Part shown: in pieces, positions 1 through 64,000 of the stretch | Position numbering within the stretch: position 1 is the first letter of the stretch | Layout of the letters: every line of letters starts with the position of its first letter | From: a virus | Direction: 5' to 3' (one strand) | Length of the DNA: 64,000 nucleotides | IMG/VR virus record: IMGVR_UViG_3300044640_001517 | Span: 26,335 to 90,334 of that record | Notes under the pieces: model-generated | What the model was told of the DNA's origin: nothing | The model's input: only the letters and a program-made list of their open reading frames with translations | The model's database searches: none | Position numbers and translations under genes: made by a program

Positions 1-494
1 CCAACTGTCTTAAAGTCGCGGAACATACGCACACCGTCACCCTTACGGCGAACACGCATGTCAAGTTTGCCTTGCAGTTCTACCTCACCGTCGAACATCG
101 GCATTGAGATGATCTCTTCAGTTGAGATCATTTCAAGCTCTGCATCAATGCCGTTTTCATCTACCCACTGCAGATAACCTTCGAGCATGATACGACCGAG
201 CTCGGCTTCGCTGTCGAGATCCATTGTGTCGCGGTATGTGTCAATTAGCAGTTGCTTGTCTTTCTTGACAAGTTCCGCGTGTGCCTCAAGCAGTGGAACA
301 CCTTGGCCGTAGTACGCATCAAGCGCGCCGTGGATACGTGTACCAAGCGCAAGCGCGCCTGTCATGTTCTGTGATTTTGGTTGAAGTCGACGATAGTAGT
401 TCAACCACCACTTACGACGACAGTCTTTGAATGTTTGGATCTCCGAGTTTGAGATCTTGATTGGTCGCGGTGTAATCGCTACCGGAACTGACAT
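1..494 (-). CDS. PD-(D/E)XK nuclease, RecB/Cas4-like (partial)
   Basis: The gene runs off the left edge; about 164 N-terminal residues are visible from an ATG at 494. The N-terminus has the ISNSEIQTFKDCRRKWWLNY pattern of the RecB/Cas4-like exonuclease family, a helix ending in a Cys/Arg-rich turn. Near the edge a GKLDMRV segment followed by FRDFKT supplies the D...(D/E)xK metal-binding pair. Known family role: single- or double-strand DNA exonuclease in recombination or end processing. It lies 5 bp downstream of the SNF2 helicase stop and is probably translated with it, so the two may act together on DNA ends or forks. The C-terminus, where Cas4-type enzymes have an iron-sulfur Cys cluster, lies outside the window, so the subtype cannot be settled. 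Confidence 0.8.
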   Translation of the reverse strand, partial: MSVPVAITPRPIKISNSEIQTFKDCRRKWWLNYYRRLQPKSQNMTGALALGTRIHGALDAYYGQGVPLLEAHAELVKKDKQLLIDTYRDTMDLDSEAELGRIMLEGYLQWVDENGIDAELEMISTEEIISMPMFDGEVELQGKLDMRVRRKGDGVRMFRDFKTV

Positions 495-499
495 GTCCA

Positions 500-2293
500 C
501 TATGAACCTGCTTTCTCTGTCTTGAGCATGGCAAGCAATTGATCCTTATCGCGAACGATCTGTTCAAAGTTGTCTGCTTTTGTGTCGAGTACGTCGATGA
601 CGCGCTCCTCTATTGTTCCCTCAGTGACATAGTCCATGATCACGATTGAGTCATGGATTTCGCTGCCGATGCGGTGAACGCGATCCATCGCCTGCTTGTG
701 ATCCACAAGAGACCACGGACGTTGGAGCATTACCAATCTGCGCGCGGCTGTGAGCGTGATTCCAACGCCACCTGCCTGTGCGGTAAACAAGACCCACTTG
801 ATCTTGCCTGACTGGAAATCATCTACCGCCTTCTGACGTTCGTCTTCGTCTTGGGCGCCGGTAATAAGACCGTGCGGGATCTTTGCCTTTGTCATTTCTT
901 TGCTGAGCAACTCAATTAGCTGACGCGACACCGCGCAGACAGCGACTGAATCATCTCCAAAGTCACCGCTCGCAATATCGTCCATAAGCGCGTCAACCTT
1001 GCATGATGGACCGACAAGACGCACTTGGCTTTCGCCCGTAATCTCATCAACCTGCATCTCTGCAAACGAACTCGCAAACTGTAGTAGGCGTGTTGTCTGC
1101 GTGAGTGGACTTGGCGCAGTTACCGCAGATCCACCTTCAAGTTCTGCGATCATAAGATCACGCATCTGGTCATACGCTTTCTTCTGTTTTGATGACATCT
1201 CAATGTCGCGGCGTTCCTTGAGTACAGGCGGAAGCCACGGAAGCACGCGTGCCTTAAGCATTCTGCGCATACGAGGATTTATCGCGGCATAGAATTCTTC
1301 GTTCATGTGAGGCTTTACGCCGATCACAATCATTCCGCCAAACGCGTTGAGCATTGTGTCAACCATGCGATCGATCCAGCGTGTCTTACTTGGCCACTCA
1401 CTTGGTGACAACCAGTGAAGGATTGGCCAGAGGTCAAGAACGTTGTTTGCGATCGGTGTTCCAGTGAGCGCAAAGCGAACGTCTGCATCGCCTGTTGCCG
1501 CCCATAGTGCACGCGTCTGCTTTGACTTTGGATCTTTAGAGCGGTGAATCTCGTCAGCAACAACAACCTTGAAGTCGATACCGTTGAGTTCACGCTTGTG
1601 GATCTCACAACGATTTTCACTTACTTTTTCGTCGTGGCCACCGCAATCAGTGCAACGTGCTAGTGCAACAGAGCCATAAGGCGCCAGTCGCGAGTGTGAG
1701 CGCAATGACTCCCAGTTGATTACGTATACATCAGCCTCTGTATCGAATTGCTTGCGGCGTTGACCTGCTGAACCTTTGATGACCTGGACGCGAACGCCAG
1801 GCCACCACATCTTAAACTCACGTTCCCAGTTTTTCTTGAGCGTGTTAGGGCAAACAACCAAGGCAGGAAATACTTCTTCAGTCTCTGACAGTTTCTTAAT
1901 TGCACGAATTGTCTGTGCTGTCTTACCAAGACCTGGTTCATCGGCGAGCAACGCGCGACGTGCAGTTGACAAGAACGCAACGCCGGCGCGCTGATGAGGA
2001 AACAGATCTTCATCGCCTTCAAAGGTGTCAAGATCACGTAGGGCGTTCGCCGGCGAGATTCTCGTTGCGAGTTCATTTGCGGCCCACGCCGACAGTTTTG
2101 GTCCAATTACAAGATCTGACCTAAATACCGATCGAAGTGCGAGGCACGATGACCAGCCCAGTGGCACGCGCCACGCTTGATCCGATGCTGACCATGTCGC
2201 ACCTGGGATACTCTTGCATAATTCCTTAAAACGCCACTCTGTTTCAATACGGATGTGTTCTCCCGTACTGTTAAGATCTACATTTACTGGCAC
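500..2293 (-). CDS. SNF2-family DNA helicase/translocase
   Basis: A 597-residue SF2 ATPase. Walker A (DEPGLGKT) is at about residues 118-125, the DEIH Walker B box at 247-250, and motif VI (DRVHRIG) near residue 550. Before the helicase core, residues 10-45 form a short module (WSASDQAWRVP) like those in SMARCAL1/HARP and DUF5710 proteins. A zinc-knuckle insertion lies just before motif II: Cys214, Cys217, Cys229 and His232. The start is a GTG at 2293 with AAAAGGAA about 10 bases upstream; a TATAGT box at 2327-2332 is a plausible promoter, so this gene may begin its own transcript. Family role: dsDNA translocation, fork remodelling or annealing. The neighbouring resolvase, polymerase and nuclease support a role in replication or recombination. 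Confidence 0.93.
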   Translation of the reverse strand: MPVNVDLNSTGEHIRIETEWRFKELCKSIPGATWSASDQAWRVPLGWSSCLALRSVFRSDLVIGPKLSAWAANELATRISPANALRDLDTFEGDEDLFPHQRAGVAFLSTARRALLADEPGLGKTAQTIRAIKKLSETEEVFPALVVCPNTLKKNWEREFKMWWPGVRVQVIKGSAGQRRKQFDTEADVYVINWESLRSHSRLAPYGSVALARCTDCGGHDEKVSENRCEIHKRELNGIDFKVVVADEIHRSKDPKSKQTRALWAATGDADVRFALTGTPIANNVLDLWPILHWLSPSEWPSKTRWIDRMVDTMLNAFGGMIVIGVKPHMNEEFYAAINPRMRRMLKARVLPWLPPVLKERRDIEMSSKQKKAYDQMRDLMIAELEGGSAVTAPSPLTQTTRLLQFASSFAEMQVDEITGESQVRLVGPSCKVDALMDDIASGDFGDDSVAVCAVSRQLIELLSKEMTKAKIPHGLITGAQDEDERQKAVDDFQSGKIKWVLFTAQAGGVGITLTAARRLVMLQRPWSLVDHKQAMDRVHRIGSEIHDSIVIMDYVTEGTIEERVIDVLDTKADNFEQIVRDKDQLLAMLKTEKAGS

Positions 2294-2326
2294 GTATCAA
2301 ATTCCTTTTGTCGTTGCGTAGGTGTC

Positions 2327-2332
2327 ACTATA
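2327..2332 (-). promoter_or_regulatory. Putative -10 box upstream of SNF2 gene
   Basis: On the minus strand the sequence reads TATAGT, followed by a leader with CAACGACAAAAGGAA before the GTG at 2293. The leader resembles the ACGACGAAAGGA leaders of the right-arm genes. No clear -35 box is seen. Confidence 0.45.
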
Positions 2333-2385
2333 CCATATACTAAGTCAAAATTGCATTAGTTTTGGATAATTCTTTCTTAGTATTT

Positions 2386-2850
2386 TTATTGGAGCAGTCT
2401 TCGGGGTGTCCAGCCCTTTTTAGCAAGATAAAGCAGCCCGTGGCGGATTGCATCAAGGGCGTGACCTTCCCCGCCTTTATGCCAGTAGTCAAGCTTCTTG
2501 AGCGCCTCGTTTGGGAACATTCTCTTGGCGTCTACAGGACTTTGAAGCACAATCGACTCTGGACTTGCGCAGGTGGATTCACGCGCAAGATGCTTGAGAA
2601 CGCCGATCTGCTCGAGTGAGTACGGTGCCTGCGAGTTCTTTGCGGTCTGCGCCGTGATAGTAAATCGCTCACAGGCGATCTCGAGATCTACCCGAGCATC
2701 AAGTGCCATGTCAAGTCCACGACGAACCGCGGTTGCAAACTCGTCTGCTTGGTATTCACCCGACCAAAGAAGCTCTGGCTCGCCATCTGAAAATGAAAAT
2801 AGACAGATACCGCTGGCTTTACCAGGATCTACTGCAAGGATCAATCTCAT
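2386..2850 (-). CDS. RuvC-like Holliday junction resolvase
   Basis: A 154-residue RNase H-fold protein close to RuvC in length. The acidic residues fit the RuvC pattern: Asp8 in LAVDPG, Glu61 in ACERF, and Asp133/His137 in HALDAIRHG near the C-terminus. Family role: metal-dependent cutting of four-way or branched DNA before packaging. The ATG overlaps the TGA of the polymerase gene (ATGA), so the two are translationally coupled. Phage RuvC-like enzymes vary in substrate (junctions, flaps, D-loops), so the exact structure cut is inferred. Confidence 0.88.
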   Translation of the reverse strand: MRLILAVDPGKASGICLFSFSDGEPELLWSGEYQADEFATAVRRGLDMALDARVDLEIACERFTITAQTAKNSQAPYSLEQIGVLKHLARESTCASPESIVLQSPVDAKRMFPNEALKKLDYWHKGGEGHALDAIRHGLLYLAKKGWTPRRLLQ

Positions 2851-4673
2851 AGGTACTTATCTCCCCAACACTCAAGCGGACCGTCAACGTCTGCTGTTAA
2901 TGGAACTGCCCAACCTTCACGCGTTGTCATGCACTCGCGAACAAGTTTCTTGATCTCTTCGGCGTCCTTACGCGGAGCATTGAGCACAATTTCGTCGTGC
3001 ACCGGAACGATAAGAAGTTCCGTGAGATCTGCTTGATCGAGTTTTACAAGGTTGCTCTTGAATACCTCGGCCGCGCCGCCTTGAATCAGATAGTTGACAA
3101 GTGTATACACACGGCCATCGTCACATGGAAGACGTCGTCCGGTCCAGGTGTATACATATCCCTGTCCCTCGGACTTAAATCTACGCATGCCAACGTCTTC
3201 AATCTGACGTTGGAAGTGACTCATTCCTGGGAATCGCGAGTCAAACGCGTCAGACACTGACTTCATCTGTCCCTCAAGCACGCCGGCGGTGATCGCCTGC
3301 TTTGCAACACCTGCGCCGTATAGGCGACCGTAGACCATGCTCTTGATGAGGTTACGACGTTTATCAGACTTCTTCATCGTTGGATCTTCGTACACCTCGC
3401 GACCAATCTCCGTAAACGGATCTGATCCTGTAGCGTCAGCAAGATGAAACAGGTTTACAAGGTTTTGATCTTGTGAGAGACTTGCAAACATGCGGAACTC
3501 AACCTGATCGAGGTCCGAGGTGATGATTACATGGTCCTCGTCTTTTGGAATAAACGCGCGACGAACGACGTCATCGCCTTTTGGCAACGTTTGAAGTGCT
3601 GGGCTTGTAATCGACATGCGACTAGTACGAGCACCGAGAGTACGGACAGACGGATGAACCACGCCGTCAATAGACTCAGTAAGGAAGTTCGAGAAGTATG
3701 TGTTGGCAAGTTTGTCGGCCTTTCGTTGTTTAAGTACTGTGTCAGCGAGGTTCTTTACCTCGTCATTTCCGTCACGGAGAAGAATCTTTAGCTGATCCTT
3801 TGTGCAGGACTTCTGTCCTGTCGGCGTATACTCCGTGATCTCTGCGCCGAGACTTTCAAATAAACGTACAAGTTGAACGTTACTTGTGATTGACGTTCCG
3901 CTATAGGTTTGCTTTGCCCACGCCTTAACCTTCTCGGTATACGCAGTGAGTTCGTCAAACTTTTGCTTAGAGTAGTCGAGGTTTACACGTGCTCCATTCA
4001 ACTCCATGCGCGTCACAATTTTGCGCGTCGCCATCTCGAGTTCATACGCTTTTTGGTACGGACCATCAGGACCGCACTGCTTGTAGAACAACTCCCAGAG
4101 ACGGGTTGTTAGCACACAGTCAAGCGCACCGTATGACCAATATGGTTGAAAGTTTGTTGGCACAGTTCCCCATGTCCAACCGTTCTTTGCAAGCTCAACG
4201 TCGAGTGTTTCCTGTAACGCAACCGCACGACTGTCAACATGCAATGCTGCAAGACGTTTTAGCGCGCCTGATCCTAGTGGATCGATGACGTGCGCCATAA
4301 TCATTGTGTCATGCGCGCGGTGCCAAGGCATCTCCCAACGTGACTTGACAGCGAACCAACGAGCCTCAAACGCGATGTTGTGGCAGATGATCGGGCCGTC
4401 AAACTTATCCATCGCTTCATAAAATACGCCGCCCCACTCGTTCCACGGAATTGACCAACCCTGTTCACCGTCGCCAACCTGCACAAGACGAAGTTGACCG
4501 TGCCACGGAGAGAACGCATGTTCACGCGGATTACCTGGAAGTTCTCCTGTTTCAGTGTCAATTGAGATCGCGTCATACGGACGACGTTGACCTAGCCAAT
4601 GAATGAAATCGTTGGCCTTCTGTGCTGAGTCAACGAGATGTAACTGAACATCTGAAAGATTATTGGTTGTCAT
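2847..4673 (-). CDS. polA: DNA polymerase I-type replicative polymerase with 3'-5' exonuclease
   Basis: A 608-residue family A polymerase without a 5' nuclease domain, the usual phage form. The exonuclease domain has Asp39/Glu41 (SIDTETG), CHNIAFEARW, and a YGALDCVLTTRLW box. Polymerase motif A (SDLDQVEFRMFA) is near residue 391, motif B (RRNLIKSMVYGRLYGAG) near 447, and motif C (VPVHDEIVL) near 557; all catalytic acids are present. In the O helix the residue matching E. coli Phe762 is Tyr (VYG), as in T7 polymerase; in known enzymes this relaxes discrimination against dideoxynucleotides. The gene follows dCMP deaminase with a 4-bp overlap and precedes the resolvase, forming a replication operon. 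Confidence 0.96.
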   Translation of the reverse strand: MTTNNLSDVQLHLVDSAQKANDFIHWLGQRRPYDAISIDTETGELPGNPREHAFSPWHGQLRLVQVGDGEQGWSIPWNEWGGVFYEAMDKFDGPIICHNIAFEARWFAVKSRWEMPWHRAHDTMIMAHVIDPLGSGALKRLAALHVDSRAVALQETLDVELAKNGWTWGTVPTNFQPYWSYGALDCVLTTRLWELFYKQCGPDGPYQKAYELEMATRKIVTRMELNGARVNLDYSKQKFDELTAYTEKVKAWAKQTYSGTSITSNVQLVRLFESLGAEITEYTPTGQKSCTKDQLKILLRDGNDEVKNLADTVLKQRKADKLANTYFSNFLTESIDGVVHPSVRTLGARTSRMSITSPALQTLPKGDDVVRRAFIPKDEDHVIITSDLDQVEFRMFASLSQDQNLVNLFHLADATGSDPFTEIGREVYEDPTMKKSDKRRNLIKSMVYGRLYGAGVAKQAITAGVLEGQMKSVSDAFDSRFPGMSHFQRQIEDVGMRRFKSEGQGYVYTWTGRRLPCDDGRVYTLVNYLIQGGAAEVFKSNLVKLDQADLTELLIVPVHDEIVLNAPRKDAEEIKKLVRECMTTREGWAVPLTADVDGPLECWGDKYL

Positions 4674-5170
4674 AGATATGTCGTTCCTTGAGGCGTGTCT
4701 CTGTCGATTGTTGTTACGAGTATTCCGCAGTTCCTGAGATATGTAACTGATGTCTCAGGATTGCGATGCGCGTCCACTCCGCCTATTCTACATACAACTC
4801 GCTTGATTCCTGAGTTTGATATGAGCTTTGCACATTGCATACACGGAGGGCTGCTAATGTAGATAGTTCCACCCTCGCTCAACGAGCGATCTACATACAA
4901 AAGTGCGTTTGCCTCGGCGTGGATCGCAGGGCAGGCATCATACATATTGTCAAGTGGTGCAACGCCTTTTGCGCGATCGCACCAGTTGATGCACTCACCA
5001 GACTCTGGCCAACTTGCGGCAGGTCCATTGTAGCCTGTTGCGACGATGTGCTGATCGTGCGAAACAATTGCAGCACCCATCTGTGCACGGGTACAGCGTG
5101 ATCGTTTTGCTACGGCGTCAACGACCGCAAGCCAGGTATCGTCCCAAGACGGACGATTGTCACTTGCCAT
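4670..5170 (-). CDS. Deoxycytidylate (dCMP) deaminase
   Basis: The zinc-dependent cytidine/deoxycytidylate deaminase signature is intact: HAEANALLY supplies the zinc-binding His and catalytic Glu, and PPCMQCAKLI the two Cys ligands. RAQMGAAIV and VATGYNGPA are further family landmarks. The frame is open upstream, but the ATG at 5170 (MASDNRPSWDDTW) matches the usual N-terminus and gives 166 residues; the extra upstream residues coincide with another gene (5160-5336). Role: dCMP to dUMP, feeding a ThyA-type enzyme. The neighbouring ThyA homologue may itself prefer dCMP, in which case the two enzymes would compete for or partition the same pool. Confidence 0.92.
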   Translation of the reverse strand: MASDNRPSWDDTWLAVVDAVAKRSRCTRAQMGAAIVSHDQHIVATGYNGPAASWPESGECINWCDRAKGVAPLDNMYDACPAIHAEANALLYVDRSLSEGGTIYISSPPCMQCAKLISNSGIKRVVCRIGGVDAHRNPETSVTYLRNCGILVTTIDRDTPQGTTYL

Positions 5171-5336
5171 TCTGTTCCCTGTGGTTATTTGCCTCGTTGA
5201 TTGTTCCGGCCATGATCCGAGCAAGTAGCTCAATCGCGTCGCGTCGTGAGAACCCAGCTGCCTTGAGCGTGATAAACAACTCATGCATGCTGATGGCCGC
5301 GTCTTTCATCGGTGAGTTGTACTCGTCTTTTGCCAC
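5160..5336 (-). CDS. Small conserved-type helical protein (58 aa)
   Basis: A GTG start one base after the thymidylate synthase-like stop opens a 58-codon frame ending in TGA at 5160, overlapping the deaminase start by 11 bp. The residues around MHELFITLKAAGFSRRDA and ELLARIMAGTI suggest two amphipathic helices, like small helical proteins often found in actinophage replication blocks. Tight packing between two enzymes and no competing frame support it as real. Function unknown. Confidence 0.65.
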   Translation of the reverse strand: MAKDEYNSPMKDAAISMHELFITLKAAGFSRRDAIELLARIMAGTINEANNHREQNGK

Positions 5337-5337
5337 T

Positions 5338-6198
5338 TTATTGTTCTTTCTTCTTGTTGTTCTCGATCGCCTTTGCCATAACGTCTGTGTACCAACGTTC
5401 GGCAGGAGTTAGACGATCGCGAAGTTCTGTCTGATACACAGCCTTGAGTGCGATCAGCGCAGACGATTCAACCTCGCGCCACGTACGACCTGTGATCTCT
5501 GGGTTCGCCTCGACCTTGTCTGTATACTTGAGTCCTTCCGCGGCTTCGTAGTGATCTGCGTAGATATGCAATGATCCAACGTGATGTGAATATGTACCCG
5601 GTTCGATCTGCAAAATAGAACAGATCGCAAGCTGCGCACGTGAGAACTGAAAGAAATCGTAAGCTGCGCCAAGCCACACATCGTTTGATCGCATGTACAC
5701 ACTCATGTTGAGCTTGTTCTTGCGGATACGGAACTGGTGTAGCACTGTGCACGGATAGTCACGCTTGTTTTCTTGTGTATCGAGCTGTGGACTCCACATT
5801 GTGATTACGCCCTGACGGGTATCTGGGTCGCGCTTGAGACGCTCGATGATGATCTCATATTGACCTTTTGTCCGCGTACCGTATGAGCCGTGGAACATTC
5901 CGTCATCTTCGATGTAGTTCTTAAACTGTGGGCCGATGTCAATTACGAGTTCAGGAATACTTACGCCTGAGAGCAACTGCAGCGCCTCAACAGCACCGAT
6001 ACCTGAGACGGGGTTACGGTTCACATTGAGTGGAAGTGCCGCACGAATATCGTGGATATGAATTGTCGCGTCTTCAATCTCACGCGTCTTCATTCCACGA
6101 GGTGCAACCTCTTCGCCATGCTTAAGAACATGCTGGACAAGATCAACATAGCCGTTTACGCCGTCTTGAATCTCAATTGTCTTTATGGAAGTATCCAC
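5338..6198 (-). CDS. ThyA-family enzyme; candidate dCMP hydroxymethylase
   Basis: A 286-residue folate-dependent thymidylate synthase homologue. The nucleophile is Cys150 (YPCTVLHQF), phosphate-binding Arg170 lies in MRSNDVWLG, and His211/Tyr213 lie in LHIYADHY. At the position equivalent to E. coli ThyA Asn177, which reads the pyrimidine ring, this protein has Asp181 (LGAAYDFF instead of LGLPFNIA). In T4 dCMP hydroxymethylase the same position is Asp (Asp179), which selects cytosine. The residue after the catalytic Cys is Thr, not the usual His. The start is a GTG at 6198 with AGAAGGAG upstream, overlapping the kinase fusion gene by 16 bp. It is clearly ThyA superfamily; specificity for dCMP rather than dUMP is inferred from one residue. 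Confidence 0.85.
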   Translation of the reverse strand: MDTSIKTIEIQDGVNGYVDLVQHVLKHGEEVAPRGMKTREIEDATIHIHDIRAALPLNVNRNPVSGIGAVEALQLLSGVSIPELVIDIGPQFKNYIEDDGMFHGSYGTRTKGQYEIIIERLKRDPDTRQGVITMWSPQLDTQENKRDYPCTVLHQFRIRKNKLNMSVYMRSNDVWLGAAYDFFQFSRAQLAICSILQIEPGTYSHHVGSLHIYADHYEAAEGLKYTDKVEANPEITGRTWREVESSALIALKAVYQTELRDRLTPAERWYTDVMAKAIENNKKKEQ

Positions 6199-7181
6199 GG
6201 GTCTCCTTCTGTAGTTTCTTTATTTGCAAATCTTTCAAGTGCAAGTCCGTACTCTACCCGGTCATGGTGATGAAACCGGCGAACATACTGCGGGTGAGGT
6301 GCAACGACAATGTCTGCAGAACTTACTCCAGAGCGGAGTAGACGCTTCTCGGCCATTCGACCAAGCGCGACAATCTGCGGCTGCCCCAGTGCCATCCACA
6401 GTTCAATGAATCTCATGTTCTTGACGTCATCAGAGTTTACAACTCCTACCTCACGCCAGAGTGTCTCGGGTAGCGCCGATAATAGGTAGTCGCCAGAGTT
6501 TCCGTTATACGGCATGAACGGAAGTATTGTGCCGTCTTTGTTGATGCGATCATCGCCAACGAGGAGAGCCTTTGGCTTTACAGCTCCGATGTACTCTGGA
6601 AACTCGCGGAGAAACTCAGCGGCATATACCCGCTTTGTCGCGATCTCGATGAGCGCGGCTGCAAGATTCGGTATCTCGTCCATGCTGTCCGGCTGCGGCG
6701 TAATTGTTCCGGCAAGACCGTGGGTAGATTTAGCAGCTGTCGCGTATAGCCCAATGATTGTTTCCAGATCTTGTTCAGTTACATAGTCATCGCCACGCCC
6801 TCTCAGACGCATCTGGATGACATCTAAGGGCTGGTAAAGCCAGAATTGGGATACTCCACGGGACGCCAAAACCATCTCAACCCAACGCCACCCAGGGATA
6901 CCAAGCAGTCCGTAGTTATCGTTTATACAGGTGTGAGGACGCTTGAGCGGTGCATATGTCGCCTCGCCCCAGTGCCAGCGATCCGCCACCCAGTATTCAT
7001 TTAAGAAGTCAGTATTTTCAATGCTGGCGCCGTACTCGTTTAGCACCCAAAGGCGAGATTCTTCTTGGGGACGACCTTGATGAATTGTGCGCACAGGTCC
7101 GCGTTCTTCGAGCTGTCGCGCAATCTCTGCGCATAGAGAACTTTTTCCAGAGGCGTCTGTGCCTTCTACTGCGATAAACAT
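6183..7181 (-). CDS. Thymidylate kinase-like / uracil-DNA glycosylase-fold fusion
   Basis: A 332-residue two-domain protein. Residues 1 to about 200 are a P-loop nucleoside-monophosphate kinase of the dTMP kinase type: FIAVEGTDASGKSSL at the N-terminus, DRWHWGEATY as a DR-type substrate motif, and a lid-like RLRGRGDDY. Residues about 208-320 match the family 4/5 uracil-DNA glycosylase fold: LLVGDDR...LPFMPYNGNSGDYL corresponds to the GEAPG...PFVG.AG motif, QIVALGRMAEKRLL to the next strand and helix, and APHPQYVRRFHHH to the HPS-type catalytic loop. Several canonical glycosylase residues differ, so activity may be altered. It starts the operon with the ThyA homologue. Possible roles are phosphorylation of a modified dNMP and recognition of a modified or wrong base. 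Confidence 0.82.
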   Translation of the reverse strand: MFIAVEGTDASGKSSLCAEIARQLEERGPVRTIHQGRPQEESRLWVLNEYGASIENTDFLNEYWVADRWHWGEATYAPLKRPHTCINDNYGLLGIPGWRWVEMVLASRGVSQFWLYQPLDVIQMRLRGRGDDYVTEQDLETIIGLYATAAKSTHGLAGTITPQPDSMDEIPNLAAALIEIATKRVYAAEFLREFPEYIGAVKPKALLVGDDRINKDGTILPFMPYNGNSGDYLLSALPETLWREVGVVNSDDVKNMRFIELWMALGQPQIVALGRMAEKRLLRSGVSSADIVVAPHPQYVRRFHHHDRVEYGLALERFANKETTEGDPWILP

Positions 7182-7211
7182 GTCTGTCGTCCTTTGGTCA
7201 TTGTGGGTACT

Positions 7212-7217
7212 ACTATA
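7212..7217 (-). promoter_or_regulatory. Putative -10 box for the nucleotide/replication operon
   Basis: TATAGT on the minus strand lies in the 55-bp gap before the kinase fusion. The leader contains CCAAAGGACGACAGAC just before the ATG at 7181, a strong Shine-Dalgarno of the same style as the right-arm leaders. Confidence 0.5.
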
Positions 7218-7236
7218 ACAATAAGTCGCCTTTGAT

Positions 7237-7722
7237 TTAGGGAATCATTTCTATTTTATAGATCGACTCAATTCCTTTATCTACCTGTGCAGATTCTTCA
7301 AGAAGTCTTTGCGCAACATTTGTTAGGTAGCGTGCGCCAGCATTGTCATACTTATACAGCGCCTCGAGCACAGCACCTGGATCTTCACTTACCTGCGCCC
7401 AGTAGCGATCTTTCTCTGGAAAGATAAGTCCAGCCTCGAGCCGTGGACCGCAGTCAGGGCAGGGCACAGCGTCTTGCTTGATCTCACTTGCTGGAATTTC
7501 TTGAAGACCGTATCGCTTAACTAGATGGCAGGCCGCGCCGTGAAAAGTAACGGATACGCCAACTCGAGAAAGTATGTACGCTCCGTTTTCTGTTCTATAT
7601 AGCTCGAATTCGATCCAGCGCGTAGAACCGCTCTTCCATGAAGACGATTTGCCTAGTAACTTTCCGTTAAACTGAAGCGTGCGTGAGCCATCTTTTACTT
7701 GAATCATTGGTCTATTTTCCAT
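7237..7722 (-). CDS. Hypothetical protein with CPxCG motif
   Basis: A 161-residue protein that I do not recognise. The first 90 residues are beta-rich (LQFNGKLLGKSSSW, RWIEFELYRTENGAYILSRV), followed by PCPDCGP, a single CxxC knuckle that could bind zinc as a dimer or with His64/His68. The C-terminal half looks helical (YDNAGARYLTNVAQRLLEE). It stands alone between the replication block and the oxygenase region. Confidence 0.75.
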   Translation of the reverse strand: MENRPMIQVKDGSRTLQFNGKLLGKSSSWKSGSTRWIEFELYRTENGAYILSRVGVSVTFHGAACHLVKRYGLQEIPASEIKQDAVPCPDCGPRLEAGLIFPEKDRYWAQVSEDPGAVLEALYKYDNAGARYLTNVAQRLLEESAQVDKGIESIYKIEMIP

Positions 7723-7768
7723 CTCTGTGTGCTTGTGTCAATAATATCAACAACTAAAAATAATGATG

Positions 7769-7936
7769 TTACTTCTTCATCTGTGCAATTTGGTCTTGAA
7801 GTGTGCGGACTGTCGCCTTAAGAATAGCGTTATCTCTGGCGTAGTTTGCCACCTGAATACTTAGCTCGTTTATGATCAACATCGGGCTGAGATCAGAAGG
7901 TATATCTTGTGCTGTTATTGGTGCAGGATTGCTCAT
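7769..7936 (-). CDS. Small coiled-coil protein (55 aa)
   Basis: The ATG at 7936 directly follows the oxygenase stop (TAAATG), giving 55 codons to a TAA at 7769. The second half (LSIQVANYARDNAILKATV then RTLQDQIAQMKK) has heptad spacing and should form a short coiled coil. The direct stop-start junction implies coupling with the oxygenase gene. Function unknown. Confidence 0.65.
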   Translation of the reverse strand: MSNPAPITAQDIPSDLSPMLIINELSIQVANYARDNAILKATVRTLQDQIAQMKK

Positions 7937-9319
7937 TTATATTCCGTTCGACGTTGACTCGATGTAGTTATACCAGCGAACAGCCGCGTATCGTGTGCCA
8001 GTGACAACGGGGTCTACGCGGTGCATGTTCTGAAATCCTGAACTAAACAAGACTATTTTTCCAGCCTCTCGCTTGATTGGTAGGTTGAAGTGTTGAAAAT
8101 GCAGATCTCCACCGGTGTAGTCATCGTTGAGAAGCGCAGATACTGATAAGACGCGCTGGAACTCAAAGCAATCATCAACGTGGTTATGAAATGATCCGCC
8201 ACGCTCGTACCTGGTGATCTGCCAGTTATATGACTTAAGTCGAGGCACGTTGTACATTGCCCTAAAGTCTTCGACCATCGGCGCGATACCGGCCTCGAGA
8301 CTTTCATACAGTCTTCGGATTGGATCGTGCGGATGGCAGCTTAGCTGCGTCTCATTGATGAACTTTACGTAGCAAGTTCGTGCATTATAGTTTACAGCAG
8401 CCTCACGCTTGTCATCGAGTACCTGTGCAGGCTCCCACTGACGAAAACATGAGTTTTGCGCAAGACCTCGAAGAAGATTGGCAGCTTCCTTTGTTGTCCT
8501 GTACGCGACAATTCCAGGTGCAAGAACCTCGCGGTCAACAATGGGTATATCAACAAGCTCAACCGGATCATCAACATAGTCACCAAGGATCTGGTCATAG
8601 AGAGACAAGACACCTGAGTACTCGTGACAACTGCATGTTGGCTGTTTTACTGGAGGATCTGGTAGAGGTATGTACCTGTTGCGATTGAAAAATCTAATGT
8701 CGCCGTCACTTCCATACCTTCCAATACTCTTTGGGCTTTTCTGAATCCAATGATCTGGACGGGTAAAGTGCAAGAAAAGAACAGTTGTAAACCGCTCTTT
8801 ACTCAATGTCGGGAACGGTGGTCGCGCGTGAATATGTTGTTGACCAGCAAATATAATAGCCTCGTTGTCGTGCTGCTCATATTCATTGCCTTCTACAATT
8901 AAGTTCCAGTTGGCTGTGTTCTCAATCGTGATGTCAATTGTTGTCTGTGTACCGTTCTGGTCAGTATGTGGCCATAGGTGCGGGACGCACCCGTCAACTG
9001 ACTGATATCTTGTTGCAAAGAAGTAGGCCTTCTTTAGCGAGTCATCATTGAACAACTCCCTGGCGCGTTTGATCATGTATTCTTCAATATCCTGCGAAAA
9101 TGACACAGGCGATTCCCAGCGGCCGATCATTGTGTGATACTGAAGTGGACCGCCCGGGCCCATCTTTAGGTTGTTTACAGTTTCTTTTACGCGAGCAAAC
9201 ATCTCGTCTGAAAAGAAAGACTTGATTACAACAGGCTCACTTATTAGTGGATCTGGAAGATCAAACTGAATTTGTCCGTTGCGCATGTTACCACTTGCCA
9301 AGTGGACATTTTGCTCCAA
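7937..9319 (-). CDS. Tandem 2-oxoglutarate/Fe(II) dioxygenase
   Basis: A 460-residue protein with two double-stranded beta-helix oxygenase domains. Domain 1 has His118-x-Asp120 (WPHTDQNG), a distal His at 162 or 164 (QHIHARPP) and a candidate 2OG-binding Arg176. Domain 2 is a clearer prolyl-4-hydroxylase-type fold: His380-x-Asp382 (HNHVDD), GGDLHF, distal His433 (NMHRV) and Arg443 (GTRYAAVRW). A short Cys/His-containing linker (CSCHEY) joins them. Family chemistry: 2OG and O2-dependent hydroxylation, often of Pro or Lys in proteins and sometimes of nucleobases. It lies three genes downstream of a proline-repeat tail protein, a likely substrate. DNA-base oxidation is the alternative; the P4Hc-type second domain argues for a protein substrate. 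Confidence 0.9.
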   Translation of the reverse strand: MEQNVHLASGNMRNGQIQFDLPDPLISEPVVIKSFFSDEMFARVKETVNNLKMGPGGPLQYHTMIGRWESPVSFSQDIEEYMIKRARELFNDDSLKKAYFFATRYQSVDGCVPHLWPHTDQNGTQTTIDITIENTANWNLIVEGNEYEQHDNEAIIFAGQQHIHARPPFPTLSKERFTTVLFLHFTRPDHWIQKSPKSIGRYGSDGDIRFFNRNRYIPLPDPPVKQPTCSCHEYSGVLSLYDQILGDYVDDPVELVDIPIVDREVLAPGIVAYRTTKEAANLLRGLAQNSCFRQWEPAQVLDDKREAAVNYNARTCYVKFINETQLSCHPHDPIRRLYESLEAGIAPMVEDFRAMYNVPRLKSYNWQITRYERGGSFHNHVDDCFEFQRVLSVSALLNDDYTGGDLHFQHFNLPIKREAGKIVLFSSGFQNMHRVDPVVTGTRYAAVRWYNYIESTSNGI

Positions 9320-9527
9320 GAAGTTTGGTCTTCATGTTCATAAAACATCCGCATTCTCGGCATTGTTTTGTGAGTGTAATTAGACGGTCACATTGGACGC
9401 AGATATCCATACGAGAGTTAGAAAGGTCTTCATTTGCGCGTGGAACATGCGGATTAAAGAAATCAAGCGGAGTTACATTGTCTCCGTATTTCTCCTTAAA
9501 TTGCTCCCACCGTGACTTTGGCTTCAT
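9288..9527 (-). CDS. Small zinc-ribbon protein
   Basis: A 79-residue protein with a four-Cys pattern: IC-x2-C, then QCRECGCF, then a final KCPLGKW. Similar short proteins occur beside tail and oxygenase genes in many aquatic phages. It overlaps the oxygenase start by 32 bp and shares one base with the preceding stop, so it is part of the same transcript. The extended N-terminus (WEQFKEKYGDNVTPLDFFNP) is typical of these proteins. The metal and its partner are inferred. Confidence 0.75.
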   Translation of the reverse strand: MKPKSRWEQFKEKYGDNVTPLDFFNPHVPRANEDLSNSRMDICVQCDRLITLTKQCRECGCFMNMKTKLLGAKCPLGKW

Positions 9528-9952
9528 CAGACAACCCGTCCCATTCCGTCAATTCGACGTTCAACGCCGTTGATCGTCTGCATGATGTAAAAGCCTTCAT
9601 CGTCGTGCTTCCAGCCTGTCGCAACCTGCCTACTTCGCTCGCGAGTTATACGAATCGCCTTAGCCTCACTAAGAAGTACAGCCGTAAACAGCTCGTTGAG
9701 AATAAGTTCAGTTATGCCATTCTCGTCTTCAACGCCGTACTCATCAGTGGCGCGAACGATCTCAACCTCGTTTCCGTCGATTACCTCAGTAAACGAAGAG
9801 TATGTTGGATTTGTGAGAAAGAACGCACCCGCTGAAGGAGAGAATGCGTCTGCGTAGACGACGTCTCCGTCAATGACAAACGCAATAGCGATGCCAGTCT
9901 GCTGCCCGTCGCGCTCAAGTGAATATATAACGTCTTGTGTAGTTAGTCTCAT
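9527..9952 (-). CDS. Hypothetical protein downstream of tail fibre
   Basis: A 141-residue protein of unknown family. Residues 1-75 look beta-rich and acidic, followed by a helix (LILNELFTAVLLSEAKAI) and a second beta segment ending in a GVERRIDGMGRVV tail. No membrane or metal motif is visible. Its place between the fibre-like gene and the zinc-ribbon/oxygenase pair suggests a tail accessory or chaperone role. Confidence 0.7.
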   Translation of the reverse strand: MRLTTQDVIYSLERDGQQTGIAIAFVIDGDVVYADAFSPSAGAFFLTNPTYSSFTEVIDGNEVEIVRATDEYGVEDENGITELILNELFTAVLLSEAKAIRITRERSRQVATGWKHDDEGFYIMQTINGVERRIDGMGRVV

Positions 9953-9991
9953 GATGCTTAATTTATCATCTAATCAAGTAAAAAAGCGAAC

Positions 9992-11494
9992 TCACTTAAA
10001 TGTTGGCGGTGCTGTTACCGGCGGTGTCACTGGAGGAACTACCGGAGGAACTACCGGAGGAACTACCGGAGGAACTACAGGAGGAACTACAGGAGCGACA
10101 ACAGGAGCAGGTGATGTGCACGTAGCGCCAGACGCCAGCGGACTTACACACTCGCCGACATATGTACAGCTGTTGAATCCGATGTCACCAGGGTTGCAAT
10201 ACTTGTTGCTTGGGGCGACCGGTGCTGTCACAGGCGCTGTTACTGGCGCAGTTACTGGCGCAGTTACTGGCGCAGTTACCGGAGGATAGGTCATTGTTGA
10301 GCAGCCTGCGCCAGTTCCGTATCCGCAGTCGCCGTTGTTGTAGCAGCCTTCAAGGTTGGAGATGACGTTGGCAGGTGAGCAGATGTTAAACGGTTCTGGG
10401 GTAACCGGAGCTGTAACAGGCGCTGTTACCGGTGCTGTTACCGGTGCTGTCACAGGTGAAGCTGGTGTACACGAGGCACCGCTCGCGCCTACTTTACATT
10501 CACCAACATCATAGCATTCGTAAAATCCAATATCTCCTGGGTTGCATAAGTTATACGTAACAACTACAGGTGACACCGGAGGTGTGACAGGTGACACTGG
10601 AGAAGATCCGCAGAGAGTGAGACAGTACTGCGTTGTTGTTCCCGCTTGATCTGTAATGTTGCAGTACAGCGTTGTGCCGTCATACGAGAGTGCGTATGTA
10701 TTTGTATCGTTCTGCGCATCAAACCTGATACCGCCAGGAACAAGTTCTGTTTGATTTCCAGCCGCGTTATATGCAATCAGTCCGTCATATGTCAAGACAG
10801 AGACGTTTCCAGGATAGACACCGCCTGTAGGACCAACAATCAACGCGCCAGCAACCGCTGATGTGTACGCGGCATCTCCAAGGTTGCCGATATACATATA
10901 ACCAAGAAAACTTCCACCTGTGAACAAAGTGTCACCGACAATTGTCCAGCCGGCGATTGAACTTCCTGTACCGCCAAAACCTTGACCAATCTGGATATCG
11001 ATACCGGTGAGAGTTCCTACAGTGATGTTTCCAGCGTCAAGATTGGACACAGTGATGATGCTTGCATCAATACTTCCAGCGGTAATCTTGTTGGCGCTGA
11101 CGCTCGCAATTGCGTGATCACCAAGTTCATTTGGCTGCCAGCCGGTGCCGGTCCAACGATAAATTCTATTGTCATCGTCGGTGTCAAACCAAAGATCTCC
11201 AACCGCCGTGGCTGTTGGCGACTCTGGTTGATGAAACGCCTTGTTTTTTCCATTGGCTGTAGTTACAGCATTTGAGATGTCTGTTGATACGTCGTTCCCA
11301 AGTTTTGGACCAGTGACAGCGCCGTCTGCTAGTTCAATGGGCGTTACTGCGCCTTTTTCAATTGCCCGTGAGGGTACAGACCGTGTCTGAATCTGCGTAG
11401 GTACAGATCTTTTTTGAAGAAGTCGAAGACGACTGTCCATCGATGTGACAAGTTTTCCGACTGTCCGTAAACTTCTACGACGTATGCTAGCCAC
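9992..11494 (-). CDS. Proline-rich tail fibre/minor tail protein with three Cys modules
   Basis: A 500-residue protein from a GTG at 11494, preferred over an upstream TTG and overlapping the previous gene by 8 bp. The N-terminal third is tail-like (GAVTPIELADGAVTG, DLWFDTDDDNRIYRW, SNLDAGNITVGTLTG). The last ~190 residues alternate proline tracts (repeats of PVTA, then PVVP) with three small modules, each with four Cys spaced C-x9/11-C-x5-C-x7/9-C and sharing NPGDIGF or VGEC. The modules look like disulfide-stabilised knobs on rigid polyproline-like spacers, probably exposed at the tail tip for host contact. The repeated prolines are plausible substrates of the nearby oxygenase. Confidence 0.82.
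   Translation of the reverse strand: MASIRRRSLRTVGKLVTSMDSRLRLLQKRSVPTQIQTRSVPSRAIEKGAVTPIELADGAVTGPKLGNDVSTDISNAVTTANGKNKAFHQPESPTATAVGDLWFDTDDDNRIYRWTGTGWQPNELGDHAIASVSANKITAGSIDASIITVSNLDAGNITVGTLTGIDIQIGQGFGGTGSSIAGWTIVGDTLFTGGSFLGYMYIGNLGDAAYTSAVAGALIVGPTGGVYPGNVSVLTYDGLIAYNAAGNQTELVPGGIRFDAQNDTNTYALSYDGTTLYCNITDQAGTTTQYCLTLCGSSPVSPVTPPVSPVVVTYNLCNPGDIGFYECYDVGECKVGASGASCTPASPVTAPVTAPVTAPVTAPVTPEPFNICSPANVISNLEGCYNNGDCGYGTGAGCSTMTYPPVTAPVTAPVTAPVTAPVTAPVAPSNKYCNPGDIGFNSCTYVGECVSPLASGATCTSPAPVVAPVVPPVVPPVVPPVVPPVVPPVTPPVTAPPTFK
10032..10454 (-). repeat. 12-bp coding repeats for proline tracts
   Basis: Three tracts of 12-base direct repeats lie within the fibre gene: about five units of GGAGGAACTACC/A at 10032-10091, five of GGCGCAGTTACT type at 10221-10280, and four of GGCGCTGTTACC type at 10407-10454 (plus-strand sequence). 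Each unit encodes four residues (PVVP or PVTA). Such tandem repeats can expand or contract by slippage and so vary fibre length. Confidence 0.9.
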
Positions 11495-13496
11495 GAGTGT
11501 CAACCTGCCATTCAGAGATAAGGTTCAATGTTACAACCTCTGGAAACGTTGGTGTGTTCTCTACCCTAACTGAGTATGAGTCAATCTTTCGTACAATCAC
11601 GGTATCACGAGGTTCAAGATCGCTTGCTAGTCTTGCGCGGATAAACTCGTCGTCTATATTTAGCGCGCACCAGTCTCCAGGTACGTACTCACCTACCTTT
11701 GGAGAAAGTGATCCGTTTACCGTTACCTGGATATCTGCAAGTGGAGGTCTAAACTCCGTGAGATATCTCTCCGCGTAGCCCTGTAACGCTTCTTCACTCG
11801 ACGTGTCAACATACAGTTGGTCCTGTGTAAGCGACACGCTAACCTGGTCAGCTGATTCTTCAGCGTCAAGTAGCGGCCATCCGGCGGCAAGAAGCTCTGT
11901 TGAACTTGCAACGGAGTACGGCTGACTTGCGTCTTGGCCGAGGTCTCCAGTGCTACCAACAATAAAGAAACGAGTCGCCGCGTTCTCTGACGACTCATCG
12001 ATCTTTACTTCTTGGATACTTCCAGGATAGTCAAACACAAGTCTGTCAGCGCCAAAACGACTGATCGGGGAAACCTCACCAGGCAACGGCGGATCTGGAA
12101 AATCAATTGGAATCATGACAAACTGACGCGTAAACGAATTGGTCAAGGCGTCGTATTCACAGTCAATGCGGTACTCAAAGCCGTCAATGCTGTCTGAGTA
12201 TTTATCGAGTTCTTCTCCAACTGATAGCAGCTGAAATCCTCGATATGTTTTATTTTTAAGGTTCTTTCCGCTGTATCCCAGATCTGAGTACGTCATGCCA
12301 ATGTCAGAGTTGGCTGGAAACGGACCGTATGTTTTTACACTGATCGCCGGCGTAACAGTCGCCGTTCCTCCGACAACAGGCACAGGTAACACATCGGTGA
12401 CGTAGGCTGTAACAAATGTAAATGTCGTGGGCGTAACAGCATCAATTGTGTGTGTTCCGTTAAACACCTCGTATGTCAATGTCGTATCGTCAACACCCGC
12501 CACCACGACAGTGTCATTGTCGCTAAACAGGTGCGGCGTTGACGTCGTAAGCATGGCCTGATAACTGCTAAGTTGCTTGTAGGTCACTGTCTGTGTATTT
12601 GCTGTAATTGGCGTTGTGCCTACGTTTGCCGCAATAATGTCAAACGTAACTGTAAAAGCATCAGGAATACTTGTTGCCTCGTATAGACCGTTAAGAGTAT
12701 GACCGGCATTTACGATCTCAAATTGCTGACCAAGAATCAGACCATGCTCTGTTGACGTGACCACAGTCCCTACGTTACTTGTAACCGAGTAGCTTACCAT
12801 TGGGGCGTTATTTGATACACCAGGCTCAATTTCATAGTTTGGAAAGTCAATGTTTGTATAGTCAACAAACATTGTGTCAAGCAACTGACGTATAAAATCG
12901 TATGTATCAACACGAACATATACAGAGCAATTAATGTACGTGCCGTCGGGCAGAGACGGCAGTGAGATCGTACAAGTGTTTAGGGTAGGCGCGGTTGCAA
13001 CCGTGTAGTAGCCGTTATAGATAAAGTCACCGACTTCATAAAATATGACCTGTACAGTTGAACCTATAGGAAACTCATAGTCAGAGATGTCAAGTGAGAT
13101 CGTCGTTGTGCCTGCGGCCTTTGTTATCGTCGCCGCAAAGTCATGGGTATAGGTTTTCCAGATATTGCGATGATACAAATAGCTAGTAAACTCTGCGCCC
13201 TGCACAGTCATTGTTCGTGACTCTACCGAGTACGAGCGTGACCAGATGATGCCTCCCCATACGCACTGACCGTCACGGACAATGTACAGACCTGTCTTAC
13301 CTGGCATTGTGGTCTCATACAGGTTAAATGGTACAGTATCTGGGATATACGGAATAGTCCCAGAAAACTTACCTGCACCTTTGATTGCGCGTTCGTACGT
13401 GACATTTGTAAACGGGATCTCAGCAATTACTGTGTTTGTCAACAGGTCAGTTGCAAAGTACCTGTATATTGATGAGTATTCTGTTATCGTTGACAT
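11487..13496 (-). CDS. Minor tail protein (Gp37-like), with inserted beta modules
   Basis: A 669-residue tail protein. The N-terminus (YRYFATDLLTNTVIAEIPF, then YERAIKGAGKFSGTIPY) is the conserved start of actinophage siphovirus Gp37-like minor tail proteins. Between about residues 240 and 410 two copies of a small beta domain are inserted, recognisable by entries such as VVTSTEHGLILGQQFEIV and MLTTSTPHLFSDNDTVVVAG. The C-terminal part (FDYPGSIQEVKIDESSENAA, YAERYLTEFRPPLADIQVTV) resembles the baseplate-hub part of this family. It lies between the distal tail protein and the fibre gene. Confidence 0.8.
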   Translation of the reverse strand: MSTITEYSSIYRYFATDLLTNTVIAEIPFTNVTYERAIKGAGKFSGTIPYIPDTVPFNLYETTMPGKTGLYIVRDGQCVWGGIIWSRSYSVESRTMTVQGAEFTSYLYHRNIWKTYTHDFAATITKAAGTTTISLDISDYEFPIGSTVQVIFYEVGDFIYNGYYTVATAPTLNTCTISLPSLPDGTYINCSVYVRVDTYDFIRQLLDTMFVDYTNIDFPNYEIEPGVSNNAPMVSYSVTSNVGTVVTSTEHGLILGQQFEIVNAGHTLNGLYEATSIPDAFTVTFDIIAANVGTTPITANTQTVTYKQLSSYQAMLTTSTPHLFSDNDTVVVAGVDDTTLTYEVFNGTHTIDAVTPTTFTFVTAYVTDVLPVPVVGGTATVTPAISVKTYGPFPANSDIGMTYSDLGYSGKNLKNKTYRGFQLLSVGEELDKYSDSIDGFEYRIDCEYDALTNSFTRQFVMIPIDFPDPPLPGEVSPISRFGADRLVFDYPGSIQEVKIDESSENAATRFFIVGSTGDLGQDASQPYSVASSTELLAAGWPLLDAEESADQVSVSLTQDQLYVDTSSEEALQGYAERYLTEFRPPLADIQVTVNGSLSPKVGEYVPGDWCALNIDDEFIRARLASDLEPRDTVIVRKIDSYSVRVENTPTFPEVVTLNLISEWQVDTRG

Positions 13497-13519
13497 GTCA
13501 TCGTCCCTAGGCTACTAAA

Positions 13520-14713
13520 CTAACCTATCCAGCCGGAGCGATAGTACACATCTAAAGTTGCAACACCCGTCGCGTCACCGTCGTCTGTGAAAGTGATCTC
13601 GTTGTCGCCAGGCTCAAGTCGGATCCAGTCAAGAAGAACCTCAAGCATTGAACGCGTGCCGGCGGTGATTCCGTTAAACGTTACCGAGTGATCATGCGTA
13701 TCAATCTCAAGAACGTCAACGTCAATTGACGCGGTGCCGGACACACCCGCACTGGCGACGTTTGCGGCGATCTTTTCATACGTAAACGACGACGTAGTAG
13801 GCGTGCCTGTGATTACGTGTACACCGTTATATGTGGCGTTGACGCCGGCAACCGTGACAATGTCGTCTATGATGAGGTTGTGTACCGCACTGGTTGTAAG
13901 TGTGGCAACATTACTTGTAAGCTGTGCGTTGGTGACACTGTGCGTTGTGGCGGCACGGAGTTGCTGGATGATCGTGATGAACTCATCATTTGCCGCGTTA
14001 TAGATCGTTCCGGTGCCTGTCAGAGGGCCTGTGACGGTAAGCACCGCCGGTACCTTGATGTTTCCACCGTTGTTGATGACACGCGAACCTGTCTCTGCGA
14101 CCGCGGTATTTGCTGACGGAATGTTCACAATCGTGTATCCGTCGGGATCGGCAGCGTTCCACTCGTACTTGATCGGGTCAGCCGCACGGAGACCGATCGT
14201 AAAGTCAATTCTTCCGCGCGCGTTTACCGATGTAATTGAAGGTCGACCGCTTAGACGAACCTTTGCAGCGCGGGTAGGTTCTTCATCGACCTTAAGCCAG
14301 CCATTACTGTAGACAAGACTTGTTGCCGCAATGAGAGTGTTTCGCGCCGCCGGCGCAAGACTTGGATCTGGTGTAAGTATTGAACCGGTGAGTGTGATCT
14401 GACGCGCCAGCCAGCGGCCACGTACGTCATACGAGCCGTCACCATAGCCGCGTTCGATGTCAGGGACAGCGGGATCTGGATGTACCCACCAGCCATCGAT
14501 ATCTGTACAGACCCAGATAACTCCGTTTTCATCAATTGCATTTAAGACAAGATCTCCAAGCTGAATATCGTTCTTCAGCTTCATACCGGTGATCCACGGA
14601 CGTGGAAGCGGTGTTAGAGCCTTGTTTACCTTTGATGTTTCATAGCCTTGCGTTACCGCGTCGACATACGCACCTGCGCCGTATAGTCCAGATCCATATG
14701 TTACTTCGGCCAT
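13520..14713 (-). CDS. Distal tail (Dit-like) protein
   Basis: A 397-residue protein after the tape measure block. The N-terminal region up to about residue 190 has the Dit/minor-tail pattern: GMKLKNDIQLGDLVLNAID, then YDVRGRWLARQITLTGSI and FTIGLRAADPIKYEW. A beta module of the type seen in the neighbouring minor tail and tail-tube proteins (VATLTTSAVHNLIIDDIV...TVAGVN) follows near residues 255-320. The C-terminus (LLDWIRLEPGDNEITFTDDG) matches the galectin-like end of Dit proteins. Expected role: a ring joining the tail tube to the tip complex. Confidence 0.78.
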   Translation of the reverse strand: MAEVTYGSGLYGAGAYVDAVTQGYETSKVNKALTPLPRPWITGMKLKNDIQLGDLVLNAIDENGVIWVCTDIDGWWVHPDPAVPDIERGYGDGSYDVRGRWLARQITLTGSILTPDPSLAPAARNTLIAATSLVYSNGWLKVDEEPTRAAKVRLSGRPSITSVNARGRIDFTIGLRAADPIKYEWNAADPDGYTIVNIPSANTAVAETGSRVINNGGNIKVPAVLTVTGPLTGTGTIYNAANDEFITIIQQLRAATTHSVTNAQLTSNVATLTTSAVHNLIIDDIVTVAGVNATYNGVHVITGTPTTSSFTYEKIAANVASAGVSGTASIDVDVLEIDTHDHSVTFNGITAGTRSMLEVLLDWIRLEPGDNEITFTDDGDATGVATLDVYYRSGWIG

Positions 14714-14722
14714 CGTAACTCC

Positions 14723-15949
14723 TTAACCAATGTTTCCAACGGTTGTTGCTGAGCCCATATCTACGTACATGAAGTTACTTCCAACAACCGATGTCACTGT
14801 TCCAGCAGAGCATGTGAACACCAAACCGAGTCGTGTGTTTGCCACCGGAATGACCGTTCCTGTGATCTTCATCGCCATTGTCGCCGTGTCCGCAATCGAG
14901 TACGAAGCGGCTGAGGTTGTTGTTGCGGCACCTGTGGCGTTCATGTGAATGATGTTGCCGTTTGTACCAGTTGTCAATGACGCGCCCTGTGTAATAAGCG
15001 TAATCAGTGCGGTAAGGTCAAGGTTTGTCGCGGCTGAGTTATTCATCGAGACAGTGACGGTTCCAGCCGTCGCCTTTGTAAACTTCAGGTCATACTCAAA
15101 ACGATACAGACGTCCGGCAAGAAGTGCTGGACGAACTGTGGCCGTAAAGAAGTGACCGCCAGAGGCAACAGACGCGCCAGTCGCAAGCTTGCCGTATTGA
15201 GGCGCCATGATGACGCCACGGCCTGTGCCGTTTGTCGTGTTACCGGTGATAAACATGTTATTGCCGTCAAACTCAATTGCACCTTGAGTAGGAGATGTAA
15301 GGTTTGTTCCGCTTGTTAGAGTAAGTGCCGCGGCTGAGGTTGTTCCAGCAGAGATGATTGGCGCGGTGAGCGTCTTAGTTGTCAGTGTCTGCGAGTCAGT
15401 TGTACCGACGATTGTTCCAGTTGGTACCGCTTTTCCAAGAACCTGCGTTGCGCTAAGCACAGTGCTTCCCGCAATTTCGTATACTTTTCCAGTGGCAAGG
15501 TTCAAGTCTTCAGATGATGTCCATGCCGCTGTTGAGCTTACCCAGTTAAATGTCTTGTCAGTTGCACCTTTGAGTGTGATTCCTCCGCCATCTGCCGTTA
15601 CGTCTGTGGGCGTAGTAACGGAGCCAAGCTCGATGTTCTTATCGTCAACGGTGAGAGTCGTGCTGTTTACTGTCGTGGTTGTGCCGTTAACAGTGAGGTT
15701 GCCTGTGATCGTCACGGCACCGCTGACAGCTAACGTTGTAAGAGTGCCAACTGACGTAAGACTCGAAGACACAACGTTTGATGAAAGTGTTGTCCCAACG
15801 ATTCCGTTTGCCGCCGCCTTGATCGCCCACGTGTTTGAGCTCAAAAACGCAAAACGGTTGTCAATCGCGACAATCGCCGCGTTGAGGGTTGTACCCCAAC
15901 CCGTGTCTCCGTTTGCCGGAATTTGTGTGCCGTCTATCAATGTTGCCAT
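14723..15949 (-). CDS. Tail fibre-like structural protein
   Basis: A 408-residue protein low in complexity and rich in Thr, Val, Ala and Ser. It opens with IDGTQIPANGDTGWGTTLNA, a tail-fibre N-terminus, and contains TVNSTTLTVDDKNIELGSV, a motif shared by trimeric tail-fibre and pilin-like appendage proteins of many aquatic phages. The C-terminal half looks like a beta-sandwich (LAGRLYRFEYDLKFTKATAG). It sits directly after the tape measure gene, so the product is probably a virion-tip or side appendage. No enzymatic motif is seen. Confidence 0.75.
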   Translation of the reverse strand: MATLIDGTQIPANGDTGWGTTLNAAIVAIDNRFAFLSSNTWAIKAAANGIVGTTLSSNVVSSSLTSVGTLTTLAVSGAVTITGNLTVNGTTTTVNSTTLTVDDKNIELGSVTTPTDVTADGGGITLKGATDKTFNWVSSTAAWTSSEDLNLATGKVYEIAGSTVLSATQVLGKAVPTGTIVGTTDSQTLTTKTLTAPIISAGTTSAAALTLTSGTNLTSPTQGAIEFDGNNMFITGNTTNGTGRGVIMAPQYGKLATGASVASGGHFFTATVRPALLAGRLYRFEYDLKFTKATAGTVTVSMNNSAATNLDLTALITLITQGASLTTGTNGNIIHMNATGAATTTSAASYSIADTATMAMKITGTVIPVANTRLGLVFTCSAGTVTSVVGSNFMYVDMGSATTVGNIG

Positions 15950-15970
15950 GTCTGTTTTCTCCTATTCGAG

Positions 15971-18900
15971 TTATGCCATTCCGCGACTTAGTTGTACTGC
16001 CAGTTGTCGCGAAATCAACGAGGCAAGTTCTCTCTCATCCATACCAGGTGATGGCTGAACGTTTATTGTAATACCTCCGCCGGCACCGCCAGCGAATGTC
16101 TTCATGATTGCGATATCGCGCTTTGAAAGACCGTCTTCGTTGAGTGGCTCGACGCGCTCTGGGCGACCCGCCTCGGCTATGCGTGCGAGAGTACCACCCG
16201 GCGACGGCATGACGACGCCTCCCTCAGCAAGTTCTGGAATGTCAGGAAGGCCAAGAGTAAATCCGCCAACAGTCACTCCAAATATCTTTGCAGAAGGAAT
16301 CTTAAACTCTAGTTTGTTCCAAGCTCTAATGATGAAGTTGATTGCACTCTTAAATGTGCTAATAATCGCATCGCCGATCTTTCCAAAGATCGACTTTGCT
16401 CCATTGACTACTCCAACAATGAAGTCCCACGCCTTCATAAATGCTGTTTTAATTCCGCCCCAGACTTTGCCCCAAATTTCGCCGATGAATCCAAAGACTG
16501 GCTTAATTACATTGTTCCAGTAGAATTGAACTAGCGTAGATACATATCTCCAAACAGTAGAGAACACTGCCTGAATACCGTTCCATATGCCACTCCATAC
16601 AGTGCCAATGAGTCCAAAGACTGGTTTAATTATGTTGTTCCACACAAAACTAACTGAAGTTGCAATAATGTTCCAGGCCGTCTCAAATGCAACCTTCATT
16701 GCTTCCCAGACGGCACCAACGACTACACCAAAAATCTCAAACACTGGCTTAATAACGTTTTCCCAGGCCCATTGAATTGAGTTGTAGATCAGTGGCCACA
16801 CAAGGTCCCACCCGGCTTTAATGCCTTTCCAAATTCCAATTATGGCCAGTCCCATCAGTATAAATGGAAGCATGATCAAGCCAACGGCAATCTTAAAAGC
16901 AATCACAAGAGCAGGCCACACAGCGTCCCACGCGGACTTAATTCCACCCCAGACTGCGGCAAAGAATCCACCAATCTGTTCACCGACAAACTTGATGCCT
17001 TCCCAAAGAGCATAAAGTCCAGCTTTTATGCCATCCCACACAGCGTGAACAAAATCTCTAAACCACTCAAACTTCTTGTACATGACGACGACAATGGCGA
17101 TGAGTGCGACTATTGCTACGATCCATATCGTTATCGGGTTTGCAGCCATTGCAGCGCCAAGACCTTTTAGCGCGCCGCCCATCGCAACAATGGCGCCTTT
17201 GGCTTTGCCCATTGCTGTCTGGAAATAAGCAATCATCTTGCTGTTTTGACCAAACAGTGTTTGGAACGTTTTAGTGTTTGTCAATCCACTTTTTAGTGCG
17301 GCAAAGAATCCAGCTCCTCCCGCTCTAGCATACTTAAATCCATCTGTAAAAAGACCTAAGCCTGTTTTACTTGCAAGAAGAGCTTTGTCAAATGATATCA
17401 ATCCTCCCGTTGCATACTTAAAAGCTTTATTAGCTACTATGCCAAGCCGACTAAATCCTAGTCGCAGCCCGTGTACGGCCGCAAGTACACCGAATATCTT
17501 TCCAACAAGAGGGACACTAAAAAACGCAACAAGAGCGTCCATTGCTTTAGTAAGAACTAGAAAAAACATCTGTAAGCTACCGGACTCGAGGAAGACGGCA
17601 GTCATCTCTAAGAAGCTGCCTACAAATTCTGCAAACGCCGCTCCACCTTCAATGAGCGCTGGCATTCTATCGAGGATAGCATCTACACCTTCTCCGATCC
17701 GTGCAATTGAACCTTCAAGAGATCCATCTCCTCCAGCACGGAGGATTGCTGCAACGATTCTTCCAATGATACTAAGAATTTCTTGAAAGCTGCCAAAGGC
17801 TGTGTCAAAGTATTCTTTAAGTTTTCCACTTGCAAGATGCTTTGATGTAAAGTCTTCAAAGCGCTGGGTCAGATCGATCATCCAGTCAAGCATTGTTTGA
17901 CCAGCACCGTCTTTTCCAGTTACGGCTCGACCCATGTTCATAAACGCGCCGATGATATTTCCAATTGCTTTACCAAATCCGGCGGCAATATCTCCGGCAT
18001 GGTTGAACATGTCGGTCAATCCACTGATGTTTCCTTCAGCGTCTTTGGCCCAGCCGCCAGTAATTGTTGTGACAAAGTCAGTAAACCGCCTGGTCAACGG
18101 TCCTGCCGCAACAAGAAGCGATTGAATTAGCCGCGTGATACTGCCAAGTATTGTTCCGAATTGGCCAATAACATAGTTGTTGTTGTCCATGATAATGCCA
18201 AGGTCTTTGACTCCGGCAGGGGTTGTAACGAGCGCAGCAAAGTCTTTTGCAGACTTGCCTATCGCCGTGCCGGTTTCACGTAGCTTTGCCTTGAGCGTTG
18301 GGAACAACCTATCTACAAGTAACTGAATCGCCTCTTGAAGTGGAGGAAATAAAGTTTCACTAATTGCAAGTCTAAGTTCATCTAGCTTTGGTTTTAGACC
18401 CGCGATAAACTTTGCAAATTCTTTTTGGTACTCGTTTAGACCAGCAAAGGCGTCTTGCCCAGCGCCTCCAACACCTTTCATCGCGTCATCGACTTTTTTC
18501 GTTGCGATTGCTAAGTTGTCATAGGCCCGCGTGAGTTGATACGCCGCTTCTTTTTTAGCCTCTTCAGCGCCTAGCACTTCTTTAGAATTCAAGATCTGCT
18601 CTTGAGTGTTCCACGTATTGTTATTTGTCGCCTTATTTTGCTCTACAGTCAGGTCGTTGACACGGTCTTTTTGCTTACGTAGGTTAAGATCTGCCTGCGC
18701 AAAAGCAAGCTCAGCCTCCCGGCGAGCACGACTATTTGGAGCAAGATCTTGAACACGCGCAAGTGTTTCACGGGCTTTTTCAAGTTCGATTGCCGCACGT
18801 TTTTCGCCAATCACCGCGTCTTCAGTTGCAAAATTAAGATCTTCTATTCGATTTTTTGCAATGTCATACGCCTCATTTAAGTCTTCCTGTGCTCTAAAGA

Positions 18901-19414
18901 CACCAGCTTTTGCTTTTTCAAGCGCGCGATTTGCGTCAGCCTCTGCCCTAAGAAGTTGCGGCATATTGTCGCTCGCGCCGCCTCCAGACGGTTTTGTTAG
19001 CTGTCCTATCGCTTTTCCTACACCGCCGAATGCGATCTTAAACGCAACCATGCCTTGCAGAAGAGAAGACATTATTCCGCCGAGAGCCATGAGTGACGGC
19101 CCTGCGGCCGCAGCCTCAAGACCTATGACTGCGATACCAGCTGCGGCAGAGCCAAGAACAGGAACAAGAACGCCTATCGCGCCTTGCAGATAGTAGCTTC
19201 TTTCAATTAGCTTGTTGATTTGCTTATATGTGTTAACAGCTTCGTTTTGGAATGATGTCATTCCACGCGAAGCACCAGAACTAAATCCACTGCCGAGAGA
19301 ACTTCCAGCCCGATTACCGAGTGGGCCAAGACCGTTCATCGCCTGTTGCACTTGATTTTGGAAACCGGTGGTTATCGCGTTGACGACAATATATGCACTA
19401 CCTACAACGGCCAT
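15971..19414 (-). CDS. Tail tape measure protein
   Basis: A 1,147-residue protein directly downstream of the tail chaperone pair. It has a long Ala/Lys/Glu-rich coiled-coil section (about residues 140-330), hydrophobic helices near 835-860 (ITIWIVAIVALIAIVVVMY) and 900-925, and then a series of Trp-rich repeats (VWGGIKSAWDAVWP, IWNGIQAVFSTVWRYVS, IWGKVWGGIKTAFMKAWDF). The Trp repeats and membrane-like helices are classic for tape measures that set tail length and enter the host membrane during injection. No lysozyme or peptidase domain is obvious. Confidence 0.95.
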   Translation of the reverse strand: MAVVGSAYIVVNAITTGFQNQVQQAMNGLGPLGNRAGSSLGSGFSSGASRGMTSFQNEAVNTYKQINKLIERSYYLQGAIGVLVPVLGSAAAGIAVIGLEAAAAGPSLMALGGIMSSLLQGMVAFKIAFGGVGKAIGQLTKPSGGGASDNMPQLLRAEADANRALEKAKAGVFRAQEDLNEAYDIAKNRIEDLNFATEDAVIGEKRAAIELEKARETLARVQDLAPNSRARREAELAFAQADLNLRKQKDRVNDLTVEQNKATNNNTWNTQEQILNSKEVLGAEEAKKEAAYQLTRAYDNLAIATKKVDDAMKGVGGAGQDAFAGLNEYQKEFAKFIAGLKPKLDELRLAISETLFPPLQEAIQLLVDRLFPTLKAKLRETGTAIGKSAKDFAALVTTPAGVKDLGIIMDNNNYVIGQFGTILGSITRLIQSLLVAAGPLTRRFTDFVTTITGGWAKDAEGNISGLTDMFNHAGDIAAGFGKAIGNIIGAFMNMGRAVTGKDGAGQTMLDWMIDLTQRFEDFTSKHLASGKLKEYFDTAFGSFQEILSIIGRIVAAILRAGGDGSLEGSIARIGEGVDAILDRMPALIEGGAAFAEFVGSFLEMTAVFLESGSLQMFFLVLTKAMDALVAFFSVPLVGKIFGVLAAVHGLRLGFSRLGIVANKAFKYATGGLISFDKALLASKTGLGLFTDGFKYARAGGAGFFAALKSGLTNTKTFQTLFGQNSKMIAYFQTAMGKAKGAIVAMGGALKGLGAAMAANPITIWIVAIVALIAIVVVMYKKFEWFRDFVHAVWDGIKAGLYALWEGIKFVGEQIGGFFAAVWGGIKSAWDAVWPALVIAFKIAVGLIMLPFILMGLAIIGIWKGIKAGWDLVWPLIYNSIQWAWENVIKPVFEIFGVVVGAVWEAMKVAFETAWNIIATSVSFVWNNIIKPVFGLIGTVWSGIWNGIQAVFSTVWRYVSTLVQFYWNNVIKPVFGFIGEIWGKVWGGIKTAFMKAWDFIVGVVNGAKSIFGKIGDAIISTFKSAINFIIRAWNKLEFKIPSAKIFGVTVGGFTLGLPDIPELAEGGVVMPSPGGTLARIAEAGRPERVEPLNEDGLSKRDIAIMKTFAGGAGGGITINVQPSPGMDERELASLISRQLAVQLSRGMA

Positions 19415-19468
19415 ACGTATTCACCTCCTTCCATCGCAGTGTCTACCGCTATTCTAAATCATTTTTAG

Positions 19469-20208
19469 CTACCTGAGTGGGGCGTCTAATGCCTTACCAA
19501 ACGGTAGTATTGCATCTTCATTTAGAACAGTCGGCGGAACATACGGCTTTGTAGAATTTGACCGTGCAAACGGATCAATAGGCACTGGCACGCCGTCGTC
19601 ATCGTCGTCTAGTGGAAGATCGACATTCCGATTGCTGTTCTGCGTACTTGTTCCGTATTTGTACGTTGTTCCATAGAGGCTGCTATAGATTGTTTGTCTA
19701 AACTTGTCTTTTGCTTCGAGCATCTCACCGGACGAAACATTTAACGAATCTTCTTCAAACAAGTAGTGAAGAAAGTCGACTGCGTCAGCAGCATCTAATT
19801 GTCGGATATCAACGCCAAGTGAGATTGCTTTACCGTTGACATACGGCCAGGTATCAACCGCCCAAACTAGGAAGCTGCTGGCGGCTGCGTAGGGCGGTCA
19901 GAGTACTGCTCCACCAACCAAGCAACAATGCTGCTCAACTGCTCAACGTCGACGATCTTGTCATCACTTTGCACGAGTTCGTCAAAACGAACGTAGCTTT
20001 CTTGGACAAGAACAAGTTCAAAAAACCTGTTAATGATTGCGGCAGCCTCGGCTGGGTTATCTTGACTAGATGACTTTGCTACGAGGTCTAAAAGAACTTT
20101 TCCTTGCATCTTAGGTTTGCACTGAAAATCTTCACCGTGCAGCTTAAATGAAAGTGGCTCTACTGGTTTATCTTGGTCGCCTGAACCAAAATCTTTGAAT
20201 CTTGCCAT
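19469..20208 (-). CDS. Tail assembly chaperone, long form by -1 frameshift
   Basis: The short chaperone frame ends with TAG at 19867. The -1 frame is open from 19897 to a stop at 19469 and has no ATG or GTG near its beginning; its first usable codon is a TTG deep inside. After a -1 shift within 19867-19897 the protein continues as FLVWAVDTWPYVNGKAISLG and then DAADAVDFLHYLFEED, which looks like the T part of siphovirus G/GT pairs just upstream of the tape measure. No perfect X-XXY-YYZ heptamer is seen; GCCCTA (CCT to CCC re-pairing) and the TCC before the TAG are the best slip sites. Role: tape-measure chaperone during tail assembly. Confidence 0.62.
19867..20208 (-). CDS. Tail assembly chaperone, short form (G)
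   Basis: A 113-residue acidic protein with a beta-rich start (PLSFKLHGEDFQCKPKMQG) and a helical rest, typical of tail chaperone G proteins. The ATG at 20208 is followed about 340 bp later by a stop that overlaps the open -1 frame described for the long form. It lies between the tail completion genes and the tape measure, the standard place for this pair. Confidence 0.78.
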   Translation of the reverse strand: MARFKDFGSGDQDKPVEPLSFKLHGEDFQCKPKMQGKVLLDLVAKSSSQDNPAEAAAIINRFFELVLVQESYVRFDELVQSDDKIVDVEQLSSIVAWLVEQYSDRPTQPPAAS

Positions 20209-20260
20209 ATGTGTTTTCTCCGTTATTCGTCTGAAACTGCACCGTGCAATTTCTAGTATG

Positions 20261-20653
20261 CTACCGTACCATGTATAAGAAGCGTGACAGGTACCTATTT
20301 GGTCGCGTGCCTGGGTGCATCACCGCCCGTGTGTAGACAATTCTGCCTCGACTTGAGAATCTTAGATGTGTGTTGCCGCCGTCTGGCGTAATGATGTGCG
20401 GCCGCGTACCTTCGTGGTGCATATACGCGTATCTAAGTGGAGATCCAATCGTCATGTCTTGCCCCATGCGAGTTGGCTTTTGCGATATGCTGATTGACGC
20501 GGCGAGTGCTCCCGTGCGTTTACCTACGACGCCTCTGGCCGCCTGTTGAATCCGCAAACCTCGGCTAAACATGTGACGACCTACATCGCCTGTTGGATCT
20601 TGTAGCAGGTGAAATAAAGGTGCCCTGTACCAGTTGATTACAACTAACTGCAT
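20261..20653 (-). CDS. HK97 gp10-like head-tail/tail completion protein
   Basis: The ATG at 20653 overlaps the preceding TAA by one base (TAATG) and gives 130 residues; the longer open frame upstream is inside the previous gene. RIQQAARGVVGKRTGALAAS then GSPLRYAYMHHEGTRPHI is the HK97-gp10-like pattern, with a basic helix followed by a YA.(H/I)HEGT loop. Proteins of this family join the head connector to the tail. The C-terminus has several Arg/Tyr residues (RYLSRFLYMVR). Confidence 0.8.
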   Translation of the reverse strand: MQLVVINWYRAPLFHLLQDPTGDVGRHMFSRGLRIQQAARGVVGKRTGALAASISISQKPTRMGQDMTIGSPLRYAYMHHEGTRPHIITPDGGNTHLRFSSRGRIVYTRAVMHPGTRPNRYLSRFLYMVR

Positions 20654-21156
20654 TACGGAATCGCCATCGTAAGTTGCATCGTTACAAGTTGAAATCCACC
20701 TTCTGGTGGTGGAATATCTACTGTTGCGATTGTGCCAACGCCAAAAGTTCCAGGCTCCCACTGGTCAAGAGCATTAAGCGACTCCATAAGAACCCACGCA
20801 TCTACCGCTGAGATCTCCGCGCCTTCAGATATCTTTTCTGGAGAGGGCGGACGTCCATTCATTCCTACAACAGGTATCTCACGGGCAAGTGTAATCATCA
20901 TCACAGCGGTGCGCGGCATGTTACATCTCTGCGGCATAGACGCCTGATCGCCTGGAGGACCTAGGTATATCTGAATAAGAGAGACAGAAAGTTGCTCACA
21001 GTCAATTGCAACTTGGCCGACGTTCCAGTACCTTCTATTTGGTAGAGGGACGTTGTACGAGTCAAATATCGTGATGATGGTCTCTAAGACGTTGTCAAGC
21101 AGGTTCTTTGCATTAAGCGCGTCTTCTGACACGTTTGCAATAGATGTAATTGCCAT
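20653..21156 (-). CDS. Putative tail terminator protein
   Basis: A 167-residue protein between the connector and the gp10-like gene. The order (helix-rich start, VAIDCEQLSVSLIQIYLGPP, PRTAVMMITLAREIPVVG, and a closing beta strand FQLVTMQLTMAIP) fits actinophage tail terminators in size and context. The family assignment rests mainly on synteny and the alternating beta/helix layout. Confidence 0.62.
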   Translation of the reverse strand: MAITSIANVSEDALNAKNLLDNVLETIITIFDSYNVPLPNRRYWNVGQVAIDCEQLSVSLIQIYLGPPGDQASMPQRCNMPRTAVMMITLAREIPVVGMNGRPPSPEKISEGAEISAVDAWVLMESLNALDQWEPGTFGVGTIATVDIPPPEGGFQLVTMQLTMAIP

Positions 21157-21159
21157 AGG

Positions 21160-22299
21160 TTAATCGCCGATCGTGACTATTGGACTAAGTGACTGCGCGG
21201 CCATCTTAATCTGCAAGTTGCCCGAAGCGATGTACACTGTCTCAGTTTCGCCAGGTGTGACAAGACTAGGACGTGATGCATACAAATCCCAGGTACCAGG
21301 GTCAATCAAACCAACTACGCTAAACGCCTTTCCGTATGGAACTGTCACACGGATAGCCGTATTGCCTGAGATATACTCAACGGCAGACTGATCAAGATCT
21401 AGAGATTTTGCATTTGACCAGTTGTTGAGTACAACCTGCGTAACCCAGCCAGTTCCGTCGAGCAAAAAGTTAGCATTTAGATAGCTAAGCGTGAGATCAA
21501 CCGTACCATCAGCATCTTTATAGATCGTGATGTCTGTTGAAGATGCTGGAAGTTTAAGTTCTTTTGGATTAAGTCGACGAGCACGTGACATGTCAGGACT
21601 GAATACACGTGCACGGTTGCGTGCCTTGTCAGGGTTGACTGACTTCAAGAACATGTCAACCATGTAGATACCTGTTCGACCTTCTTGAACAAAGTCCTGA
21701 GGATCAAGAATCGTGTATGAAACACCTTGTCGTGAGATACTTGTCACGCGCTGTGGAAGTTCGCAGTCTTCTCCGGCCCACATCTTGCAGAACTCAATGG
21801 CGAGTGTTCTGGCGGCCATCTGTCCCATCGCAGGAGGTGGCGCGCCATATGTGTACGTGACCTCAATGTTACAAGGCCACCAAGGTACGCCGATGGTCGG
21901 TTGAATTGTTGAGTGGTCTGAGAGATAGTAATAGTTTGGATTGACGATATTGCCGAGGTGATCTCGAATTGCGTGAATCTTTTGCACAGGCGTACCGCGA
22001 AGTTTTAGTCGCGCGCCTGGAGTTACGCCGTCAGACGCTGTCTCATAGTAGCTATTTGCTGTAAGCGGAATGTTCTCTATGTTTCCGTTTGCGATGATCG
22101 CCGTTGTCGTGCCAGTTGCAAGACCAAAGCTGTGCCAGCGTGTAAAGCAGACATACCGTTCTGTTACGGTGTTTGTGCCGGTGTACTTTCTACCGGTCAA
22201 TGCCCAGAGTAGCTGTGACGCCGATTTTGCCGCGTCGTACGAATACTCTGACTCCGAGTAGCTACCGAGGTCTGCTGTACTTACCCAGAGGTTTGTCAT
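21160..22299 (-). CDS. Head-tail adaptor with C-terminal beta extension
   Basis: A 379-residue protein from the ATG at 22299, with TAGGAA upstream; an in-frame TTG three bases earlier is less likely. Residues 1-250 have the head-completion pattern: a helical start (SYDAAKSASQLLWALTGRKY), PVQKIHAIRDHLGNIV, and a late helix (MGQMAARTLAIEFCKMW) followed by LPQRVTSISRQGVSYTI, as in gp6/gp15-type connectors. About 100 extra C-terminal residues (TDITIYKDADGTVDLTLSYL onward) look like an added beta-sandwich and are unusual for an adaptor. They may be a decoration exposed at the neck. Confidence 0.75.
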   Translation of the reverse strand: MTNLWVSTADLGSYSESEYSYDAAKSASQLLWALTGRKYTGTNTVTERYVCFTRWHSFGLATGTTTAIIANGNIENIPLTANSYYETASDGVTPGARLKLRGTPVQKIHAIRDHLGNIVNPNYYYLSDHSTIQPTIGVPWWPCNIEVTYTYGAPPPAMGQMAARTLAIEFCKMWAGEDCELPQRVTSISRQGVSYTILDPQDFVQEGRTGIYMVDMFLKSVNPDKARNRARVFSPDMSRARRLNPKELKLPASSTDITIYKDADGTVDLTLSYLNANFLLDGTGWVTQVVLNNWSNAKSLDLDQSAVEYISGNTAIRVTVPYGKAFSVVGLIDPGTWDLYASRPSLVTPGETETVYIASGNLQIKMAAQSLSPIVTIGD

Positions 22300-22331
22300 C
22301 AAAGTTCCTATCTATCCGTAGCTTTTCCAAT

Positions 22332-22373
22332 GAGCGTGGCGCTTAAGTATATATTACTACGCGCGCCACGCTC
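22332..22373 (-). terminator. Hairpin between tail tube and connector genes
   Basis: A perfect 11-bp inverted repeat (GAGCGTGGCGC and GCGCCACGCTC) with a 20-nt AT-rich loop lies 13 bp after the tail-tube stop. No U-run follows on the minus strand, so it may act as a processing or attenuation hairpin that keeps upstream capsid/tail-tube mRNA more abundant. Confidence 0.55.
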
Positions 22374-22385
22374 AGATTATGGAAA

Positions 22386-23438
22386 CTACGATGTTGGGTC
22401 CTCAGTTGACGCGATGATGAAGTCGATCGCGTTATCTGCGTTGAAGTCCGCGTTACCAGGAACGTTGTAAGCAGTTGTTGAACCTTGCGAAGCAAAGTCT
22501 GTAACCGCACGACTATTCGCTGTAACAACCGCCGTACCAACCGCCGCACCAGATGTGATTGAACCTGTTGTTGTGGTTGTGTACGTAAACGTTGTTGTTG
22601 TAGGTGCTGAAACAATTGTGTAAGTTCCGTTTAAAGGAGCGTAGGTGCTTGTCAGACCAGCAACTGTAACTGTGTCTCCAGCAACAAATCCGTGGTCTGT
22701 GCCTGTGGTGATTGTTGCTGTTGAGCTTGTGCGTGCTCCAAGTGTTGTTGCAGCTGTGAGATCTCCGTGCCATGTGTAGAAGCCCTTGCGTCCGGTTGGA
22801 GCCCACGACGAACGTGCGTACGAGTACGGACGTTCTGTTGCAACTGGGAACTCCCAACGGTCATCGAGTCCGTCACCGAAGAGTGAGTTACCGATGCTGT
22901 AGCCTTCAAACGTCGTCGCAAGCATGCCGTTTTCAATAACACGGTCACCGCTTTGACGCATACGGCAGTAAGGGAATACCCAGTGGAAGTAAGGAAGCGT
23001 TGCTGCTCGCTTACCGTTTGCCACTGCAAATGACCAGCACTCAATGGCGACACCGTAGCCGGCTGGGTCGTCACCAATACCAGGCGATGACCAACCAATG
23101 CTCTTGTTATCTGGCGATGCAAATGATCCGAGGTTCTTGCGAAGCAAGAGACCACCGGACATGAGCTCGGTCAGTTCTGGGTCTGGTTCGCAGATAGCGA
23201 GTTCCATCGTCACACGCTTGAGTGTGTCAGGTGCCTTGTATGAAACGCAGATTGTTCCGTTTGCGGACTTTTCTGTGATTTCATCGCCGTCTTCGTACTC
23301 AGGTGTAAATGACAAGCGCATAAAGCCGCTTGTTGTGTAGCTATCGCCTGCGTTGTTAAGCAAGTTACCAGAAGCGTCGAGGCGCGTGATGCGGATCGAT
23401 ACGCCTTGAATACTTGCTGCGTAATCTTGGGTTGCCAT
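22386..23438 (-). CDS. Major tail (tube) protein with C-terminal beta module
   Basis: A 350-residue protein. The first ~230 residues (SIRITRLDASGNLLNNAGD, FTPEYEDGDEITEKSANG, then APDTLKRVTMELAICEPDPE) match the actinophage major tail protein pattern. Residues about 245-310 (TATITTGTDHGFVAGDTVTV...) are the same small beta module found in the Dit-like and Gp37-like proteins. On the tube this could project outward as a decoration. The gene lies before, not after, the connector genes, an order seen in some actinophages. Confidence 0.82.
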   Translation of the reverse strand: MATQDYAASIQGVSIRITRLDASGNLLNNAGDSYTTSGFMRLSFTPEYEDGDEITEKSANGTICVSYKAPDTLKRVTMELAICEPDPELTELMSGGLLLRKNLGSFASPDNKSIGWSSPGIGDDPAGYGVAIECWSFAVANGKRAATLPYFHWVFPYCRMRQSGDRVIENGMLATTFEGYSIGNSLFGDGLDDRWEFPVATERPYSYARSSWAPTGRKGFYTWHGDLTAATTLGARTSSTATITTGTDHGFVAGDTVTVAGLTSTYAPLNGTYTIVSAPTTTTFTYTTTTTGSITSGAAVGTAVVTANSRAVTDFASQGSTTAYNVPGNADFNADNAIDFIIASTEDPTS

Positions 23439-23458
23439 GTTTTCTTTTCTCCTTAGGA

Positions 23459-24334
23459 TTAGACTGTCAGGTCTACTCTGACTGCTAGATGAATTGTTGT
23501 ATCAAAGTAAACCGCCGCTGGGCGAATTGCCTTGAGCTTCATGTCATTTTGGTTTCCGCTGACATCGTATGCTTGACCGTTGTTGTCGTTTACAACATCA
23601 ATTTTTCCGACGTATACATGCACTGAGCCAGTGCCGTACATCCATTTATTTGCATCAGTTGCAGTTGCTCCAGTAGCACCAGTTGGACCTGTGCCAGAGT
23701 AACCAGATCCGATGATAACCGGAGTTCCAGCGACTGTCTCAATGCGCCCGTCTTCCTTATGAAAAAGCATATAGCTTGCGGAAAGAAGTCCTGCGATATC
23801 ACGTGTCATATGAATGACGCCCTGCTCACCACACGGGGACGATGATCCGATCTTAAAATCAAGAAGCGCGAGTGCTCTCGCCGCGCTGATCGCTGTTCCG
23901 CTGTTTAGTACCGTCGCGGTAGAGGCTGACAATGCGATATCGTCGTGTGACTCTCCCTCGCGAATTGCGCCGTCCCAAAGTTCTTGCTCAATTGCCTTTT
24001 GTGTAATGCCCTCAATTTGTCGCGAAATTCTGTCAAAGCGATCAAGTGCAGTATACCCAAATGTTGAAATCTGTTCTTCTACTTCAATAAAAAATGGCTT
24101 GATCTGTGTGTATCGCGTTGGGGTACTGTCTGAAGCAATTGACGCTGACGTTGTGTCAGTGTCGTCCCAATTCTTTGCCGAGTAGATACTCGTATCCCAC
24201 TCTTGCGCAAACGTACGGATCCACCGATCCTCGTCAGGCAAAGTAGTCGGCGCAGGCTTAGCCACCGAAAGCAGACCGTAGTCTGCTGGCTCAATCGCAG
24301 GTGCGACTACAACTCCATCTTTTGGAAATGCCAT
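23459..24334 (-). CDS. Second capsid protein, pentamer-type
   Basis: A 291-residue protein with HK97-like features: a long helix near residues 95-125 (ISRQIEGITQKAIEQELWDG), ISAARALALLDFKIGSSSPC, and a late TPVIIGSGYSGTGPTG beta segment. In related actinophages a shorter capsid paralogue of this kind follows the main capsid gene and forms the pentamers. Assigning pentamers is by analogy; a decoration protein is the alternative. A stable hairpin separates it from the main capsid gene. Confidence 0.7.
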   Translation of the reverse strand: MAFPKDGVVVAPAIEPADYGLLSVAKPAPTTLPDEDRWIRTFAQEWDTSIYSAKNWDDTDTTSASIASDSTPTRYTQIKPFFIEVEEQISTFGYTALDRFDRISRQIEGITQKAIEQELWDGAIREGESHDDIALSASTATVLNSGTAISAARALALLDFKIGSSSPCGEQGVIHMTRDIAGLLSASYMLFHKEDGRIETVAGTPVIIGSGYSGTGPTGATGATATDANKWMYGTGSVHVYVGKIDVVNDNNGQAYDVSGNQNDMKLKAIRPAAVYFDTTIHLAVRVDLTV

Positions 24335-24370
24335 TTTTTCCTCTAAGTTCCTTGTGTGTTTGTTTTGTCT

Positions 24371-24398
24371 TGGAGAGGCCTGTCTCCAGGCCCCTCCA
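24371..24398 (-). terminator. Hairpin between the two capsid genes
   Basis: TGGAGAGGCCTG and CAGGCCCCTCCA form a 12-bp stem (one G-U pair on the minus-strand RNA) with a 4-nt loop. It lies 30 bp after the main capsid stop. The following bases on the minus strand (AGACAAAAC) lack a U-run, so partial termination or mRNA processing is likelier than full termination. Confidence 0.55.
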
Positions 24399-24427
24399 CT
24401 ACAAATTGCTTACTACTACCGAGTGGT

Positions 24428-26332
24428 TTAGTACTCGATAGCTGCTGCTGTTGCGCCACCTGTGGTGTCACGGAGTGCTGCTGCAACACCGTTAACCGAG
24501 ATGGTCGATGTGACTACGAGTGACTCGACGCCAACCTTTGCGATTCCTTCGAAGGTTTCAACGAACATCTTGTAGTCGTTGGTTCCCACGAGTGTGGAGT
24601 CGCGGATGATGCCTACGTCCAAGGTGCCACCGTCGAGGAACAAGAATGTTCCTTCTGCAAAGATGTACCAGGTGAACGTGTCTAGGAACTCGTTGAGTGC
24701 TGCAGACGATGACTGTGTGCCGTAGACGTTCAAGTCATGCGAGTAGGTGATCTGAACACCGCGAGCTGCGAGGTATCCATCGATTTCACCAGTTGCATTC
24801 ATTGAGTTGTCGCCAGGCATTGCCAACGTAAGGTCTGCCACCATTGCGTCCTTGATCCAAGCTGGTGCGATTACGCGCAACTTGTGATCTGGGGACAAAC
24901 GATGACGGCTACGCATAGCTACTGCTGCACGACCAACCTGAACGAGGAAGTCACGAGCAACGCCGATAAGGCTTGTTGTCGTAACAGCTGTCGAACCAGA
25001 TGTCAACTTGCCAGCGAGGTACTGCTCGGCCTCACGTGCGTGCTGAACCAAAGCAAGCTCGTTGTGACGAGCAATCAACTCTGGGTAGGCACGTGTCATG
25101 AGGTTGCCGAACTGCAGTTGCAAAGTAACAGCGTCAGTTGCGACTGTTGTTTCTGTTGCTGCAGATACGGTCAAGCTTGACTTTGTTGCTGGGTCTGGGG
25201 AACCTGCTGCATCATTTGCTGCTGTCCAGATGCCAACTGCGTCTCCGTATTCGCTCAGCACTGGCGGAACGATGTAACGGATACCACCGCGGTCTGCCGA
25301 GAATCGTGGAAGCGAGTCGCGGATTGGACGGTCAGTTGATCCAAAACCGAAGATGTCATACTTGACTTCAAACGGTGTTGAGTGACCACCGGAAGCAACG
25401 AGTGCTTCTGGCGACATAACTGCCTTCATCTTTGCGATGTTGCTGTCAGTGTCCTGGGTAAGAACACGTGATTCTGGGTACTTGGTTGTGATCGATGCCA
25501 CGATGTGCTGTTCGCCGTCGCCACCCTTTACACGGCGCAAACCGTGCAAGCGTGAAGCCATAGCTTCTGCAATTTCTTGAGCATCTTTCATTGGTGATCC
25601 GGCCGTGTAACCAGGGATGTCTGCGCCAGCAGTGATTGCCACTGGTGCTGTTTCCTTCTGGCTTGGTTGACGGTCGGCTGGGGCTTGGAATTCTACTTCC
25701 AAGCCTGTGTTGTCTGCCGCGGCAGTCATGGTTGCCTCCTGGGCTTCCTGCTCTTGTGGAGCATTGGTAATTTCTGTTGATGTGCTTGCTTCAGCTTCGG
25801 CTGGCACTTCAATCGCTGCCTCTGCAACTGCTTCTTCCGCGACTGCGGCCTCTACGGTTGCTTCTGGAGCTACTGCTGCTTCAGCTGTTGCTGCTTCTTC
25901 TGTGGTTGAAAGTTCAGATGCTTCGATCACTTCTGTTGATGCTTCCGCCATTGGAGCTGCCTTCTTTTCCTCTTCAGGAGTTTCTGGCTTTTCTTCTTCT
26001 GGCTTCTCTTCTTCCATTGGAGCTGCTGGCATTTCTTCTGCTGGCATCTCTTCTGGAGTCTGATCCATGCTCTCAACTGCTTCACCCTTAACACGCATTG
26101 CGGCTTCGGCTGCACGTGCTGCAAGCTCTTGTGCAAGAGCTTCACGACGCTTAGCTTCACCACGTACCGTGTCGAGCATGTCCGCAAGTTGCGTCATAGC
26201 ATCCACTGTCTGTGCTGTTGGCTCCTGACCCTCAACCGTTTCGAACTCGGTAACGATTTCAGCTTGCAACTCGGCGATTTGGTCGTCGGTCAAGCTATCG
26301 ATCGTGTCGAGCTGTTGTTTGATACGGTCCAC
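24428..26332 (-). CDS. Major capsid protein (hexamer-type) with long N-terminal scaffold-like domain
   Basis: The best start is a GTG at 26332 preceded by GGAGGAGG, giving 634 residues; an upstream GTG lacks a ribosome-binding site. Residues 1-90 are coiled-coil-like and 90-230 are an extremely acidic Glu/Ala/Pro tract, as in fused scaffolding (delta) domains. The HK97-fold capsid part follows (GGHSTPFEVKYDIFGFGSTD, RFSADRGGIRYIVPPVLSEY, then HLSPDHKLRVIAPAWIKDAM-like segments and a late ISVNGVAAA). The N-terminal part is probably removed by the protease encoded in the next-upstream gene. Confidence 0.85.
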   Translation of the reverse strand: MDRIKQQLDTIDSLTDDQIAELQAEIVTEFETVEGQEPTAQTVDAMTQLADMLDTVRGEAKRREALAQELAARAAEAAMRVKGEAVESMDQTPEEMPAEEMPAAPMEEEKPEEEKPETPEEEKKAAPMAEASTEVIEASELSTTEEAATAEAAVAPEATVEAAVAEEAVAEAAIEVPAEAEASTSTEITNAPQEQEAQEATMTAAADNTGLEVEFQAPADRQPSQKETAPVAITAGADIPGYTAGSPMKDAQEIAEAMASRLHGLRRVKGGDGEQHIVASITTKYPESRVLTQDTDSNIAKMKAVMSPEALVASGGHSTPFEVKYDIFGFGSTDRPIRDSLPRFSADRGGIRYIVPPVLSEYGDAVGIWTAANDAAGSPDPATKSSLTVSAATETTVATDAVTLQLQFGNLMTRAYPELIARHNELALVQHAREAEQYLAGKLTSGSTAVTTTSLIGVARDFLVQVGRAAVAMRSRHRLSPDHKLRVIAPAWIKDAMVADLTLAMPGDNSMNATGEIDGYLAARGVQITYSHDLNVYGTQSSSAALNEFLDTFTWYIFAEGTFLFLDGGTLDVGIIRDSTLVGTNDYKMFVETFEGIAKVGVESLVVTSTISVNGVAAALRDTTGGATAAAIEY

Positions 26333-26356
26333 TGTCCCTCCTCCGGGATCAGTCAC

Positions 26357-26379
26357 GATAGACCCACTTTAGGTCTATC
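26357..26379 (-). promoter_or_regulatory. Hairpin in the leader of the major capsid gene
   Basis: GATAGACC and GGTCTATC form a perfect 8-bp stem with a 7-nt loop, 16-25 bp upstream of the strong ribosome-binding site for the GTG at 26332. It lies in a 130-bp gap after the protease gene that also holds a small TGCAC/GTGCA stem. A 5' hairpin could stabilise the capsid mRNA. Confidence 0.45.
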
Positions 26380-26465
26380 TGGGGCTTCTGTCCATGGAGA
26401 GGGACTCTTGCACCGATGTGCAGAGGCACTCACCTAGGAATAACAATAACACTAACTAAAATGTC

Positions 26466-29400
26466 TTATGTCAATAATCTCAACAGCTTGCTCATCTCTG
26501 ATGAGACCTCACTCTGAGAATACACGTCTCCGCCAGACTTATAGCTGCGGAGTGACTCGGTGGCGATGTCGGCGTCTTCCTTGCCGATCTTCGCCTCAAC
26601 CTTTGCGATCATGTCGTCGATCAGATCCCTAAGAACTGGCGGCAGGTCACTAAATCGAACCTTCTGTGCCTCTTTACCAAAAGGAAGTGGAAGGTTTGAC
26701 AGGACCTGGCCTAACAACCTTGCTGATTCCCTAACGTTTCCAAGGGCTGTGGCGTCTAAAGCCCCAGAATCAAGGCGGTCGATAAGGCTAATAAGTTGCG
26801 CAGAAGACTTCGCCGCGGCGTCGTAGTCGCCAAGACTTTCGTTATTCTGTGCTTCCTCGAGCTTCTCCATCAGCTGCGCGTTTCCACCTGTTCCAAGGTC
26901 TTGCTTGAGACGTGCGAGCACATCCCTAAACTTTCCCTTTACGTCACGGGGTTGGTTGACGCCAGAGATATATTTCCCAGGTGTATTGGAAACTGCTTCT
27001 GGACTATTCGGTTTCACCGCTGGTAGGGCTGCTAAAAGCCCCTCCTTGGCTGAGGCCACGCGGGCACGGAGTTCTTCGATCTTTCGAGTGTTCTCCGCAG
27101 TTGCGCTTTCCGCAGCTGTTTTCGCAGCCGCTACTCGTGCTTGGATATCGGTAACAACTTCTTCGTCAATGAGACCTGCTGTCTTCCACTGTTCTGGAAC
27201 CAGCTCGGACTTACCAAGTCCTCGCGCCTTCTTGATGATGTGACGGCGAACCGCGGCACGCTTACCTGGCTTTGAACGGCCGTACGCTTGGATCGCGTTC
27301 TTGAGGTCTTCCTCGTTGCGGATTGGATATGAACCATCTGGAAGAGCCTTGCCTTCACTTGCTAGACGCTCACGGGCCGCCTTCGAGATGTATCCGAATG
27401 TCTCATACTCAAAGCTACTGCGTACGCGGTTTGAAAGCTCCAAGGCCTGTGCCGCAAGTTCTGCGTTTTCTTTTCCTTCAAGCTTTGCGATGCGACTTGT
27501 GAGTTCAGCCATTGGATCTACCTTCATCTTTGCAAGTACCTGGGCACCTGCGGCGACGAGAGCGTAGACCTGACCTGATGCAACGCGTGCGCGTGCGATC
27601 GGGAAGCCGGGCACGTTTACCTGACACACAGCAACAAGTTCAAGCGCGCCGTTGATCGGACGCCAGTCACCCGACGGAGCTGATGCACGCAATGCACGAA
27701 TCTGCTCAGGCGTTGCGTTTGGACGAAGCGCACCTGCGACCCAGATGCCGTAGGCATCTTCGCCGGCGTGAACGTCTGCGATCGCTGAACCAGTGTCGTC
27801 ATAGTGGCGGGCGGCTTCTAGTGCGCTGGCCTCAAGTGATGCGTGTCCACCTGCGAGCGTCAGTTGACCGACAGGATAGTCCTTGCCGTCATCTGCGCGA
27901 ACAACACCTGTGTGGAAGTACGCGTAACCTGTGCGACTCTTTGGCGCGCGGGTACCGCTACGCATGCCGATGTGGTCTGTCTGCCACGACGCGATGTGGC
28001 CAAACACTCGGCCAAGATCATCAACTGTAAGTGGTGTAGGTCCGCTAAGTTGCGGATTTACAAACCAGTCAGAAGGTGGAACTGTTGGGATCGCCCCAGC
28101 AAGAATTCCGCAGGCCACGATCGCGGCTGCGTCCATCGGATCCATATCTTCTTCTACGTAGACTCCGTCTGGAATCTGTTCCATATTTCCCTCCTGGGAT
28201 TCTCCAGATGTGTCTGCTACATCCTCCAAGTAGATCTTGCATTCTTCGAATGCAGGCTTTGGAACAATTGTGACAGCCATAACCCTGGCCTTTGTGATTG
28301 TTATTTTATCACCGCCAATTTTCTTCTCTTTTGGAGAATCTGCGGCTTCGTCCTTTGCATCTTCATTTGCCTCAAAACGATCGAGGTCTGCTGATACTCC
28401 GCGTAGGAATCCTTGACGGACCATACGCTCGGCCTCTTTGCCGTATGCGTTTGTGTCAAATACTCCATGCGCATTTCCAATACCGTTCTCGGTACGTTCC
28501 ATCTTGTCAATACGACCTACAACGACAGAGCCATTGTGGCCATCTGCGGTCTTGATCTGCCAGAGTAGAGGCAGCGGCAAGGCACGGACACTGATCGCAT
28601 TTTTCTTAAACTTTCGACCGTCACCTGACTCAGTATCTTCAGGTATGACCAGCGGGATCATGAACTTTGAACCCATCATCGTGTCTTCAGCCGACGCCGT
28701 GAGTACACGATCGCGTGCCTCCTGTGCCTCCGCCTGTCGCACGATTGCGTCAATAACTGCTTCTTCATCGACAAGATCAAAACCACTTGCCTTGATTGAC
28801 TTGGCGTTCTTCTTGCCGACGTTGTACTTGCTGCCAGGCCAGACGCCTGTCGCCTCCTTGTGACGAAGTGCACAGTAGCCCTTGGCTCGTGGACCCATGT
28901 ACTTTGCGAGATGGTGGAAGCAACGCGTCCAGTCGCCTGGCGTGTTCCAGCGGATCTTCAACGCGCCGCGACCAAACAACCAGTAGTGACGTAGCTTCTC
29001 GGCTTTTCCGCGATTACGATCAACTCCACCTGCGGCTGTCAACGAATCAATGTCATCAAGCTCGGCCATGAGCGCCACAACGCCTGCTTCAGGCGCCCAG
29101 TCAGCTTCATAGTTGTCATCTTCGATCGCGTAGATCTCTTCAAGACTTAGGCGCATGTCGTCTTCGGTGACATCTGTTCCAGAGCCGTAACCGACGACAC
29201 CGTCGTGATCTACAAGCTCTGCGTACTCGGCCTTAAAGCCATCTGACGCCTCGGCAGCTGTTAGATACTTCTTGGTCTTTTTCTTCTTGTTTGAACCAAA
29301 GATGTCGTACACAGGCTGCTCAATGATGAACTCATTAACGGATTGATTCTTGCTCTTACCGCCGTGGAGCATCTTCGCGTGTGTTGATGTGTAGATATGA

Positions 29401-31922
29401 AGTGCGTCCTTGTGACGCAACTGGCAATATCCCTTTGCACGTGGGCCCATGTATTTGCCAAGGTGGCGTACACAACGTGACCAGTCACCCGGTAGACCCC
29501 ACTTGATCTTTGCAGCACCGCGTCCGTAGACCCAGTAGCGACGAAGTTTTTCAGCGTTACCGCGGTTCTTATCGAGACCGCCCTGCGCAAACTCTGTTGC
29601 GCTTGCCGTTACATTTACCTTTACAACTCCGTCTGGAATTACAGCAAAACGACACTTACCTTCATCTTCAATCGGCAGAGAGATGATTCGACAGACATCG
29701 TTGTCGTTTTCATCGTGCGTGTAGAAAACGCAGTTTTCACATTTAACGCCGATATCAGCTACCTTGTTCTCAGCCGCTGGCGTGTAACCAGCCCAGATGC
29801 CTGTGCCGTCTTCATTGAACTTGCCGTACTTATCGGCAATCTCAATAAGAGCGCGCATAAGGTCTTGTTCTTCAGCTACGAGAATTCCAGCGGCGGCTAG
29901 CGCATGCAACGCAGACGCGGTTGTTCCGCCGTCGATCTGTGCAAGAACATCGGTATACGCATCTCCGCTAAGCGGAACAACTGGTGGTGGAGTTGCAGAT
30001 GTTAGATCGCTTAGGATACCTTCGTCCGGTACCCACTTCTTATCTGTTCGCTTAAACACCATAGGACGCAGCGAGTCTGTTCCAGCAGGAACAATTGAGA
30101 TCAGGTCAAACACAGCGGACGGATCGTCTGGAGAAACAATCGCCATATACACTGGCTGAACGTCAGAAGTTTCTGGTGTAAGAGGTTTGCCGGGTCCTTT
30201 ATTGGTTAACTTGTACTCATCAGCAACTTGCTTGATCGTCTTCTTCTCTTCTACATCTGCTGATGCTGAAAATCCTGTAGGATTGTAGTACAGGTGATAC
30301 AGCGGATTTTTCTTAAAAAGATCTTTGAATAACGGATGTTCACGGCGATCACCTGTAAACGCTTTTTGGCCGGTAAGTTTTTCACGACCTGCAACATATT
30401 TATCCCAAGAAGCGCTTGTTTCTTCCTTTGTAGGCTGTGTTGGCTTTACAAACGTATTCTGCTGAGCTGACTGTCGTTGTCCGTTTACCCATGCTGGGTA
30501 GTTGTACAAGACCTGTTGTAGGTCTCCAGGTGTTAGCGGAGGAAGTGTACCTGGAATTCGCGCGTTAGGCGAGTTCATCGGAGTTCGTGGTTGACCAAGG
30601 ATTCCAGATGTATCAAGTGGCATGTTGCTTGGTGTGGCGACACCTTCACCGCCAGACCTTGCTGTGTCAGCGACCGCCTGTGTGTCTGTTCCAGCAACCC
30701 GCACAGACTCTCCCGAGTCCATCTTTACTGTTACACTCTGCGTGCCTTTGTCAATCGCGGTGATACGTCCGGTGTTTGCTGGATTGCCGCCAACTGAAAC
30801 ACGTGAACCCATGCGCGCAAACTTTCCACCTTTATCGCGTACTTGTTTCTGCGCGTTTGCCGCACGTTCTTTTGGAGAATAAACGTTGTCTGCTGGATTG
30901 ATCGCGCCTTCTGGACCAGCGGCAACGATCGTGTTGTCGATGATTCCCCAGTCAATGTCTCCGAGCTCAGCGGCCATAAGTTCAGCCTCTTCTGGATATA
31001 GCTCGTAGACACCCGTCTTTTCAAACGGTTGCTGCTGGAATCGCGCTGAAAGAATAAGTGCTGACTCGGCATCAATAGGCACATGCGTCTTCTCAGCCGT
31101 GTCATATATGTCGTCAAGCGCCTTGTCGTATGTTGCGATATCACTGTCAACATGCGCGAGATCGTCCCAACCGCCACCGTCCCAGACGTATGCCTCGCCG
31201 TCTTCATTGATCATGTATAGGCGATCGATAGATCCGTCATCGAGACGAATACGAGCCACAAACTCTGGACCGTTTTCTTGATCTTCTTCGGCAAGTCTAA
31301 ATGCGTTGACGTCGGCGTCGTAACTTGTCGCCATTCCGTAATAGTCATCATCAGCAACGATAAATGCGCCGGCGCTTACAGCCTTCTTGTTTTCGCGTTC
31401 AACGATCTGCTGTGCCCAGCGCCACGCGGCGTCGCCGCCCCAGAGTGCCCAGGCGATGCGACCGTTCGATGGAAATCCGTCTGAGCCTGGCTTGTAGCCT
31501 TTGCCTTTCTTATCTACCTCATGTCGTGGGAAGTACTTTGCGATGTGGCGGACCTTGGCCAGTCCGATCTGTCCGCCGTTGGCGAGTATACGCGCTGTGT
31601 TGAGACCAACAGGCGTTCCACCACGGCGATGCTCCTTACGCCACTCTAAGGCCCTCTTAGCCTCTGCTTGCGCTGCCTTAGGTATCGTGTACATACGTCC
31701 AGAGGCGGTGATTGCACTGATGCGGAGATCAGCCAGCGCGCCAGACGCGAGGTCAAAGTGAACTTGATCTGCTGAAGCTTCTGTATTCCACGGCTGTATA
31801 TACGAGAGGTTGCTTAACGTACCTACCTCGTCGACCATGTTAGTAATTGAGTCAATCACAACGGCAGATGTGCCGTCGGTAAACATCATGTAGCTACCGT
31901 GAGAACCAAAAAGCTTTATCAT
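26466..31922 (-). CDS. Multidomain polyprotein with prohead protease
   Basis: An 1,818-residue protein in the capsid-protease position. Visible parts in order: a module near 90-180 ending PSNGRIAWALWGGDAAWRWA; a small beta segment near 375-405; a HiPIP-like Cys cluster near 730-755 (CENC...C...GKCRFAVIP); two copies of a ~70-residue basic module (about 780-850 and 960-1030; each with GDW.RC, KYMGPRAKGYC and LRHK); a prohead-protease core near 1085-1200 (MIPLVIPEDTESGDGR, ADGHNGSVVVGRIDKM, FLRGVSADLDRFEA); an actinophage protease tail near 1380-1430 (HYDDTGSAIADVHAGEDA); and a helical section near 1510-1590 (SYPIRNEEDLKNAI). The usual protease is about a quarter of this length; the rest may be internal head cargo released on maturation. 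Confidence 0.85.
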   Translation of the reverse strand: MIKLFGSHGSYMMFTDGTSAVVIDSITNMVDEVGTLSNLSYIQPWNTEASADQVHFDLASGALADLRISAITASGRMYTIPKAAQAEAKRALEWRKEHRRGGTPVGLNTARILANGGQIGLAKVRHIAKYFPRHEVDKKGKGYKPGSDGFPSNGRIAWALWGGDAAWRWAQQIVERENKKAVSAGAFIVADDDYYGMATSYDADVNAFRLAEEDQENGPEFVARIRLDDGSIDRLYMINEDGEAYVWDGGGWDDLAHVDSDIATYDKALDDIYDTAEKTHVPIDAESALILSARFQQQPFEKTGVYELYPEEAELMAAELGDIDWGIIDNTIVAAGPEGAINPADNVYSPKERAANAQKQVRDKGGKFARMGSRVSVGGNPANTGRITAIDKGTQSVTVKMDSGESVRVAGTDTQAVADTARSGGEGVATPSNMPLDTSGILGQPRTPMNSPNARIPGTLPPLTPGDLQQVLYNYPAWVNGQRQSAQQNTFVKPTQPTKEETSASWDKYVAGREKLTGQKAFTGDRREHPLFKDLFKKNPLYHLYYNPTGFSASADVEEKKTIKQVADEYKLTNKGPGKPLTPETSDVQPVYMAIVSPDDPSAVFDLISIVPAGTDSLRPMVFKRTDKKWVPDEGILSDLTSATPPPVVPLSGDAYTDVLAQIDGGTTASALHALAAAGILVAEEQDLMRALIEIADKYGKFNEDGTGIWAGYTPAAENKVADIGVKCENCVFYTHDENDNDVCRIISLPIEDEGKCRFAVIPDGVVKVNVTASATEFAQGGLDKNRGNAEKLRRYWVYGRGAAKIKWGLPGDWSRCVRHLGKYMGPRAKGYCQLRHKDALHIYTSTHAKMLHGGKSKNQSVNEFIIEQPVYDIFGSNKKKKTKKYLTAAEASDGFKAEYAELVDHDGVVGYGSGTDVTEDDMRLSLEEIYAIEDDNYEADWAPEAGVVALMAELDDIDSLTAAGGVDRNRGKAEKLRHYWLFGRGALKIRWNTPGDWTRCFHHLAKYMGPRAKGYCALRHKEATGVWPGSKYNVGKKNAKSIKASGFDLVDEEAVIDAIVRQAEAQEARDRVLTASAEDTMMGSKFMIPLVIPEDTESGDGRKFKKNAISVRALPLPLLWQIKTADGHNGSVVVGRIDKMERTENGIGNAHGVFDTNAYGKEAERMVRQGFLRGVSADLDRFEANEDAKDEAADSPKEKKIGGDKITITKARVMAVTIVPKPAFEECKIYLEDVADTSGESQEGNMEQIPDGVYVEEDMDPMDAAAIVACGILAGAIPTVPPSDWFVNPQLSGPTPLTVDDLGRVFGHIASWQTDHIGMRSGTRAPKSRTGYAYFHTGVVRADDGKDYPVGQLTLAGGHASLEASALEAARHYDDTGSAIADVHAGEDAYGIWVAGALRPNATPEQIRALRASAPSGDWRPINGALELVAVCQVNVPGFPIARARVASGQVYALVAAGAQVLAKMKVDPMAELTSRIAKLEGKENAELAAQALELSNRVRSSFEYETFGYISKAARERLASEGKALPDGSYPIRNEEDLKNAIQAYGRSKPGKRAAVRRHIIKKARGLGKSELVPEQWKTAGLIDEEVVTDIQARVAAAKTAAESATAENTRKIEELRARVASAKEGLLAALPAVKPNSPEAVSNTPGKYISGVNQPRDVKGKFRDVLARLKQDLGTGGNAQLMEKLEEAQNNESLGDYDAAAKSSAQLISLIDRLDSGALDATALGNVRESARLLGQVLSNLPLPFGKEAQKVRFSDLPPVLRDLIDDMIAKVEAKIGKEDADIATESLRSYKSGGDVYSQSEVSSEMSKLLRLLT

Positions 31923-32654
31923 CTATTTAGCACCTTCATCTGCTTGTACTTTATCTTGTACAGGACCGCCTGCTACCCAGGCATCACATGTACGCGAGGC
32001 CGCACACTTGAAGTCGAAAGCCTCACAATACCCTAGTTCTGCGATGTCGATTGCGTCCCAGGCGTTCTGTTCGCTTGATCCACCCTGCTCCAGTCCCCCA
32101 GCGATGCAGTCACGCATCTGCTTTGTAATAATGAATACCGCGCAGTTTCCGCAGAGGCTTTTCTTCGCGTCATCGATCGTGACAGACCACCTGTCAGCTT
32201 TTGCCTGCCAAAACTCTTCATTTGGCTCTGCCGGATTTAGCGGCCCGTAGCCTGCGGTATCGATCGCGTTCTGACGGTACTTGATGTTTAGCGCAATGTC
32301 CTGGGTGGCTGGAGGGCACTTTGCTGGCGCCGCGGCCGTAAGCGCGTAGTTGTGGTTTCCTTCGTCATCTACCTCGTAGCGTGGTTTTTCGCCTCGCATG
32401 TCAAACGAGTCGTAGTACTTGACGTAATCTACTTCTACTTCATCGATCGTAAACTCGCCGCTGTGATCTTCATAGAACTGGTATGTATCAATCTTGTTCC
32501 ATGTACCGTTGTCGCGCATGAGCAATCCGCCCTTACTTGGACAGGCAAACATGAGATATTGGACGTCGTAGTTATCGTCTACAAGGACGTAAAGATCTTC
32601 ATCTTCTTTGATCTCAGTTGGCCATGTGTCAAGTGCTTTTGTGTCTTCTGCCAT
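31923..32654 (-). CDS. Cys-rich virion-operon protein
   Basis: A 243-residue protein immediately before the protease gene (no gap). The N-terminal half is very acidic and aromatic. The C-terminal half has a Cys pattern like a high-potential iron-sulfur or zinc cluster (LCGNCAVF, then RDC, LGYCEAFDFKC, RTCDAW), similar to the Cys module in the next gene. The shared module suggests the two were once one protein or are co-packaged. The cluster type is not determinable from sequence alone. Confidence 0.72.
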   Translation of the reverse strand: MAEDTKALDTWPTEIKEDEDLYVLVDDNYDVQYLMFACPSKGGLLMRDNGTWNKIDTYQFYEDHSGEFTIDEVEVDYVKYYDSFDMRGEKPRYEVDDEGNHNYALTAAAPAKCPPATQDIALNIKYRQNAIDTAGYGPLNPAEPNEEFWQAKADRWSVTIDDAKKSLCGNCAVFIITKQMRDCIAGGLEQGGSSEQNAWDAIDIAELGYCEAFDFKCAASRTCDAWVAGGPVQDKVQADEGAK

Positions 32655-32669
32655 GTGCTCTTTCCTGTG

Positions 32670-35600
32670 CTATAGTTGAATTCTGTTAAGCTTCTCATCA
32701 GGCTGTATCGCCCTAATTTTATACATAATTCCGCGACTTGAGAACGTTATTTCTCGTTTATTTGGGTCCCACTTAAAGCCACTGTTCTCCTTGAGTTGGA
32801 ACGACAGACCACCATCACGGTCAGTCGTGATCTCCATGTAGCTTCTAATCGGAAGACCTTGGTCATCAAAGTCACGAATGATCTTTGCCGAGTATGCTGC
32901 ACGCAGCCAGCCGGCGTATTCACCGTCGACATTTTCAAGTACGGCCTGCGTGCCGGCGCGGTTGAGGTAGTTACCGTACTTTGCAAACTCGTCGTAGTCA
33001 GGCAGTGGAAGCATGTTTGTGTCTTTCTCTTCACCAGCCGAGGTGACGGGCATTGGTGGCACAGTGCGTCCAGTGTACAGCGTTAGGTTTATAAGCTGTT
33101 GCATGATATATGACTGCAGGTTCCTGTCCCTTGTGTTGGCGTACATGGGCAAAAGCATGCCTCTAGCCGCACTGTACATTTCAAATGACTTCATCTTTGC
33201 AACTTTTTTAATGATCTCGTCAACAAGTTTGTACCTGTCTAAGATATCAGCGTAGTCTTCTCCGGTTGGATTGCCTGCGTTTTCCTGCCCAAACGGAATA
33301 ACTATCTCCGCCCTAAGCATTGTGTCGTATCCACCTGCGTTAGTTACAGCATGGTTTCCAGAAAACGGCAACCAGTCGACCTTGCCTTCCTCTTCCTGCC
33401 TGTCAAACGGAGAGTTGTATTCAGCAACTTTATTTCTCAATACATTTACGTCACTGGCCAACATTGGCTCCACGTACGCGTCTCCAGATAAAACGGCGCC
33501 TGCACTGCCTGCGTCGTGCGTGTAGTAGTGCCCGTCTGGATACCTAACAATGATCTGCGGTAACTGTCTTGTGTTTTCTATTTCAAAAGGATCTAACCCC
33601 ATGTCAACTGTAAACATATATTTTGCAGCTACTGCCACGGATCCTGCAGGCGCGGGTTGATAGTGCAGATCTGATCCCGTATATGTAAGCATCGCCGCAA
33701 GGTCATTAAAGTCTACAGTTTCACTTCCACCCGCCTCTGTAAATGCTTCTGTGAGGTTTTCTTCTGCAAAACGCAGCAACTGTCCTTTAGCGCTGTCTTT
33801 ACTTCCTCTTCTATCTTCTAAGATTTTTGATCCAGCAGTCAAGATAATTTCCTCTATCGGAGTTCCGTCTATCTCAGTAATCCCACGTTCCTTTAGCATT
33901 TTAATTGCGCGGTCACGAACAAGTTGTGACACAACAATCTGCGCGTCCTTTGTAATTGGAACACCGTGCTTAACCATCGCTTCCTGGCCTTCGTACTTGA
34001 CTGCCCTTAAGATATCTGTTCCAGGGACACGCTTGCCGTACAGGTCGTCTATGTTTGCATATAGATCTGATCGCTCAAAGATGTCAGTTGCTGGCCACCA
34101 GATACTTCCTTCACTGTTTGCGTTAAATCCGCCCATGACTTCTAGCGTGCTATTTTCGTCATGCTTTGTCGGCCTAAGAAACACGTAGTCAGCCCCGCCT
34201 GTCCATAGGTCTTCAGTCGAGGACATTCCCTTATAGTTGAGACCTTCTTGTACTCGAGAAACTGTTGCAACTAGTCCGTTTGTTACTACGTCAACAATTG
34301 CGTTTGTAGTTACCTGTATAAGTTCTTCTGGGGTCGGTGGTCTGCTCTGTGTATCAACAAGATTTGCAACTGCTTTTTCAAGACTTAAGTTGTGCTTAAA
34401 GCCTTTTATGCCTGTATCTTCTTGCATAAGAAACGCCACATTGTCTGGAAGCATATACTCAATGCGTCCATGAGACCCGATACGCGGGAACACATCTGCT
34501 GCTTCTACTCCCCAGCGTTCTTTGATCTTTTCAAGTTTCTTATCACGACGATCTTGGTCTGTAATGTTGATGTTTGGGTCAGTCTGAGAGTCGAACAGCG
34601 ACAGCAGTCTGTTTTCAATAAGCGACTTTGTGTCTTGCTGTTGCGCGGCGCGCACATCACGTACACCGGCCGCGCGGAGCGCCTCTTCGATATCAGACTG
34701 CTCGGCGTCAATTGGAAGATCAATGATCACCTGGTTGTGGAATGCTGCAGGCGCTGATTCATATTGTGCGTCAAGTGGTTCAAGACTATTGTCGTCATTT
34801 GCACGCATGATATTTATTGACCACGGATTGCCTGTATCTTCGCTATCTGAGACAAACATTCTGCCGTTATTGAATACCGCTCCGCCCCAGTTATTTACAA
34901 CACTTTCACCTGAGAGAACAATGTCGCCGTTTTCAGCAACGCTTACACGTTCAATTTGCGGCGCCTCTGCTCTAAACAAACTTCCAGCTTGACCTAGATT
35001 AGATGAGATTTCTTGTGTAACTTCCGCTCCGCGCCAGGACGTAAGTTTGAATCGAAGGCGCAACTTGCGCTCGCCGTCTGGCGTAATGATTGTTGATGCA
35101 CGGATGTCAAGATCTTCAATATCTGTACTGTCGACAGCCGCTGATACTCCGCGTTCTTTGTACTGATCTGGGCGATCTACAACAGTAGAGACAGCCTCCA
35201 TTAGAGAAGGAATGCCAGTAAGTCCAGATGAAGATATAGGCTTTGGATCTTTAATGACAACAGGAGGTCTACCTGCAGGTGTGACTTCTGAATTAGATTT
35301 CCCGTGCAGCTTTATCTTGTCACTTGTCACGAGTCTTGCGCCTTCACGCAGAGATAGTCTATAGTCACTTTCTTCAGTTGCGTCCATGTATTGTATGCGG
35401 TCTTTCCACTTCTTAACCTGTGGATCAGTTGAGGCGTTTAGCATCTGATCAATAAACATGTCAAGATTCATCAATGAAGGCCGTGCAAAATCCCAGTCTT
35501 CTGCAAGTTGCTTCATTTTCTTTGAATTATCAAAGTCTCCGCCGAGATACATGTCTGACGCGTTTTCTTTTATGGCTTGATCGAGAAGCGCAAAATACGC

Positions 35601-38600
35601 TCCGGCATTTTTATTTATCTCTTCTTGACTACGGACATCGTCTTCTTGGCGTTCAAATATCATCTCAATACCGTGACGAACAGCCGCGGCAACGTCTTGT
35701 CTAGATGTAATCCCATCTGCCATGAGCAAAAACCTAGGCCATGTTGACTGATCACCGCTTCTAAATAATGTTGGATCCCAGCCCGTCCTGATTACGGGTG
35801 TCTTGATGTCGTTGACGGTTGACTCAATATTTTGCTTGAGGATCTTTGCAGACTTTGCGCTGCTTCCGCTGGTTGTGTCCATGTCAGTGTTTATCGCAGC
35901 GAGTAGATCTTGGTATTCTTGCTCGCCTGCTGCCTTAGGAATATCAGGTACCATCGCCAGTGGATTTGCAAGATTTGCGTTTAGAAAATCAGCAACAGCT
36001 TTGAGCTCAGGTGAGTCATACATGTTGTTGATCTGCTCTTCTGTAAATCCTTTATTGAACCAACTTGTCTGAGGACTAATTCCAAATATCGGATACCACT
36101 TGTTTGTAGGTACACTTGTCTTTCCACCCGAACCTGTGCTTGCGTAGAACGGAACACTGACGCCGTTGATGTTGACGAGCACGATCGGACGACCTGCGAC
36201 GTTTGCGATTGACATCATTGTCTCATTGACAGGCATCTTTACGAGAGTCGCTGACATTCCACGGATCTGATCATGAAGAGTTGCGTGCATGTCTGAGAGG
36301 GCACTGTCAACCATCTCTGACATCACCTCTGGATCAATTGCGTTTTGCTCTGGTGCAGGTGTTTCATCACCAGTCTCGACTGTTGTGTCGGGGGTCTCTG
36401 AAACTTCTGGATTCCATGGTGGAGGTGGTGGTATATCGTCAGGAGCCTCTGTTGCCCCCTCTGGGGCTTCAGCTTTTGGGAGCGCTGAGCCGCCGTCGCC
36501 TTCTGGAGGACTAGGTGGAGGTTCAACGCCTACACCGCCTTCTCCTTCTGCTGGTGGTTCACCCTTAGGAGCTTTTGATTTCTTAGCCTTTGGATCGATC
36601 TCGCCCGCCTGCACCTTGTTCCAGATCTCCATCTGCTGTTCAAGATTCTTAGGCTTCTTCTTTTCGCTTCCCTTTTCACGTGTGATCTCGACGTATGGAT
36701 CTTCATCAGGACCGATGACGGTAAGTTCACGTGTGTTGTACGCCAGACGCGCAACGTACGGACCCCAGGCACCCTTCTGCTCTGTTGGACGTGGGTCAAT
36801 CTCCATGCGGACCTTGACACCGCCCCAGGTCTTTTCATACTCCTCGACGATACCTGCGTAACCAAACTTGGTACGGACACGCATGCCAGGTGTGAGGAAC
36901 GTTGTGCCGTCCTTCGCGTAACCTGCTGGGCGACCCTTAGAGTCGACAGCGTCGATCGGTGGGAGAGCGGCTCCTGTTGGACGCCAGTATGCCGAACCGT
37001 CAATGTAACGTTTTACTGCCTTGACCATGTCCTTGAATGACTCCATGTCAACGTATCTCTCGCTGAAGATGTCATATGTTGGTAGTGAGTCAATGATCGC
37101 GTTCAGTCGTGCGAGTGCTTGATCGTCTGTCATTGTTCCGTTTGCAAGAGCCTCGCGGATCTGTCGGACCTCTTCAGCAGCCTTCTTGATCTTGTTGCGG
37201 TCAGTTGCCATGAGTACCGAGTCTTCGCCCGTTACTTCGTCACGTGATTTCTCAACATCATCAAATGCGTTCTGCAGGTCAGCTGCTTTTTCGGAGTCAT
37301 CCTTGTAGCGGAGCACCTGCGACATATCAACGTTATTGTTGGTTGTCTCGAGCTGCTCTGGAGCAACATCATCTGGTGCCTGCTGTTCGCCCGTAGGTAC
37401 TACACCTAGCGGTGCAGGTACATCGTCTGGACGCCACTCTGGATCAAGCTTAGGTTGCTCAGCGGGTGTCTCTTTAGGAGTAAGTTTACTAATGCGGATC
37501 GCATCTGCGGCATCTGCCGCCTGAAGCATCAGACTCTGGAGGTCCCCAGCGCCTACCTCTGCGTAAGGTTCAAGAAGCTCGGCAGCATCGCGGAATCGCT
37601 CTTCAGCGTCGACGTACTGTTCACCTTCATAGGCGTAGAGCGCGTCTTTAACGGCTTGACGGAACTTCTTGATATTCTTCTCATCTTTTGAACTGCGATC
37701 TGAGTAGTCTTCAAGAGTATCGTCAGCATCTTTAACCGCCTGCTTTACAGACTTGATGATGCGCTCGTTGTCATCTCCACCATCGGAAGGTGTAGGTGTT
37801 GGTGCTGGTGGCTCTTCAACTCCACCGCCGCCTTCACCTTCTGTTGAAGGTACAGGCACTTCGGGAGCATTTGGCTCTTCAACAGGTGCAGGCTCTGCTG
37901 GTTGCTTGACAAAGCTATCGATCCAGCTAAGAGCACCGCGTCCTAGTTGCTTCTTAGCACGTGTAACTGCAACGTATGCAATCCTGAACTCTACTGGATC
38001 TGGCATCTCAACTTCGCCAGTTGCCTTATTGACACGAGGGCCCCAGAAGTCAGTCCAGATCAGAACCTTGTCCCACTCTAGACCCTTCGCCTGGTGGACT
38101 GTTGTGATAAATACGTCGATCGGCTTGGCATCAGCCTCGGCCGGCGCGACACCACCGTTGAGTGAGACGCTCAGTTTCTTGAGTACGTTGCTGATAGTGT
38201 CTTGGTTTGTTGTCTCAAGACGCCACTGGCCCTTTGACTTGTCCCACTTGAAACCGTTCTTTGCGATCGTTGACTTGTTCTCAAACGTGTTACCAAAGAC
38301 GCCGATTCCGTTTTCGTCGATCGTGTAGTCAACGCCCTTGCCGAGTGATCCTTCAGAGCCAACGTCTGTATCGTCAATGTCGACTGACTTCAGTGCTGCG
38401 CCTGTGCTCTTGGCAAGATGCAGTTGATCAAGGAGACCACGGATTCCATCGATGCCTTCAGTCTCAACCAGCCCAACAAACAACTTAAGCTTATTGCTTG
38501 CGTTGCTGTTCTCGTCTTCGGCCTCTTTCTTGACCTCCGCCCATGTCCTAAACGGTGCAAGTTCTGGATGCATCGGCTTAGGCTTTGTGCCGGTGCCTCC

Positions 38601-41600
38601 GTTGAGCAAGTATTCCGCAGAGTCTGTGAGATTTACAAGATCATTCTTGTAGTTCTTTGTCACGCCGACAGTGCGTCCGCGCTGAAGCTGATCAAAGATC
38701 GCGGAGAGTCCGCCGCTATTTGTACGCACAAGAATTGCATCAGCTGTGTCATAAAGCGATTCCTCTGGAACGAGTTCGCCCGGATCTGCGTTTCCACCGA
38801 TAACACGGTACGGTGACTCGAGCATGCTCAGCCACTTGTTGCCTTCATTTGCGATATTTGCACCAAAGCGCCACGACTTTGTGAGTGGGAACTCGACAGC
38901 TCCGAGTACTTTCCCGAGTTGGTTTTCTCCACCACGAAATGCGTAGATCGCCTGGTTTTCATCACCTACATAGACCTTTTGGATTGTCTGATCTGCGATG
39001 ACCTTGCCTGACACAGGGTTGATGTCTTGCGCCTCGTCAAAGAAGATGAAGTCAACGGCTTGCTTAAGTCCCGAGCCAATCTCGCCAAGATCTGGATTTG
39101 ACAACGCCCACATCTTTGTGATGATGGTGTTGTCCATACGCAGCTTGCCGTTTGGATCCTTGTAGTCTTCCCACATCTTGTTTACGATGTCGAGCATCCA
39201 AGGCTTAACGTCTTGTTCTGGGATATCAAAGTGCTGTGGACCAATCTCTGGATCAGCGCTGATTAGATACTTGCGCATCGCCTCCATAAAGAACTTGTGC
39301 GCTTCATACAGACCGTATCCTTGGGCACCTGGACCTTCAAACTCTGTGATGCCGAGATACTTGTCAATATCCTTGTAGTATGAAAGCTCAGGGTTCTTGT
39401 CGAGCTTCTTTACGATATCTTTAGGGGCCCAGCGTGTTGCGATCGCGTCATTGGTGATGACCTCGATGTTTGTAAGACCGGCCTTCCTAAAGCGTTCTTC
39501 AGCTTCAAGCTGCGCTGACTTGTTGAACGCGATATACACTCCGCGCTCTTGAGCAGCCTCTTTCTTCTTACGCTTTCCTGCGAGAAGAAGTGTCGCTGTC
39601 TTACCGGTTCCTGCGAGTGCCTGAACAACGACGTTCTTGCCCTCCATGATCGCATCAAGAATTGCGCGCTGTTCCTCGGTTGGCTTGAATTGCTCGTCCT
39701 TATATGGATCGTTGGTATCAACGCCGTCTTGTGATGGCGTGTCAATCTCTTGCGCATCGACCATCGATGACTCATTGCTTGTACTTCCACCGGCGACGCC
39801 GTCAGGATCGATCTCACCGATCGGAAGCGGCTGTGCCTCGCGGATCATCTGTTCAACTGAAGGTACGGAGCAAGGTCCGTTTGCAGGACCAACGGCCGCT
39901 GTCAATCCAGCGCCACCGCAGTTCCAAGAAGCCGCGATCGCCTTGGCGGCGACGTACTCTGCAAGATCTGCCTCGTACTTTGCGTACGCATTCTCGTAGT
40001 CAGCGATTTCCTGCTGCTTAGCCTCAAATGCACCGTCAACATTAAGAAGTGTTGTCGGCGTTGTGTCGGGATTATTGATAGCACGCGTAAGCATTGCATC
40101 AGTAATTTCCCACGAGGCCTGAGCATCTGCATCTGCGCGGTGCCAGTCTGGCAACTTAACTTCAAGGAATTCAGCAACTGGTCCAAGACTGTTTGATGCA
40201 CGACGCTTGCCGTCTTTTTCACTTACCTGACTTGCACCAAACTGTGTCTTTGAGTTCCACTTAGGAAGTGTGCCTTCAGCGAGATCTTTTGAGTCAATTG
40301 TTCCAACAATGTTGATTGACAGACCATTTGCGCTGAGAACTCGTTGAAGAATCTCAAGGTCAAACGGCGTGTACTGTCCGCCAAGAATTACCTCGTCACC
40401 TGCATGTTCTTTGACAAAATCTAAGAATTGCTGATGCGCGTCCTTCATCGAAGGCTGAGTTGTGAGCCACTCGTCTGTTACAGGCGAGCCGTCCATCTGC
40501 TTGAGGTTCTTAGCAGACCAGTCAGAAAGCTCATGCTCTGGATTCATGTATGAACTAAATTGAGCACGTACCTCTCCGTCTGCAACAAACGTTCCGCCGA
40601 TCTGCACCGGCTGGTTACGTCCACCCTTTTCAGGTCCTGGTAAACCTGTTGATTCATAGTCAAAGAACATGATAGGTGTCTTGCGGATGATCGCCGCGGC
40701 CTCTTCCCAGGTCTTGGCGTCCTTGAGAAGCTCAGCCATCTTTCCGGTGAATGCACCTGGTGAAGGTTTGCGTGGCGCCTTAGGACGGTGCAGTGCTGGT
40801 TTATCTCCCTTAGGTGGAATTGTGCCACCGCGTGCAACTGGAATGATTGTTGTTTCATTCCACTCTTTACGTTGTGACTCGTGACCTGGGAAGTAACCCT
40901 GCACGCTTACCTTGTTCTTTGGCGTCATCTGATCGCGGAACACACGTTCAATTACGAATGAATCGCCTTCAGCAACGTCGCCAGGTTGCAGATCTTGCGC
41001 GGCGTAGCCGATGCTCTCTGTCAAAGGCACGCGCTCTGCAAATGGATCAACTGTTGTATCTTTAATTCCAAGCTGATCAAGTATTGACTGACGACGACGC
41101 TTGAGCATGTCCTTAAGAAGTTCATTTTCTTTAGGACTATTTACGATCGAATCAACGATCTCGTCAATGCGACTTGGCGTGATGTTGAGGAGCTTTTCTC
41201 CGCTCTTCTTGATGTCTGCCGCTGTCATACTGCCAAACACATCTGAGGCGGTTGGGTTCATTCCAGGATCGCGCATTGAGTCAAGTTCAGCAACCTCTGG
41301 GCCAAACCATTCTTTACGTGAACCACGGGCGCGCCATACAAGCACTCCACCTTGATCAACGCGAATTGGATTGCCGTCTCCGTCTGCAACAACATTGTCG
41401 TAGACCATGCCGATTACGTCGTAGTTAGACAACCACGCGTCAATCGCAAAGCCTTCATGCAACTTGCCGAGGAACTCTGGATCATTGATGTAGTCATCCA
41501 TTCCAGATGTGGCGTTTGGAATCATCGGACTGATGATCTGTAGTGCACCGTCGCGTGTTCCAAGACCTACATCTGTTGCAGGAATACCAAGTTCACGATA

Positions 41601-44600
41601 CAAGGCTGATCCAAGTGTCTCGACATCAGCGTGATCTTGCGAACGCGCTGTCTTGACGTAGTAGCGATTTCCTTCGCTGTCTTCGTAAACACCACCTTGG
41701 TTTGAGCCTGCCTGTCCGGCTACACGCTTCCAGTCTGATACATCGCCGTATTCACGAGGAGCTGTTCCTTGTGTCGGAGCCTCTGGAGCTTCGACCACTT
41801 CAGGAGCCTCTGCCTCTGTCGGTTGACCGTACGCCTTCTTGAGCGCGTCTTCTGTTGCGCGCTTAAGCGTGATGATGTACTCGTTTTGGCCAGGCTTAAG
41901 AACTGCCGGCTGTTCGCGTACACTGTCGACGATAAACTCACCGGTGCCGAGGTGCTCTTGTTCTTGGTCATACCACGAGAATCCGTTGAGACTGACAGAG
42001 TCAATCTCACCTGCGGCGACCTCAAAGACGATACGTACGTCGTTTGGATTTGTAGGCGAGAATCCCACCGCACCGATCTCGCCTGTTGTTAGGTCTGTCT
42101 CGGTGAATGGACGTGGGTCAAATGAAACAACAAAGCCAGGCGTTGTGTATTTCTTGAACAGCTCAGAGTTTGCGTTTACGCCGATTGAACGATACAGCGG
42201 AATCTCTGATACTTCCTTTGCGGCGGCGACAAGTCTAAATAGACCGGCAGCAGGCGTGTCGCTCTCAAGGTCGTCGACACCGTCGGCGATCGCCTTCTTT
42301 GAGTCAACAAGATCTTTAAAGCCACCAAAGTCTTCATAGAGCTGGTAGTACATCTCCATCGCCTTGCCGCCGTCACCACCGGTGAGTCGTTCAAGTGCGT
42401 CAAGAATTATGGCACGTGAACCAGGGTGCTGCCAGTCTTCGAGGTCGCTGTCGCCACCATCGATTGAGAGCATAAGACCCCAGTAAGACTGGAACGCCTC
42501 GCGCTCTTCAGCGCTCTCACTAAATGCCCACGGAAGATATGTATCAAGATCGCGTGCAAGTTGCGCATCTGCGTCGCCTTCTTGCGAAAGATCAAGACCG
42601 TTTATTCCACGAGAGATAAGTTCTTGTGCAAGATCTTGGATGTTTGGATTTGTCTCTTTATGCTGATTGATCAGACGGAACGCTGTTATCGCGTTCTCCG
42701 GTTTTCCAAGTTCTCCGTTGATCGCCTGTGCGGCACGTGTCTGAGCGAGTCGATCGCTGAGTGGAATCGCGGCGCTCGGTGAACCTGCAGGAGGTGTGTT
42801 GATCGTGTCAACATAGTTCAACTGATTCTTCTTAGACTTGTCAGGTGACGCGCTGTCAAAGATCCCGGCGAGCAAGAACCCAGCATCCATACCTGTCTGT
42901 TCAAGTGCCTCAAACAAAGCCTCGGCCTTGACAGGTTCATCTCCACTTTCAAACGGAAGGTTTCCATATCCGTTTGCTGGGCCTGAGTCAGATGGAAGAA
43001 CAGCGTCGCGGAGTGCGCGAACAAGTTCATCCTCGGAGAACTTACCGCTCAATACCCTAGGATCGTCTGTGTAGTCAGCGCTGTCTTGGTTTGTGCGACC
43101 TTCAGGCTTATAGAACTCAAAGATATTTGGCTTGTACGCGCCTTCAGGCGTTGTGTACATCGAGTCAAAGGCCTCATCATTAAATGTGCCCATGTCTTCT
43201 GCGTCTGGTTCGCCGCCAAACAGGTTCTCGTCTACCGGCTCGTCAAGATCTCCAGCAATGTTGTCTGAGTCTGCGAGGTCACCGTTGTACCACTTACCGA
43301 AGTCTTCTTCACGTCCCTCTGGAACTGAGAAGTCAACGATCGGCCAGCCGCCGCCAGCGCCTTCTGACACAACAACATCTGCTTCGCCTTCAGGAAACTT
43401 TGCCTTGAAGTCCTTGAGCACATCATCAAGTGTTCCTTCTTCAAAAGCGACGTCAACCTCAAAGCTTGTTCCTGGGTTACCGTTCTTAAGCTCGGTGTTG
43501 TCTCCCATTGGAATGTTGTACTTTTCAGCAAACGCAACCGCGTCACCTGTTGGGAAGTCTTCAATGTTGTCTTCGCCAAACCAGTCGTTAAAGCGTTCTT
43601 CTTCGCCTGCTGGAATATCAAACTCAAACACTGGGTATCCGTTTTGTGCATCGCCTGTAAAGCGAGCTTTTCCACCTGGGATGTCTTCTTCGAACTCTGA
43701 AATGATATCTTCGTTGCTACGACCTTCAGGAAGAACTGCAAGACGACGTGTAGTTGTTGCTGCTGGTTTTTCTTCAAAGTTATTGTTGATTCTGTCGAAG
43801 GAAAGCTTGTCCTTTGACTGCTGTAGACGATCCAAGTTTGACTTTGCGCGCTTGTGAAGTTTGCCGTCTGGACTATCAGGTCCGTTAAGCACGTTCTTCA
43901 TTGTCTCGATCTTGCGGTTGAGATCAGCTATCTGCCTGTCAAACTCAGATACTTTTTCTTCATATGCAGGAGTTGCTGCGGTTGGTGTTGGCCATGCAGC
44001 GTCGACGAGACGATCAAGTTCGTCCTGCGGCATGTTGACGATGTCGTCAACCTTGACGTTTGTGTCAGCCGCAGGCTTGTTCATCTTGTCAATCGTGAAC
44101 GTGCGGTCTTCGCCGTCGGTCTTGCTGAAACCTTTAAGCTGCTTCTTGCCGGCCTTGTTCTCGACGATCTCTTCAGGCGTAACCACGCGAAGCTTATCGT
44201 TGAAGTCAAACGCAACGTCTTTCTTTTCTTCAATTGACTTCTCAATGATTGCTGGAAGATTTGCAGTTGGTGTATCACGCAGGTCGTTTGCCGCGTCTAC
44301 GAGACGTTGGATCTCGGGTGAGATCTCTGGTGGTTCAGCAAACAGTGTTGGTTGACCAGGCTTTGTCTTCTCCATTTTTGCTGGTCCTGCTGGAGCAGCA
44401 GATGGACGTGAAGGCGCGCCAGCGCGCTCATCAGAGTCAGGAATTGGCCGACTATCTTCTGCGGACTGTAGACCTTTTTCTTCCCGCGCTGCAAGAAGAT
44501 CTTGCATCAACTCTGGATACTCATCAAAGTCTGGAGTTGGACCGACGTAGGTCCACTCATAACTTGTTGTTGGAATACCTACAGGTTTCTGTTCCCAGTT

Positions 44601-47600
44601 ACCTGGATCATCAAGCCGTTCTTGGAATTTTTCTCGCTCTCTTTGCAGTTTTTCTTGACGCGTTGCTTTTGGTTCACGCTTGCCGTTCTTTATCGCAATG
44701 GCCTCTGCGTTTGGCATGTCAGCCTTGACTGCCTCAGCCGCCTCGGCGAGTGTGTCGGTAGTTGCAATCTGCTTGTTGTTACCTTCGCCTAACCAGATGC
44801 CTTTACGCCATACCTCAAACTTGCTCTTTCCATCTTTTTGTACAGCCTCGGTGATGCTGTGATCTTCGCCGTACTCGTCTGCCGGTGGAATGTGCGTCCA
44901 TGCGTTTGCCTCTCCGCCATACATGCCGGCGATACGGATATCCCAGCCTTCTGCGGTTGTGCCTTGCGGAACATCTGCCATCGGCTTGTCCAGGCTCGGG
45001 TCAATAATCCGTTTTCCGTCAGGTCCAAGCTTGTAAATCTCGGGCAGAGGCTCGTACTTGGGTGGTTCAAGTGGAATCAGTTCCCCGTCAGGTCCAAGCT
45101 TGAAATTCTCGTCGGGCCCGCTCCAGATCTGGTCAGGTCGCAATTCTTTGTCGTCGGGGATGTTAGGCAAGTTCTCCCACGGCAGATCATCCCACGCTTC
45201 TGCTGGGATACCATCTGGGGGCTCAGGCCACTTGGTGCGACTGGAAGGCTTAGGAGCAACGATCTTGTCCCACGCAAAGTTCTTGCTGGTGCCGTCTGAG
45301 TCCTTGGCCTTTAGGTTCGTGCGACCTGTCTGTCCGTTCTGCCAGACGCCTTCTGGAGTAACAACGCGGTCCTTGTCGCTATACATGAAGTGGAGCTTTT
45401 GGTCGTTATCAATAGCATCTTGAACAAACTTCTTGATGTCAGCGATCTTGTTGACTTCTTTTGGATTGAGGTCAATGACATTTTCTGCGGCGCTTGGTTG
45501 TACCTCATCTCGCTTAACGTCCCATCCGGCCGGAGCTTCAGGAGTGCTTACACCTGTAACCTTGTCAGCGGTAAATGTGCGACCTTCACCGTCTGTCTCA
45601 CTGAAACCGACGATGTTTGTCTTACCTGTCTTAGGACTTGTATAGATACGTTCTGGTCTAAACGTACGATCTTTTCCACCGTAGCCAAACTTGACAGGAT
45701 ACTGACCGTCGATCGCCTTCTGCATCTGATCAACAACCTCTTCAGGCGTGCTGTCAGGTTTGATAAACTGTGGTGCCTTGCCGCGGTCGGCCTCTGGCAT
45801 CGTGATGATCTTTGCCTTTTCTTTCTTCGCCTCTTTCTTAGGTGAAGGAGCATCCATCTTTGAGATGGTAAACGTGCGCTCTTCGCCGATCGCATGATCA
45901 AATCCAACGAAGTTTGTTTCACCGGTCTTCTTGTTGGTATATGTATTGCCGCTTGGTTGAACCTCGCGATCTTTTCCGTTATACTTAAATCGAAGAACGT
46001 CGCCGTTACGGTACGCTTGCATGACTGCGCCGATCTTTGACATTGACGTGTCACCTGCAAAGTCAACCAGATTGCCCGATGGAGTGGCGTAGCTAGGTAT
46101 GTCGACCATCGCTTTTCCGCCGCCGCGCTCTTCTCCAGTCAGTCTAAATCCATCTTTTTCGGCGTCATAGACCTCGTCTTCGGTGAACCAATATGCGCCG
46201 ACATTTTTTGACGCCATCTTGTATTCTTTTACACCGGTGTCCATCAGCTGTTTGTACGTAAGACCCTTAACGGCATTCTTCATCTTTTCAACATCAAGAA
46301 GAACACGATCTGTCGGGACACCCATTGACTCGAGCTGTGCCGAGTCCATGATGTAGTCCGTTGCGTTATAGTCACCGTCTGTCGCCTTGTCGAGCGCGTT
46401 GCGAAGATTTGACTCTGAACCTGTAAGCTTTACAGATCCGTCGTCTTGAAGTTTGATGTCAACACCAGGTGCAAACTCCTGCTTCCACGCATCAAGACCT
46501 TCTTGAGTTACAGGCTCTCCGTCTGTCTTCCAGTCAACACTGACAGACTTAACGTCTGCCTTTTCAAGCTGCGATGCTGGCTTTTCAAGTTGCGCTTTTT
46601 CTTCAGCTGCGCGCTTGTTTTCTTCATCAGCCATTCGCTGAACAGCAGGAGGCACTGGACCAGGGCGGTCGCCAGGTCCTGTTGTCTCACCCGCCGGCTT
46701 AAACTTATCTTCGCCGATGTCTTCTTGAACAACGTCAACACCCCAGCCACCTTGGCTGAGCAACTTCTGACCTTGCTTGCTGTTGAGAAACTTTTCATAC
46801 TGATCTTGGTCGGTAAGTGCTGTAAGCTCAACAGAGTCCCAACCGTCCGCCATGCCGATCTTTTGGTTTCCAACCGCACGGAATACTGACGCCTTGCGTG
46901 CGCCGGTGATCTCTTGCTGGCCGTCTTTGTTTATTGGGATCTCAACACGGTAACCGTCAGCGCTCATAAACGCGACGTGGTTAGGCTGTGATGCCTGTGT
47001 AGGTGTCCAGCCTGTCGGTGCGTCAAGCTTTCGCATTGACGAGAAGTTGACAGCGTACTTTTGATCTTCGCGAGAGACAGCTACTTCTGGGGTGTCCTTT
47101 AGATACGACTTCTTAATGATCGCCTTTGCGGACTGACCTTTCTTAGCTGGTACAGCGTAGACTCCGTTTGGGATATTTTTATCGTCTTTGATCTCGACTT
47201 CAATGTCATCAACACCTGACATGCCGACAACTTTTCCACTTACGTAGCTGTGTTTGCCAGACTTGAAGATGTTGAATTTCCAGCCACCACCCATGAACGC
47301 AAAACGGCCAAAGCGGTCACGGCGTTGCATACGTGCACGGGCAGAACGCGCCGCACGTGAGTTACCGCCAAGACCAAAGCCAAGTACGGCGATGATCGGT
47401 TCAAGATCAACAGCGGCTGTGATCGGGACAACACCAGGTCCCAATGCCGCGATACGTGCAAACGCGTGCTTGCGCTCAAATGAACCGTGTTCGTACGAGT
47501 GAGCAGACGCGACAAGTGCGCGGATGTCGTCGTCGATGATGAGGTCATCGGCCGCGATCCAACGTGCACGTGCGTGGCGCAACGCCGACGCGGTCATCGC

Positions 47601-47915
47601 GTGCGCGCGTGTCGAGAGCGGGTGACCTACCGAAAGAAGGTCAGAGTTTTCAAGAGAAGAGGTTGACACCTTGTTCTTTGAAGAAAGCGCGATAAAGCCA
47701 GACACGGCGCGTAACGCAGAGAACGCACGTGTTGAGTTGCTGCCGTATACTTCCTTGCGGATCTCACGGTTTGCAACCTCGATCGCCGAAGCGAGCGTTA
47801 CCTGACGTTCTGGTTGAATTGACTTGTTTGCAGTATCAAGCATCGTGATGATGCTTGAGCGAAGACGAAGTAGTTCAGCCGTACTGAGCTGTGTGCGCTT
47901 TTTCTTGTTTGACAT
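32670..47915 (-). CDS. Giant 5,081-aa polyvalent virion protein
   Basis: One uninterrupted frame of 15.2 kb in the position where MuF-type proteins usually follow the portal. Approximate domain order: basic N-terminus (RSARARMQRRDRFGRFAF near 190); four WYL-like modules near 630-690, 730-785, 830-885 and 1225-1280 (f.Y..k.R.v.P.., RTFTI.KM); a duplicated acidic module near 1410 and 1510; an ADP-ribosyltransferase-like domain near 1900-2010 (LYRSIG, VVSFDPRPFTE, EQEHLGTGEF); a kinase-like domain near 2060-2270 (YYVKTA, NYDVIG, VDQGG); a DnaQ-type exonuclease near 2410-2610 (FDYEST, TPFDLEIL, HRADADAQ); an SF1 UvrD-type helicase near 2750-3340 (AGTGKT, FFDEAQD, VGDENQAIYAFRG, TRAKKQ); acidic Pro-rich linkers; a KOW-like segment near 3680; and a 1,200-residue uncharacterised end. 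It is probably packaged and injected, with several activities against host defence or for early DNA handling. Confidence 0.9.
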   Translation of the reverse strand: MSNKKKRTQLSTAELLRLRSSIITMLDTANKSIQPERQVTLASAIEVANREIRKEVYGSNSTRAFSALRAVSGFIALSSKNKVSTSSLENSDLLSVGHPLSTRAHAMTASALRHARARWIAADDLIIDDDIRALVASAHSYEHGSFERKHAFARIAALGPGVVPITAAVDLEPIIAVLGFGLGGNSRAARSARARMQRRDRFGRFAFMGGGWKFNIFKSGKHSYVSGKVVGMSGVDDIEVEIKDDKNIPNGVYAVPAKKGQSAKAIIKKSYLKDTPEVAVSREDQKYAVNFSSMRKLDAPTGWTPTQASQPNHVAFMSADGYRVEIPINKDGQQEITGARKASVFRAVGNQKIGMADGWDSVELTALTDQDQYEKFLNSKQGQKLLSQGGWGVDVVQEDIGEDKFKPAGETTGPGDRPGPVPPAVQRMADEENKRAAEEKAQLEKPASQLEKADVKSVSVDWKTDGEPVTQEGLDAWKQEFAPGVDIKLQDDGSVKLTGSESNLRNALDKATDGDYNATDYIMDSAQLESMGVPTDRVLLDVEKMKNAVKGLTYKQLMDTGVKEYKMASKNVGAYWFTEDEVYDAEKDGFRLTGEERGGGKAMVDIPSYATPSGNLVDFAGDTSMSKIGAVMQAYRNGDVLRFKYNGKDREVQPSGNTYTNKKTGETNFVGFDHAIGEERTFTISKMDAPSPKKEAKKEKAKIITMPEADRGKAPQFIKPDSTPEEVVDQMQKAIDGQYPVKFGYGGKDRTFRPERIYTSPKTGKTNIVGFSETDGEGRTFTADKVTGVSTPEAPAGWDVKRDEVQPSAAENVIDLNPKEVNKIADIKKFVQDAIDNDQKLHFMYSDKDRVVTPEGVWQNGQTGRTNLKAKDSDGTSKNFAWDKIVAPKPSSRTKWPEPPDGIPAEAWDDLPWENLPNIPDDKELRPDQIWSGPDENFKLGPDGELIPLEPPKYEPLPEIYKLGPDGKRIIDPSLDKPMADVPQGTTAEGWDIRIAGMYGGEANAWTHIPPADEYGEDHSITEAVQKDGKSKFEVWRKGIWLGEGNNKQIATTDTLAEAAEAVKADMPNAEAIAIKNGKREPKATRQEKLQREREKFQERLDDPGNWEQKPVGIPTTSYEWTYVGPTPDFDEYPELMQDLLAAREEKGLQSAEDSRPIPDSDERAGAPSRPSAAPAGPAKMEKTKPGQPTLFAEPPEISPEIQRLVDAANDLRDTPTANLPAIIEKSIEEKKDVAFDFNDKLRVVTPEEIVENKAGKKQLKGFSKTDGEDRTFTIDKMNKPAADTNVKVDDIVNMPQDELDRLVDAAWPTPTAATPAYEEKVSEFDRQIADLNRKIETMKNVLNGPDSPDGKLHKRAKSNLDRLQQSKDKLSFDRINNNFEEKPAATTTRRLAVLPEGRSNEDIISEFEEDIPGGKARFTGDAQNGYPVFEFDIPAGEEERFNDWFGEDNIEDFPTGDAVAFAEKYNIPMGDNTELKNGNPGTSFEVDVAFEEGTLDDVLKDFKAKFPEGEADVVVSEGAGGGWPIVDFSVPEGREEDFGKWYNGDLADSDNIAGDLDEPVDENLFGGEPDAEDMGTFNDEAFDSMYTTPEGAYKPNIFEFYKPEGRTNQDSADYTDDPRVLSGKFSEDELVRALRDAVLPSDSGPANGYGNLPFESGDEPVKAEALFEALEQTGMDAGFLLAGIFDSASPDKSKKNQLNYVDTINTPPAGSPSAAIPLSDRLAQTRAAQAINGELGKPENAITAFRLINQHKETNPNIQDLAQELISRGINGLDLSQEGDADAQLARDLDTYLPWAFSESAEEREAFQSYWGLMLSIDGGDSDLEDWQHPGSRAIILDALERLTGGDGGKAMEMYYQLYEDFGGFKDLVDSKKAIADGVDDLESDTPAAGLFRLVAAAKEVSEIPLYRSIGVNANSELFKKYTTPGFVVSFDPRPFTETDLTTGEIGAVGFSPTNPNDVRIVFEVAAGEIDSVSLNGFSWYDQEQEHLGTGEFIVDSVREQPAVLKPGQNEYIITLKRATEDALKKAYGQPTEAEAPEVVEAPEAPTQGTAPREYGDVSDWKRVAGQAGSNQGGVYEDSEGNRYYVKTARSQDHADVETLGSALYRELGIPATDVGLGTRDGALQIISPMIPNATSGMDDYINDPEFLGKLHEGFAIDAWLSNYDVIGMVYDNVVADGDGNPIRVDQGGVLVWRARGSRKEWFGPEVAELDSMRDPGMNPTASDVFGSMTAADIKKSGEKLLNITPSRIDEIVDSIVNSPKENELLKDMLKRRRQSILDQLGIKDTTVDPFAERVPLTESIGYAAQDLQPGDVAEGDSFVIERVFRDQMTPKNKVSVQGYFPGHESQRKEWNETTIIPVARGGTIPPKGDKPALHRPKAPRKPSPGAFTGKMAELLKDAKTWEEAAAIIRKTPIMFFDYESTGLPGPEKGGRNQPVQIGGTFVADGEVRAQFSSYMNPEHELSDWSAKNLKQMDGSPVTDEWLTTQPSMKDAHQQFLDFVKEHAGDEVILGGQYTPFDLEILQRVLSANGLSINIVGTIDSKDLAEGTLPKWNSKTQFGASQVSEKDGKRRASNSLGPVAEFLEVKLPDWHRADADAQASWEITDAMLTRAINNPDTTPTTLLNVDGAFEAKQQEIADYENAYAKYEADLAEYVAAKAIAASWNCGGAGLTAAVGPANGPCSVPSVEQMIREAQPLPIGEIDPDGVAGGSTSNESSMVDAQEIDTPSQDGVDTNDPYKDEQFKPTEEQRAILDAIMEGKNVVVQALAGTGKTATLLLAGKRKKKEAAQERGVYIAFNKSAQLEAEERFRKAGLTNIEVITNDAIATRWAPKDIVKKLDKNPELSYYKDIDKYLGITEFEGPGAQGYGLYEAHKFFMEAMRKYLISADPEIGPQHFDIPEQDVKPWMLDIVNKMWEDYKDPNGKLRMDNTIITKMWALSNPDLGEIGSGLKQAVDFIFFDEAQDINPVSGKVIADQTIQKVYVGDENQAIYAFRGGENQLGKVLGAVEFPLTKSWRFGANIANEGNKWLSMLESPYRVIGGNADPGELVPEESLYDTADAILVRTNSGGLSAIFDQLQRGRTVGVTKNYKNDLVNLTDSAEYLLNGGTGTKPKPMHPELAPFRTWAEVKKEAEDENSNASNKLKLFVGLVETEGIDGIRGLLDQLHLAKSTGAALKSVDIDDTDVGSEGSLGKGVDYTIDENGIGVFGNTFENKSTIAKNGFKWDKSKGQWRLETTNQDTISNVLKKLSVSLNGGVAPAEADAKPIDVFITTVHQAKGLEWDKVLIWTDFWGPRVNKATGEVEMPDPVEFRIAYVAVTRAKKQLGRGALSWIDSFVKQPAEPAPVEEPNAPEVPVPSTEGEGGGGVEEPPAPTPTPSDGGDDNERIIKSVKQAVKDADDTLEDYSDRSSKDEKNIKKFRQAVKDALYAYEGEQYVDAEERFRDAAELLEPYAEVGAGDLQSLMLQAADAADAIRISKLTPKETPAEQPKLDPEWRPDDVPAPLGVVPTGEQQAPDDVAPEQLETTNNNVDMSQVLRYKDDSEKAADLQNAFDDVEKSRDEVTGEDSVLMATDRNKIKKAAEEVRQIREALANGTMTDDQALARLNAIIDSLPTYDIFSERYVDMESFKDMVKAVKRYIDGSAYWRPTGAALPPIDAVDSKGRPAGYAKDGTTFLTPGMRVRTKFGYAGIVEEYEKTWGGVKVRMEIDPRPTEQKGAWGPYVARLAYNTRELTVIGPDEDPYVEITREKGSEKKKPKNLEQQMEIWNKVQAGEIDPKAKKSKAPKGEPPAEGEGGVGVEPPPSPPEGDGGSALPKAEAPEGATEAPDDIPPPPPWNPEVSETPDTTVETGDETPAPEQNAIDPEVMSEMVDSALSDMHATLHDQIRGMSATLVKMPVNETMMSIANVAGRPIVLVNINGVSVPFYASTGSGGKTSVPTNKWYPIFGISPQTSWFNKGFTEEQINNMYDSPELKAVADFLNANLANPLAMVPDIPKAAGEQEYQDLLAAINTDMDTTSGSSAKSAKILKQNIESTVNDIKTPVIRTGWDPTLFRSGDQSTWPRFLLMADGITSRQDVAAAVRHGIEMIFERQEDDVRSQEEINKNAGAYFALLDQAIKENASDMYLGGDFDNSKKMKQLAEDWDFARPSLMNLDMFIDQMLNASTDPQVKKWKDRIQYMDATEESDYRLSLREGARLVTSDKIKLHGKSNSEVTPAGRPPVVIKDPKPISSSGLTGIPSLMEAVSTVVDRPDQYKERGVSAAVDSTDIEDLDIRASTIITPDGERKLRLRFKLTSWRGAEVTQEISSNLGQAGSLFRAEAPQIERVSVAENGDIVLSGESVVNNWGGAVFNNGRMFVSDSEDTGNPWSINIMRANDDNSLEPLDAQYESAPAAFHNQVIIDLPIDAEQSDIEEALRAAGVRDVRAAQQQDTKSLIENRLLSLFDSQTDPNINITDQDRRDKKLEKIKERWGVEAADVFPRIGSHGRIEYMLPDNVAFLMQEDTGIKGFKHNLSLEKAVANLVDTQSRPPTPEELIQVTTNAIVDVVTNGLVATVSRVQEGLNYKGMSSTEDLWTGGADYVFLRPTKHDENSTLEVMGGFNANSEGSIWWPATDIFERSDLYANIDDLYGKRVPGTDILRAVKYEGQEAMVKHGVPITKDAQIVVSQLVRDRAIKMLKERGITEIDGTPIEEIILTAGSKILEDRRGSKDSAKGQLLRFAEENLTEAFTEAGGSETVDFNDLAAMLTYTGSDLHYQPAPAGSVAVAAKYMFTVDMGLDPFEIENTRQLPQIIVRYPDGHYYTHDAGSAGAVLSGDAYVEPMLASDVNVLRNKVAEYNSPFDRQEEEGKVDWLPFSGNHAVTNAGGYDTMLRAEIVIPFGQENAGNPTGEDYADILDRYKLVDEIIKKVAKMKSFEMYSAARGMLLPMYANTRDRNLQSYIMQQLINLTLYTGRTVPPMPVTSAGEEKDTNMLPLPDYDEFAKYGNYLNRAGTQAVLENVDGEYAGWLRAAYSAKIIRDFDDQGLPIRSYMEITTDRDGGLSFQLKENSGFKWDPNKREITFSSRGIMYKIRAIQPDEKLNRIQL

Positions 47916-47917
47916 AT

Positions 47918-49150
47918 CTAGCTTTCGATGTTAGGTAGCAAGTCGGAATCTTGGCTGTCATATGTCATTATGGCAAGTTCGCGCGCACGATCAAATCCGT
48001 GCTCGTTGTTGTCAACTCCACGCTTCCACGCTGCGCGTAGTGCGGGGATGATCTCGTAACCGAGACCGCTGTATTCTGCAAATGCTGTTATTGCGTGTTC
48101 AGGAGATTCGTATTCGTGTGAATCTCCGAGCGTGATGATCAACTCTGTGGCCGCCTGTGCAGCCGCTGTGAGAACTGACTCTGATGCGTTTGACGCTGTT
48201 GACTTTGGGTGACCTTCAGGTAACAAGTCATTGTCTTGCTTGTAGTTTGGATTCGCCGGTGTACCTGACTTGAGTAGACGAAGATATGCGTTTACGCGCG
48301 CCATCGCCCACTGATCACGGGTCTTACCTGGGCGATGTGAGCTCGAGTACGCACCAGCGCCGCGGCGATACACCGCCTTTAACTGTGCAAGTGTTGCTTT
48401 GCGGCCGGCCTTTGCATCTACGTTGTGCTCTTTGACCTTGTTCATCAACGCTGTCTCAGTCTTGGCTGAAAACGTAATGTTGCGTCCACCTGATGCAGAT
48501 CCTTTTGGATTCTTTTTTGATCCCGTGATTCTGTCTTTTTTAGGCGCAGGCTTTGAGGCCGCGGCTAAGAATACAGAATCATCTTCGGTGGCGTAGTCTT
48601 CAGCGCCGTCTTCATAGACGTATACCTCAACCTGCTCTTGCTCTGGCGTTGCGACCAACTTTCCGCCGGTCTGCATTCCGGTGATTGCGCGCAGTTGCCA
48701 TCCCCATTTTTTATGTGCAGCGTCTCGCTCTGCGAGAAGATCTGCAATGCCCTGCTCGTTTGCATCTGATGCGAGCTTAAATGACTCAAGAATACATTCA
48801 TTTAGAATGTTGTTTGCCTGGAGAAGATCTGCGCTCATCAGCACTGGATCGTCAATGCGGTCGTTGTCCATGCTTTCGATCTTTGAGAACGCAGACATGG
48901 CTGACAACGTTGCTGGTGAGTCAAACCCAAGCTTAAGAATACTTTCAGCGATCGGATCAATTGCACCTTGCGCATCTGCGTAGATGTCACCAAACAGATC
49001 ATGAAACTCGGAGAAGTCCGGCCCTTTAACATTCCAATGAAACCCGATCGCCTTTGTGTAAAAAGCAAATGTCGTACCGAGACAGTGACCGAGACTCATT
49101 GCGAGGTTTGCCTTCATCTCGTGTGAATGCTGTGGGTTGTTCATGATCAT
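47918..49150 (-). CDS. Dps/ferritin-like protein fused to phage-specific domain
   Basis: A 410-residue protein after the portal. Residues 15-160 are Dps-like: FHWNVKGPDFSEFHDLFGDI and IDPIAESILKLG supply the ferroxidase residues His38, His50, Asp65 and Glu69 in the canonical spacing. Residues about 205-320 are a widespread phage module (SGGRNITFSAKTETALMNK, YRRGAGAYSSSHRPGKTRDQ, WAMARVNAYL, DNDLLPEGHP), and a C-terminal helical tail follows. Dps proteins oxidise and store iron and shield DNA from peroxide. Placement between portal and the giant gene suggests a virion or injected protein rather than a host-type nucleoid protein. Confidence 0.85.
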   Translation of the reverse strand: MIMNNPQHSHEMKANLAMSLGHCLGTTFAFYTKAIGFHWNVKGPDFSEFHDLFGDIYADAQGAIDPIAESILKLGFDSPATLSAMSAFSKIESMDNDRIDDPVLMSADLLQANNILNECILESFKLASDANEQGIADLLAERDAAHKKWGWQLRAITGMQTGGKLVATPEQEQVEVYVYEDGAEDYATEDDSVFLAAASKPAPKKDRITGSKKNPKGSASGGRNITFSAKTETALMNKVKEHNVDAKAGRKATLAQLKAVYRRGAGAYSSSHRPGKTRDQWAMARVNAYLRLLKSGTPANPNYKQDNDLLPEGHPKSTASNASESVLTAAAQAATELIITLGDSHEYESPEHAITAFAEYSGLGYEIIPALRAAWKRGVDNNEHGFDRARELAIMTYDSQDSDLLPNIES

Positions 49151-49164
49151 TGTTTTCTCTTTTG

Positions 49165-50904
49165 CTATTGAACCGGTGTGATTGCTGTTGGCTGCATCGC
49201 CTCAGCAGGTGACTCTGCTGGTGCTGCTGGTGTCTCTATCGGCGCTGGTACTTCTTCAACAGGTGCGGGTGTCTCAACCGGTGGCGGAGTTCCCTGCAGC
49301 ATCTGCTGTACCTCAGGCGGAATCGGCGCAATGCTTGACGCCTGCTGTGCACCCTTTGTCGCCTCCATCACCTCGGGCGCAACCGCGGCGATCATCGCCT
49401 CCGTAAGCTCTGGAGTGATCGCACCCTTTTCAATGAGCAGGCGTAGCGCAAGTTCATTTGGTGTAGGTGCATCAGCCTCGCTGAATCCGTGCGCACGACG
49501 CCATGTATCAAACGACACCGCCATGCGATCAAATCCACTGTCAGCGTCGAGTGCGCGGTCGTTGCGTGTTGCAACCTGTGATGGGTCGTACCAGATCGTG
49601 AGGCGATTAACCTCTGCCTCGTCAAATCCGTTTGCGAGCAGATATGGACGCAGATACACAACGGTGAGCGCGTCTGCAATGAGAAGCATCAACGGCTCGA
49701 TGTGTGCCTTGTACAGTGACTCGTCGATCTGCAGAGCGTTTGAGTACTTGACGTTTGCAAGACCTGTGACGACGTCCTTTGGAACATCAAGACCTTGCAA
49801 GATACGCTCGAGAACACGATCAGCACGCTGTGCGAGTGCGGGGTCAAACGAACGTTCAAACTTAAACTGCTTGATCTTGTCGCCAAGTTCAGCAGGTCCA
49901 CGGATGATCAACGGAACAACCGCAGATGCGGAGTCCTCGTCACGAATTGGCGTTGTCATCGCATCGATGAGTTGATCTTCAAATGCGTCCATCGCCTCTT
50001 CAGGGTTATACTCAGGATTGATGTCACCCATCTCGTCGAACGGATAGTCCGCGTCAGGACCGGCGGCGACACTGAGACCGTCAGGAAGATAGAGCGCGCC
50101 TGCGTTTAAGCGCGAGCGTGCGGTTGCACGGAACGTGCGGTTCAACAGCAGAAGTTCTGCGCAGAGATCGAGCAGACCGCGTAGTGACGAATCAGCCTCT
50201 TCAGAGAAGCGAGGATGCGCGCGCCAGATGCGACCGATAAACGCGTTCTGTGGAAGAGCGACGACACCCTTGTTGTTTTGACTGGCGATGCTGTTGCCAC
50301 CCATCAAGATGTCGCGACGACCGACGATTCCGTAGTTGTTCTTCGAGTCAACCTGAACCTCATCTGTTGAGCGGATGTCCCATGACTCTGGAACGCCTGT
50401 GCCCTTGCGCTCTGGCATCTGCACGAGGTAGCATTCGCCGGCGACGGCGATGTTCAACGCGGCGTCTCGGAGAAGTCCAGCCTGTCCGCCGTATGCGGAG
50501 TCTAGTCGTGCGAGAGCTCGCTCTGCGGCCGACGCAAGTCGTCCGCTGACAAGACTCGACGATCGAACCGATACAGGTGTTTCTGCCGGGTTCTCGACGA
50601 CAGCAGCATACAGACGTATACGACTAACAACGGAAGCAACCAGATTAAATGCATACTTGATCTCTCCAATCGCATCGTAGTATTCCCAAGCCTCGGCCTG
50701 CCACGCACTGGACGAAGCCGAACGGCGATGACGGAACTGTTCCGCCTCATCTTTATTTTCAACCCTGACCTGGGCGGCCGCCGCTGTAAGTGCTCTTGGA
50801 GTTCCCCAGATCGCTGATTCCGCGTACGAAAAGCCAGAAGGTAGCACGCCTGCAGGACGGACAACGCGCTTGACATTGCCTACATCACGACGAAAAACTG
50901 CCAC
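49165..50904 (-). CDS. Portal protein
   Basis: A 579-residue protein starting at a GTG with AGGAG five bases upstream. Its length, position after the terminase region and pattern fit a phage portal: WQAEAWEYYDAIGEIKYAFN near residue 75, ALARLDSAYGGQAGLLRDAA, IGRIWRAHPRFSEEADS, RVLERILQGLDVPKDVV, and an Ala/Pro/Glu-rich C-terminal tail from about residue 510. The portal is the DNA channel at one capsid vertex and the docking site for terminase. Confidence 0.92.
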   Translation of the reverse strand: MAVFRRDVGNVKRVVRPAGVLPSGFSYAESAIWGTPRALTAAAAQVRVENKDEAEQFRHRRSASSSAWQAEAWEYYDAIGEIKYAFNLVASVVSRIRLYAAVVENPAETPVSVRSSSLVSGRLASAAERALARLDSAYGGQAGLLRDAALNIAVAGECYLVQMPERKGTGVPESWDIRSTDEVQVDSKNNYGIVGRRDILMGGNSIASQNNKGVVALPQNAFIGRIWRAHPRFSEEADSSLRGLLDLCAELLLLNRTFRATARSRLNAGALYLPDGLSVAAGPDADYPFDEMGDINPEYNPEEAMDAFEDQLIDAMTTPIRDEDSASAVVPLIIRGPAELGDKIKQFKFERSFDPALAQRADRVLERILQGLDVPKDVVTGLANVKYSNALQIDESLYKAHIEPLMLLIADALTVVYLRPYLLANGFDEAEVNRLTIWYDPSQVATRNDRALDADSGFDRMAVSFDTWRRAHGFSEADAPTPNELALRLLIEKGAITPELTEAMIAAVAPEVMEATKGAQQASSIAPIPPEVQQMLQGTPPPVETPAPVEEVPAPIETPAAPAESPAEAMQPTAITPVQ

Positions 50905-50943
50905 TTCTTCTCCTGTTCGTTTGCGACGGAATTGACAAAAACC

Positions 50944-51231
50944 CTAGTCAATGCGGTACATTATGCCAACAATCGCCGACACAGCGAGTGCGCTGCAGAC
51001 GATGACTGTTGCTTCGCTGACTATTGTATACATAAATATAGCCGTTGATGCGACCCAAACTCCACTACACCACTCGCAGGTGATCCAATATCCGAGTCGC
51101 TCTTTTTCAGGTGGTGACACGCGCCAGATCCTCTCACGAAGACCGTTGAATATCGTGTCGTGCGTGATCATGCGCGTGACGCGATATGCGGCGAGAGCGA
51201 TGATGATGAGGTGGTACGGGGTCGGGATCAT
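50944..51231 (-). CDS. DUF1360 membrane protein
   Basis: A 95-residue protein with the DUF1360 pattern: LAAYRVTRMITHDTIFNGLR, then CEWCSGVWVAS with the paired Cys, and two hydrophobic segments (residues 7-18 and 64-88). Short DUF1360 proteins occur in many phages and bacilli. The function is unknown; location near the portal suggests a membrane-associated role in assembly or superinfection control. It overlaps the preceding gene by 4 bp. Confidence 0.8.
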   Translation of the reverse strand: MIPTPYHLIIIALAAYRVTRMITHDTIFNGLRERIWRVSPPEKERLGYWITCEWCSGVWVASTAIFMYTIVSEATVIVCSALAVSAIVGIMYRID

Positions 51232-51623
51232 TCGATCGGGTCCTTGGTTGAGTTCATCGTACGGTACGGGTTCCAGGCGCGAAGTCGTGAGCCACAGCCG
51301 CAGTTGTTGTCCTTCTCGAAGAGGATGATCTTGTTCGTCTCGGTCGTGATCCGGCTCACCTTCTTTCCGCGGCGGTCAAGTACCTTCGACTCTGGCAGAT
51401 ATCTTTCGCGGAAGATCAGGACAGGTCCGGTGCTGCTGTCGGCGCCGATCAAGATCGTGTTCTCCGTGAGGATGATGCGCACCGCCTCGACCCTCCGTGA
51501 GTGCTGGACGTGCGGCGCGTCGGCGTACCCAAACGTGTCGGGTGAGTTGTTGAAGTAGGTTAGATCTACTCCGTCGGGCAGAACCACCGCCCGTGCGGGA
51601 AAGAGGTCAAAGATCACGTTCAT
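51228..51623 (-). CDS. Conserved-type phage protein with CGCG motif
   Basis: A 131-residue beta-rich protein, ending NNCGCGSRLRAWNPYRTMNS, a C-terminal motif I recognise from phage proteins coded near terminase and portal but without known function. It starts on the last base of the preceding TAA (TAATG) and overlaps the DUF1360 gene by 4 bp. Confidence 0.72.
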   Translation of the reverse strand: MNVIFDLFPARAVVLPDGVDLTYFNNSPDTFGYADAPHVQHSRRVEAVRIILTENTILIGADSSTGPVLIFRERYLPESKVLDRRGKKVSRITTETNKIILFEKDNNCGCGSRLRAWNPYRTMNSTKDPIE

Positions 51624-52162
51624 TACTTACCTACTCCCAGTCGACGGGCCATCGCCCGATATGTAACGCCGGCGGTTGCGGCGAGTTCTTGAACAGAGAC
51701 ACCGTCTCTATATAGGACTATACACAGGCCCGTGAGCTCTGTGTTTGCGACGGCGTACGCTCCGTTTGGGTTTGCCCGTGCGCGGTAGCGACGTGCGAGA
51801 GGTGCGAGACGTCTAAGTGTGCGGGCGTCGTCTTTTGAGATCTTGGGGGACTCTTCCGTATAGAAACGTCGTGCGCGTCGGTGACGGCGCGGTGGAGCGG
51901 AAGGGTTCTTTTTTTCCGCGGCGGTTAGCGATGAAGAAGGAGAAGGAGAGGGAGGAGACGAAACGATTGGGAGGGGGGATTTGGTTGGGGTTGTTGCGAG
52001 TAGGCGGATCGACGAGCGTTGCTTCGGCGGCGTCCACGCGTCCGCGATCGACGCCAGCGTCCAGCCCGCCTCGCGGAGCGCCTGCACACGGGCACGAAGG
52101 ACGTCACCCGAACACCTAACCAAAACCTCAACCTCTTCACTGGGCAGCTTCATGTTCGTCAT
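51623..52162 (-). CDS. Helix-turn-helix protein, first gene after the repeat region
   Basis: A 179-residue protein from the ATG at 52162 (MTNMKLPSEEVEVLV); a longer open frame to 52213 lacks features before this Met. It has an N-terminal helical part (VLRARVQALREAGWTLASIA), a Pro/Ser and then Arg-rich linker, and a C-terminal HTH (GVSVQELAATAGVTYRAMAR). Position at the head of the portal cluster and next to a repeat region makes it a candidate DNA-binding regulator or small terminase-like protein; no small terminase is otherwise visible. No clear ribosome-binding site is seen. Confidence 0.65.
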   Translation of the reverse strand: MTNMKLPSEEVEVLVRCSGDVLRARVQALREAGWTLASIADAWTPPKQRSSIRLLATTPTKSPLPIVSSPPSPSPSSSLTAAEKKNPSAPPRRHRRARRFYTEESPKISKDDARTLRRLAPLARRYRARANPNGAYAVANTELTGLCIVLYRDGVSVQELAATAGVTYRAMARRLGVGK

Positions 52163-52379
52163 CGTATCACTCGTACATAGGGACGGCGGAACATTTGTGT
52201 ACGAAAGATACATTAACGTTCAAAGACTTCTAGGAAATGTACAGAAAGGACGAATAGTACATTATGGTTAGTGGGTTTGGCATCTTAGAAGCCAGACGTT
52301 GTTTTTTAAGCAGTTTATAAACGTCTCGAAGAAAAAATTAGACAAAAAAATATTTTGCGAGAATTTTGAGAAATTAGAC

Positions 52380-52426
52380 AGTGGCCATGGCCATTGCCAT
52401 TATTTTTTATTTTTTTGAAGGCCACT
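52380..52426. repeat. Inverted repeat around a GGCCATGGCC palindrome and T-runs
   Basis: AGTGGCC (52380-52386) and GGCCACT (52420-52426) flank the palindrome GGCCATGGCC and two T-runs. The 12-mer CATGGCCATTGC inside recurs near 52721, also followed by T-rich sequence. On the plus strand the palindrome plus T-run resembles a terminator. Confidence 0.55.
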
Positions 52427-52920
52427 TGATATGTAACATCAATTGTTGTCGACAGTTCACTTAAAGCTATACATATGAGTACAAAAATAGAGATAAAACA
52501 TGACAGATAAGACGATGACAGACATATGTTGATATGACAGGTGGGTCATGACAAAGTTACACATGTATTGGGCGAGTCGATAGTAGATATGTGTATGTAC
52601 ATGAGACAATGTCGCTGAAGTTTCTGTTGAGGTTTGTATGTATATGAGACGACGTTGTTACATATATAAAAGTGCCAGGCGACAAGAATACATATAAGTA
52701 TATGAAAGTTCCTGGGAAAACCATGGCCATTGCTTTTTATATGTATAGCTATATGCCAGGGTGTTTACCAAGGGCATGTATATTTGTGTGATTTTGCCAG
52801 TAAATATGGTCAATGGCAGATAAAAAAATAGGTAACGCGATGATATTTATTGATGACTAGATAATCGTTAGCCGCATATGAATTATTAGCCGCATATAGA
52901 CTGTTACCGCATATAAAAGT

Positions 52921-52959
52921 CCCTACCGCATAGGTACTCCTAGATACCTATGGGTAGGG
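52921..52959. repeat. Strong inverted repeat in the noncoding region
   Basis: CCCTACCGCATAGGTA and TACCTATGGGTAGGG pair over 15 bp with one bulged G, separated by an 8-nt loop containing CTAG. The left arm includes one of the CCGCATA repeats scattered nearby. Neither side has a U-run, so a protein-binding or origin-type cruciform is as likely as a terminator. Confidence 0.7.
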
Positions 52960-53050
52960 AACGATTAGATACTTGCCAAAGGCCCTTACCGCATGTATAT
53001 GCTAAGAGCGTAGAGGCTTTGTATTGACCGCGTTATATTTACCGCGCTTG

Positions 53051-53497
53051 TTATTCTCCAGCAACCGTAACGTTTGCGTCACCCGCAAAGATTGCAGAGA
53101 GGGTTGCCGCATTCATCAGGCCATCACCCTCAAGATTGTTTGCCGCTTGAAACGAGGCGACAGCTGACTTGGTGAGGTCACCGTACCAGCCATCCTTATC
53201 GCTATACGCATCCGTATATCCAAGCTCATTGAGTCGGCGCTGTACATGGTGAACTGTCAATGACTTCTTTGCGTACATGTTCTTGTATACGCATTTGTCA
53301 AGATAGACAGTATCAGTATCCGCGCTACCAATCACATGCCGCGTTGGCGCTGGTTGTGCGAAGACCTCGAGTACTGGTTCTGGAAGTTCTTGAGATTGGA
53401 CCTCAACTACCGCAGGCTGTGGTACTTCTACCACCTCTGCCGCAGGTGCAGTCTCTGTTACTTGTTCCTGTACTGGCTCTGTGAATTCATCACTCAT
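53051..53497 (-). CDS. Peptidoglycan-binding domain protein
   Basis: A 148-residue protein. The N-terminal ~55 residues are a Glu/Pro/Val-rich linker-like segment; residues about 75-140 form a PG_binding_1 domain (TVHHVQRRLNELGYTDAY, then WYGDLTKSAVASFQAANNLE and GDGLMNAATLSAI). There is no signal peptide or catalytic domain. It lies between terminase and the repeat region, so it may be a virion-associated cell-wall-binding protein or a remnant of an endolysin. No other lysis gene is seen in the window. Confidence 0.82.
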   Translation of the reverse strand: MSDEFTEPVQEQVTETAPAAEVVEVPQPAVVEVQSQELPEPVLEVFAQPAPTRHVIGSADTDTVYLDKCVYKNMYAKKSLTVHHVQRRLNELGYTDAYSDKDGWYGDLTKSAVASFQAANNLEGDGLMNAATLSAIFAGDANVTVAGE

Positions 53498-53531
53498 TAT
53501 TTGTACCTATCCTTTGAAGAGAGTGTCGACG

Positions 53532-54956
53532 TTATCGACCTGGTGTGAATATTCTTGCACCTTTTCCTGATCCACCATTTCCCCCACGCCACGCTGGAAG
53601 ACGCCTACCTGCGTGTGATTTTGCTGTGATTGTCCCTCCAACAAAACCAGGTGGTGGCTTGATGAGTAGCGCCGTAAGTGCATGAACAAGTGCATCGACT
53701 CTGTCAGGCGACTTGCCTTCGCCAGGTATCCATGCGCACATCTGAGATTCAAGATCAGCAAGATAGTTCACATGATGTACGCGATCCTGCTCATACGCAA
53801 GCGTTACAGGTTCAGCGCGTAGCGCCTTACCGTATTTGGAGTGTACCTCAAGAACCTTTACAGATGGATCAATCGCTTGAATTGCGTTGGTTACGAGTGC
53901 GCCACCTTGGTTGACTTCAGCAACAACAGGACATGAATACTTGCGCGCCATTGCAACAACCGCATTTGCCCAAACCTCAGGCGAACCATGAACGGTCGCG
54001 TCCTCAAGAATCCAAGCCTGACGTTTATACAGGTCACGATCGCCTGTCGATGCGCAGACAACAATGCCGCATTCGTCCCTGGGATTCTCAGCGACTGACG
54101 GGTCAACGCCCACGACGCGAAGTTGCGCGCCACCAGGGAATACGTTTTGTCGACTACGTTCGATCAACTCAATCGTCCAGAGTGCGCCTTCAACGTCTGA
54201 GAGCATCTCACCATAAAGTTCTTGTGCAGCCAACCGCGTACCTGCGTACACACCTGTGATCGCCTCAAGGTATGTGCTTGAGAGGTTACCCGCATTGTCA
54301 AGTGTTGAACCGCGTGATATCACAACGCGTCCTGTACGTTGCGCCTCGTTAAGCAGGTTATACAAAACAGGTACGCGCTTAGGTGTCGTGGTCGCGATGA
54401 TCTGTGGTGCTGATCCAAGTCGGGTACCTACGCGTAGGTTGTCCCACGAGGTCATACCTGCCGCGTCAGGTGATTGACGCCACGCCGCGATCTCGTCTGC
54501 CCACGCGTAATGGAATTGAGGACCGCGTAATCCATCAGGTTCGTCAGCGGTAAAGCATGTTGCCGTATTGCCATTCGGCCAGGTTAGTCGACGCTTTGAC
54601 GGTTCGTACAGAGGACGTTCGCTTGGTGGTGATACAGAGATGATTCCTGATTCACCCTCAACGATAACGTCGCGTACGTCAGCCGCTGTACGTGCGACCA
54701 GCGCAAAACGGAGTTGACCCATGTTTGTGACCTTCGCCTTGTCGCGCACCCACTCAGCAGCTGATCGAGTTTTACCAGCACCGCGTCCTGCGAGGAATAA
54801 CCAGATCGCCCAGTCATCTCCAGGCGGAGGTATTTGCTCAGGTCGGGCCCATGACTTCCAGTCCCAAACCAATTGCTCCATGTCGATGCCATCGAGGATT
54901 GCGCGACGTTCTGCATCAGACAGAAGTGCGATCTGCTCCATGACACTTTTACCCAT
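53532..54956 (-). CDS. terL: Terminase large subunit
   Basis: A 474-residue terminase. Walker A is LAGRGAGKT (about residues 55-63), Walker B with catalytic Glu is YAWADEIAAW (Asp154, Glu155), and a TTTPKR coupling motif follows. The RNase H-type nuclease half begins with VVGVDPSVAEN near residue 285 and ends with SPDRVDALVHALTALL. This is the ATP-driven motor and DNA-cutting subunit for packaging. No small terminase subunit is recognisable next to it. Confidence 0.96.
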   Translation of the reverse strand: MGKSVMEQIALLSDAERRAILDGIDMEQLVWDWKSWARPEQIPPPGDDWAIWLFLAGRGAGKTRSAAEWVRDKAKVTNMGQLRFALVARTAADVRDVIVEGESGIISVSPPSERPLYEPSKRRLTWPNGNTATCFTADEPDGLRGPQFHYAWADEIAAWRQSPDAAGMTSWDNLRVGTRLGSAPQIIATTTPKRVPVLYNLLNEAQRTGRVVISRGSTLDNAGNLSSTYLEAITGVYAGTRLAAQELYGEMLSDVEGALWTIELIERSRQNVFPGGAQLRVVGVDPSVAENPRDECGIVVCASTGDRDLYKRQAWILEDATVHGSPEVWANAVVAMARKYSCPVVAEVNQGGALVTNAIQAIDPSVKVLEVHSKYGKALRAEPVTLAYEQDRVHHVNYLADLESQMCAWIPGEGKSPDRVDALVHALTALLIKPPPGFVGGTITAKSHAGRRLPAWRGGNGGSGKGARIFTPGR

Positions 54957-54978
54957 GACTAGATACTACACCGCGTAG

Positions 54979-55764
54979 TTATTCTTTAACCGCGAGCCAC
55001 GCGTTATTGCGTGAGTAATCAGGTAGTGCAGGTGCGAGGAAGCACGCAAGCACATCGTCACTATAGAAACTACGAAGCCGCGTGTATATATCCATGATCG
55101 CGTCAGTCTTGTCACTGCTGAATGTCTCGCGAATACCGCGCTTGATCTCAGGGTACGAACCAAAGGTACCGTATCGATCGATCACGCTGAATCCATTCTT
55201 CTCAAGCTTGTCCTGCAACTCGGTGATTGTGTATTCGCGGATGTGATTATTTGCAGCGCGTCCATTGAACACCGGCGTTGAGATCATCAGGCGACCACCA
55301 GGTGCGAGCAGCGCGTGTATACCGCGTAGGTATTCATCACCGTGAGACTCTGTCATGTGTTCGATCACCTCGAATGAGACAGCCATATCAAATGTTGCAC
55401 CGTACTCTTCAAGAAGTTCAGGCCATTGCGTTACGAAGTTGAACCGCTCCTTCAGCACAAACCTCTGCTCTGTCTTTGTGCCTGTCTTGCGTCGCGCGAT
55501 CGAAGGTATCGTGTTCAGGTCAACTCCAACGTAGAAGTCTGGTCTGCCATCGGCTCCGCGTGGACGATTGAGTGCATGATACAGAGGCGCATCAGCACCG
55601 CAACCAGCCTCAATTACGCGATGTGCCGCGGTGTCACCTTGGTTTATGTATCGTGAGGCCCAACCCCAACGGAAGACATGCGCAAGGTAGTCACGATGTA
55701 TCCGCAATGCAAATGAGGAACTCTTAAGGGCGGTGGTGTCAAACTCTCTCTGGTCATCAGTCAT
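54979..55764 (-). CDS. SAM-dependent methyltransferase
   Basis: A 261-residue class I methyltransferase: motif I VIEAGCGADAPLY (about residues 50-62), VGVDLNTIP after strand 2, AVSFEVIEHM (motif IV region), and LLAPGGRLMISTP. The layout fits small-molecule or sugar methyltransferases (type 11/12) more than DNA methylases, as there is no DPPY or Pro-Cys motif. The substrate is unknown. The ATG lies six bases after a TATATT box, suggesting a leaderless transcript; it is divergent from the gene at 55859. Confidence 0.85.
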   Translation of the reverse strand: MTDDQREFDTTALKSSSFALRIHRDYLAHVFRWGWASRYINQGDTAAHRVIEAGCGADAPLYHALNRPRGADGRPDFYVGVDLNTIPSIARRKTGTKTEQRFVLKERFNFVTQWPELLEEYGATFDMAVSFEVIEHMTESHGDEYLRGIHALLAPGGRLMISTPVFNGRAANNHIREYTITELQDKLEKNGFSVIDRYGTFGSYPEIKRGIRETFSSDKTDAIMDIYTRLRSFYSDDVLACFLAPALPDYSRNNAWLAVKE

Positions 55765-55770
55765 TGCCCT

Positions 55771-55776
55771 AATATA
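55771..55776 (-). promoter_or_regulatory. -10 box of a leaderless-type promoter (methyltransferase)
   Basis: TATATT on the minus strand is followed by exactly six bases (AGGGCA) and the ATG. This is the same six-base spacing seen at several right-arm genes. There is no Shine-Dalgarno sequence. Confidence 0.55.
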
Positions 55777-55805
55777 CCGTGCTTGCGTTGGAGATGGCGA
55801 AACTT

Positions 55806-55825
55806 GGTTCTAGAGAAAATATAAT
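55806..55825 (+). promoter_or_regulatory. Right-arm promoter motif, leadered class
   Basis: TTCTAGAGAAAATATAAT is the common right-arm motif with a perfect TATAAT -10. The leader to the ATG at 55859 contains GAAAGGACGA as Shine-Dalgarno. Confidence 0.7.
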
Positions 55826-55858
55826 TAGTTTGTACATCCAAACATGAAAGGACGAATC

Positions 55859-56059
55859 ATGGCAACAAAGAAAAAGCATACGAAGAATCTCGAGGCGATT
55901 CAAGCACGAATCTCAGTGCTCTCGTACGAGATCGCAGTCCGCAAGGAAGAATTGGCGGAACTCGCAAATCACGTGAGCGACTTCGAACTCTCAGTAAGTA
56001 TGAGCCTCCGCAGCCTCAGTGATGAGTTTGGTATCAAGCCTACCGGCTGGACTATCTAA
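55859..56059 (+). CDS. Small coiled-coil protein, paralogue of 61062-61265
   Basis: A 66-residue protein from the ATG at 55859; an upstream in-frame ATG would bury the AAAGGA ribosome-binding site inside the gene. The core (IQARISVLSYEIAVRKEELA) is a heptad-rich helix. It aligns along its length with the 67-residue protein at 61062-61265 (ARIYELSRKIAEMRDEVEEL), including a shared Trp near the end, so the two are paralogues. A good terminator follows. Function unknown. Confidence 0.72.
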   Translation: MATKKKHTKNLEAIQARISVLSYEIAVRKEELAELANHVSDFELSVSMSLRSLSDEFGIKPTGWTI

Positions 56060-56082
56060 CCTAACAAGATCGTCAGTAAATT

Positions 56083-56107
56083 GGCGGGGCGAAAGCCTCG
56101 CCTTTTT
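56083..56107 (+). terminator. Rho-independent terminator
   Basis: GGCGGGGC-GAAA-GCCTCGCC forms an 8-bp stem (one G-U) with a GAAA tetraloop followed by TTTTT. It ends the plus-strand unit at 55859-56059 and faces the convergent gene at 56126-56692. Confidence 0.88.
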
Positions 56108-56125
56108 GCTGTGTATCGATCCGCG

Positions 56126-56692
56126 TCAGCGTGAGAATTTTTTACGGCACTCCGGTCCGAGTTGGAGTTCACGCGATTTCTGATCTGTGAGCTCTGCGCC
56201 ACATGACCCGCAACAGGAGTGATGCACCCCAAAGATCTTGGCGTATTTGTATGGGTCACGTTCGATGATCGACACGAGGGCCTTGACTGTGGCAGGTGAA
56301 AGCTTTGACCGCGTGAACCCACCCACGGACCCATGTAACTGACGCATGTATAGCGTCCCCATGTATTGCCGCACCTCGAGAAACATCAGGTCACCACTGA
56401 ACTCTTTATCCGCGTCTGTCAGTTCGATCTCATCAACCGGAACGGCGTACTTCGACTTTGGGATGTGGTAGAGCGAGACCTGTAGTGACGGTGACGGCTC
56501 ACGGGACTTGCGTAGTCGGGGCAACATCAGTGCCGCGTGGATCTCACGCGAGGCGCGTTCCTTGTCGAGTATGCCTGCGTCGATCGAGGCGAGCAGATCG
56601 GCCGCGTGCGCCTCATCCATCTCTCTCGTGTTGATCAGGTCTGTTAGGTATGAGACCTGTCGTTCTGTCGCCGGTATCAGTGTTGATGTCAT
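56126..56692 (-). CDS. Zinc-finger DUF6011-like protein
   Basis: A 188-residue protein. The N-terminal helical region (ERQVSYLTDLINTREMD) is a pattern common in actinophages; the middle is beta-rich; the C-terminus has HHSCCGSCGAELTDQKSREL then GPECRKKF, a C-x2-C plus later Cys cluster typical of DUF6011-type metal-binding ends. Function unknown; such proteins are usually early, nonstructural and possibly nucleic-acid-binding. Confidence 0.78.
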   Translation of the reverse strand: MTSTLIPATERQVSYLTDLINTREMDEAHAADLLASIDAGILDKERASREIHAALMLPRLRKSREPSPSLQVSLYHIPKSKYAVPVDEIELTDADKEFSGDLMFLEVRQYMGTLYMRQLHGSVGGFTRSKLSPATVKALVSIIERDPYKYAKIFGVHHSCCGSCGAELTDQKSRELQLGPECRKKFSR

Positions 56693-56779
56693 GCTTCTGC
56701 TCCCTAGGACCTTCTCATTTACTTTGATGCTTGTTTATCCGCGTTTACTATTTGCGATGCACTCGACGCATCTGGATGC

Positions 56780-57055
56780 TTATGGCTTGCTGCTCAGCCA
56801 GATCTGTTGACCTGGATATATCTGTGTCGTTCCATACTCAATGACCAGGTCATCAACCGCGTTACCTATGTTGCCAGTGCAATGTGCGGAGGCGATCTGA
56901 TACAGGTTCTGTCCCTCTTGAATAATCACCGGCGCAGGGTCGCATGTGTACTCGTTCCATAGGTTTTCAAGGTGGTTCCAGTATGAGAAACCAGCAACCG
57001 CGATCAATGATATGAGCGCGATATAGATCTTGTCTGTGCGGGATACTTTCTTCAT
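56780..57055 (-). CDS. Membrane-anchored LysM protein
   Basis: A 91-residue protein from the ATG at 57055, preceded by CAACGACAAAGGACACGAC. A single membrane segment (YIALISLIAVAGFSYW) near the N-terminus is followed by a LysM-like domain (IIQEGQNLYQIASAHCTGN, IYPGQQIWL). The product probably sits in the cytoplasmic membrane with the LysM outside, touching peptidoglycan. Possible roles are superinfection exclusion or lysis support. Confidence 0.75.
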   Translation of the reverse strand: MKKVSRTDKIYIALISLIAVAGFSYWNHLENLWNEYTCDPAPVIIQEGQNLYQIASAHCTGNIGNAVDDLVIEYGTTQIYPGQQIWLSSKP

Positions 57056-57100
57056 GTCGTGTCCTTTGTCGTTGTCCTGTTTAGATCTTACATTCATTGG

Positions 57101-57343
57101 TTATCTCTCCCAACGTTCGGGTGTGACATGGTCCCACGTACCATCCGCGAATCTGAATCCGCAGGTGCAGTCGTATACTCCAGGATTTACCGGCTTTGCA
57201 CATGCCCAACATGAGACCGACCGCAACCTCGATTGAGAGTGCGGACGGTAGCTCATGTCGTGCTTCTTCATGGCGTGGATCATGTGTTCAGTGATCGAGG
57301 GAAATGTCTTCCCGCAGATCATGCACTCATGTTTGCCTGCCAT
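57101..57343 (-). CDS. Small double zinc-finger protein
   Basis: An 80-residue protein from the ATG at 57343 (MAGKHECMICGKTFPS). It starts with a C2H2-like finger (Cys-x2-Cys with two His about 12-17 residues later) and ends with a CxxC...CxC ribbon (SCWACAKPV, DCTCGFRF). It begins two bases after the stop of the next-upstream gene. Small zinc proteins of this sort often bind nucleic acid or host enzymes. Confidence 0.72.
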   Translation of the reverse strand: MAGKHECMICGKTFPSITEHMIHAMKKHDMSYRPHSQSRLRSVSCWACAKPVNPGVYDCTCGFRFADGTWDHVTPERWER

Positions 57344-57345
57344 CG

Positions 57346-57720
57346 TTATCGAGTAGCGCTGTACTTCTTGTAGCGCGCGTCTGCCCACTGACGATACTCA
57401 TCGTCCGCAATCTCGTTCATTACAGTCCACACCTGGCTTGCCGCGTGGTGGAATTCCCATCCGCGTGAATCGGTGAGGCGATCCTTGAAGTTGCCGTAAT
57501 CGATCATTTCGATCTGGGCAGTCATGAACTCCTTGACCTGCTCTGGGGTTGCGTATACGCGGTACTGATAGTCACGTGTTGGGGTGAACTCAATTTCTGA
57601 GTTTGTCATCTCCGCGATAACGATCAGTGATTGGCGATCTCGGGCGCGAACCGCGAGGTGCCCTGGCTTGACCCTGTTATCTACTACGCTTAAAAAACCA
57701 TCTTGTGAGAATACCCACAT
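57346..57720 (-). CDS. Hypothetical right-arm protein (124 aa)
   Basis: A 124-residue protein of unknown family. A beta-rich first part (GFLSVVDNRVKPGHLAVRAR, then YQYRVYATPEQVKEFM) is followed by helices with several Trp residues (GWEFHHAASQVWTVMNEIAD). A GACTCCTTG on the plus strand marks its AAGGAG ribosome-binding site. Its upstream region contains a seven-unit TTAC repeat. Confidence 0.7.
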   Translation of the reverse strand: MWVFSQDGFLSVVDNRVKPGHLAVRARDRQSLIVIAEMTNSEIEFTPTRDYQYRVYATPEQVKEFMTAQIEMIDYGNFKDRLTDSRGWEFHHAASQVWTVMNEIADDEYRQWADARYKKYSATR

Positions 57721-57764
57721 GTTTGACTCCTTGTCATTTTGTCATTGTGCGAATCTCCGTTTGT

Positions 57765-57792
57765 TTACTTACTTACTTACTTACTTACTTAC
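57765..57792. repeat. Tetranucleotide repeat (TTAC)7
   Basis: Seven uninterrupted TTAC units (GTAA on the minus strand) directly overlap the TAA stop of the 60-residue gene and lie about 45 bp before the start of the next gene. Slippage here would change that spacing and possibly expression, not a reading frame. Confidence 0.9.
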
Positions 57793-57971
57793 TCGCCGAG
57801 GGTTACTCCTTCAGGCAGATCCGCGATCGAAACTGGTTCGACCGTGGAGTTACCGTACTCCGAGTTCATCGAAGATACGTACATGTGACGCTGCTTCGGT
57901 GTCACGTAGGCCACGATCTCGTTGCCTTCCGCGTCGACAGTCGTTACTTTGTATGCTTCTGCTTGTTCCAT
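57789..57971 (-). CDS. Small hypothetical protein (60 aa)
   Basis: A 60-residue protein (MEQAEAYKVTTVDAEGNEIV and PVSIADLPEGVTLGE). It looks like a small beta fold with an acidic end. The promoter-like box TATAGT lies about 35 bases upstream and GGAAAGG serves as Shine-Dalgarno. Function unknown. Confidence 0.68.
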   Translation of the reverse strand: MEQAEAYKVTTVDAEGNEIVAYVTPKQRHMYVSSMNSEYGNSTVEPVSIADLPEGVTLGE

Positions 57972-57997
57972 TGGGGGTTACCTTTCCTGCCTGAGTA

Positions 57998-58017
57998 ACT
58001 ATACATTCTTTAGAATG
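57998..58017 (-). promoter_or_regulatory. Promoter-like motif before the 60-aa gene
   Basis: On the minus strand TTCTAAAGAATGTATAGT is a divergent copy of the right-arm motif with TATAGT as -10. The leader to the ATG at 57971 contains GGAAAGG. Confidence 0.55.
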
Positions 58018-58027
58018 GATGTTTCCC

Positions 58028-58195
58028 TTATCTATTAAGGGACAATATTGCCAGTATAAGGCCAAATACCCCGAAACCAGCAACTGGAACTATATCACCC
58101 ACGAACACCGCGGTGGCTAGAGCACAGATGCCCATGACCACCGCGACGACCGTAATCCATACCAGGCTCCGTAATTGGGAGACCCAGTTTGGCAT
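58028..58195 (-). CDS. Small two-span membrane protein (55 aa)
   Basis: The ATG at 58195 overlaps the TGA of the HTH gene (TGATG), giving 55 codons to TAA at 58028. Two hydrophobic stretches (LVWITVVAVVMGICALATAV and VPVAGFGVFGLILAILSL) are separated by a short loop with one Asp. No holin-specific feature is seen, but small size and two spans are compatible with one. Confidence 0.65.
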   Translation of the reverse strand: MPNWVSQLRSLVWITVVAVVMGICALATAVFVGDIVPVAGFGVFGLILAILSLNR

Positions 58196-58533
58196 CAGAC
58201 CTGGGCCTTCTGCTTATCTGGTCGGGTACGACCCTTGAGTCGATCGGAGGCGTTTCGGATCGGGGTTCCGTTTGCCTTCAAGATCGTTCGGATCTTGTTG
58301 TACGTCACGCCATTCGCCGCGGCCACCTCGGCCACTGTGAGACCTGACTGATACTGGTCCGCAATTGTTTGCGCATTCAGTTCGATTGACACGATACTGC
58401 TCCTTCGTTTCGTAGTTTGTTTTTCTGTTTCTTCCATCACCGCAACATCCAGCGCGAGCGCTGCCTGTGACAGTGCGATCCGCGATGCCTCGATCAGCAG
58501 CGCAGCTTCGTTGAGCAACTGGTCGTTACTCAC
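58195..58533 (-). CDS. Small HTH protein
   Basis: A 112-residue protein from a GTG inside the end of the upstream gene (GTGAGTAAC). Helical N-terminus, then an HTH core (GLTVAEVAAANGVTYNKIRT) and a basic tail. The HTH resembles that of the 51623-52162 protein. It is probably a DNA-binding regulator of early genes. Confidence 0.68.
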   Translation of the reverse strand: MSNDQLLNEAALLIEASRIALSQAALALDVAVMEETEKQTTKRRSSIVSIELNAQTIADQYQSGLTVAEVAAANGVTYNKIRTILKANGTPIRNASDRLKGRTRPDKQKAQV

Positions 58534-58666
58534 GATCTTGTTTCTCCTCTGTCAGTGCGTCCAGCTGCTTTCGCAAGCGCATGTTCTCCGCAAACAGTTC
58601 GTCGTTTCTCCGACGCAGATAGTCGATTGTCCATTCTTTTTCAATCTCCGTATTTGTCATTTCCAT
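58526..58666 (-). CDS. Small leucine-zipper-like protein (46 aa)
   Basis: ATG at 58666 (or 58660) to TAA at 58526. The sequence YLRRRNDELFAENMRLRKQL has zipper-like heptads with basic residues. The ATG is eight bases after a TATAGT box (58675-58680) with no Shine-Dalgarno, so it may be leaderless. It overlaps the GTG start of the HTH gene. Confidence 0.6.
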   Translation of the reverse strand: MEMTNTEIEKEWTIDYLRRRNDELFAENMRLRKQLDALTEEKQDRE

Positions 58667-58674
58667 CTACTTTT

Positions 58675-58680
58675 ACTATA
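58675..58680 (-). promoter_or_regulatory. -10 box before the zipper-like gene
   Basis: GGTATAGT on the minus strand, eight bases before the ATG at 58666; it likely drives the 58666-58028 unit. Confidence 0.45.
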
Positions 58681-58710
58681 CCACCCTCGGTGGCAGATCG
58701 CGTGATCTAC

Positions 58711-58842
58711 TTACTTTTTCTTTTCCTTCGGCTGAACGACCCCAAGTAACGGAGTCGGATCCTTTCGCTTACCGCGTTCGGTGTACAGGTTGGCGACAAC
58801 CAGCGCGAGCACCATAACCACCGCAACGATGACGATGGTCAC
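58711..58842 (-). CDS. Small single-span membrane protein (43 aa)
   Basis: A GTG at 58842 overlaps the preceding TGA (GTGA), giving 43 codons. The N-terminus VTIVIVAVVMVLALVVANLY is one membrane segment, followed by a basic Lys/Pro-rich cytoplasmic tail ending KEKKK. Function unknown. Confidence 0.6.
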   Translation of the reverse strand: MTIVIVAVVMVLALVVANLYTERGKRKDPTPLLGVVQPKEKKK

Positions 58843-58997
58843 TTTGTTTGCTCCATCGCGATCACCGCTGTCGAATGCGCCTTGGGGTTTGTGCAGATCG
58901 GAGGCTCCGACGGACGTACGAACAGCGTGACCTTGTTGTCACATTTCGGACACTTCCAGATGCTCTTTGATTTTCCCTTAGGCTCTTGCTCTTCCAT
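58839..58997 (-). CDS. Small zinc-ribbon protein (52 aa)
   Basis: From the ATG at 58997 with AAGGAG upstream; 52 residues. WKCPKCDNKVTLFVRPSEPP followed by ICTN gives a three- or four-ligand zinc ribbon. A TATAGT box at 59032-59037 precedes it. Function unknown, typical of small actinophage ribbons. Confidence 0.68.
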   Translation of the reverse strand: MEEQEPKGKSKSIWKCPKCDNKVTLFVRPSEPPICTNPKAHSTAVIAMEQTK

Positions 58998-59038
58998 GCT
59001 GACTCCTTGACTTACCGCGCTGTTGGTCAATACTATAC

Positions 59039-59308
59039 TCACACCTTCACCGCAAACTGTGTCATCTTCTCCCGACGCTTCTCCCGACGTCGGAGATTTT
59101 TACGTTCGTTGGCAGTCATGCCGCCCCATACACCGAACTCATTATTGTCCATCGCGTAGGTCAAGCACTGGTCGACAACCGGACAGGTTGCGCATACGGC
59201 CTTTGCCTTTCGGACAATTGTCAGGTGATCGTCCTCAAAGAACAGATGGCCCTTGCCTTTACATGCCGCGCTATCAGTCCAACGCATTGTGGTGATGTCT
59301 TGTGTCAT
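59039..59308 (-). CDS. WhiB-like [4Fe-4S] transcription factor
   Basis: An 89-residue WhiB-family protein: four cluster Cys at 16, 39, 42 and 48 (VCATCPVVDQCLTYA), the GVWGGMT beta-turn, and a basic C-terminal tail (ERKNLRRREKRREK). WhiB proteins occur only in Actinobacteria and their phages and bind the primary sigma factor region 4 to alter promoter choice. A phage copy could redirect host RNA polymerase to the numerous small-gene promoters nearby or shut off host genes. Confidence 0.95.
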   Translation of the reverse strand: MTQDITTMRWTDSAACKGKGHLFFEDDHLTIVRKAKAVCATCPVVDQCLTYAMDNNEFGVWGGMTANERKNLRRREKRREKMTQFAVKV

Positions 59309-59320
59309 TCTGTCTCCTTG

Positions 59321-59935
59321 CTATTTCGTTTTGGTTTTTACTTTGTACTGCCGCGCTGACTGCGTCAGTATATGAAACGGTGGACCGGATCCCGGATCGA
59401 GCTTACCTGCGATCTGCAGAGCCTCGCGAACGAGCTTCTGCGTCTCACCCATGTTTAGTTCTCCGATCGTGTCTCCCTGCTTTGCGTGCATCGCAGCAAG
59501 TGCGTAGTCTCCGCCGGAACCGAACGAGTAGATTCCGGTTGTGTCACGCACCCATGCATAGTCAGATCCAATTTCGTAGATCTGTCCATTCACAATTACG
59601 AGCACAACAGAGCCGTGCACCTCCTGCTCCTGCTTCTCACGACCAACGTACCCGTGCTCTTCAAAACATGTCCGCAGTGCCGGTATGAACTTGCTGGTGA
59701 TGAACCGATCAAGTCGGATCCCAGTCAGATCGCCGGCAGACGGAGGTGAGAACGCGTAAGCAAGAATGTTGATTGCGCGAACATCACCGGCTGCTCCGAG
59801 CAGGTAGTTACCATTCTTCATCACCTTTGCTGATCCGCGTCCCAACGTGTACGTCCGGCCTCCATCTTCGGTGACCTTGGAGTCGAATCCAACGACGGCC
59901 CACGAGGGACCCTGCAGTGCGATGATCGTTGTCAT
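59321..59935 (-). CDS. Proteasome beta/HslV-like Ntn hydrolase
   Basis: A 204-residue protein with the 20S proteasome/HslV fold signature. MTTIIALQG provides a Thr directly after the initiator Met as N-terminal nucleophile; VVGFDSKVT has the Asp (Asp18) and SAKVMKNGNYLLGAAGDVRA the Lys37 and AG-turn of the family; a late SFGSGGDYALAAMHAKQ matches the GSG motif. No propeptide is present, as in HslV. Actinobacteria have a Pup-proteasome; a phage homologue might form its own ring, mix with the host complex or block it. No unfoldase gene is in the window. Confidence 0.82.
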   Translation of the reverse strand: MTTIIALQGPSWAVVGFDSKVTEDGGRTYTLGRGSAKVMKNGNYLLGAAGDVRAINILAYAFSPPSAGDLTGIRLDRFITSKFIPALRTCFEEHGYVGREKQEQEVHGSVVLVIVNGQIYEIGSDYAWVRDTTGIYSFGSGGDYALAAMHAKQGDTIGELNMGETQKLVREALQIAGKLDPGSGPPFHILTQSARQYKVKTKTK

Positions 59936-59963
59936 GGTTTACCTACAGTATCAGGTAATAGAT

Positions 59964-60014
59964 CACGCCGGTGGTCGATCCGTATCGCGGTATCGGATTA
60001 TCGACCACGGCGTG
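59964..60014. repeat. Long inverted repeat between two right-arm genes
   Basis: CACGCCGGTGGTCGAT and ATCGACCACGGCGTG pair over 15 bp with a single bulged G, with an inner CCG/CGG stem in the loop. It lies between the membrane protein gene (ends 60032) and the proteasome-like gene (starts 59935) and probably ends or processes the upstream transcript. Confidence 0.65.
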
Positions 60015-60031
60015 AACTCGCATGGAGGCGA

Positions 60032-60277
60032 TCAGTTGTCTTTCTTTTCCCATCCGGCCGGGTGGCGCTTTTTGGAGGCGAACATCTCGATGTCCTGCCG
60101 GCCAGTCTCGACCGTATCCATCAAGTTGATCCACCGAAGGTCGGAGTCGTCCCACTGGAGTGTACCGTAGTAATCACCCATTAGGTCGACGTGGTGCACG
60201 CGCATGTACGCGCCGGTGGCGAGTATCAGAGCCATGAAGGCCTGACTCACCGCAATCAGTGCCAGAAACACTGTCAT
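60032..60277 (-). CDS. Small membrane protein (81 aa)
   Basis: ATG at 60277, coupled to the preceding stop (TGATGA). The N-terminal segment TVFLALIAVSQAFMALILAT is one membrane helix; the rest is polar with many Asp and aromatic residues, ending in a basic KKRHPAGWEKK. The longer open frame upstream of this ATG is inside the 32-residue gene. Function unknown. Confidence 0.68.
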   Translation of the reverse strand: MTVFLALIAVSQAFMALILATGAYMRVHHVDLMGDYYGTLQWDDSDLRWINLMDTVETGRQDIEMFASKKRHPAGWEKKDN

Positions 60278-60375
60278 CACTTTCTCCGCGTAATCGCGAT
60301 ACCGGCGATCAGGAAGGTGGCGATCGCCCACGCTACCGCGGTGATCGAGTTATATAGGTCAATATGAATTTCCAT
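60277..60375 (-). CDS. Very small membrane protein (32 aa)
   Basis: ATG at 60375 with AAGGAG six bases upstream, TGA at 60277. The middle (SITAVAWAIATFLIAGIAIT) is one membrane helix followed by RRK, giving inside-positive topology. Coupled to the next gene, so the two may form a membrane pair. Confidence 0.58.
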   Translation of the reverse strand: MEIHIDLYNSITAVAWAIATFLIAGIAITRRK

Positions 60376-60445
60376 GCTGTCTCCTTGTGTAGTGAGGTGG
60401 GGGCTACTTTACCATGAAGGTCTCCCGCACCCTGTGATCTATATA

Positions 60446-60465
60446 CTACTTTCTTTAGAAAGTAG
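60446..60465. repeat. 20-bp palindrome resembling the promoter motif in both directions
   Basis: CTACTTTCTTTAGAAAGTAG is a perfect palindrome with a 9-bp stem. Each half contains AGAAAGTA, the core of the right-arm promoter motif; on the minus strand TATATA follows it at -10-like distance. It may be an operator or a bidirectional promoter element. Confidence 0.55.
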
Positions 60466-60478
60466 CCCAACCCGGCTG

Positions 60479-60568
60479 AAACCCTTATTTCTCCGGGCCC
60501 AGCCGGCCAGCCGGCCGCGTCGGGGGGTTTGAACCCCTATCGCCCGGCGACCCGGACGATAAGGGTTT
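60479..60568. other. GC-rich structured element closed by a 10-bp inverted repeat
   Basis: AAACCCTTAT (60479-60488) and ATAAGGGTTT (60559-60568) are perfect complements enclosing 70 bases with nested stems (CCGGCCAGCCGG; GGGGTTTGAACCCC; CCGGCGACCCGG). It overlaps the end of the 49-residue gene on the minus strand. It could be the terminator of that gene or a folded RNA; the T-arm-like TTCAAAC within it does not belong to a full tRNA. Confidence 0.5.
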
Positions 60569-60686
60569 GGCGCGCCTGGGGCGCCTGGCGCACCCAGAAC
60601 TGGTTGCATTTTGTTTGGCTGCCGCTGAAAACGATCAACATTCGCGATCGATCGTAGACCTCGTGTGGTTTCGTGGATGGTTTCAT
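60537..60686 (-). CDS. Small hypothetical protein (49 aa)
   Basis: ATG at 60686 with GACGAAGGGACA upstream; TAG at 60537. Basic, Gln/Arg-rich, one Cys. The complete promoter-leader-ATG cassette in front supports a real gene, though the C-terminal half falls in a structured GC-rich element. Confidence 0.5.
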   Translation of the reverse strand: MKPSTKPHEVYDRSRMLIVFSGSQTKCNQFWVRQAPQARQTLIVRVAGR

Positions 60687-60715
60687 GTTTTGTCCCTTCG
60701 TCGTGGTTACATGAT

Positions 60716-60735
60716 CATTTTACAATCCCAAGTTT
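60716..60735 (-). promoter_or_regulatory. Right-arm promoter motif, leadered class
   Basis: On the minus strand: AAACTTGGGATTGTAAAATG. A 30-nt leader with ACCACGACGAAGGGAC leads to the ATG at 60686. Confidence 0.7.
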
Positions 60736-60801
60736 TATCGGGCAAAAACGTGACGCCGGACGCCGGCAGGATCGCCGGACGCCGGACGTCGAACGTCGGG
60801 G

Positions 60802-60981
60802 TTATTTTTCGATCGTGATTTTGATTTGATCGTCGAATTCGATATTACGAAGATATTCGATATCGTTTTTATCGCAAAACGACAGGAGGATTTCGTACGC
60901 GTCGTAGACGATGAAATCGGGTTTTGTTGATGATATTGAGAATTCGCCGGATGGGACGTTGAGAGTATATGTTCGTTTCAT
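60802..60981 (-). CDS. Small hypothetical protein (59 aa), leaderless
   Basis: ATG at 60981, exactly six bases after the TAAAAT -10, no Shine-Dalgarno; TAA at 60802. The sequence alternates beta and helix (YTLNVPSGEFSISSTKPDF, then YDAYEILLSFC) and ends in a beta strand. More AT-rich in codon choice than its neighbours. Function unknown. Confidence 0.65.
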   Translation of the reverse strand: MKRTYTLNVPSGEFSISSTKPDFIVYDAYEILLSFCDKNDIEYLRNIEFDDQIKITIEK

Positions 60982-60986
60982 GTTCT

Positions 60987-61006
60987 CATTTTACAATCCC
61001 TAGTTC
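60987..61006 (-). promoter_or_regulatory. Right-arm promoter motif, leaderless class
   Basis: On the minus strand: GAACTAGGGATTGTAAAATG. ATG follows after GAGAAC, six bases. Confidence 0.75.
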
Positions 61007-61061
61007 TGTGTGCAGCCATAGCGGGCCTGCCGGAGCAGACCCGCGCTGACTGACGATCAGA

Positions 61062-61265
61062 TTACTTCCAATCTGGAAGTGCGTATGGATCGCTGACTTT
61101 TTTAGCCGCGTCCAATCCGCTCAAGGTCCACTCAAACGATGCTTTGCTTTCGCGCAGAACATCGGAGAGTTCTTCAACCTCATCCCGCATCTCTGCGATC
61201 TTGCGGCTGAGTTCGTAGATACGTGCCTCAGCTGCCTTCGGGTTGTCTGCGTATTTCTGTTTCAT
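61062..61265 (-). CDS. Small coiled-coil protein, paralogue of 55859-56059
   Basis: A 67-residue, mostly helical protein (ARIYELSRKIAEMRDEVEEL, then SDVLRESKASFEWTLSG) with a C-terminal PDW. GAAAGGACAGCA precedes the ATG at 61265. It aligns end to end with the plus-strand protein at 55859-56059, so a duplication produced the pair. Function unknown. Confidence 0.7.
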   Translation of the reverse strand: MKQKYADNPKAAEARIYELSRKIAEMRDEVEELSDVLRESKASFEWTLSGLDAAKKVSDPYALPDWK

Positions 61266-61293
61266 TGCTGTCCTTTCGTTGAAGTTACGTTGC

Positions 61294-61313
61294 CATCTTA
61301 CTTTCTCTAGATA
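61294..61313 (-). promoter_or_regulatory. Right-arm promoter motif, leadered class
   Basis: On the minus strand: TATCTAGAGAAAGTAAGATG, with a TAAGAT -10. It overlaps the stop of the upstream gene. The leader to 61265 has TTCAACGAAAGGA. Confidence 0.65.
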
Positions 61314-61651
61314 ACGATCTGAGTGAATTGTTCCCAGAGGAAGTCCATCTGTTCTTGGTTCAGTCCCCGCGTATTCCCATTGCTATCGGGGGTCCCGGTG
61401 ATGACCGCGTTACCGACGATGTGGTCGGTGCCGGCTCCGAACGCTCTGTCCCACAGAATCTGCGCTGCCGGATTGTGCTCGAGACCGATCATCTTTCCTT
61501 CTTCGTGAACCCACATCGTGGTGTCATCGTCCAGGTCGATCGCCTGTACGTATCCACCGACCGCTGTCTGTAGGATCCGGAGCTGGTCACTTGAGATATC
61601 GAGGACGTTCAGATCCCCCGACATCATTATTTGCATTGCTTGCCTTTTCAC
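61307..61651 (-). CDS. DUF3846-like protein
   Basis: A 114-residue protein from a GTG at 61651 with AAAGGAG six bases upstream; a far longer open frame upstream would cross the promoter. The core (LQTAVGGYVQAIDLDDDTTM, VHEEGKMIGLEHNPAAQILW, DHIVGNAVITG) is the DUF3846 pattern, common in actinobacteria and their phages and plasmids. Function unknown. Confidence 0.8.
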   Translation of the reverse strand: MKRQAMQIMMSGDLNVLDISSDQLRILQTAVGGYVQAIDLDDDTTMWVHEEGKMIGLEHNPAAQILWDRAFGAGTDHIVGNAVITGTPDSNGNTRGLNQEQMDFLWEQFTQIVI

Positions 61652-61676
61652 TGCTTCTCCTTTGTCGCTGTGTTTA

Positions 61677-61696
61677 CATTTTACTTTCTTTGGTTC
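61677..61696 (-). promoter_or_regulatory. Right-arm promoter motif, leadered class
   Basis: On the minus strand: GAACCAAAGAAAGTAAAATG, leader with CAGCGACAAAGGAG to the GTG at 61651. Confidence 0.7.
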
Positions 61697-61704
61697 TACT
61701 TGCC

Positions 61705-61929
61705 TTACGGCTTGGTCCCGTAGGACCAGCCGTAAGTTGCTTCGTAGAAGTTTTCCATCCAGGCGAGTGCGCCCTTCTTGGTGTTCTTGGGGCATCCGTA
61801 CTCGTGGGCTATCTTGACCAGCGAGAACCGGGAGGCCTTCATCCCCGTGCTCACCTCGAGTCGCAGGGAGCTGATCAGCGCTGCGATCCGGTAGTGTTCG
61901 ATGCCAGCCGGCGTGTCAATTACTAACAT
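61705..61929 (-). CDS. Small hypothetical protein (74 aa)
   Basis: ATG at 61929 (MLVIDTPAGIEHYRIAALIS) after GACGAAAGGAAACGAC. Helical with an SLVKIAHEYGCPKNTKKGAL section and a Trp-rich end (LAWMENFYEATYGWSYG). I do not recognise the family. Earlier in-frame Met codons lie inside the promoter and leader. Confidence 0.7.
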   Translation of the reverse strand: MLVIDTPAGIEHYRIAALISSLRLEVSTGMKASRFSLVKIAHEYGCPKNTKKGALAWMENFYEATYGWSYGTKP

Positions 61930-61959
61930 GTCGTTTCCTTTCGTCGTGGTTGATGTAGT

Positions 61960-61979
61960 CATTTTACTTTCTCCAGATG
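61960..61979 (-). promoter_or_regulatory. Right-arm promoter motif, leadered class
   Basis: On the minus strand: CATCTGGAGAAAGTAAAATG; leader ATCAACCACGACGAAAGGA. Confidence 0.72.
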
Positions 61980-62090
61980 TTACCACCTGGTGTTCTTCGA
62001 CCAGTAATGGTGGTGACGTGCCTTGCGAATTCCCCTGAGGATTCCGAACTTGCGCGCCGCGTTGATTCCGATTTTGATTGAATCGATCAT
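61980..62090 (-). CDS. Very small basic protein (36 aa)
   Basis: ATG at 62090 after CACCACGACGAAGGGAATC; TAA at 61980. Basic, His-rich (IRKARHHHYWSKNTRW). Its stop abuts the next promoter motif. The complete cassette structure supports it; function unknown. Confidence 0.55.
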   Translation of the reverse strand: MIDSIKIGINAARKFGILRGIRKARHHHYWSKNTRW

Positions 62091-62119
62091 TTTGATTCCC
62101 TTCGTCGTGGTGATGAGTA

Positions 62120-62139
62120 CATTTTACTTTCTCTAGATT
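62120..62139 (-). promoter_or_regulatory. Right-arm promoter motif, leadered class
   Basis: On the minus strand: AATCTAGAGAAAGTAAAATG; leader with ATCACCACGACGAAGGGA. Confidence 0.72.
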
Positions 62140-62155
62140 TGAGAAATCGATCGCG

Positions 62156-62329
62156 TTATGCGATCGATTCCCAGATCGATGGTTGTTGTGGTACGAGATA
62201 CGCGACGTATTCGCCGGACAGGGCGTGTTGATACAGGACGTCGCGTTGTTCGGACGTGAGGAGATTGATGAGGAGATGATACGAATCGTGTTGGATAAGG
62301 ACTGGATGGTGTTCGCGTGTCGTTGTCAT
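62156..62329 (-). CDS. Small hypothetical protein (57 aa), leaderless
   Basis: ATG at 62329, six bases after TAAAAT; TAA at 62156. HLLINLLTSEQRDVLYQHAL forms a helix typical of small regulatory or phage inhibitor proteins; the end is Pro/Gln-rich. Function unknown. Confidence 0.62.
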   Translation of the reverse strand: MTTTREHHPVLIQHDSYHLLINLLTSEQRDVLYQHALSGEYVAYLVPQQPSIWESIA

Positions 62330-62334
62330 GTAAT

Positions 62335-62354
62335 CATTTTACAATCTCCGGTTT
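62335..62354 (-). promoter_or_regulatory. Right-arm promoter motif, leaderless class
   Basis: On the minus strand: AAACCGGAGATTGTAAAATG, then ATTAC and the ATG. Confidence 0.72.
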
Positions 62355-62358
62355 CGAA

Positions 62359-62472
62359 TCACTCCTTTTCCCACCTGTGTAACTCGTCGTTTTCCGGAGC
62401 TGGACACGATACGTCGTAATCCATCCAATCCTGATACGTGAATCCGCATTCGCACGTTTCGATATTTTTCAT
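62359..62472 (-). CDS. Very small Cys-containing protein (37 aa)
   Basis: ATG at 62472 after TACGACGAAAGGCGAACG; TGA at 62359. MKNIETCECGFTYQDWMDYD then VSCP suggests a tiny zinc knuckle with three Cys. Function unknown. Confidence 0.58.
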   Translation of the reverse strand: MKNIETCECGFTYQDWMDYDVSCPAPENDELHRWEKE

Positions 62473-62501
62473 CGTTCGCCTTTCGTCGTAGGTTATGTGA
62501 T

Positions 62502-62521
62502 CATTATACGTTCACAGGTTT
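62502..62521 (-). promoter_or_regulatory. Right-arm promoter motif, leadered class
   Basis: On the minus strand: AAACCTGTGAACGTATAATG, with a perfect TATAAT. Confidence 0.65.
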
Positions 62522-62542
62522 CTTGCCGCGGCTTGACGGGGA

Positions 62543-62737
62543 TTACTCCCCGCCTTCCTCCCGCGCCCACTTCATCGATTCGATGTGACCGCGGCCGGAC
62601 GCGGTGTGTTCGATCCAATATCCGAACTCGGATTCGGACAACGTTTCCTTGGCCTCGGCCAACTCCGACTCCGAACACTCCAACTCGATATATGGGGATG
62701 TTTGGAATGATGAATACTTCCATTCGATTGTTACCAT
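62543..62737 (-). CDS. Small hypothetical protein (64 aa)
   Basis: ATG at 62737 with ACGACGAACGGAG upstream. Ser/Glu-rich (LECSESELAEAKETLSESE), acidic, with several Trp/Tyr residues; possibly an alpha/beta mini-protein. Many phage inhibitors are small and acidic like this, but there is no specific evidence. Confidence 0.62.
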   Translation of the reverse strand: MVTIEWKYSSFQTSPYIELECSESELAEAKETLSESEFGYWIEHTASGRGHIESMKWAREEGGE

Positions 62738-62765
62738 CGTTTACTCCGTTCGTCGTTGATGAGAC

Positions 62766-62785
62766 CATTTTACGATCTCCGGTTC
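62766..62785 (-). promoter_or_regulatory. Right-arm promoter motif, leadered class
   Basis: On the minus strand: GAACCGGAGATCGTAAAATG. It is divergent from the plus-strand copy at 62836-62855, with a hexanucleotide repeat between them. Confidence 0.72.
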
Positions 62786-62792
62786 GGAGGAT

Positions 62793-62834
62793 CCGACTCC
62801 GACTCCGACTCCGACTCCGACTCCGACTCCGACT
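62793..62834. repeat. Hexanucleotide repeat (CCGACT)7 between divergent promoters
   Basis: Seven uninterrupted CCGACT units fill the space between the minus-strand promoter at 62766 and the plus-strand promoter at 62836. Changes in unit number would alter promoter spacing; the array may also bind a protein. Confidence 0.9.
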
Positions 62835-62835
62835 T

Positions 62836-62855
62836 GAACTGGGGAAAGTAAAATA
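62836..62855 (+). promoter_or_regulatory. Right-arm promoter motif, leaderless class
   Basis: GAACTGGGGAAAGTAAAAT is followed by AAAAAC and the ATG at 62861. Confidence 0.72.
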
Positions 62856-62860
62856 AAAAC

Positions 62861-63043
62861 ATGGAATCAATCATGAGACACTTTGACTACATCGATCACT
62901 ACGAACGACAGGTGGCGCGCGAGCGCGCAAAAAAGAAACCGCGTCTCGATATCATCGCGTCGGCGACGGAGTACATCGAACACTCGCGGAGACGGATCTC
63001 GGTTCTCAACGAGGAGTACGCAGCTCAGTTTTTCGCGAACTAG
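62861..63043 (+). CDS. Small basic helical protein (60 aa), leaderless
   Basis: A 60-residue highly charged protein (HYERQVARERAKKKPRLDII, ATEYIEHSRRRISVLNEEY) predicted to be two helices. The ATG is six bases after TAAAAT with no Shine-Dalgarno. It is the first plus-strand gene after the divergent promoter pair. Function unknown. Confidence 0.68.
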   Translation: MESIMRHFDYIDHYERQVARERAKKKPRLDIIASATEYIEHSRRRISVLNEEYAAQFFAN

Positions 63044-63056
63044 AGAAAGTAAAATG
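63037..63056 (+). promoter_or_regulatory. Right-arm promoter motif, leaderless class
   Basis: GAACTAGAGAAAGTAAAATG, the best consensus copy; it overlaps the end of the previous gene. GACACC separates TAAAAT from the ATG at 63062. Confidence 0.78.
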
Positions 63057-63061
63057 ACACC

Positions 63062-63250
63062 ATGATGAAAACACAAAATACAAATTACGAAGTAGGTGAC
63101 ACGATCACCTACGCAACGTGGGGCGGAGCACTCCGCACCGGTGTTGTGACCGGAAAATACGCTGACGTCAAGAATGGCCTTCCAGGCTTTGACATGACGA
63201 CAGAGTCAGGGAGCACCGTGTGGGGTTACGACGATCAAATCGTCAGCTAA
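63062..63250 (+). CDS. Small beta-rich protein (62 aa), leaderless
   Basis: A 62-residue protein (YEVGDTITYATWGGALRTGV, then TESGSTVWGYDDQIV), consistent with a small SH3/KOW-like barrel. Starts with tandem ATGs at 63062 and 63065. Such barrels can bind nucleic acid or ribosomal or RNA polymerase proteins. Function unknown. Confidence 0.68.
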   Translation: MMKTQNTNYEVGDTITYATWGGALRTGVVTGKYADVKNGLPGFDMTTESGSTVWGYDDQIVS

Positions 63251-63258
63251 CCGCACAC

Positions 63259-63279
63259 ACTTCTAGAGAAAGTAAAATG
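63259..63279 (+). promoter_or_regulatory. Right-arm promoter motif with no clear gene behind it
   Basis: ACTTCTAGAGAAAGTAAAATG. No ATG stands six bases after the -10 and no leader of the shared type follows; a structured 110-bp stretch and a hairpin come next. Confidence 0.7.
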
Positions 63280-63390
63280 GACTCAACGCCGGAAGCGTAC
63301 AGAGCGACCGGCCCTACCAATACCTGCCTGATTCGGCGCTGGCAGCATCAGCATTATGATGCGAACAAAATGCCGCATGTACATTTCTAG
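63277..63390 (+). CDS. Doubtful 37-aa frame, possibly a noncoding RNA region
   Basis: An open frame begins with the ATG inside the promoter motif itself and ends with TAG at 63390. An ATG overlapping the -10 box would lie upstream of the expected transcript start, so translation is unlikely. The stretch contains short stems (GCCGG/CCGGC; GCTG/CAGC; GCAT/ATGC). I include it as the only frame present. Confidence 0.25.
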   Translation: MDSTPEAYRATGPTNTCLIRRWQHQHYDANKMPHVHF

Positions 63391-63424
63391 GAATTACGCC
63401 GCGCTATCCGGCCGGCGTAATTCC
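63390..63424. terminator. Perfect 12-bp inverted repeat
   Basis: GGAATTACGCCG and CGGCGTAATTCC with an 11-nt loop, immediately before the next promoter motif. There is no U-run on the plus strand; it may end the preceding transcript or act as an operator. Confidence 0.6.
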
Positions 63425-63440
63425 AAAGAAAGTATAATGA
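63421..63440 (+). promoter_or_regulatory. Right-arm promoter motif, leadered class
   Basis: TTCCAAAGAAAGTATAATGA, with TATAAT; the leader to 63474 has AACGACGGAAGGAC. Confidence 0.75.
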
Positions 63441-63473
63441 TAAGGCAAGTTCAAACGACGGAAGGACAAAAAC

Positions 63474-63716
63474 ATGAATAAGAAATGGGCCCTCCTCAAA
63501 GCCAGCGATGGCGTTCGAGGAATCAGCGGAAAGAAAAAAATCTACGAGGTCATGGTGAACGACAACGTTCTCACGTGTTCGTGGGGAATGGCCGAAAAGC
63601 CACAGCGCCAGATGAGTCAAACGACGTTCTTCTCATCGCAAGCCGCGCTGGTTGCCGCGTACGAAAAAATCAATTCCAAAATCGACCGCGGATACGACGT
63701 CGCGTATTCCGTGTGA
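63474..63716 (+). CDS. WGR-domain-like protein
   Basis: An 80-residue protein after AACGACGGAAGGAC. KKIYEVMVNDNVLTCSWGMA, FFSSQAALVAAYEKINSKID and the closing RGYDVAYSV follow the WGR domain pattern (a tryptophan-glycine strand pair, then a helix and a K..GY end). WGR domains bind nucleic acid ends in PARPs and occur alone in bacteria and phages. A stem-loop follows. The role here is unknown. Confidence 0.75.
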   Translation: MNKKWALLKASDGVRGISGKKKIYEVMVNDNVLTCSWGMAEKPQRQMSQTTFFSSQAALVAAYEKINSKIDRGYDVAYSV

Positions 63717-63728
63717 CGAAGCAGGGAC

Positions 63729-63748
63729 GCCGGGGCGAAAGCCCCGGC
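63729..63748 (+). terminator. GC-rich stem-loop after the WGR-like gene
   Basis: GCCGGGGC-GAAA-GCCCCGGC, a perfect 8-bp stem with GAAA loop like the terminator at 56083, but without a U-run. Confidence 0.7.
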
Positions 63749-63790
63749 TGCCTGTGGTTTCGACCGCAAGCCGTAGCTAAGTCCGCTCGA

Positions 63791-63810
63791 GAACTAGGGA
63801 TTGTAAAATA
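63791..63810 (+). promoter_or_regulatory. Right-arm promoter motif, leaderless class
   Basis: GAACTAGGGATTGTAAAAT is followed by ACTTAC and the ATG at 63816. Confidence 0.75.
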
Positions 63811-63815
63811 CTTAC

Positions 63816-64000
63816 ATGACGAAAAACGTAGATCTAATAATGCACACAACGTGCGGAATCGATTTTGAGGTGGTCGACGCGACCACAAAACAAAGCCTCA
63901 CAGGAAGAATGTATTGGTGTGGGGATGAAGAAGCCGAAGAAAAAGAAAGTAGTGGTTGGGCCTTCTTTAGGAAGAAGGTGTCCCAAAAAGGTTGGACCAT
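63816..64000 (+). CDS. Small protein, partial at right edge, leaderless
   Basis: An open frame from the ATG at 63816 to the window end (61 codons visible; no stop). It begins MTKNVDLIMHTTCGIDFEVV and continues with a Glu/Lys-rich stretch (YWCGDEEAEEKESSGWAFF). The ATG is six bases after TAAAAT. Function unknown. Confidence 0.65.
   Translation, partial: MTKNVDLIMHTTCGIDFEVVDATTKQSLTGRMYWCGDEEAEEKESSGWAFFRKKVSQKGWT

What the first reader, a model, noticed from the sequence alone, without database searches (positions are those of the whole stretch)
32670..47915. A 5,081-residue polyvalent protein in the virion operon
A single frame of 15.2 kb follows the portal and Dps-like genes and precedes the protease. 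It joins several unrelated modules (WYL-like repeats, ADP-ribosyltransferase-like, kinase-like, DnaQ exonuclease, UvrD-type helicase, KOW-like) with acidic Pro-rich linkers and a 1,200-residue unknown end. Polyvalent proteins that enter the host with phage DNA are known and often sit in the MuF position, but this size and combination look exceptional. Inference: it is packaged and delivers anti-defence and DNA-processing activities before transcription begins.
Basis: partly seen in the sequence, partly recalled or inferred. Interest (0 to 1): 0.92.

Follow-up and report, generated by a model that had tools for sequence, protein, structure and literature searches.

The report
Giant modular phage cargo protein
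A virus of (probably) freshwater actinobacteria carries one 5,081-residue protein, made of a kinase, an ADP-ribosyl-transferase-like enzyme, an exonuclease, a helicase and other parts, that is most likely packed in the virus head and shot into the host with the DNA; it belongs to a large, previously unnamed family (up to 7,671 residues) of such proteins.

Summary
In detail: one intact 5,081-aa frame (window 32670-47915, minus strand) lies in the head-gene operon (terminase, portal, Dps/DUF5824, giant, Cys-rich protein, protease/scaffold, capsid). It is neither an assembly artefact nor unique. Identical frames occur in two other assemblies, and I extracted 30 related proteins of 2,286-7,671 aa, with dN/dS 0.11-0.27 in five pairs tested. 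The order N-(WYL)n-MID-ART-kinase-[exonuclease-helicase]-KOW-...-C is kept; payload modules are optional. WYL, DEDDh exonuclease and UvrD helicase are confirmed by profiles with intact motifs. The kinase is a HipA/CtkA-type fold. The ART is supported by an invariant R/ExE and viral structure matches. 'KOW' and the C-terminal domain remain unassigned. Packaging is not shown, but indirect evidence supports it: cysteine depletion (2 in 5,081; none in 23,734 aa of family enzyme modules) as in N4 vRNAP and T7 gp15/gp16; an N-terminal RDxxGRF module shared with the protease gene and portal-adjacent proteins of cultured Arthrobacter phage Mimi; a segment similar to mass-spectrometry-detected virion proteins of Cellulophaga phages. 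A new, extreme variant of the known polyvalent proteins, testable in cultured relatives (Mimi gp77, GodonK gp67, Forza gp78/gp80).

The parts
32670..47915 (-). giant ORF, 5,081 aa, ATG start at 47915, stop at 32670
   Evidence: same frame in G001 and G016
46743..47915 (-). N domain, residues 1-391; conserved family-wide; parts shared with the Dps/DUF5824 gene and the protease gene
47301..47321 (-). RDRFGRF motif (res 199-205); one R-D-x-x-G-[RKQ]-[FW] copy in each of 31 family members, at residue 188-232
47586..47597 (-). MTAS (res 107), candidate prohead-protease site, conserved in many relatives (hypothesis)
47412..47423 (-). ITAA (res 165), candidate prohead-protease site (hypothesis)
45816..46058 (-). 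WYL-like repeat 1 (res 620-700)
   Evidence: Pfam WYL E 2.8e-6 above gathering score
45516..45773 (-). WYL-like repeat 2 (res 715-800)
45201..45458 (-). WYL-like repeat 3 (res 820-905)
44046..44273 (-). WYL-like repeat 4 (res 1215-1290)
42825..43199 (-). MID domain (res 1573-1697), unknown function, found in all 31 family members, duplicated in many
41778..42278 (-). ADP-ribosyltransferase-like domain (res 1880-2046), R...S...ExE
41046..41777 (-). HipA/CtkA-type kinase domain (res 2047-2290)
40779..41045 (-). small all-beta domain preceding the exonuclease (PRE, res 2291-2379)
39981..40778 (-). DEDDh 3'-5' exonuclease (DnaQ/RNase_T; res 2380-2645)
39894..39905 (-). LTAA (res 2671) in the linker between exonuclease and helicase, the region that also holds the protein's only two cysteines; candidate processing site (hypothesis)
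37881..39773 (-). UvrD-type SF1A helicase (res 2715-3345), motifs I-VI intact
   Evidence: Pfam 6e-14 and 3e-11; PHROG 1967 3e-81
   Evidence: family-conserved; weak DUF4947 only
35736..36263 (-). region similar to MS-detected virion proteins of Cellulophaga phages phi14:2, phi17:2 and phi4:1 (res 3885-4060)
33495..35351 (-). C domain (res 4189-4807), in 27 of 31 family members, no PDB fold match
32673..33494 (-). C-terminal tail (res 4808-5081), in several of the larger members
47918..49150 (-). Dps/ferritin + DUF5824 gene; shares N-domain res ~17-106 with the giant
49165..50904 (-). portal protein (75.6% identical to DSL-LC01 portal)
31923..32654 (-). 243-aa Cys-rich protein (homologue annotated high potential iron-sulfur protein in DSL-LC01)
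26466..31922 (-). 1,818-aa head-maturation (S78-like) protease plus scaffold fusion; carries two RDxxGKF motifs
24428..26356 (-). major capsid protein (72% identical to DSL-LC01)

Best explanation
The ORF encodes a giant virion cargo ('polyvalent') protein. Made late with the head genes, it is drawn into the prohead by its N-terminal head-operon module, probably trimmed there by the S78-type protease, stored beside the DNA, and threaded unfolded and almost cysteine-free through the tail into the host, where its modules refold and act before phage transcription: a kinase and an ART modify host proteins, the exonuclease and helicase process DNA ends, and WYL repeats bind nucleic acid or nucleotides. 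Shown here: the ORF, its family, synteny, purifying selection, folds or motifs of the enzyme modules, cysteine depletion, shared N-terminal module. Inferred: packaging, processing, ejection, targets.
For: Locus between portal and protease in the window, DSL-LC01 and the relatives whose flanks were read. N-domain parts recur in that record only in the Dps/DUF5824 gene and, weakly, the protease gene, and RDxxG[RK]F occurs 3 times in the 90-kb record, all in the giant or protease gene. Cultured Arthrobacter phage Mimi gp77 (2,709 aa) follows the portal, starts with the same RDxxGRW module, carries the homologous helicase and has 0 Cys. In GodonK and Forza the portal is followed by 0-Cys proteins with the homologous kinase. 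Cys: 2/5,081 against 57/8,117 in other window virion genes and 52/3,866 in non-virion genes (Fisher p 3e-10 and 4e-17); family 46/123,179; enzyme modules 0/23,734 against 16/1,202 in two stand-alone homologous helicases; known ejected N4 vRNAP 0/3,500, T7 gp15+gp16 0/2,065. Residues 3892-3982 resemble MS-detected virion proteins of Cellulophaga phages. Catalytic motifs largely invariant, dN/dS 0.11-0.27. ATP- and NAD-dependent enzymes imply cytosolic action.
Against: No proteomics for this phage. P1 DarB, a packaged and injected protein, is not strongly Cys-depleted (9/2,255), and some non-ejected proteins lack Cys (window capsid protein), so the signature is neither necessary nor sufficient. 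The Cys yardsticks were a small, hand-picked set. The hTA[AGS] processing motif was found post hoc (head operon 10 observed, 1.9 expected; giants 65 against 37). No MuF and no metallopeptidase domain in the window copy. Delivering ~560 kDa through what looks like a long-tailed phage is a demanding step.
Confidence: 0.72

Rival explanations
1. Packaged, but as a polyprotein: the prohead protease cuts the giant chain into several mature proteins (for example N-propeptide, WYL to exonuclease, helicase to C-terminus), so the mature virion holds separate enzymes.
For: hTA[AGS] sites are enriched in head-operon proteins (10 observed, 1.9 expected) but not in tail genes (3 against 3.1); they recur in giants at res ~107, ~165 and in the exonuclease-helicase linker. 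Payload modules also exist as separate genes in Gordonia phages at the same locus. SPN3US precedent for N-terminal propeptides of head proteins (PMC10052503).
Against: Motif found post hoc; most members have only 0-4 sites; the single frame is conserved in all 31 proteins.
Confidence: 0.3
2. Late cytoplasmic factor that acts in the producing cell (assembly, packaging or late host control) and is not in the virion.
For: Late operon; helicase and exonuclease could serve DNA packaging or recombination; the giant carries the only UvrD match in each of the 8 records that have one.
Against: Near-total loss of cysteine in cytosolic-type enzymes; shared N-module with capsid-protease genes; similarity to MS-detected virion proteins.
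Confidence: 0.17
3. Structural, scaffold or surface giant protein whose enzyme-like domains are decorative.
For: Long acidic Pro-rich linkers; unknown conserved N, MID and C domains.
Against: DxE, FD and HxxxxD of the exonuclease (with a few divergent members), helicase motifs I-VI, ART R/ExE and kinase K/E/D/N/D are conserved across relatives; ATP and NAD enzymes have no role outside cells.
Confidence: 0.06
4. Assembly artefact or chance open frame.
For: Extreme length.
Against: Same frame in three assemblies; 30 relatives; dN/dS well below 1.
Confidence: 0.01

Closest known systems
Polyvalent proteins of phages and conjugative elements (Iyer et al. 2017, PMC5512222)
   Same: Large late-operon multidomain protein joining unrelated enzymes (ART, kinase, helicase); UvrD helicase is on record in a 12,242-aa plasmid member
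   Different: No MuF or LPD hit, no metallopeptidase in this member; kinase is HipA/CtkA-like rather than the truncated kinase described there; a text search found no WYL, DnaQ or HipA named as polyvalent domains in that paper; the N-MID-C backbone has no Pfam match
Actinomycetia phage DSL-LC01 WJZ48510 (3,289 aa, annotated hypothetical)
   Same: Direct homologue, same locus, N, WYL, MID, ART, kinase, KOW-like and C
   Different: Lacks the exonuclease-helicase cassette; no UvrD match in its 129-kb genome
Arthrobacter phage Mimi gp77 (2,709 aa, annotated DNA helicase)
   Same: Directly after the portal, RDxxGRW N-module, homologous UvrD helicase (36.5% over 668 columns), 0 Cys
   Different: No ART, kinase or exonuclease match; has a metallopeptidase-like HEFGH motif; shorter
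Gordonia phages GodonK gp67 and Forza gp78/gp80
   Same: Portal-adjacent, homologous kinase in gp67 and gp78, 0 Cys; Forza gp80 annotated ADP-ribosyltransferase
   Different: Smaller; in Forza payload modules sit in separate genes
N4 virion RNA polymerase (gp50) and crassvirus cargo RNAP proteins
   Same: Giant Cys-free or Cys-poor virion cargo; one region of the giant resembles MS-detected phi14:2 g067
   Different: Those deliver RNA polymerase; no RNAP match was found in the giant
P1 DarB (injected methylase-helicase)
   Same: Large injected nucleic-acid-acting protein encoded beside the portal gene
   Different: Different enzymes; not strongly Cys-depleted

Membership tests
Polyvalent proteins | two or more domains of disparate biochemical activity in one polypeptide | tested here: met
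   WYL, exonuclease, helicase, kinase, ART-like
Polyvalent proteins | encoded among late virion genes | tested here: met
   portal, Dps, giant, protease, capsid gene order
Polyvalent proteins | packaged and injected with DNA | not testable with these tools
   indirect evidence only
Polyvalent proteins | MuF fusion or metallopeptidase (common, not required) | tested here: not met
   no Pfam MuF hit; no HExxH in the window copy, present in G012 and G044
UvrD/SF1A helicase | Walker A, DEAQD, GDxxQAIYxF, motifs V and VI | tested here: met
DEDDh exonuclease (DnaQ-like) | DxE, FD, HxxxxD motifs | tested here: met
   window: DYE, FD, HRADAD
HipA/CtkA-type kinase | fold match | tested here: met
   CtkA 3akl E 3.6e-7, TMt 0.55, model pLDDT 87
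HipA/CtkA-type kinase | sequence profile match (Pfam HipA) | tested here: inconclusive
   HipA_2 in 2 of 10 members, best E 0.046
ART (R-S-E clade) | R, S, ExE signature | tested here: met
   R and ExE in 22 of 22 domains; the S/T position mostly kept
ART (R-S-E clade) | profile or fold match | tested here: inconclusive
   Pfam ART 0.0022 in one relative, none for the window copy; BFVD lists annotated viral ARTs; the PDB list was filled by kinases
WYL | Pfam gathering score | tested here: met
   27.7 bits against 21.8
KOW | Pfam KOW match | tested here: not met
   only weak DUF4947

The most novel reading that the evidence does not exclude
The N-MID-C backbone is a dedicated payload chassis used by a large group of uncultured phages: an N-terminal head-targeting and protease-processed module (hTA[AGS] sites, R[DG]xxG[RKQ][FW]) plus a cysteine-free threadable chain into which enzyme modules are swapped in frame. 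The signature (portal-protease interval, R[DG]xxG[RKQ][FW], near-zero Cys) would then predict ejected proteins from sequence alone.
Probability: 0.35. Interest if true: 0.85.

Novelty: new variant of a known kind. Interest (0 to 1): 0.7.

Why it matters
If packaged, it is a ~560-kDa multi-enzyme injectable, with family members up to 7,671 aa that rival the largest reported phage proteins. The family gives a natural experiment in module gain and loss, a sequence signature that may identify ejected proteins, and a direct test in cultured Arthrobacter and Gordonia phages of how tailed virions load and eject giant proteins.

Tried and rejected
PDB profile searches with the kinase, ART, C and N alignments gave nothing useful. 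The C-domain model (pLDDT 75) has no PDB match. NCBIfam found only the exonuclease and helicase. Artefact and chance-frame readings were rejected. MuF membership was considered and not met. Literature searches found no description of this family, but subscription papers are not held. An alignment meant to tie the window ART to Pfam-recognised ARTs included a Mimi gene that did not align usefully, and was dropped.

Full report
Observation. The frame 32670-47915 is on the minus strand, 5,081 aa, ATG start, no internal stop. The window is part of a 90,334-base virus record. Two further IMG/VR contigs encode an identical C-terminal part within the same 5,086-codon open frame. The gene order on the minus strand is terminase, several small genes, portal, Dps/ferritin+DUF5824, giant, a 243-aa Cys-rich protein, 1,818-aa protease/scaffold, capsid, then tail genes. 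The giant's ATG lies 2 nt beyond the stop of the Dps-like gene.

Family. The closest annotated relative is the 3,289-aa 'hypothetical protein' of Actinomycetia phage DSL-LC01 from Dishui Lake, homologous at the N-terminus, WYL region, MID-ART-kinase (45% identity over 734 columns), KOW-like region and C domain, but without exonuclease and helicase. Scans of IMG/VR found 239 stretches encoding the N domain and 37 loci encoding the C domain. All 50 records then searched carry the N domain or part of it, in open frames that reach 7,671 aa; some frames are cut by contig ends. I extracted 30 relatives. Jackhmmer mapping shows one order, N-(WYL)n-MID-ART-KIN-[PRE-EXO-HEL]-KOW-C-(CT), with extra copies of some modules in some members; MID is in 31 of 31, C and kinase in 27, ART in 23, EXO in 16, HEL in 13. 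Two close relatives (94-97% identical over most of their length) differ by clean in-frame insertions, one of about 667 residues. dN/dS is 0.11-0.27 in five pairs. UvrD was found only inside the giant frame in the 8 records that have it. In 50,697 phage records the N domain is found only in DSL-LC01, and a scan of 84,980 species genomes found none.

Modules. WYL passes the Pfam gathering score; RNase_T and UvrD are clear. DEDDh motifs and helicase motifs I-VI are intact in the window copy and nearly all relatives (one exonuclease lacks the third motif). AlphaFold of residues 1875-2390 has mean pLDDT 87; the kinase part best matches H. pylori CtkA, with conserved K, E, D/N and D positions. The ART keeps R and ExE in all 22 domains. 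The viral structure library returns multi-domain proteins of Gordonia phages Sixama and GodonK and several annotated ADP-ribosyltransferases; profile support for the window copy itself is absent. Relatives also carry strong ADPrib_exo_Tox, NUDIX and KTSC domains. The C domain is conserved but has no PDB match.

Is it cargo? Four lines, all indirect. First, parts of the N domain recur in that record only in the Dps/DUF5824 gene (E 9e-7) and weakly in the protease gene; RDxxG[RK]F occurs three times in the 90-kb record, all in the giant or the protease gene. Second, cultured Arthrobacter phage Mimi has, between portal and protease, a 2,709-aa protein that starts with the same module (LRDKNGRWIEMGGG) and holds the homologous helicase; Gordonia phages GodonK and Forza have kinase-bearing proteins at the same place. 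Third, cysteine: 2 in 5,081 residues; 46 in 123,179 across the family; none in the 23,734 residues of helicase, exonuclease, kinase and ART modules, against 16 in 1,202 for two stand-alone homologous phage helicases. Established ejected proteins show the same: N4 vRNAP 0/3,500, T7 gp15 and gp16 0/2,065, phi14:2 RNAP subunit 2/2,180, while P1 DarB (9/2,255) does not. Fourth, residues 3892-3982 are similar to proteins of Cellulophaga phages annotated from virion proteomics, phi14:2 g067 being encoded next to an RNA polymerase subunit also seen by MS. Crassvirus cargo proteins are known to be stored in capsid and tail and are thought to be extruded partly unfolded (PMC10172136).

Processing. The tetrapeptide hTA[AGS] is enriched in head-operon proteins (10 observed, 1.9 expected) and not in tail genes; in the giants it recurs near residues 107 and 165 and in the exonuclease-helicase linker. 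This was noticed post hoc and is a hypothesis.

Comparison. The protein meets the architectural and genomic criteria of polyvalent proteins (PMC5512222), but packaging is untested and MuF is absent. ARTs packaged in phage heads are an established idea (PMC9503650). The distinct features are the conserved unassigned backbone, the HipA/CtkA-like kinase, WYL repeats, and an optional exonuclease-helicase cassette. Hence 'new variant of a known kind'.

Noticed in passing
window 47918-49150: Dps/ferritin domain fused to DUF5824 in the head operon; the DSL-LC01 homologue matches only outside the Dps part, so Dps looks like a variable add-on.
   Followed up: partly
window 31923-32654: Cys-rich 243-aa protein (8 Cys; homologue annotated high-potential iron-sulfur protein); related segments also occur in neighbouring head-operon ORFs of relatives.
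   Followed up: partly
window 26466-31922: One 1,818-aa gene holds segments homologous to three DSL-LC01 genes annotated capsid maturation protease.
   Followed up: partly
window 9992-11503: Tail-region protein with PVTAPVTAPV-type repeats and 15 cysteines, mostly in its C-terminal half.
   Followed up: no
window 7937-9319: Possible double 2-oxoglutarate oxygenase-like protein (two similar halves by eye).
   Followed up: no
record G014 (160,704 bases): Carries two giant-gene loci of different sequence; two related phages or a joined assembly.
   Followed up: no
L143/L144 (G034) residues 4665-5331: In-frame insertion of ~667 residues, overlapping a second ART-like match, relative to the 94-97% identical protein of G035: recent payload gain or loss.
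   Followed up: yes
window, giant residues ~2650-2690 (nt about 39846-39968, minus strand): The only two cysteines of the 5,081-aa protein sit together in a linker that is conserved in DSL-LC01.
   Followed up: no
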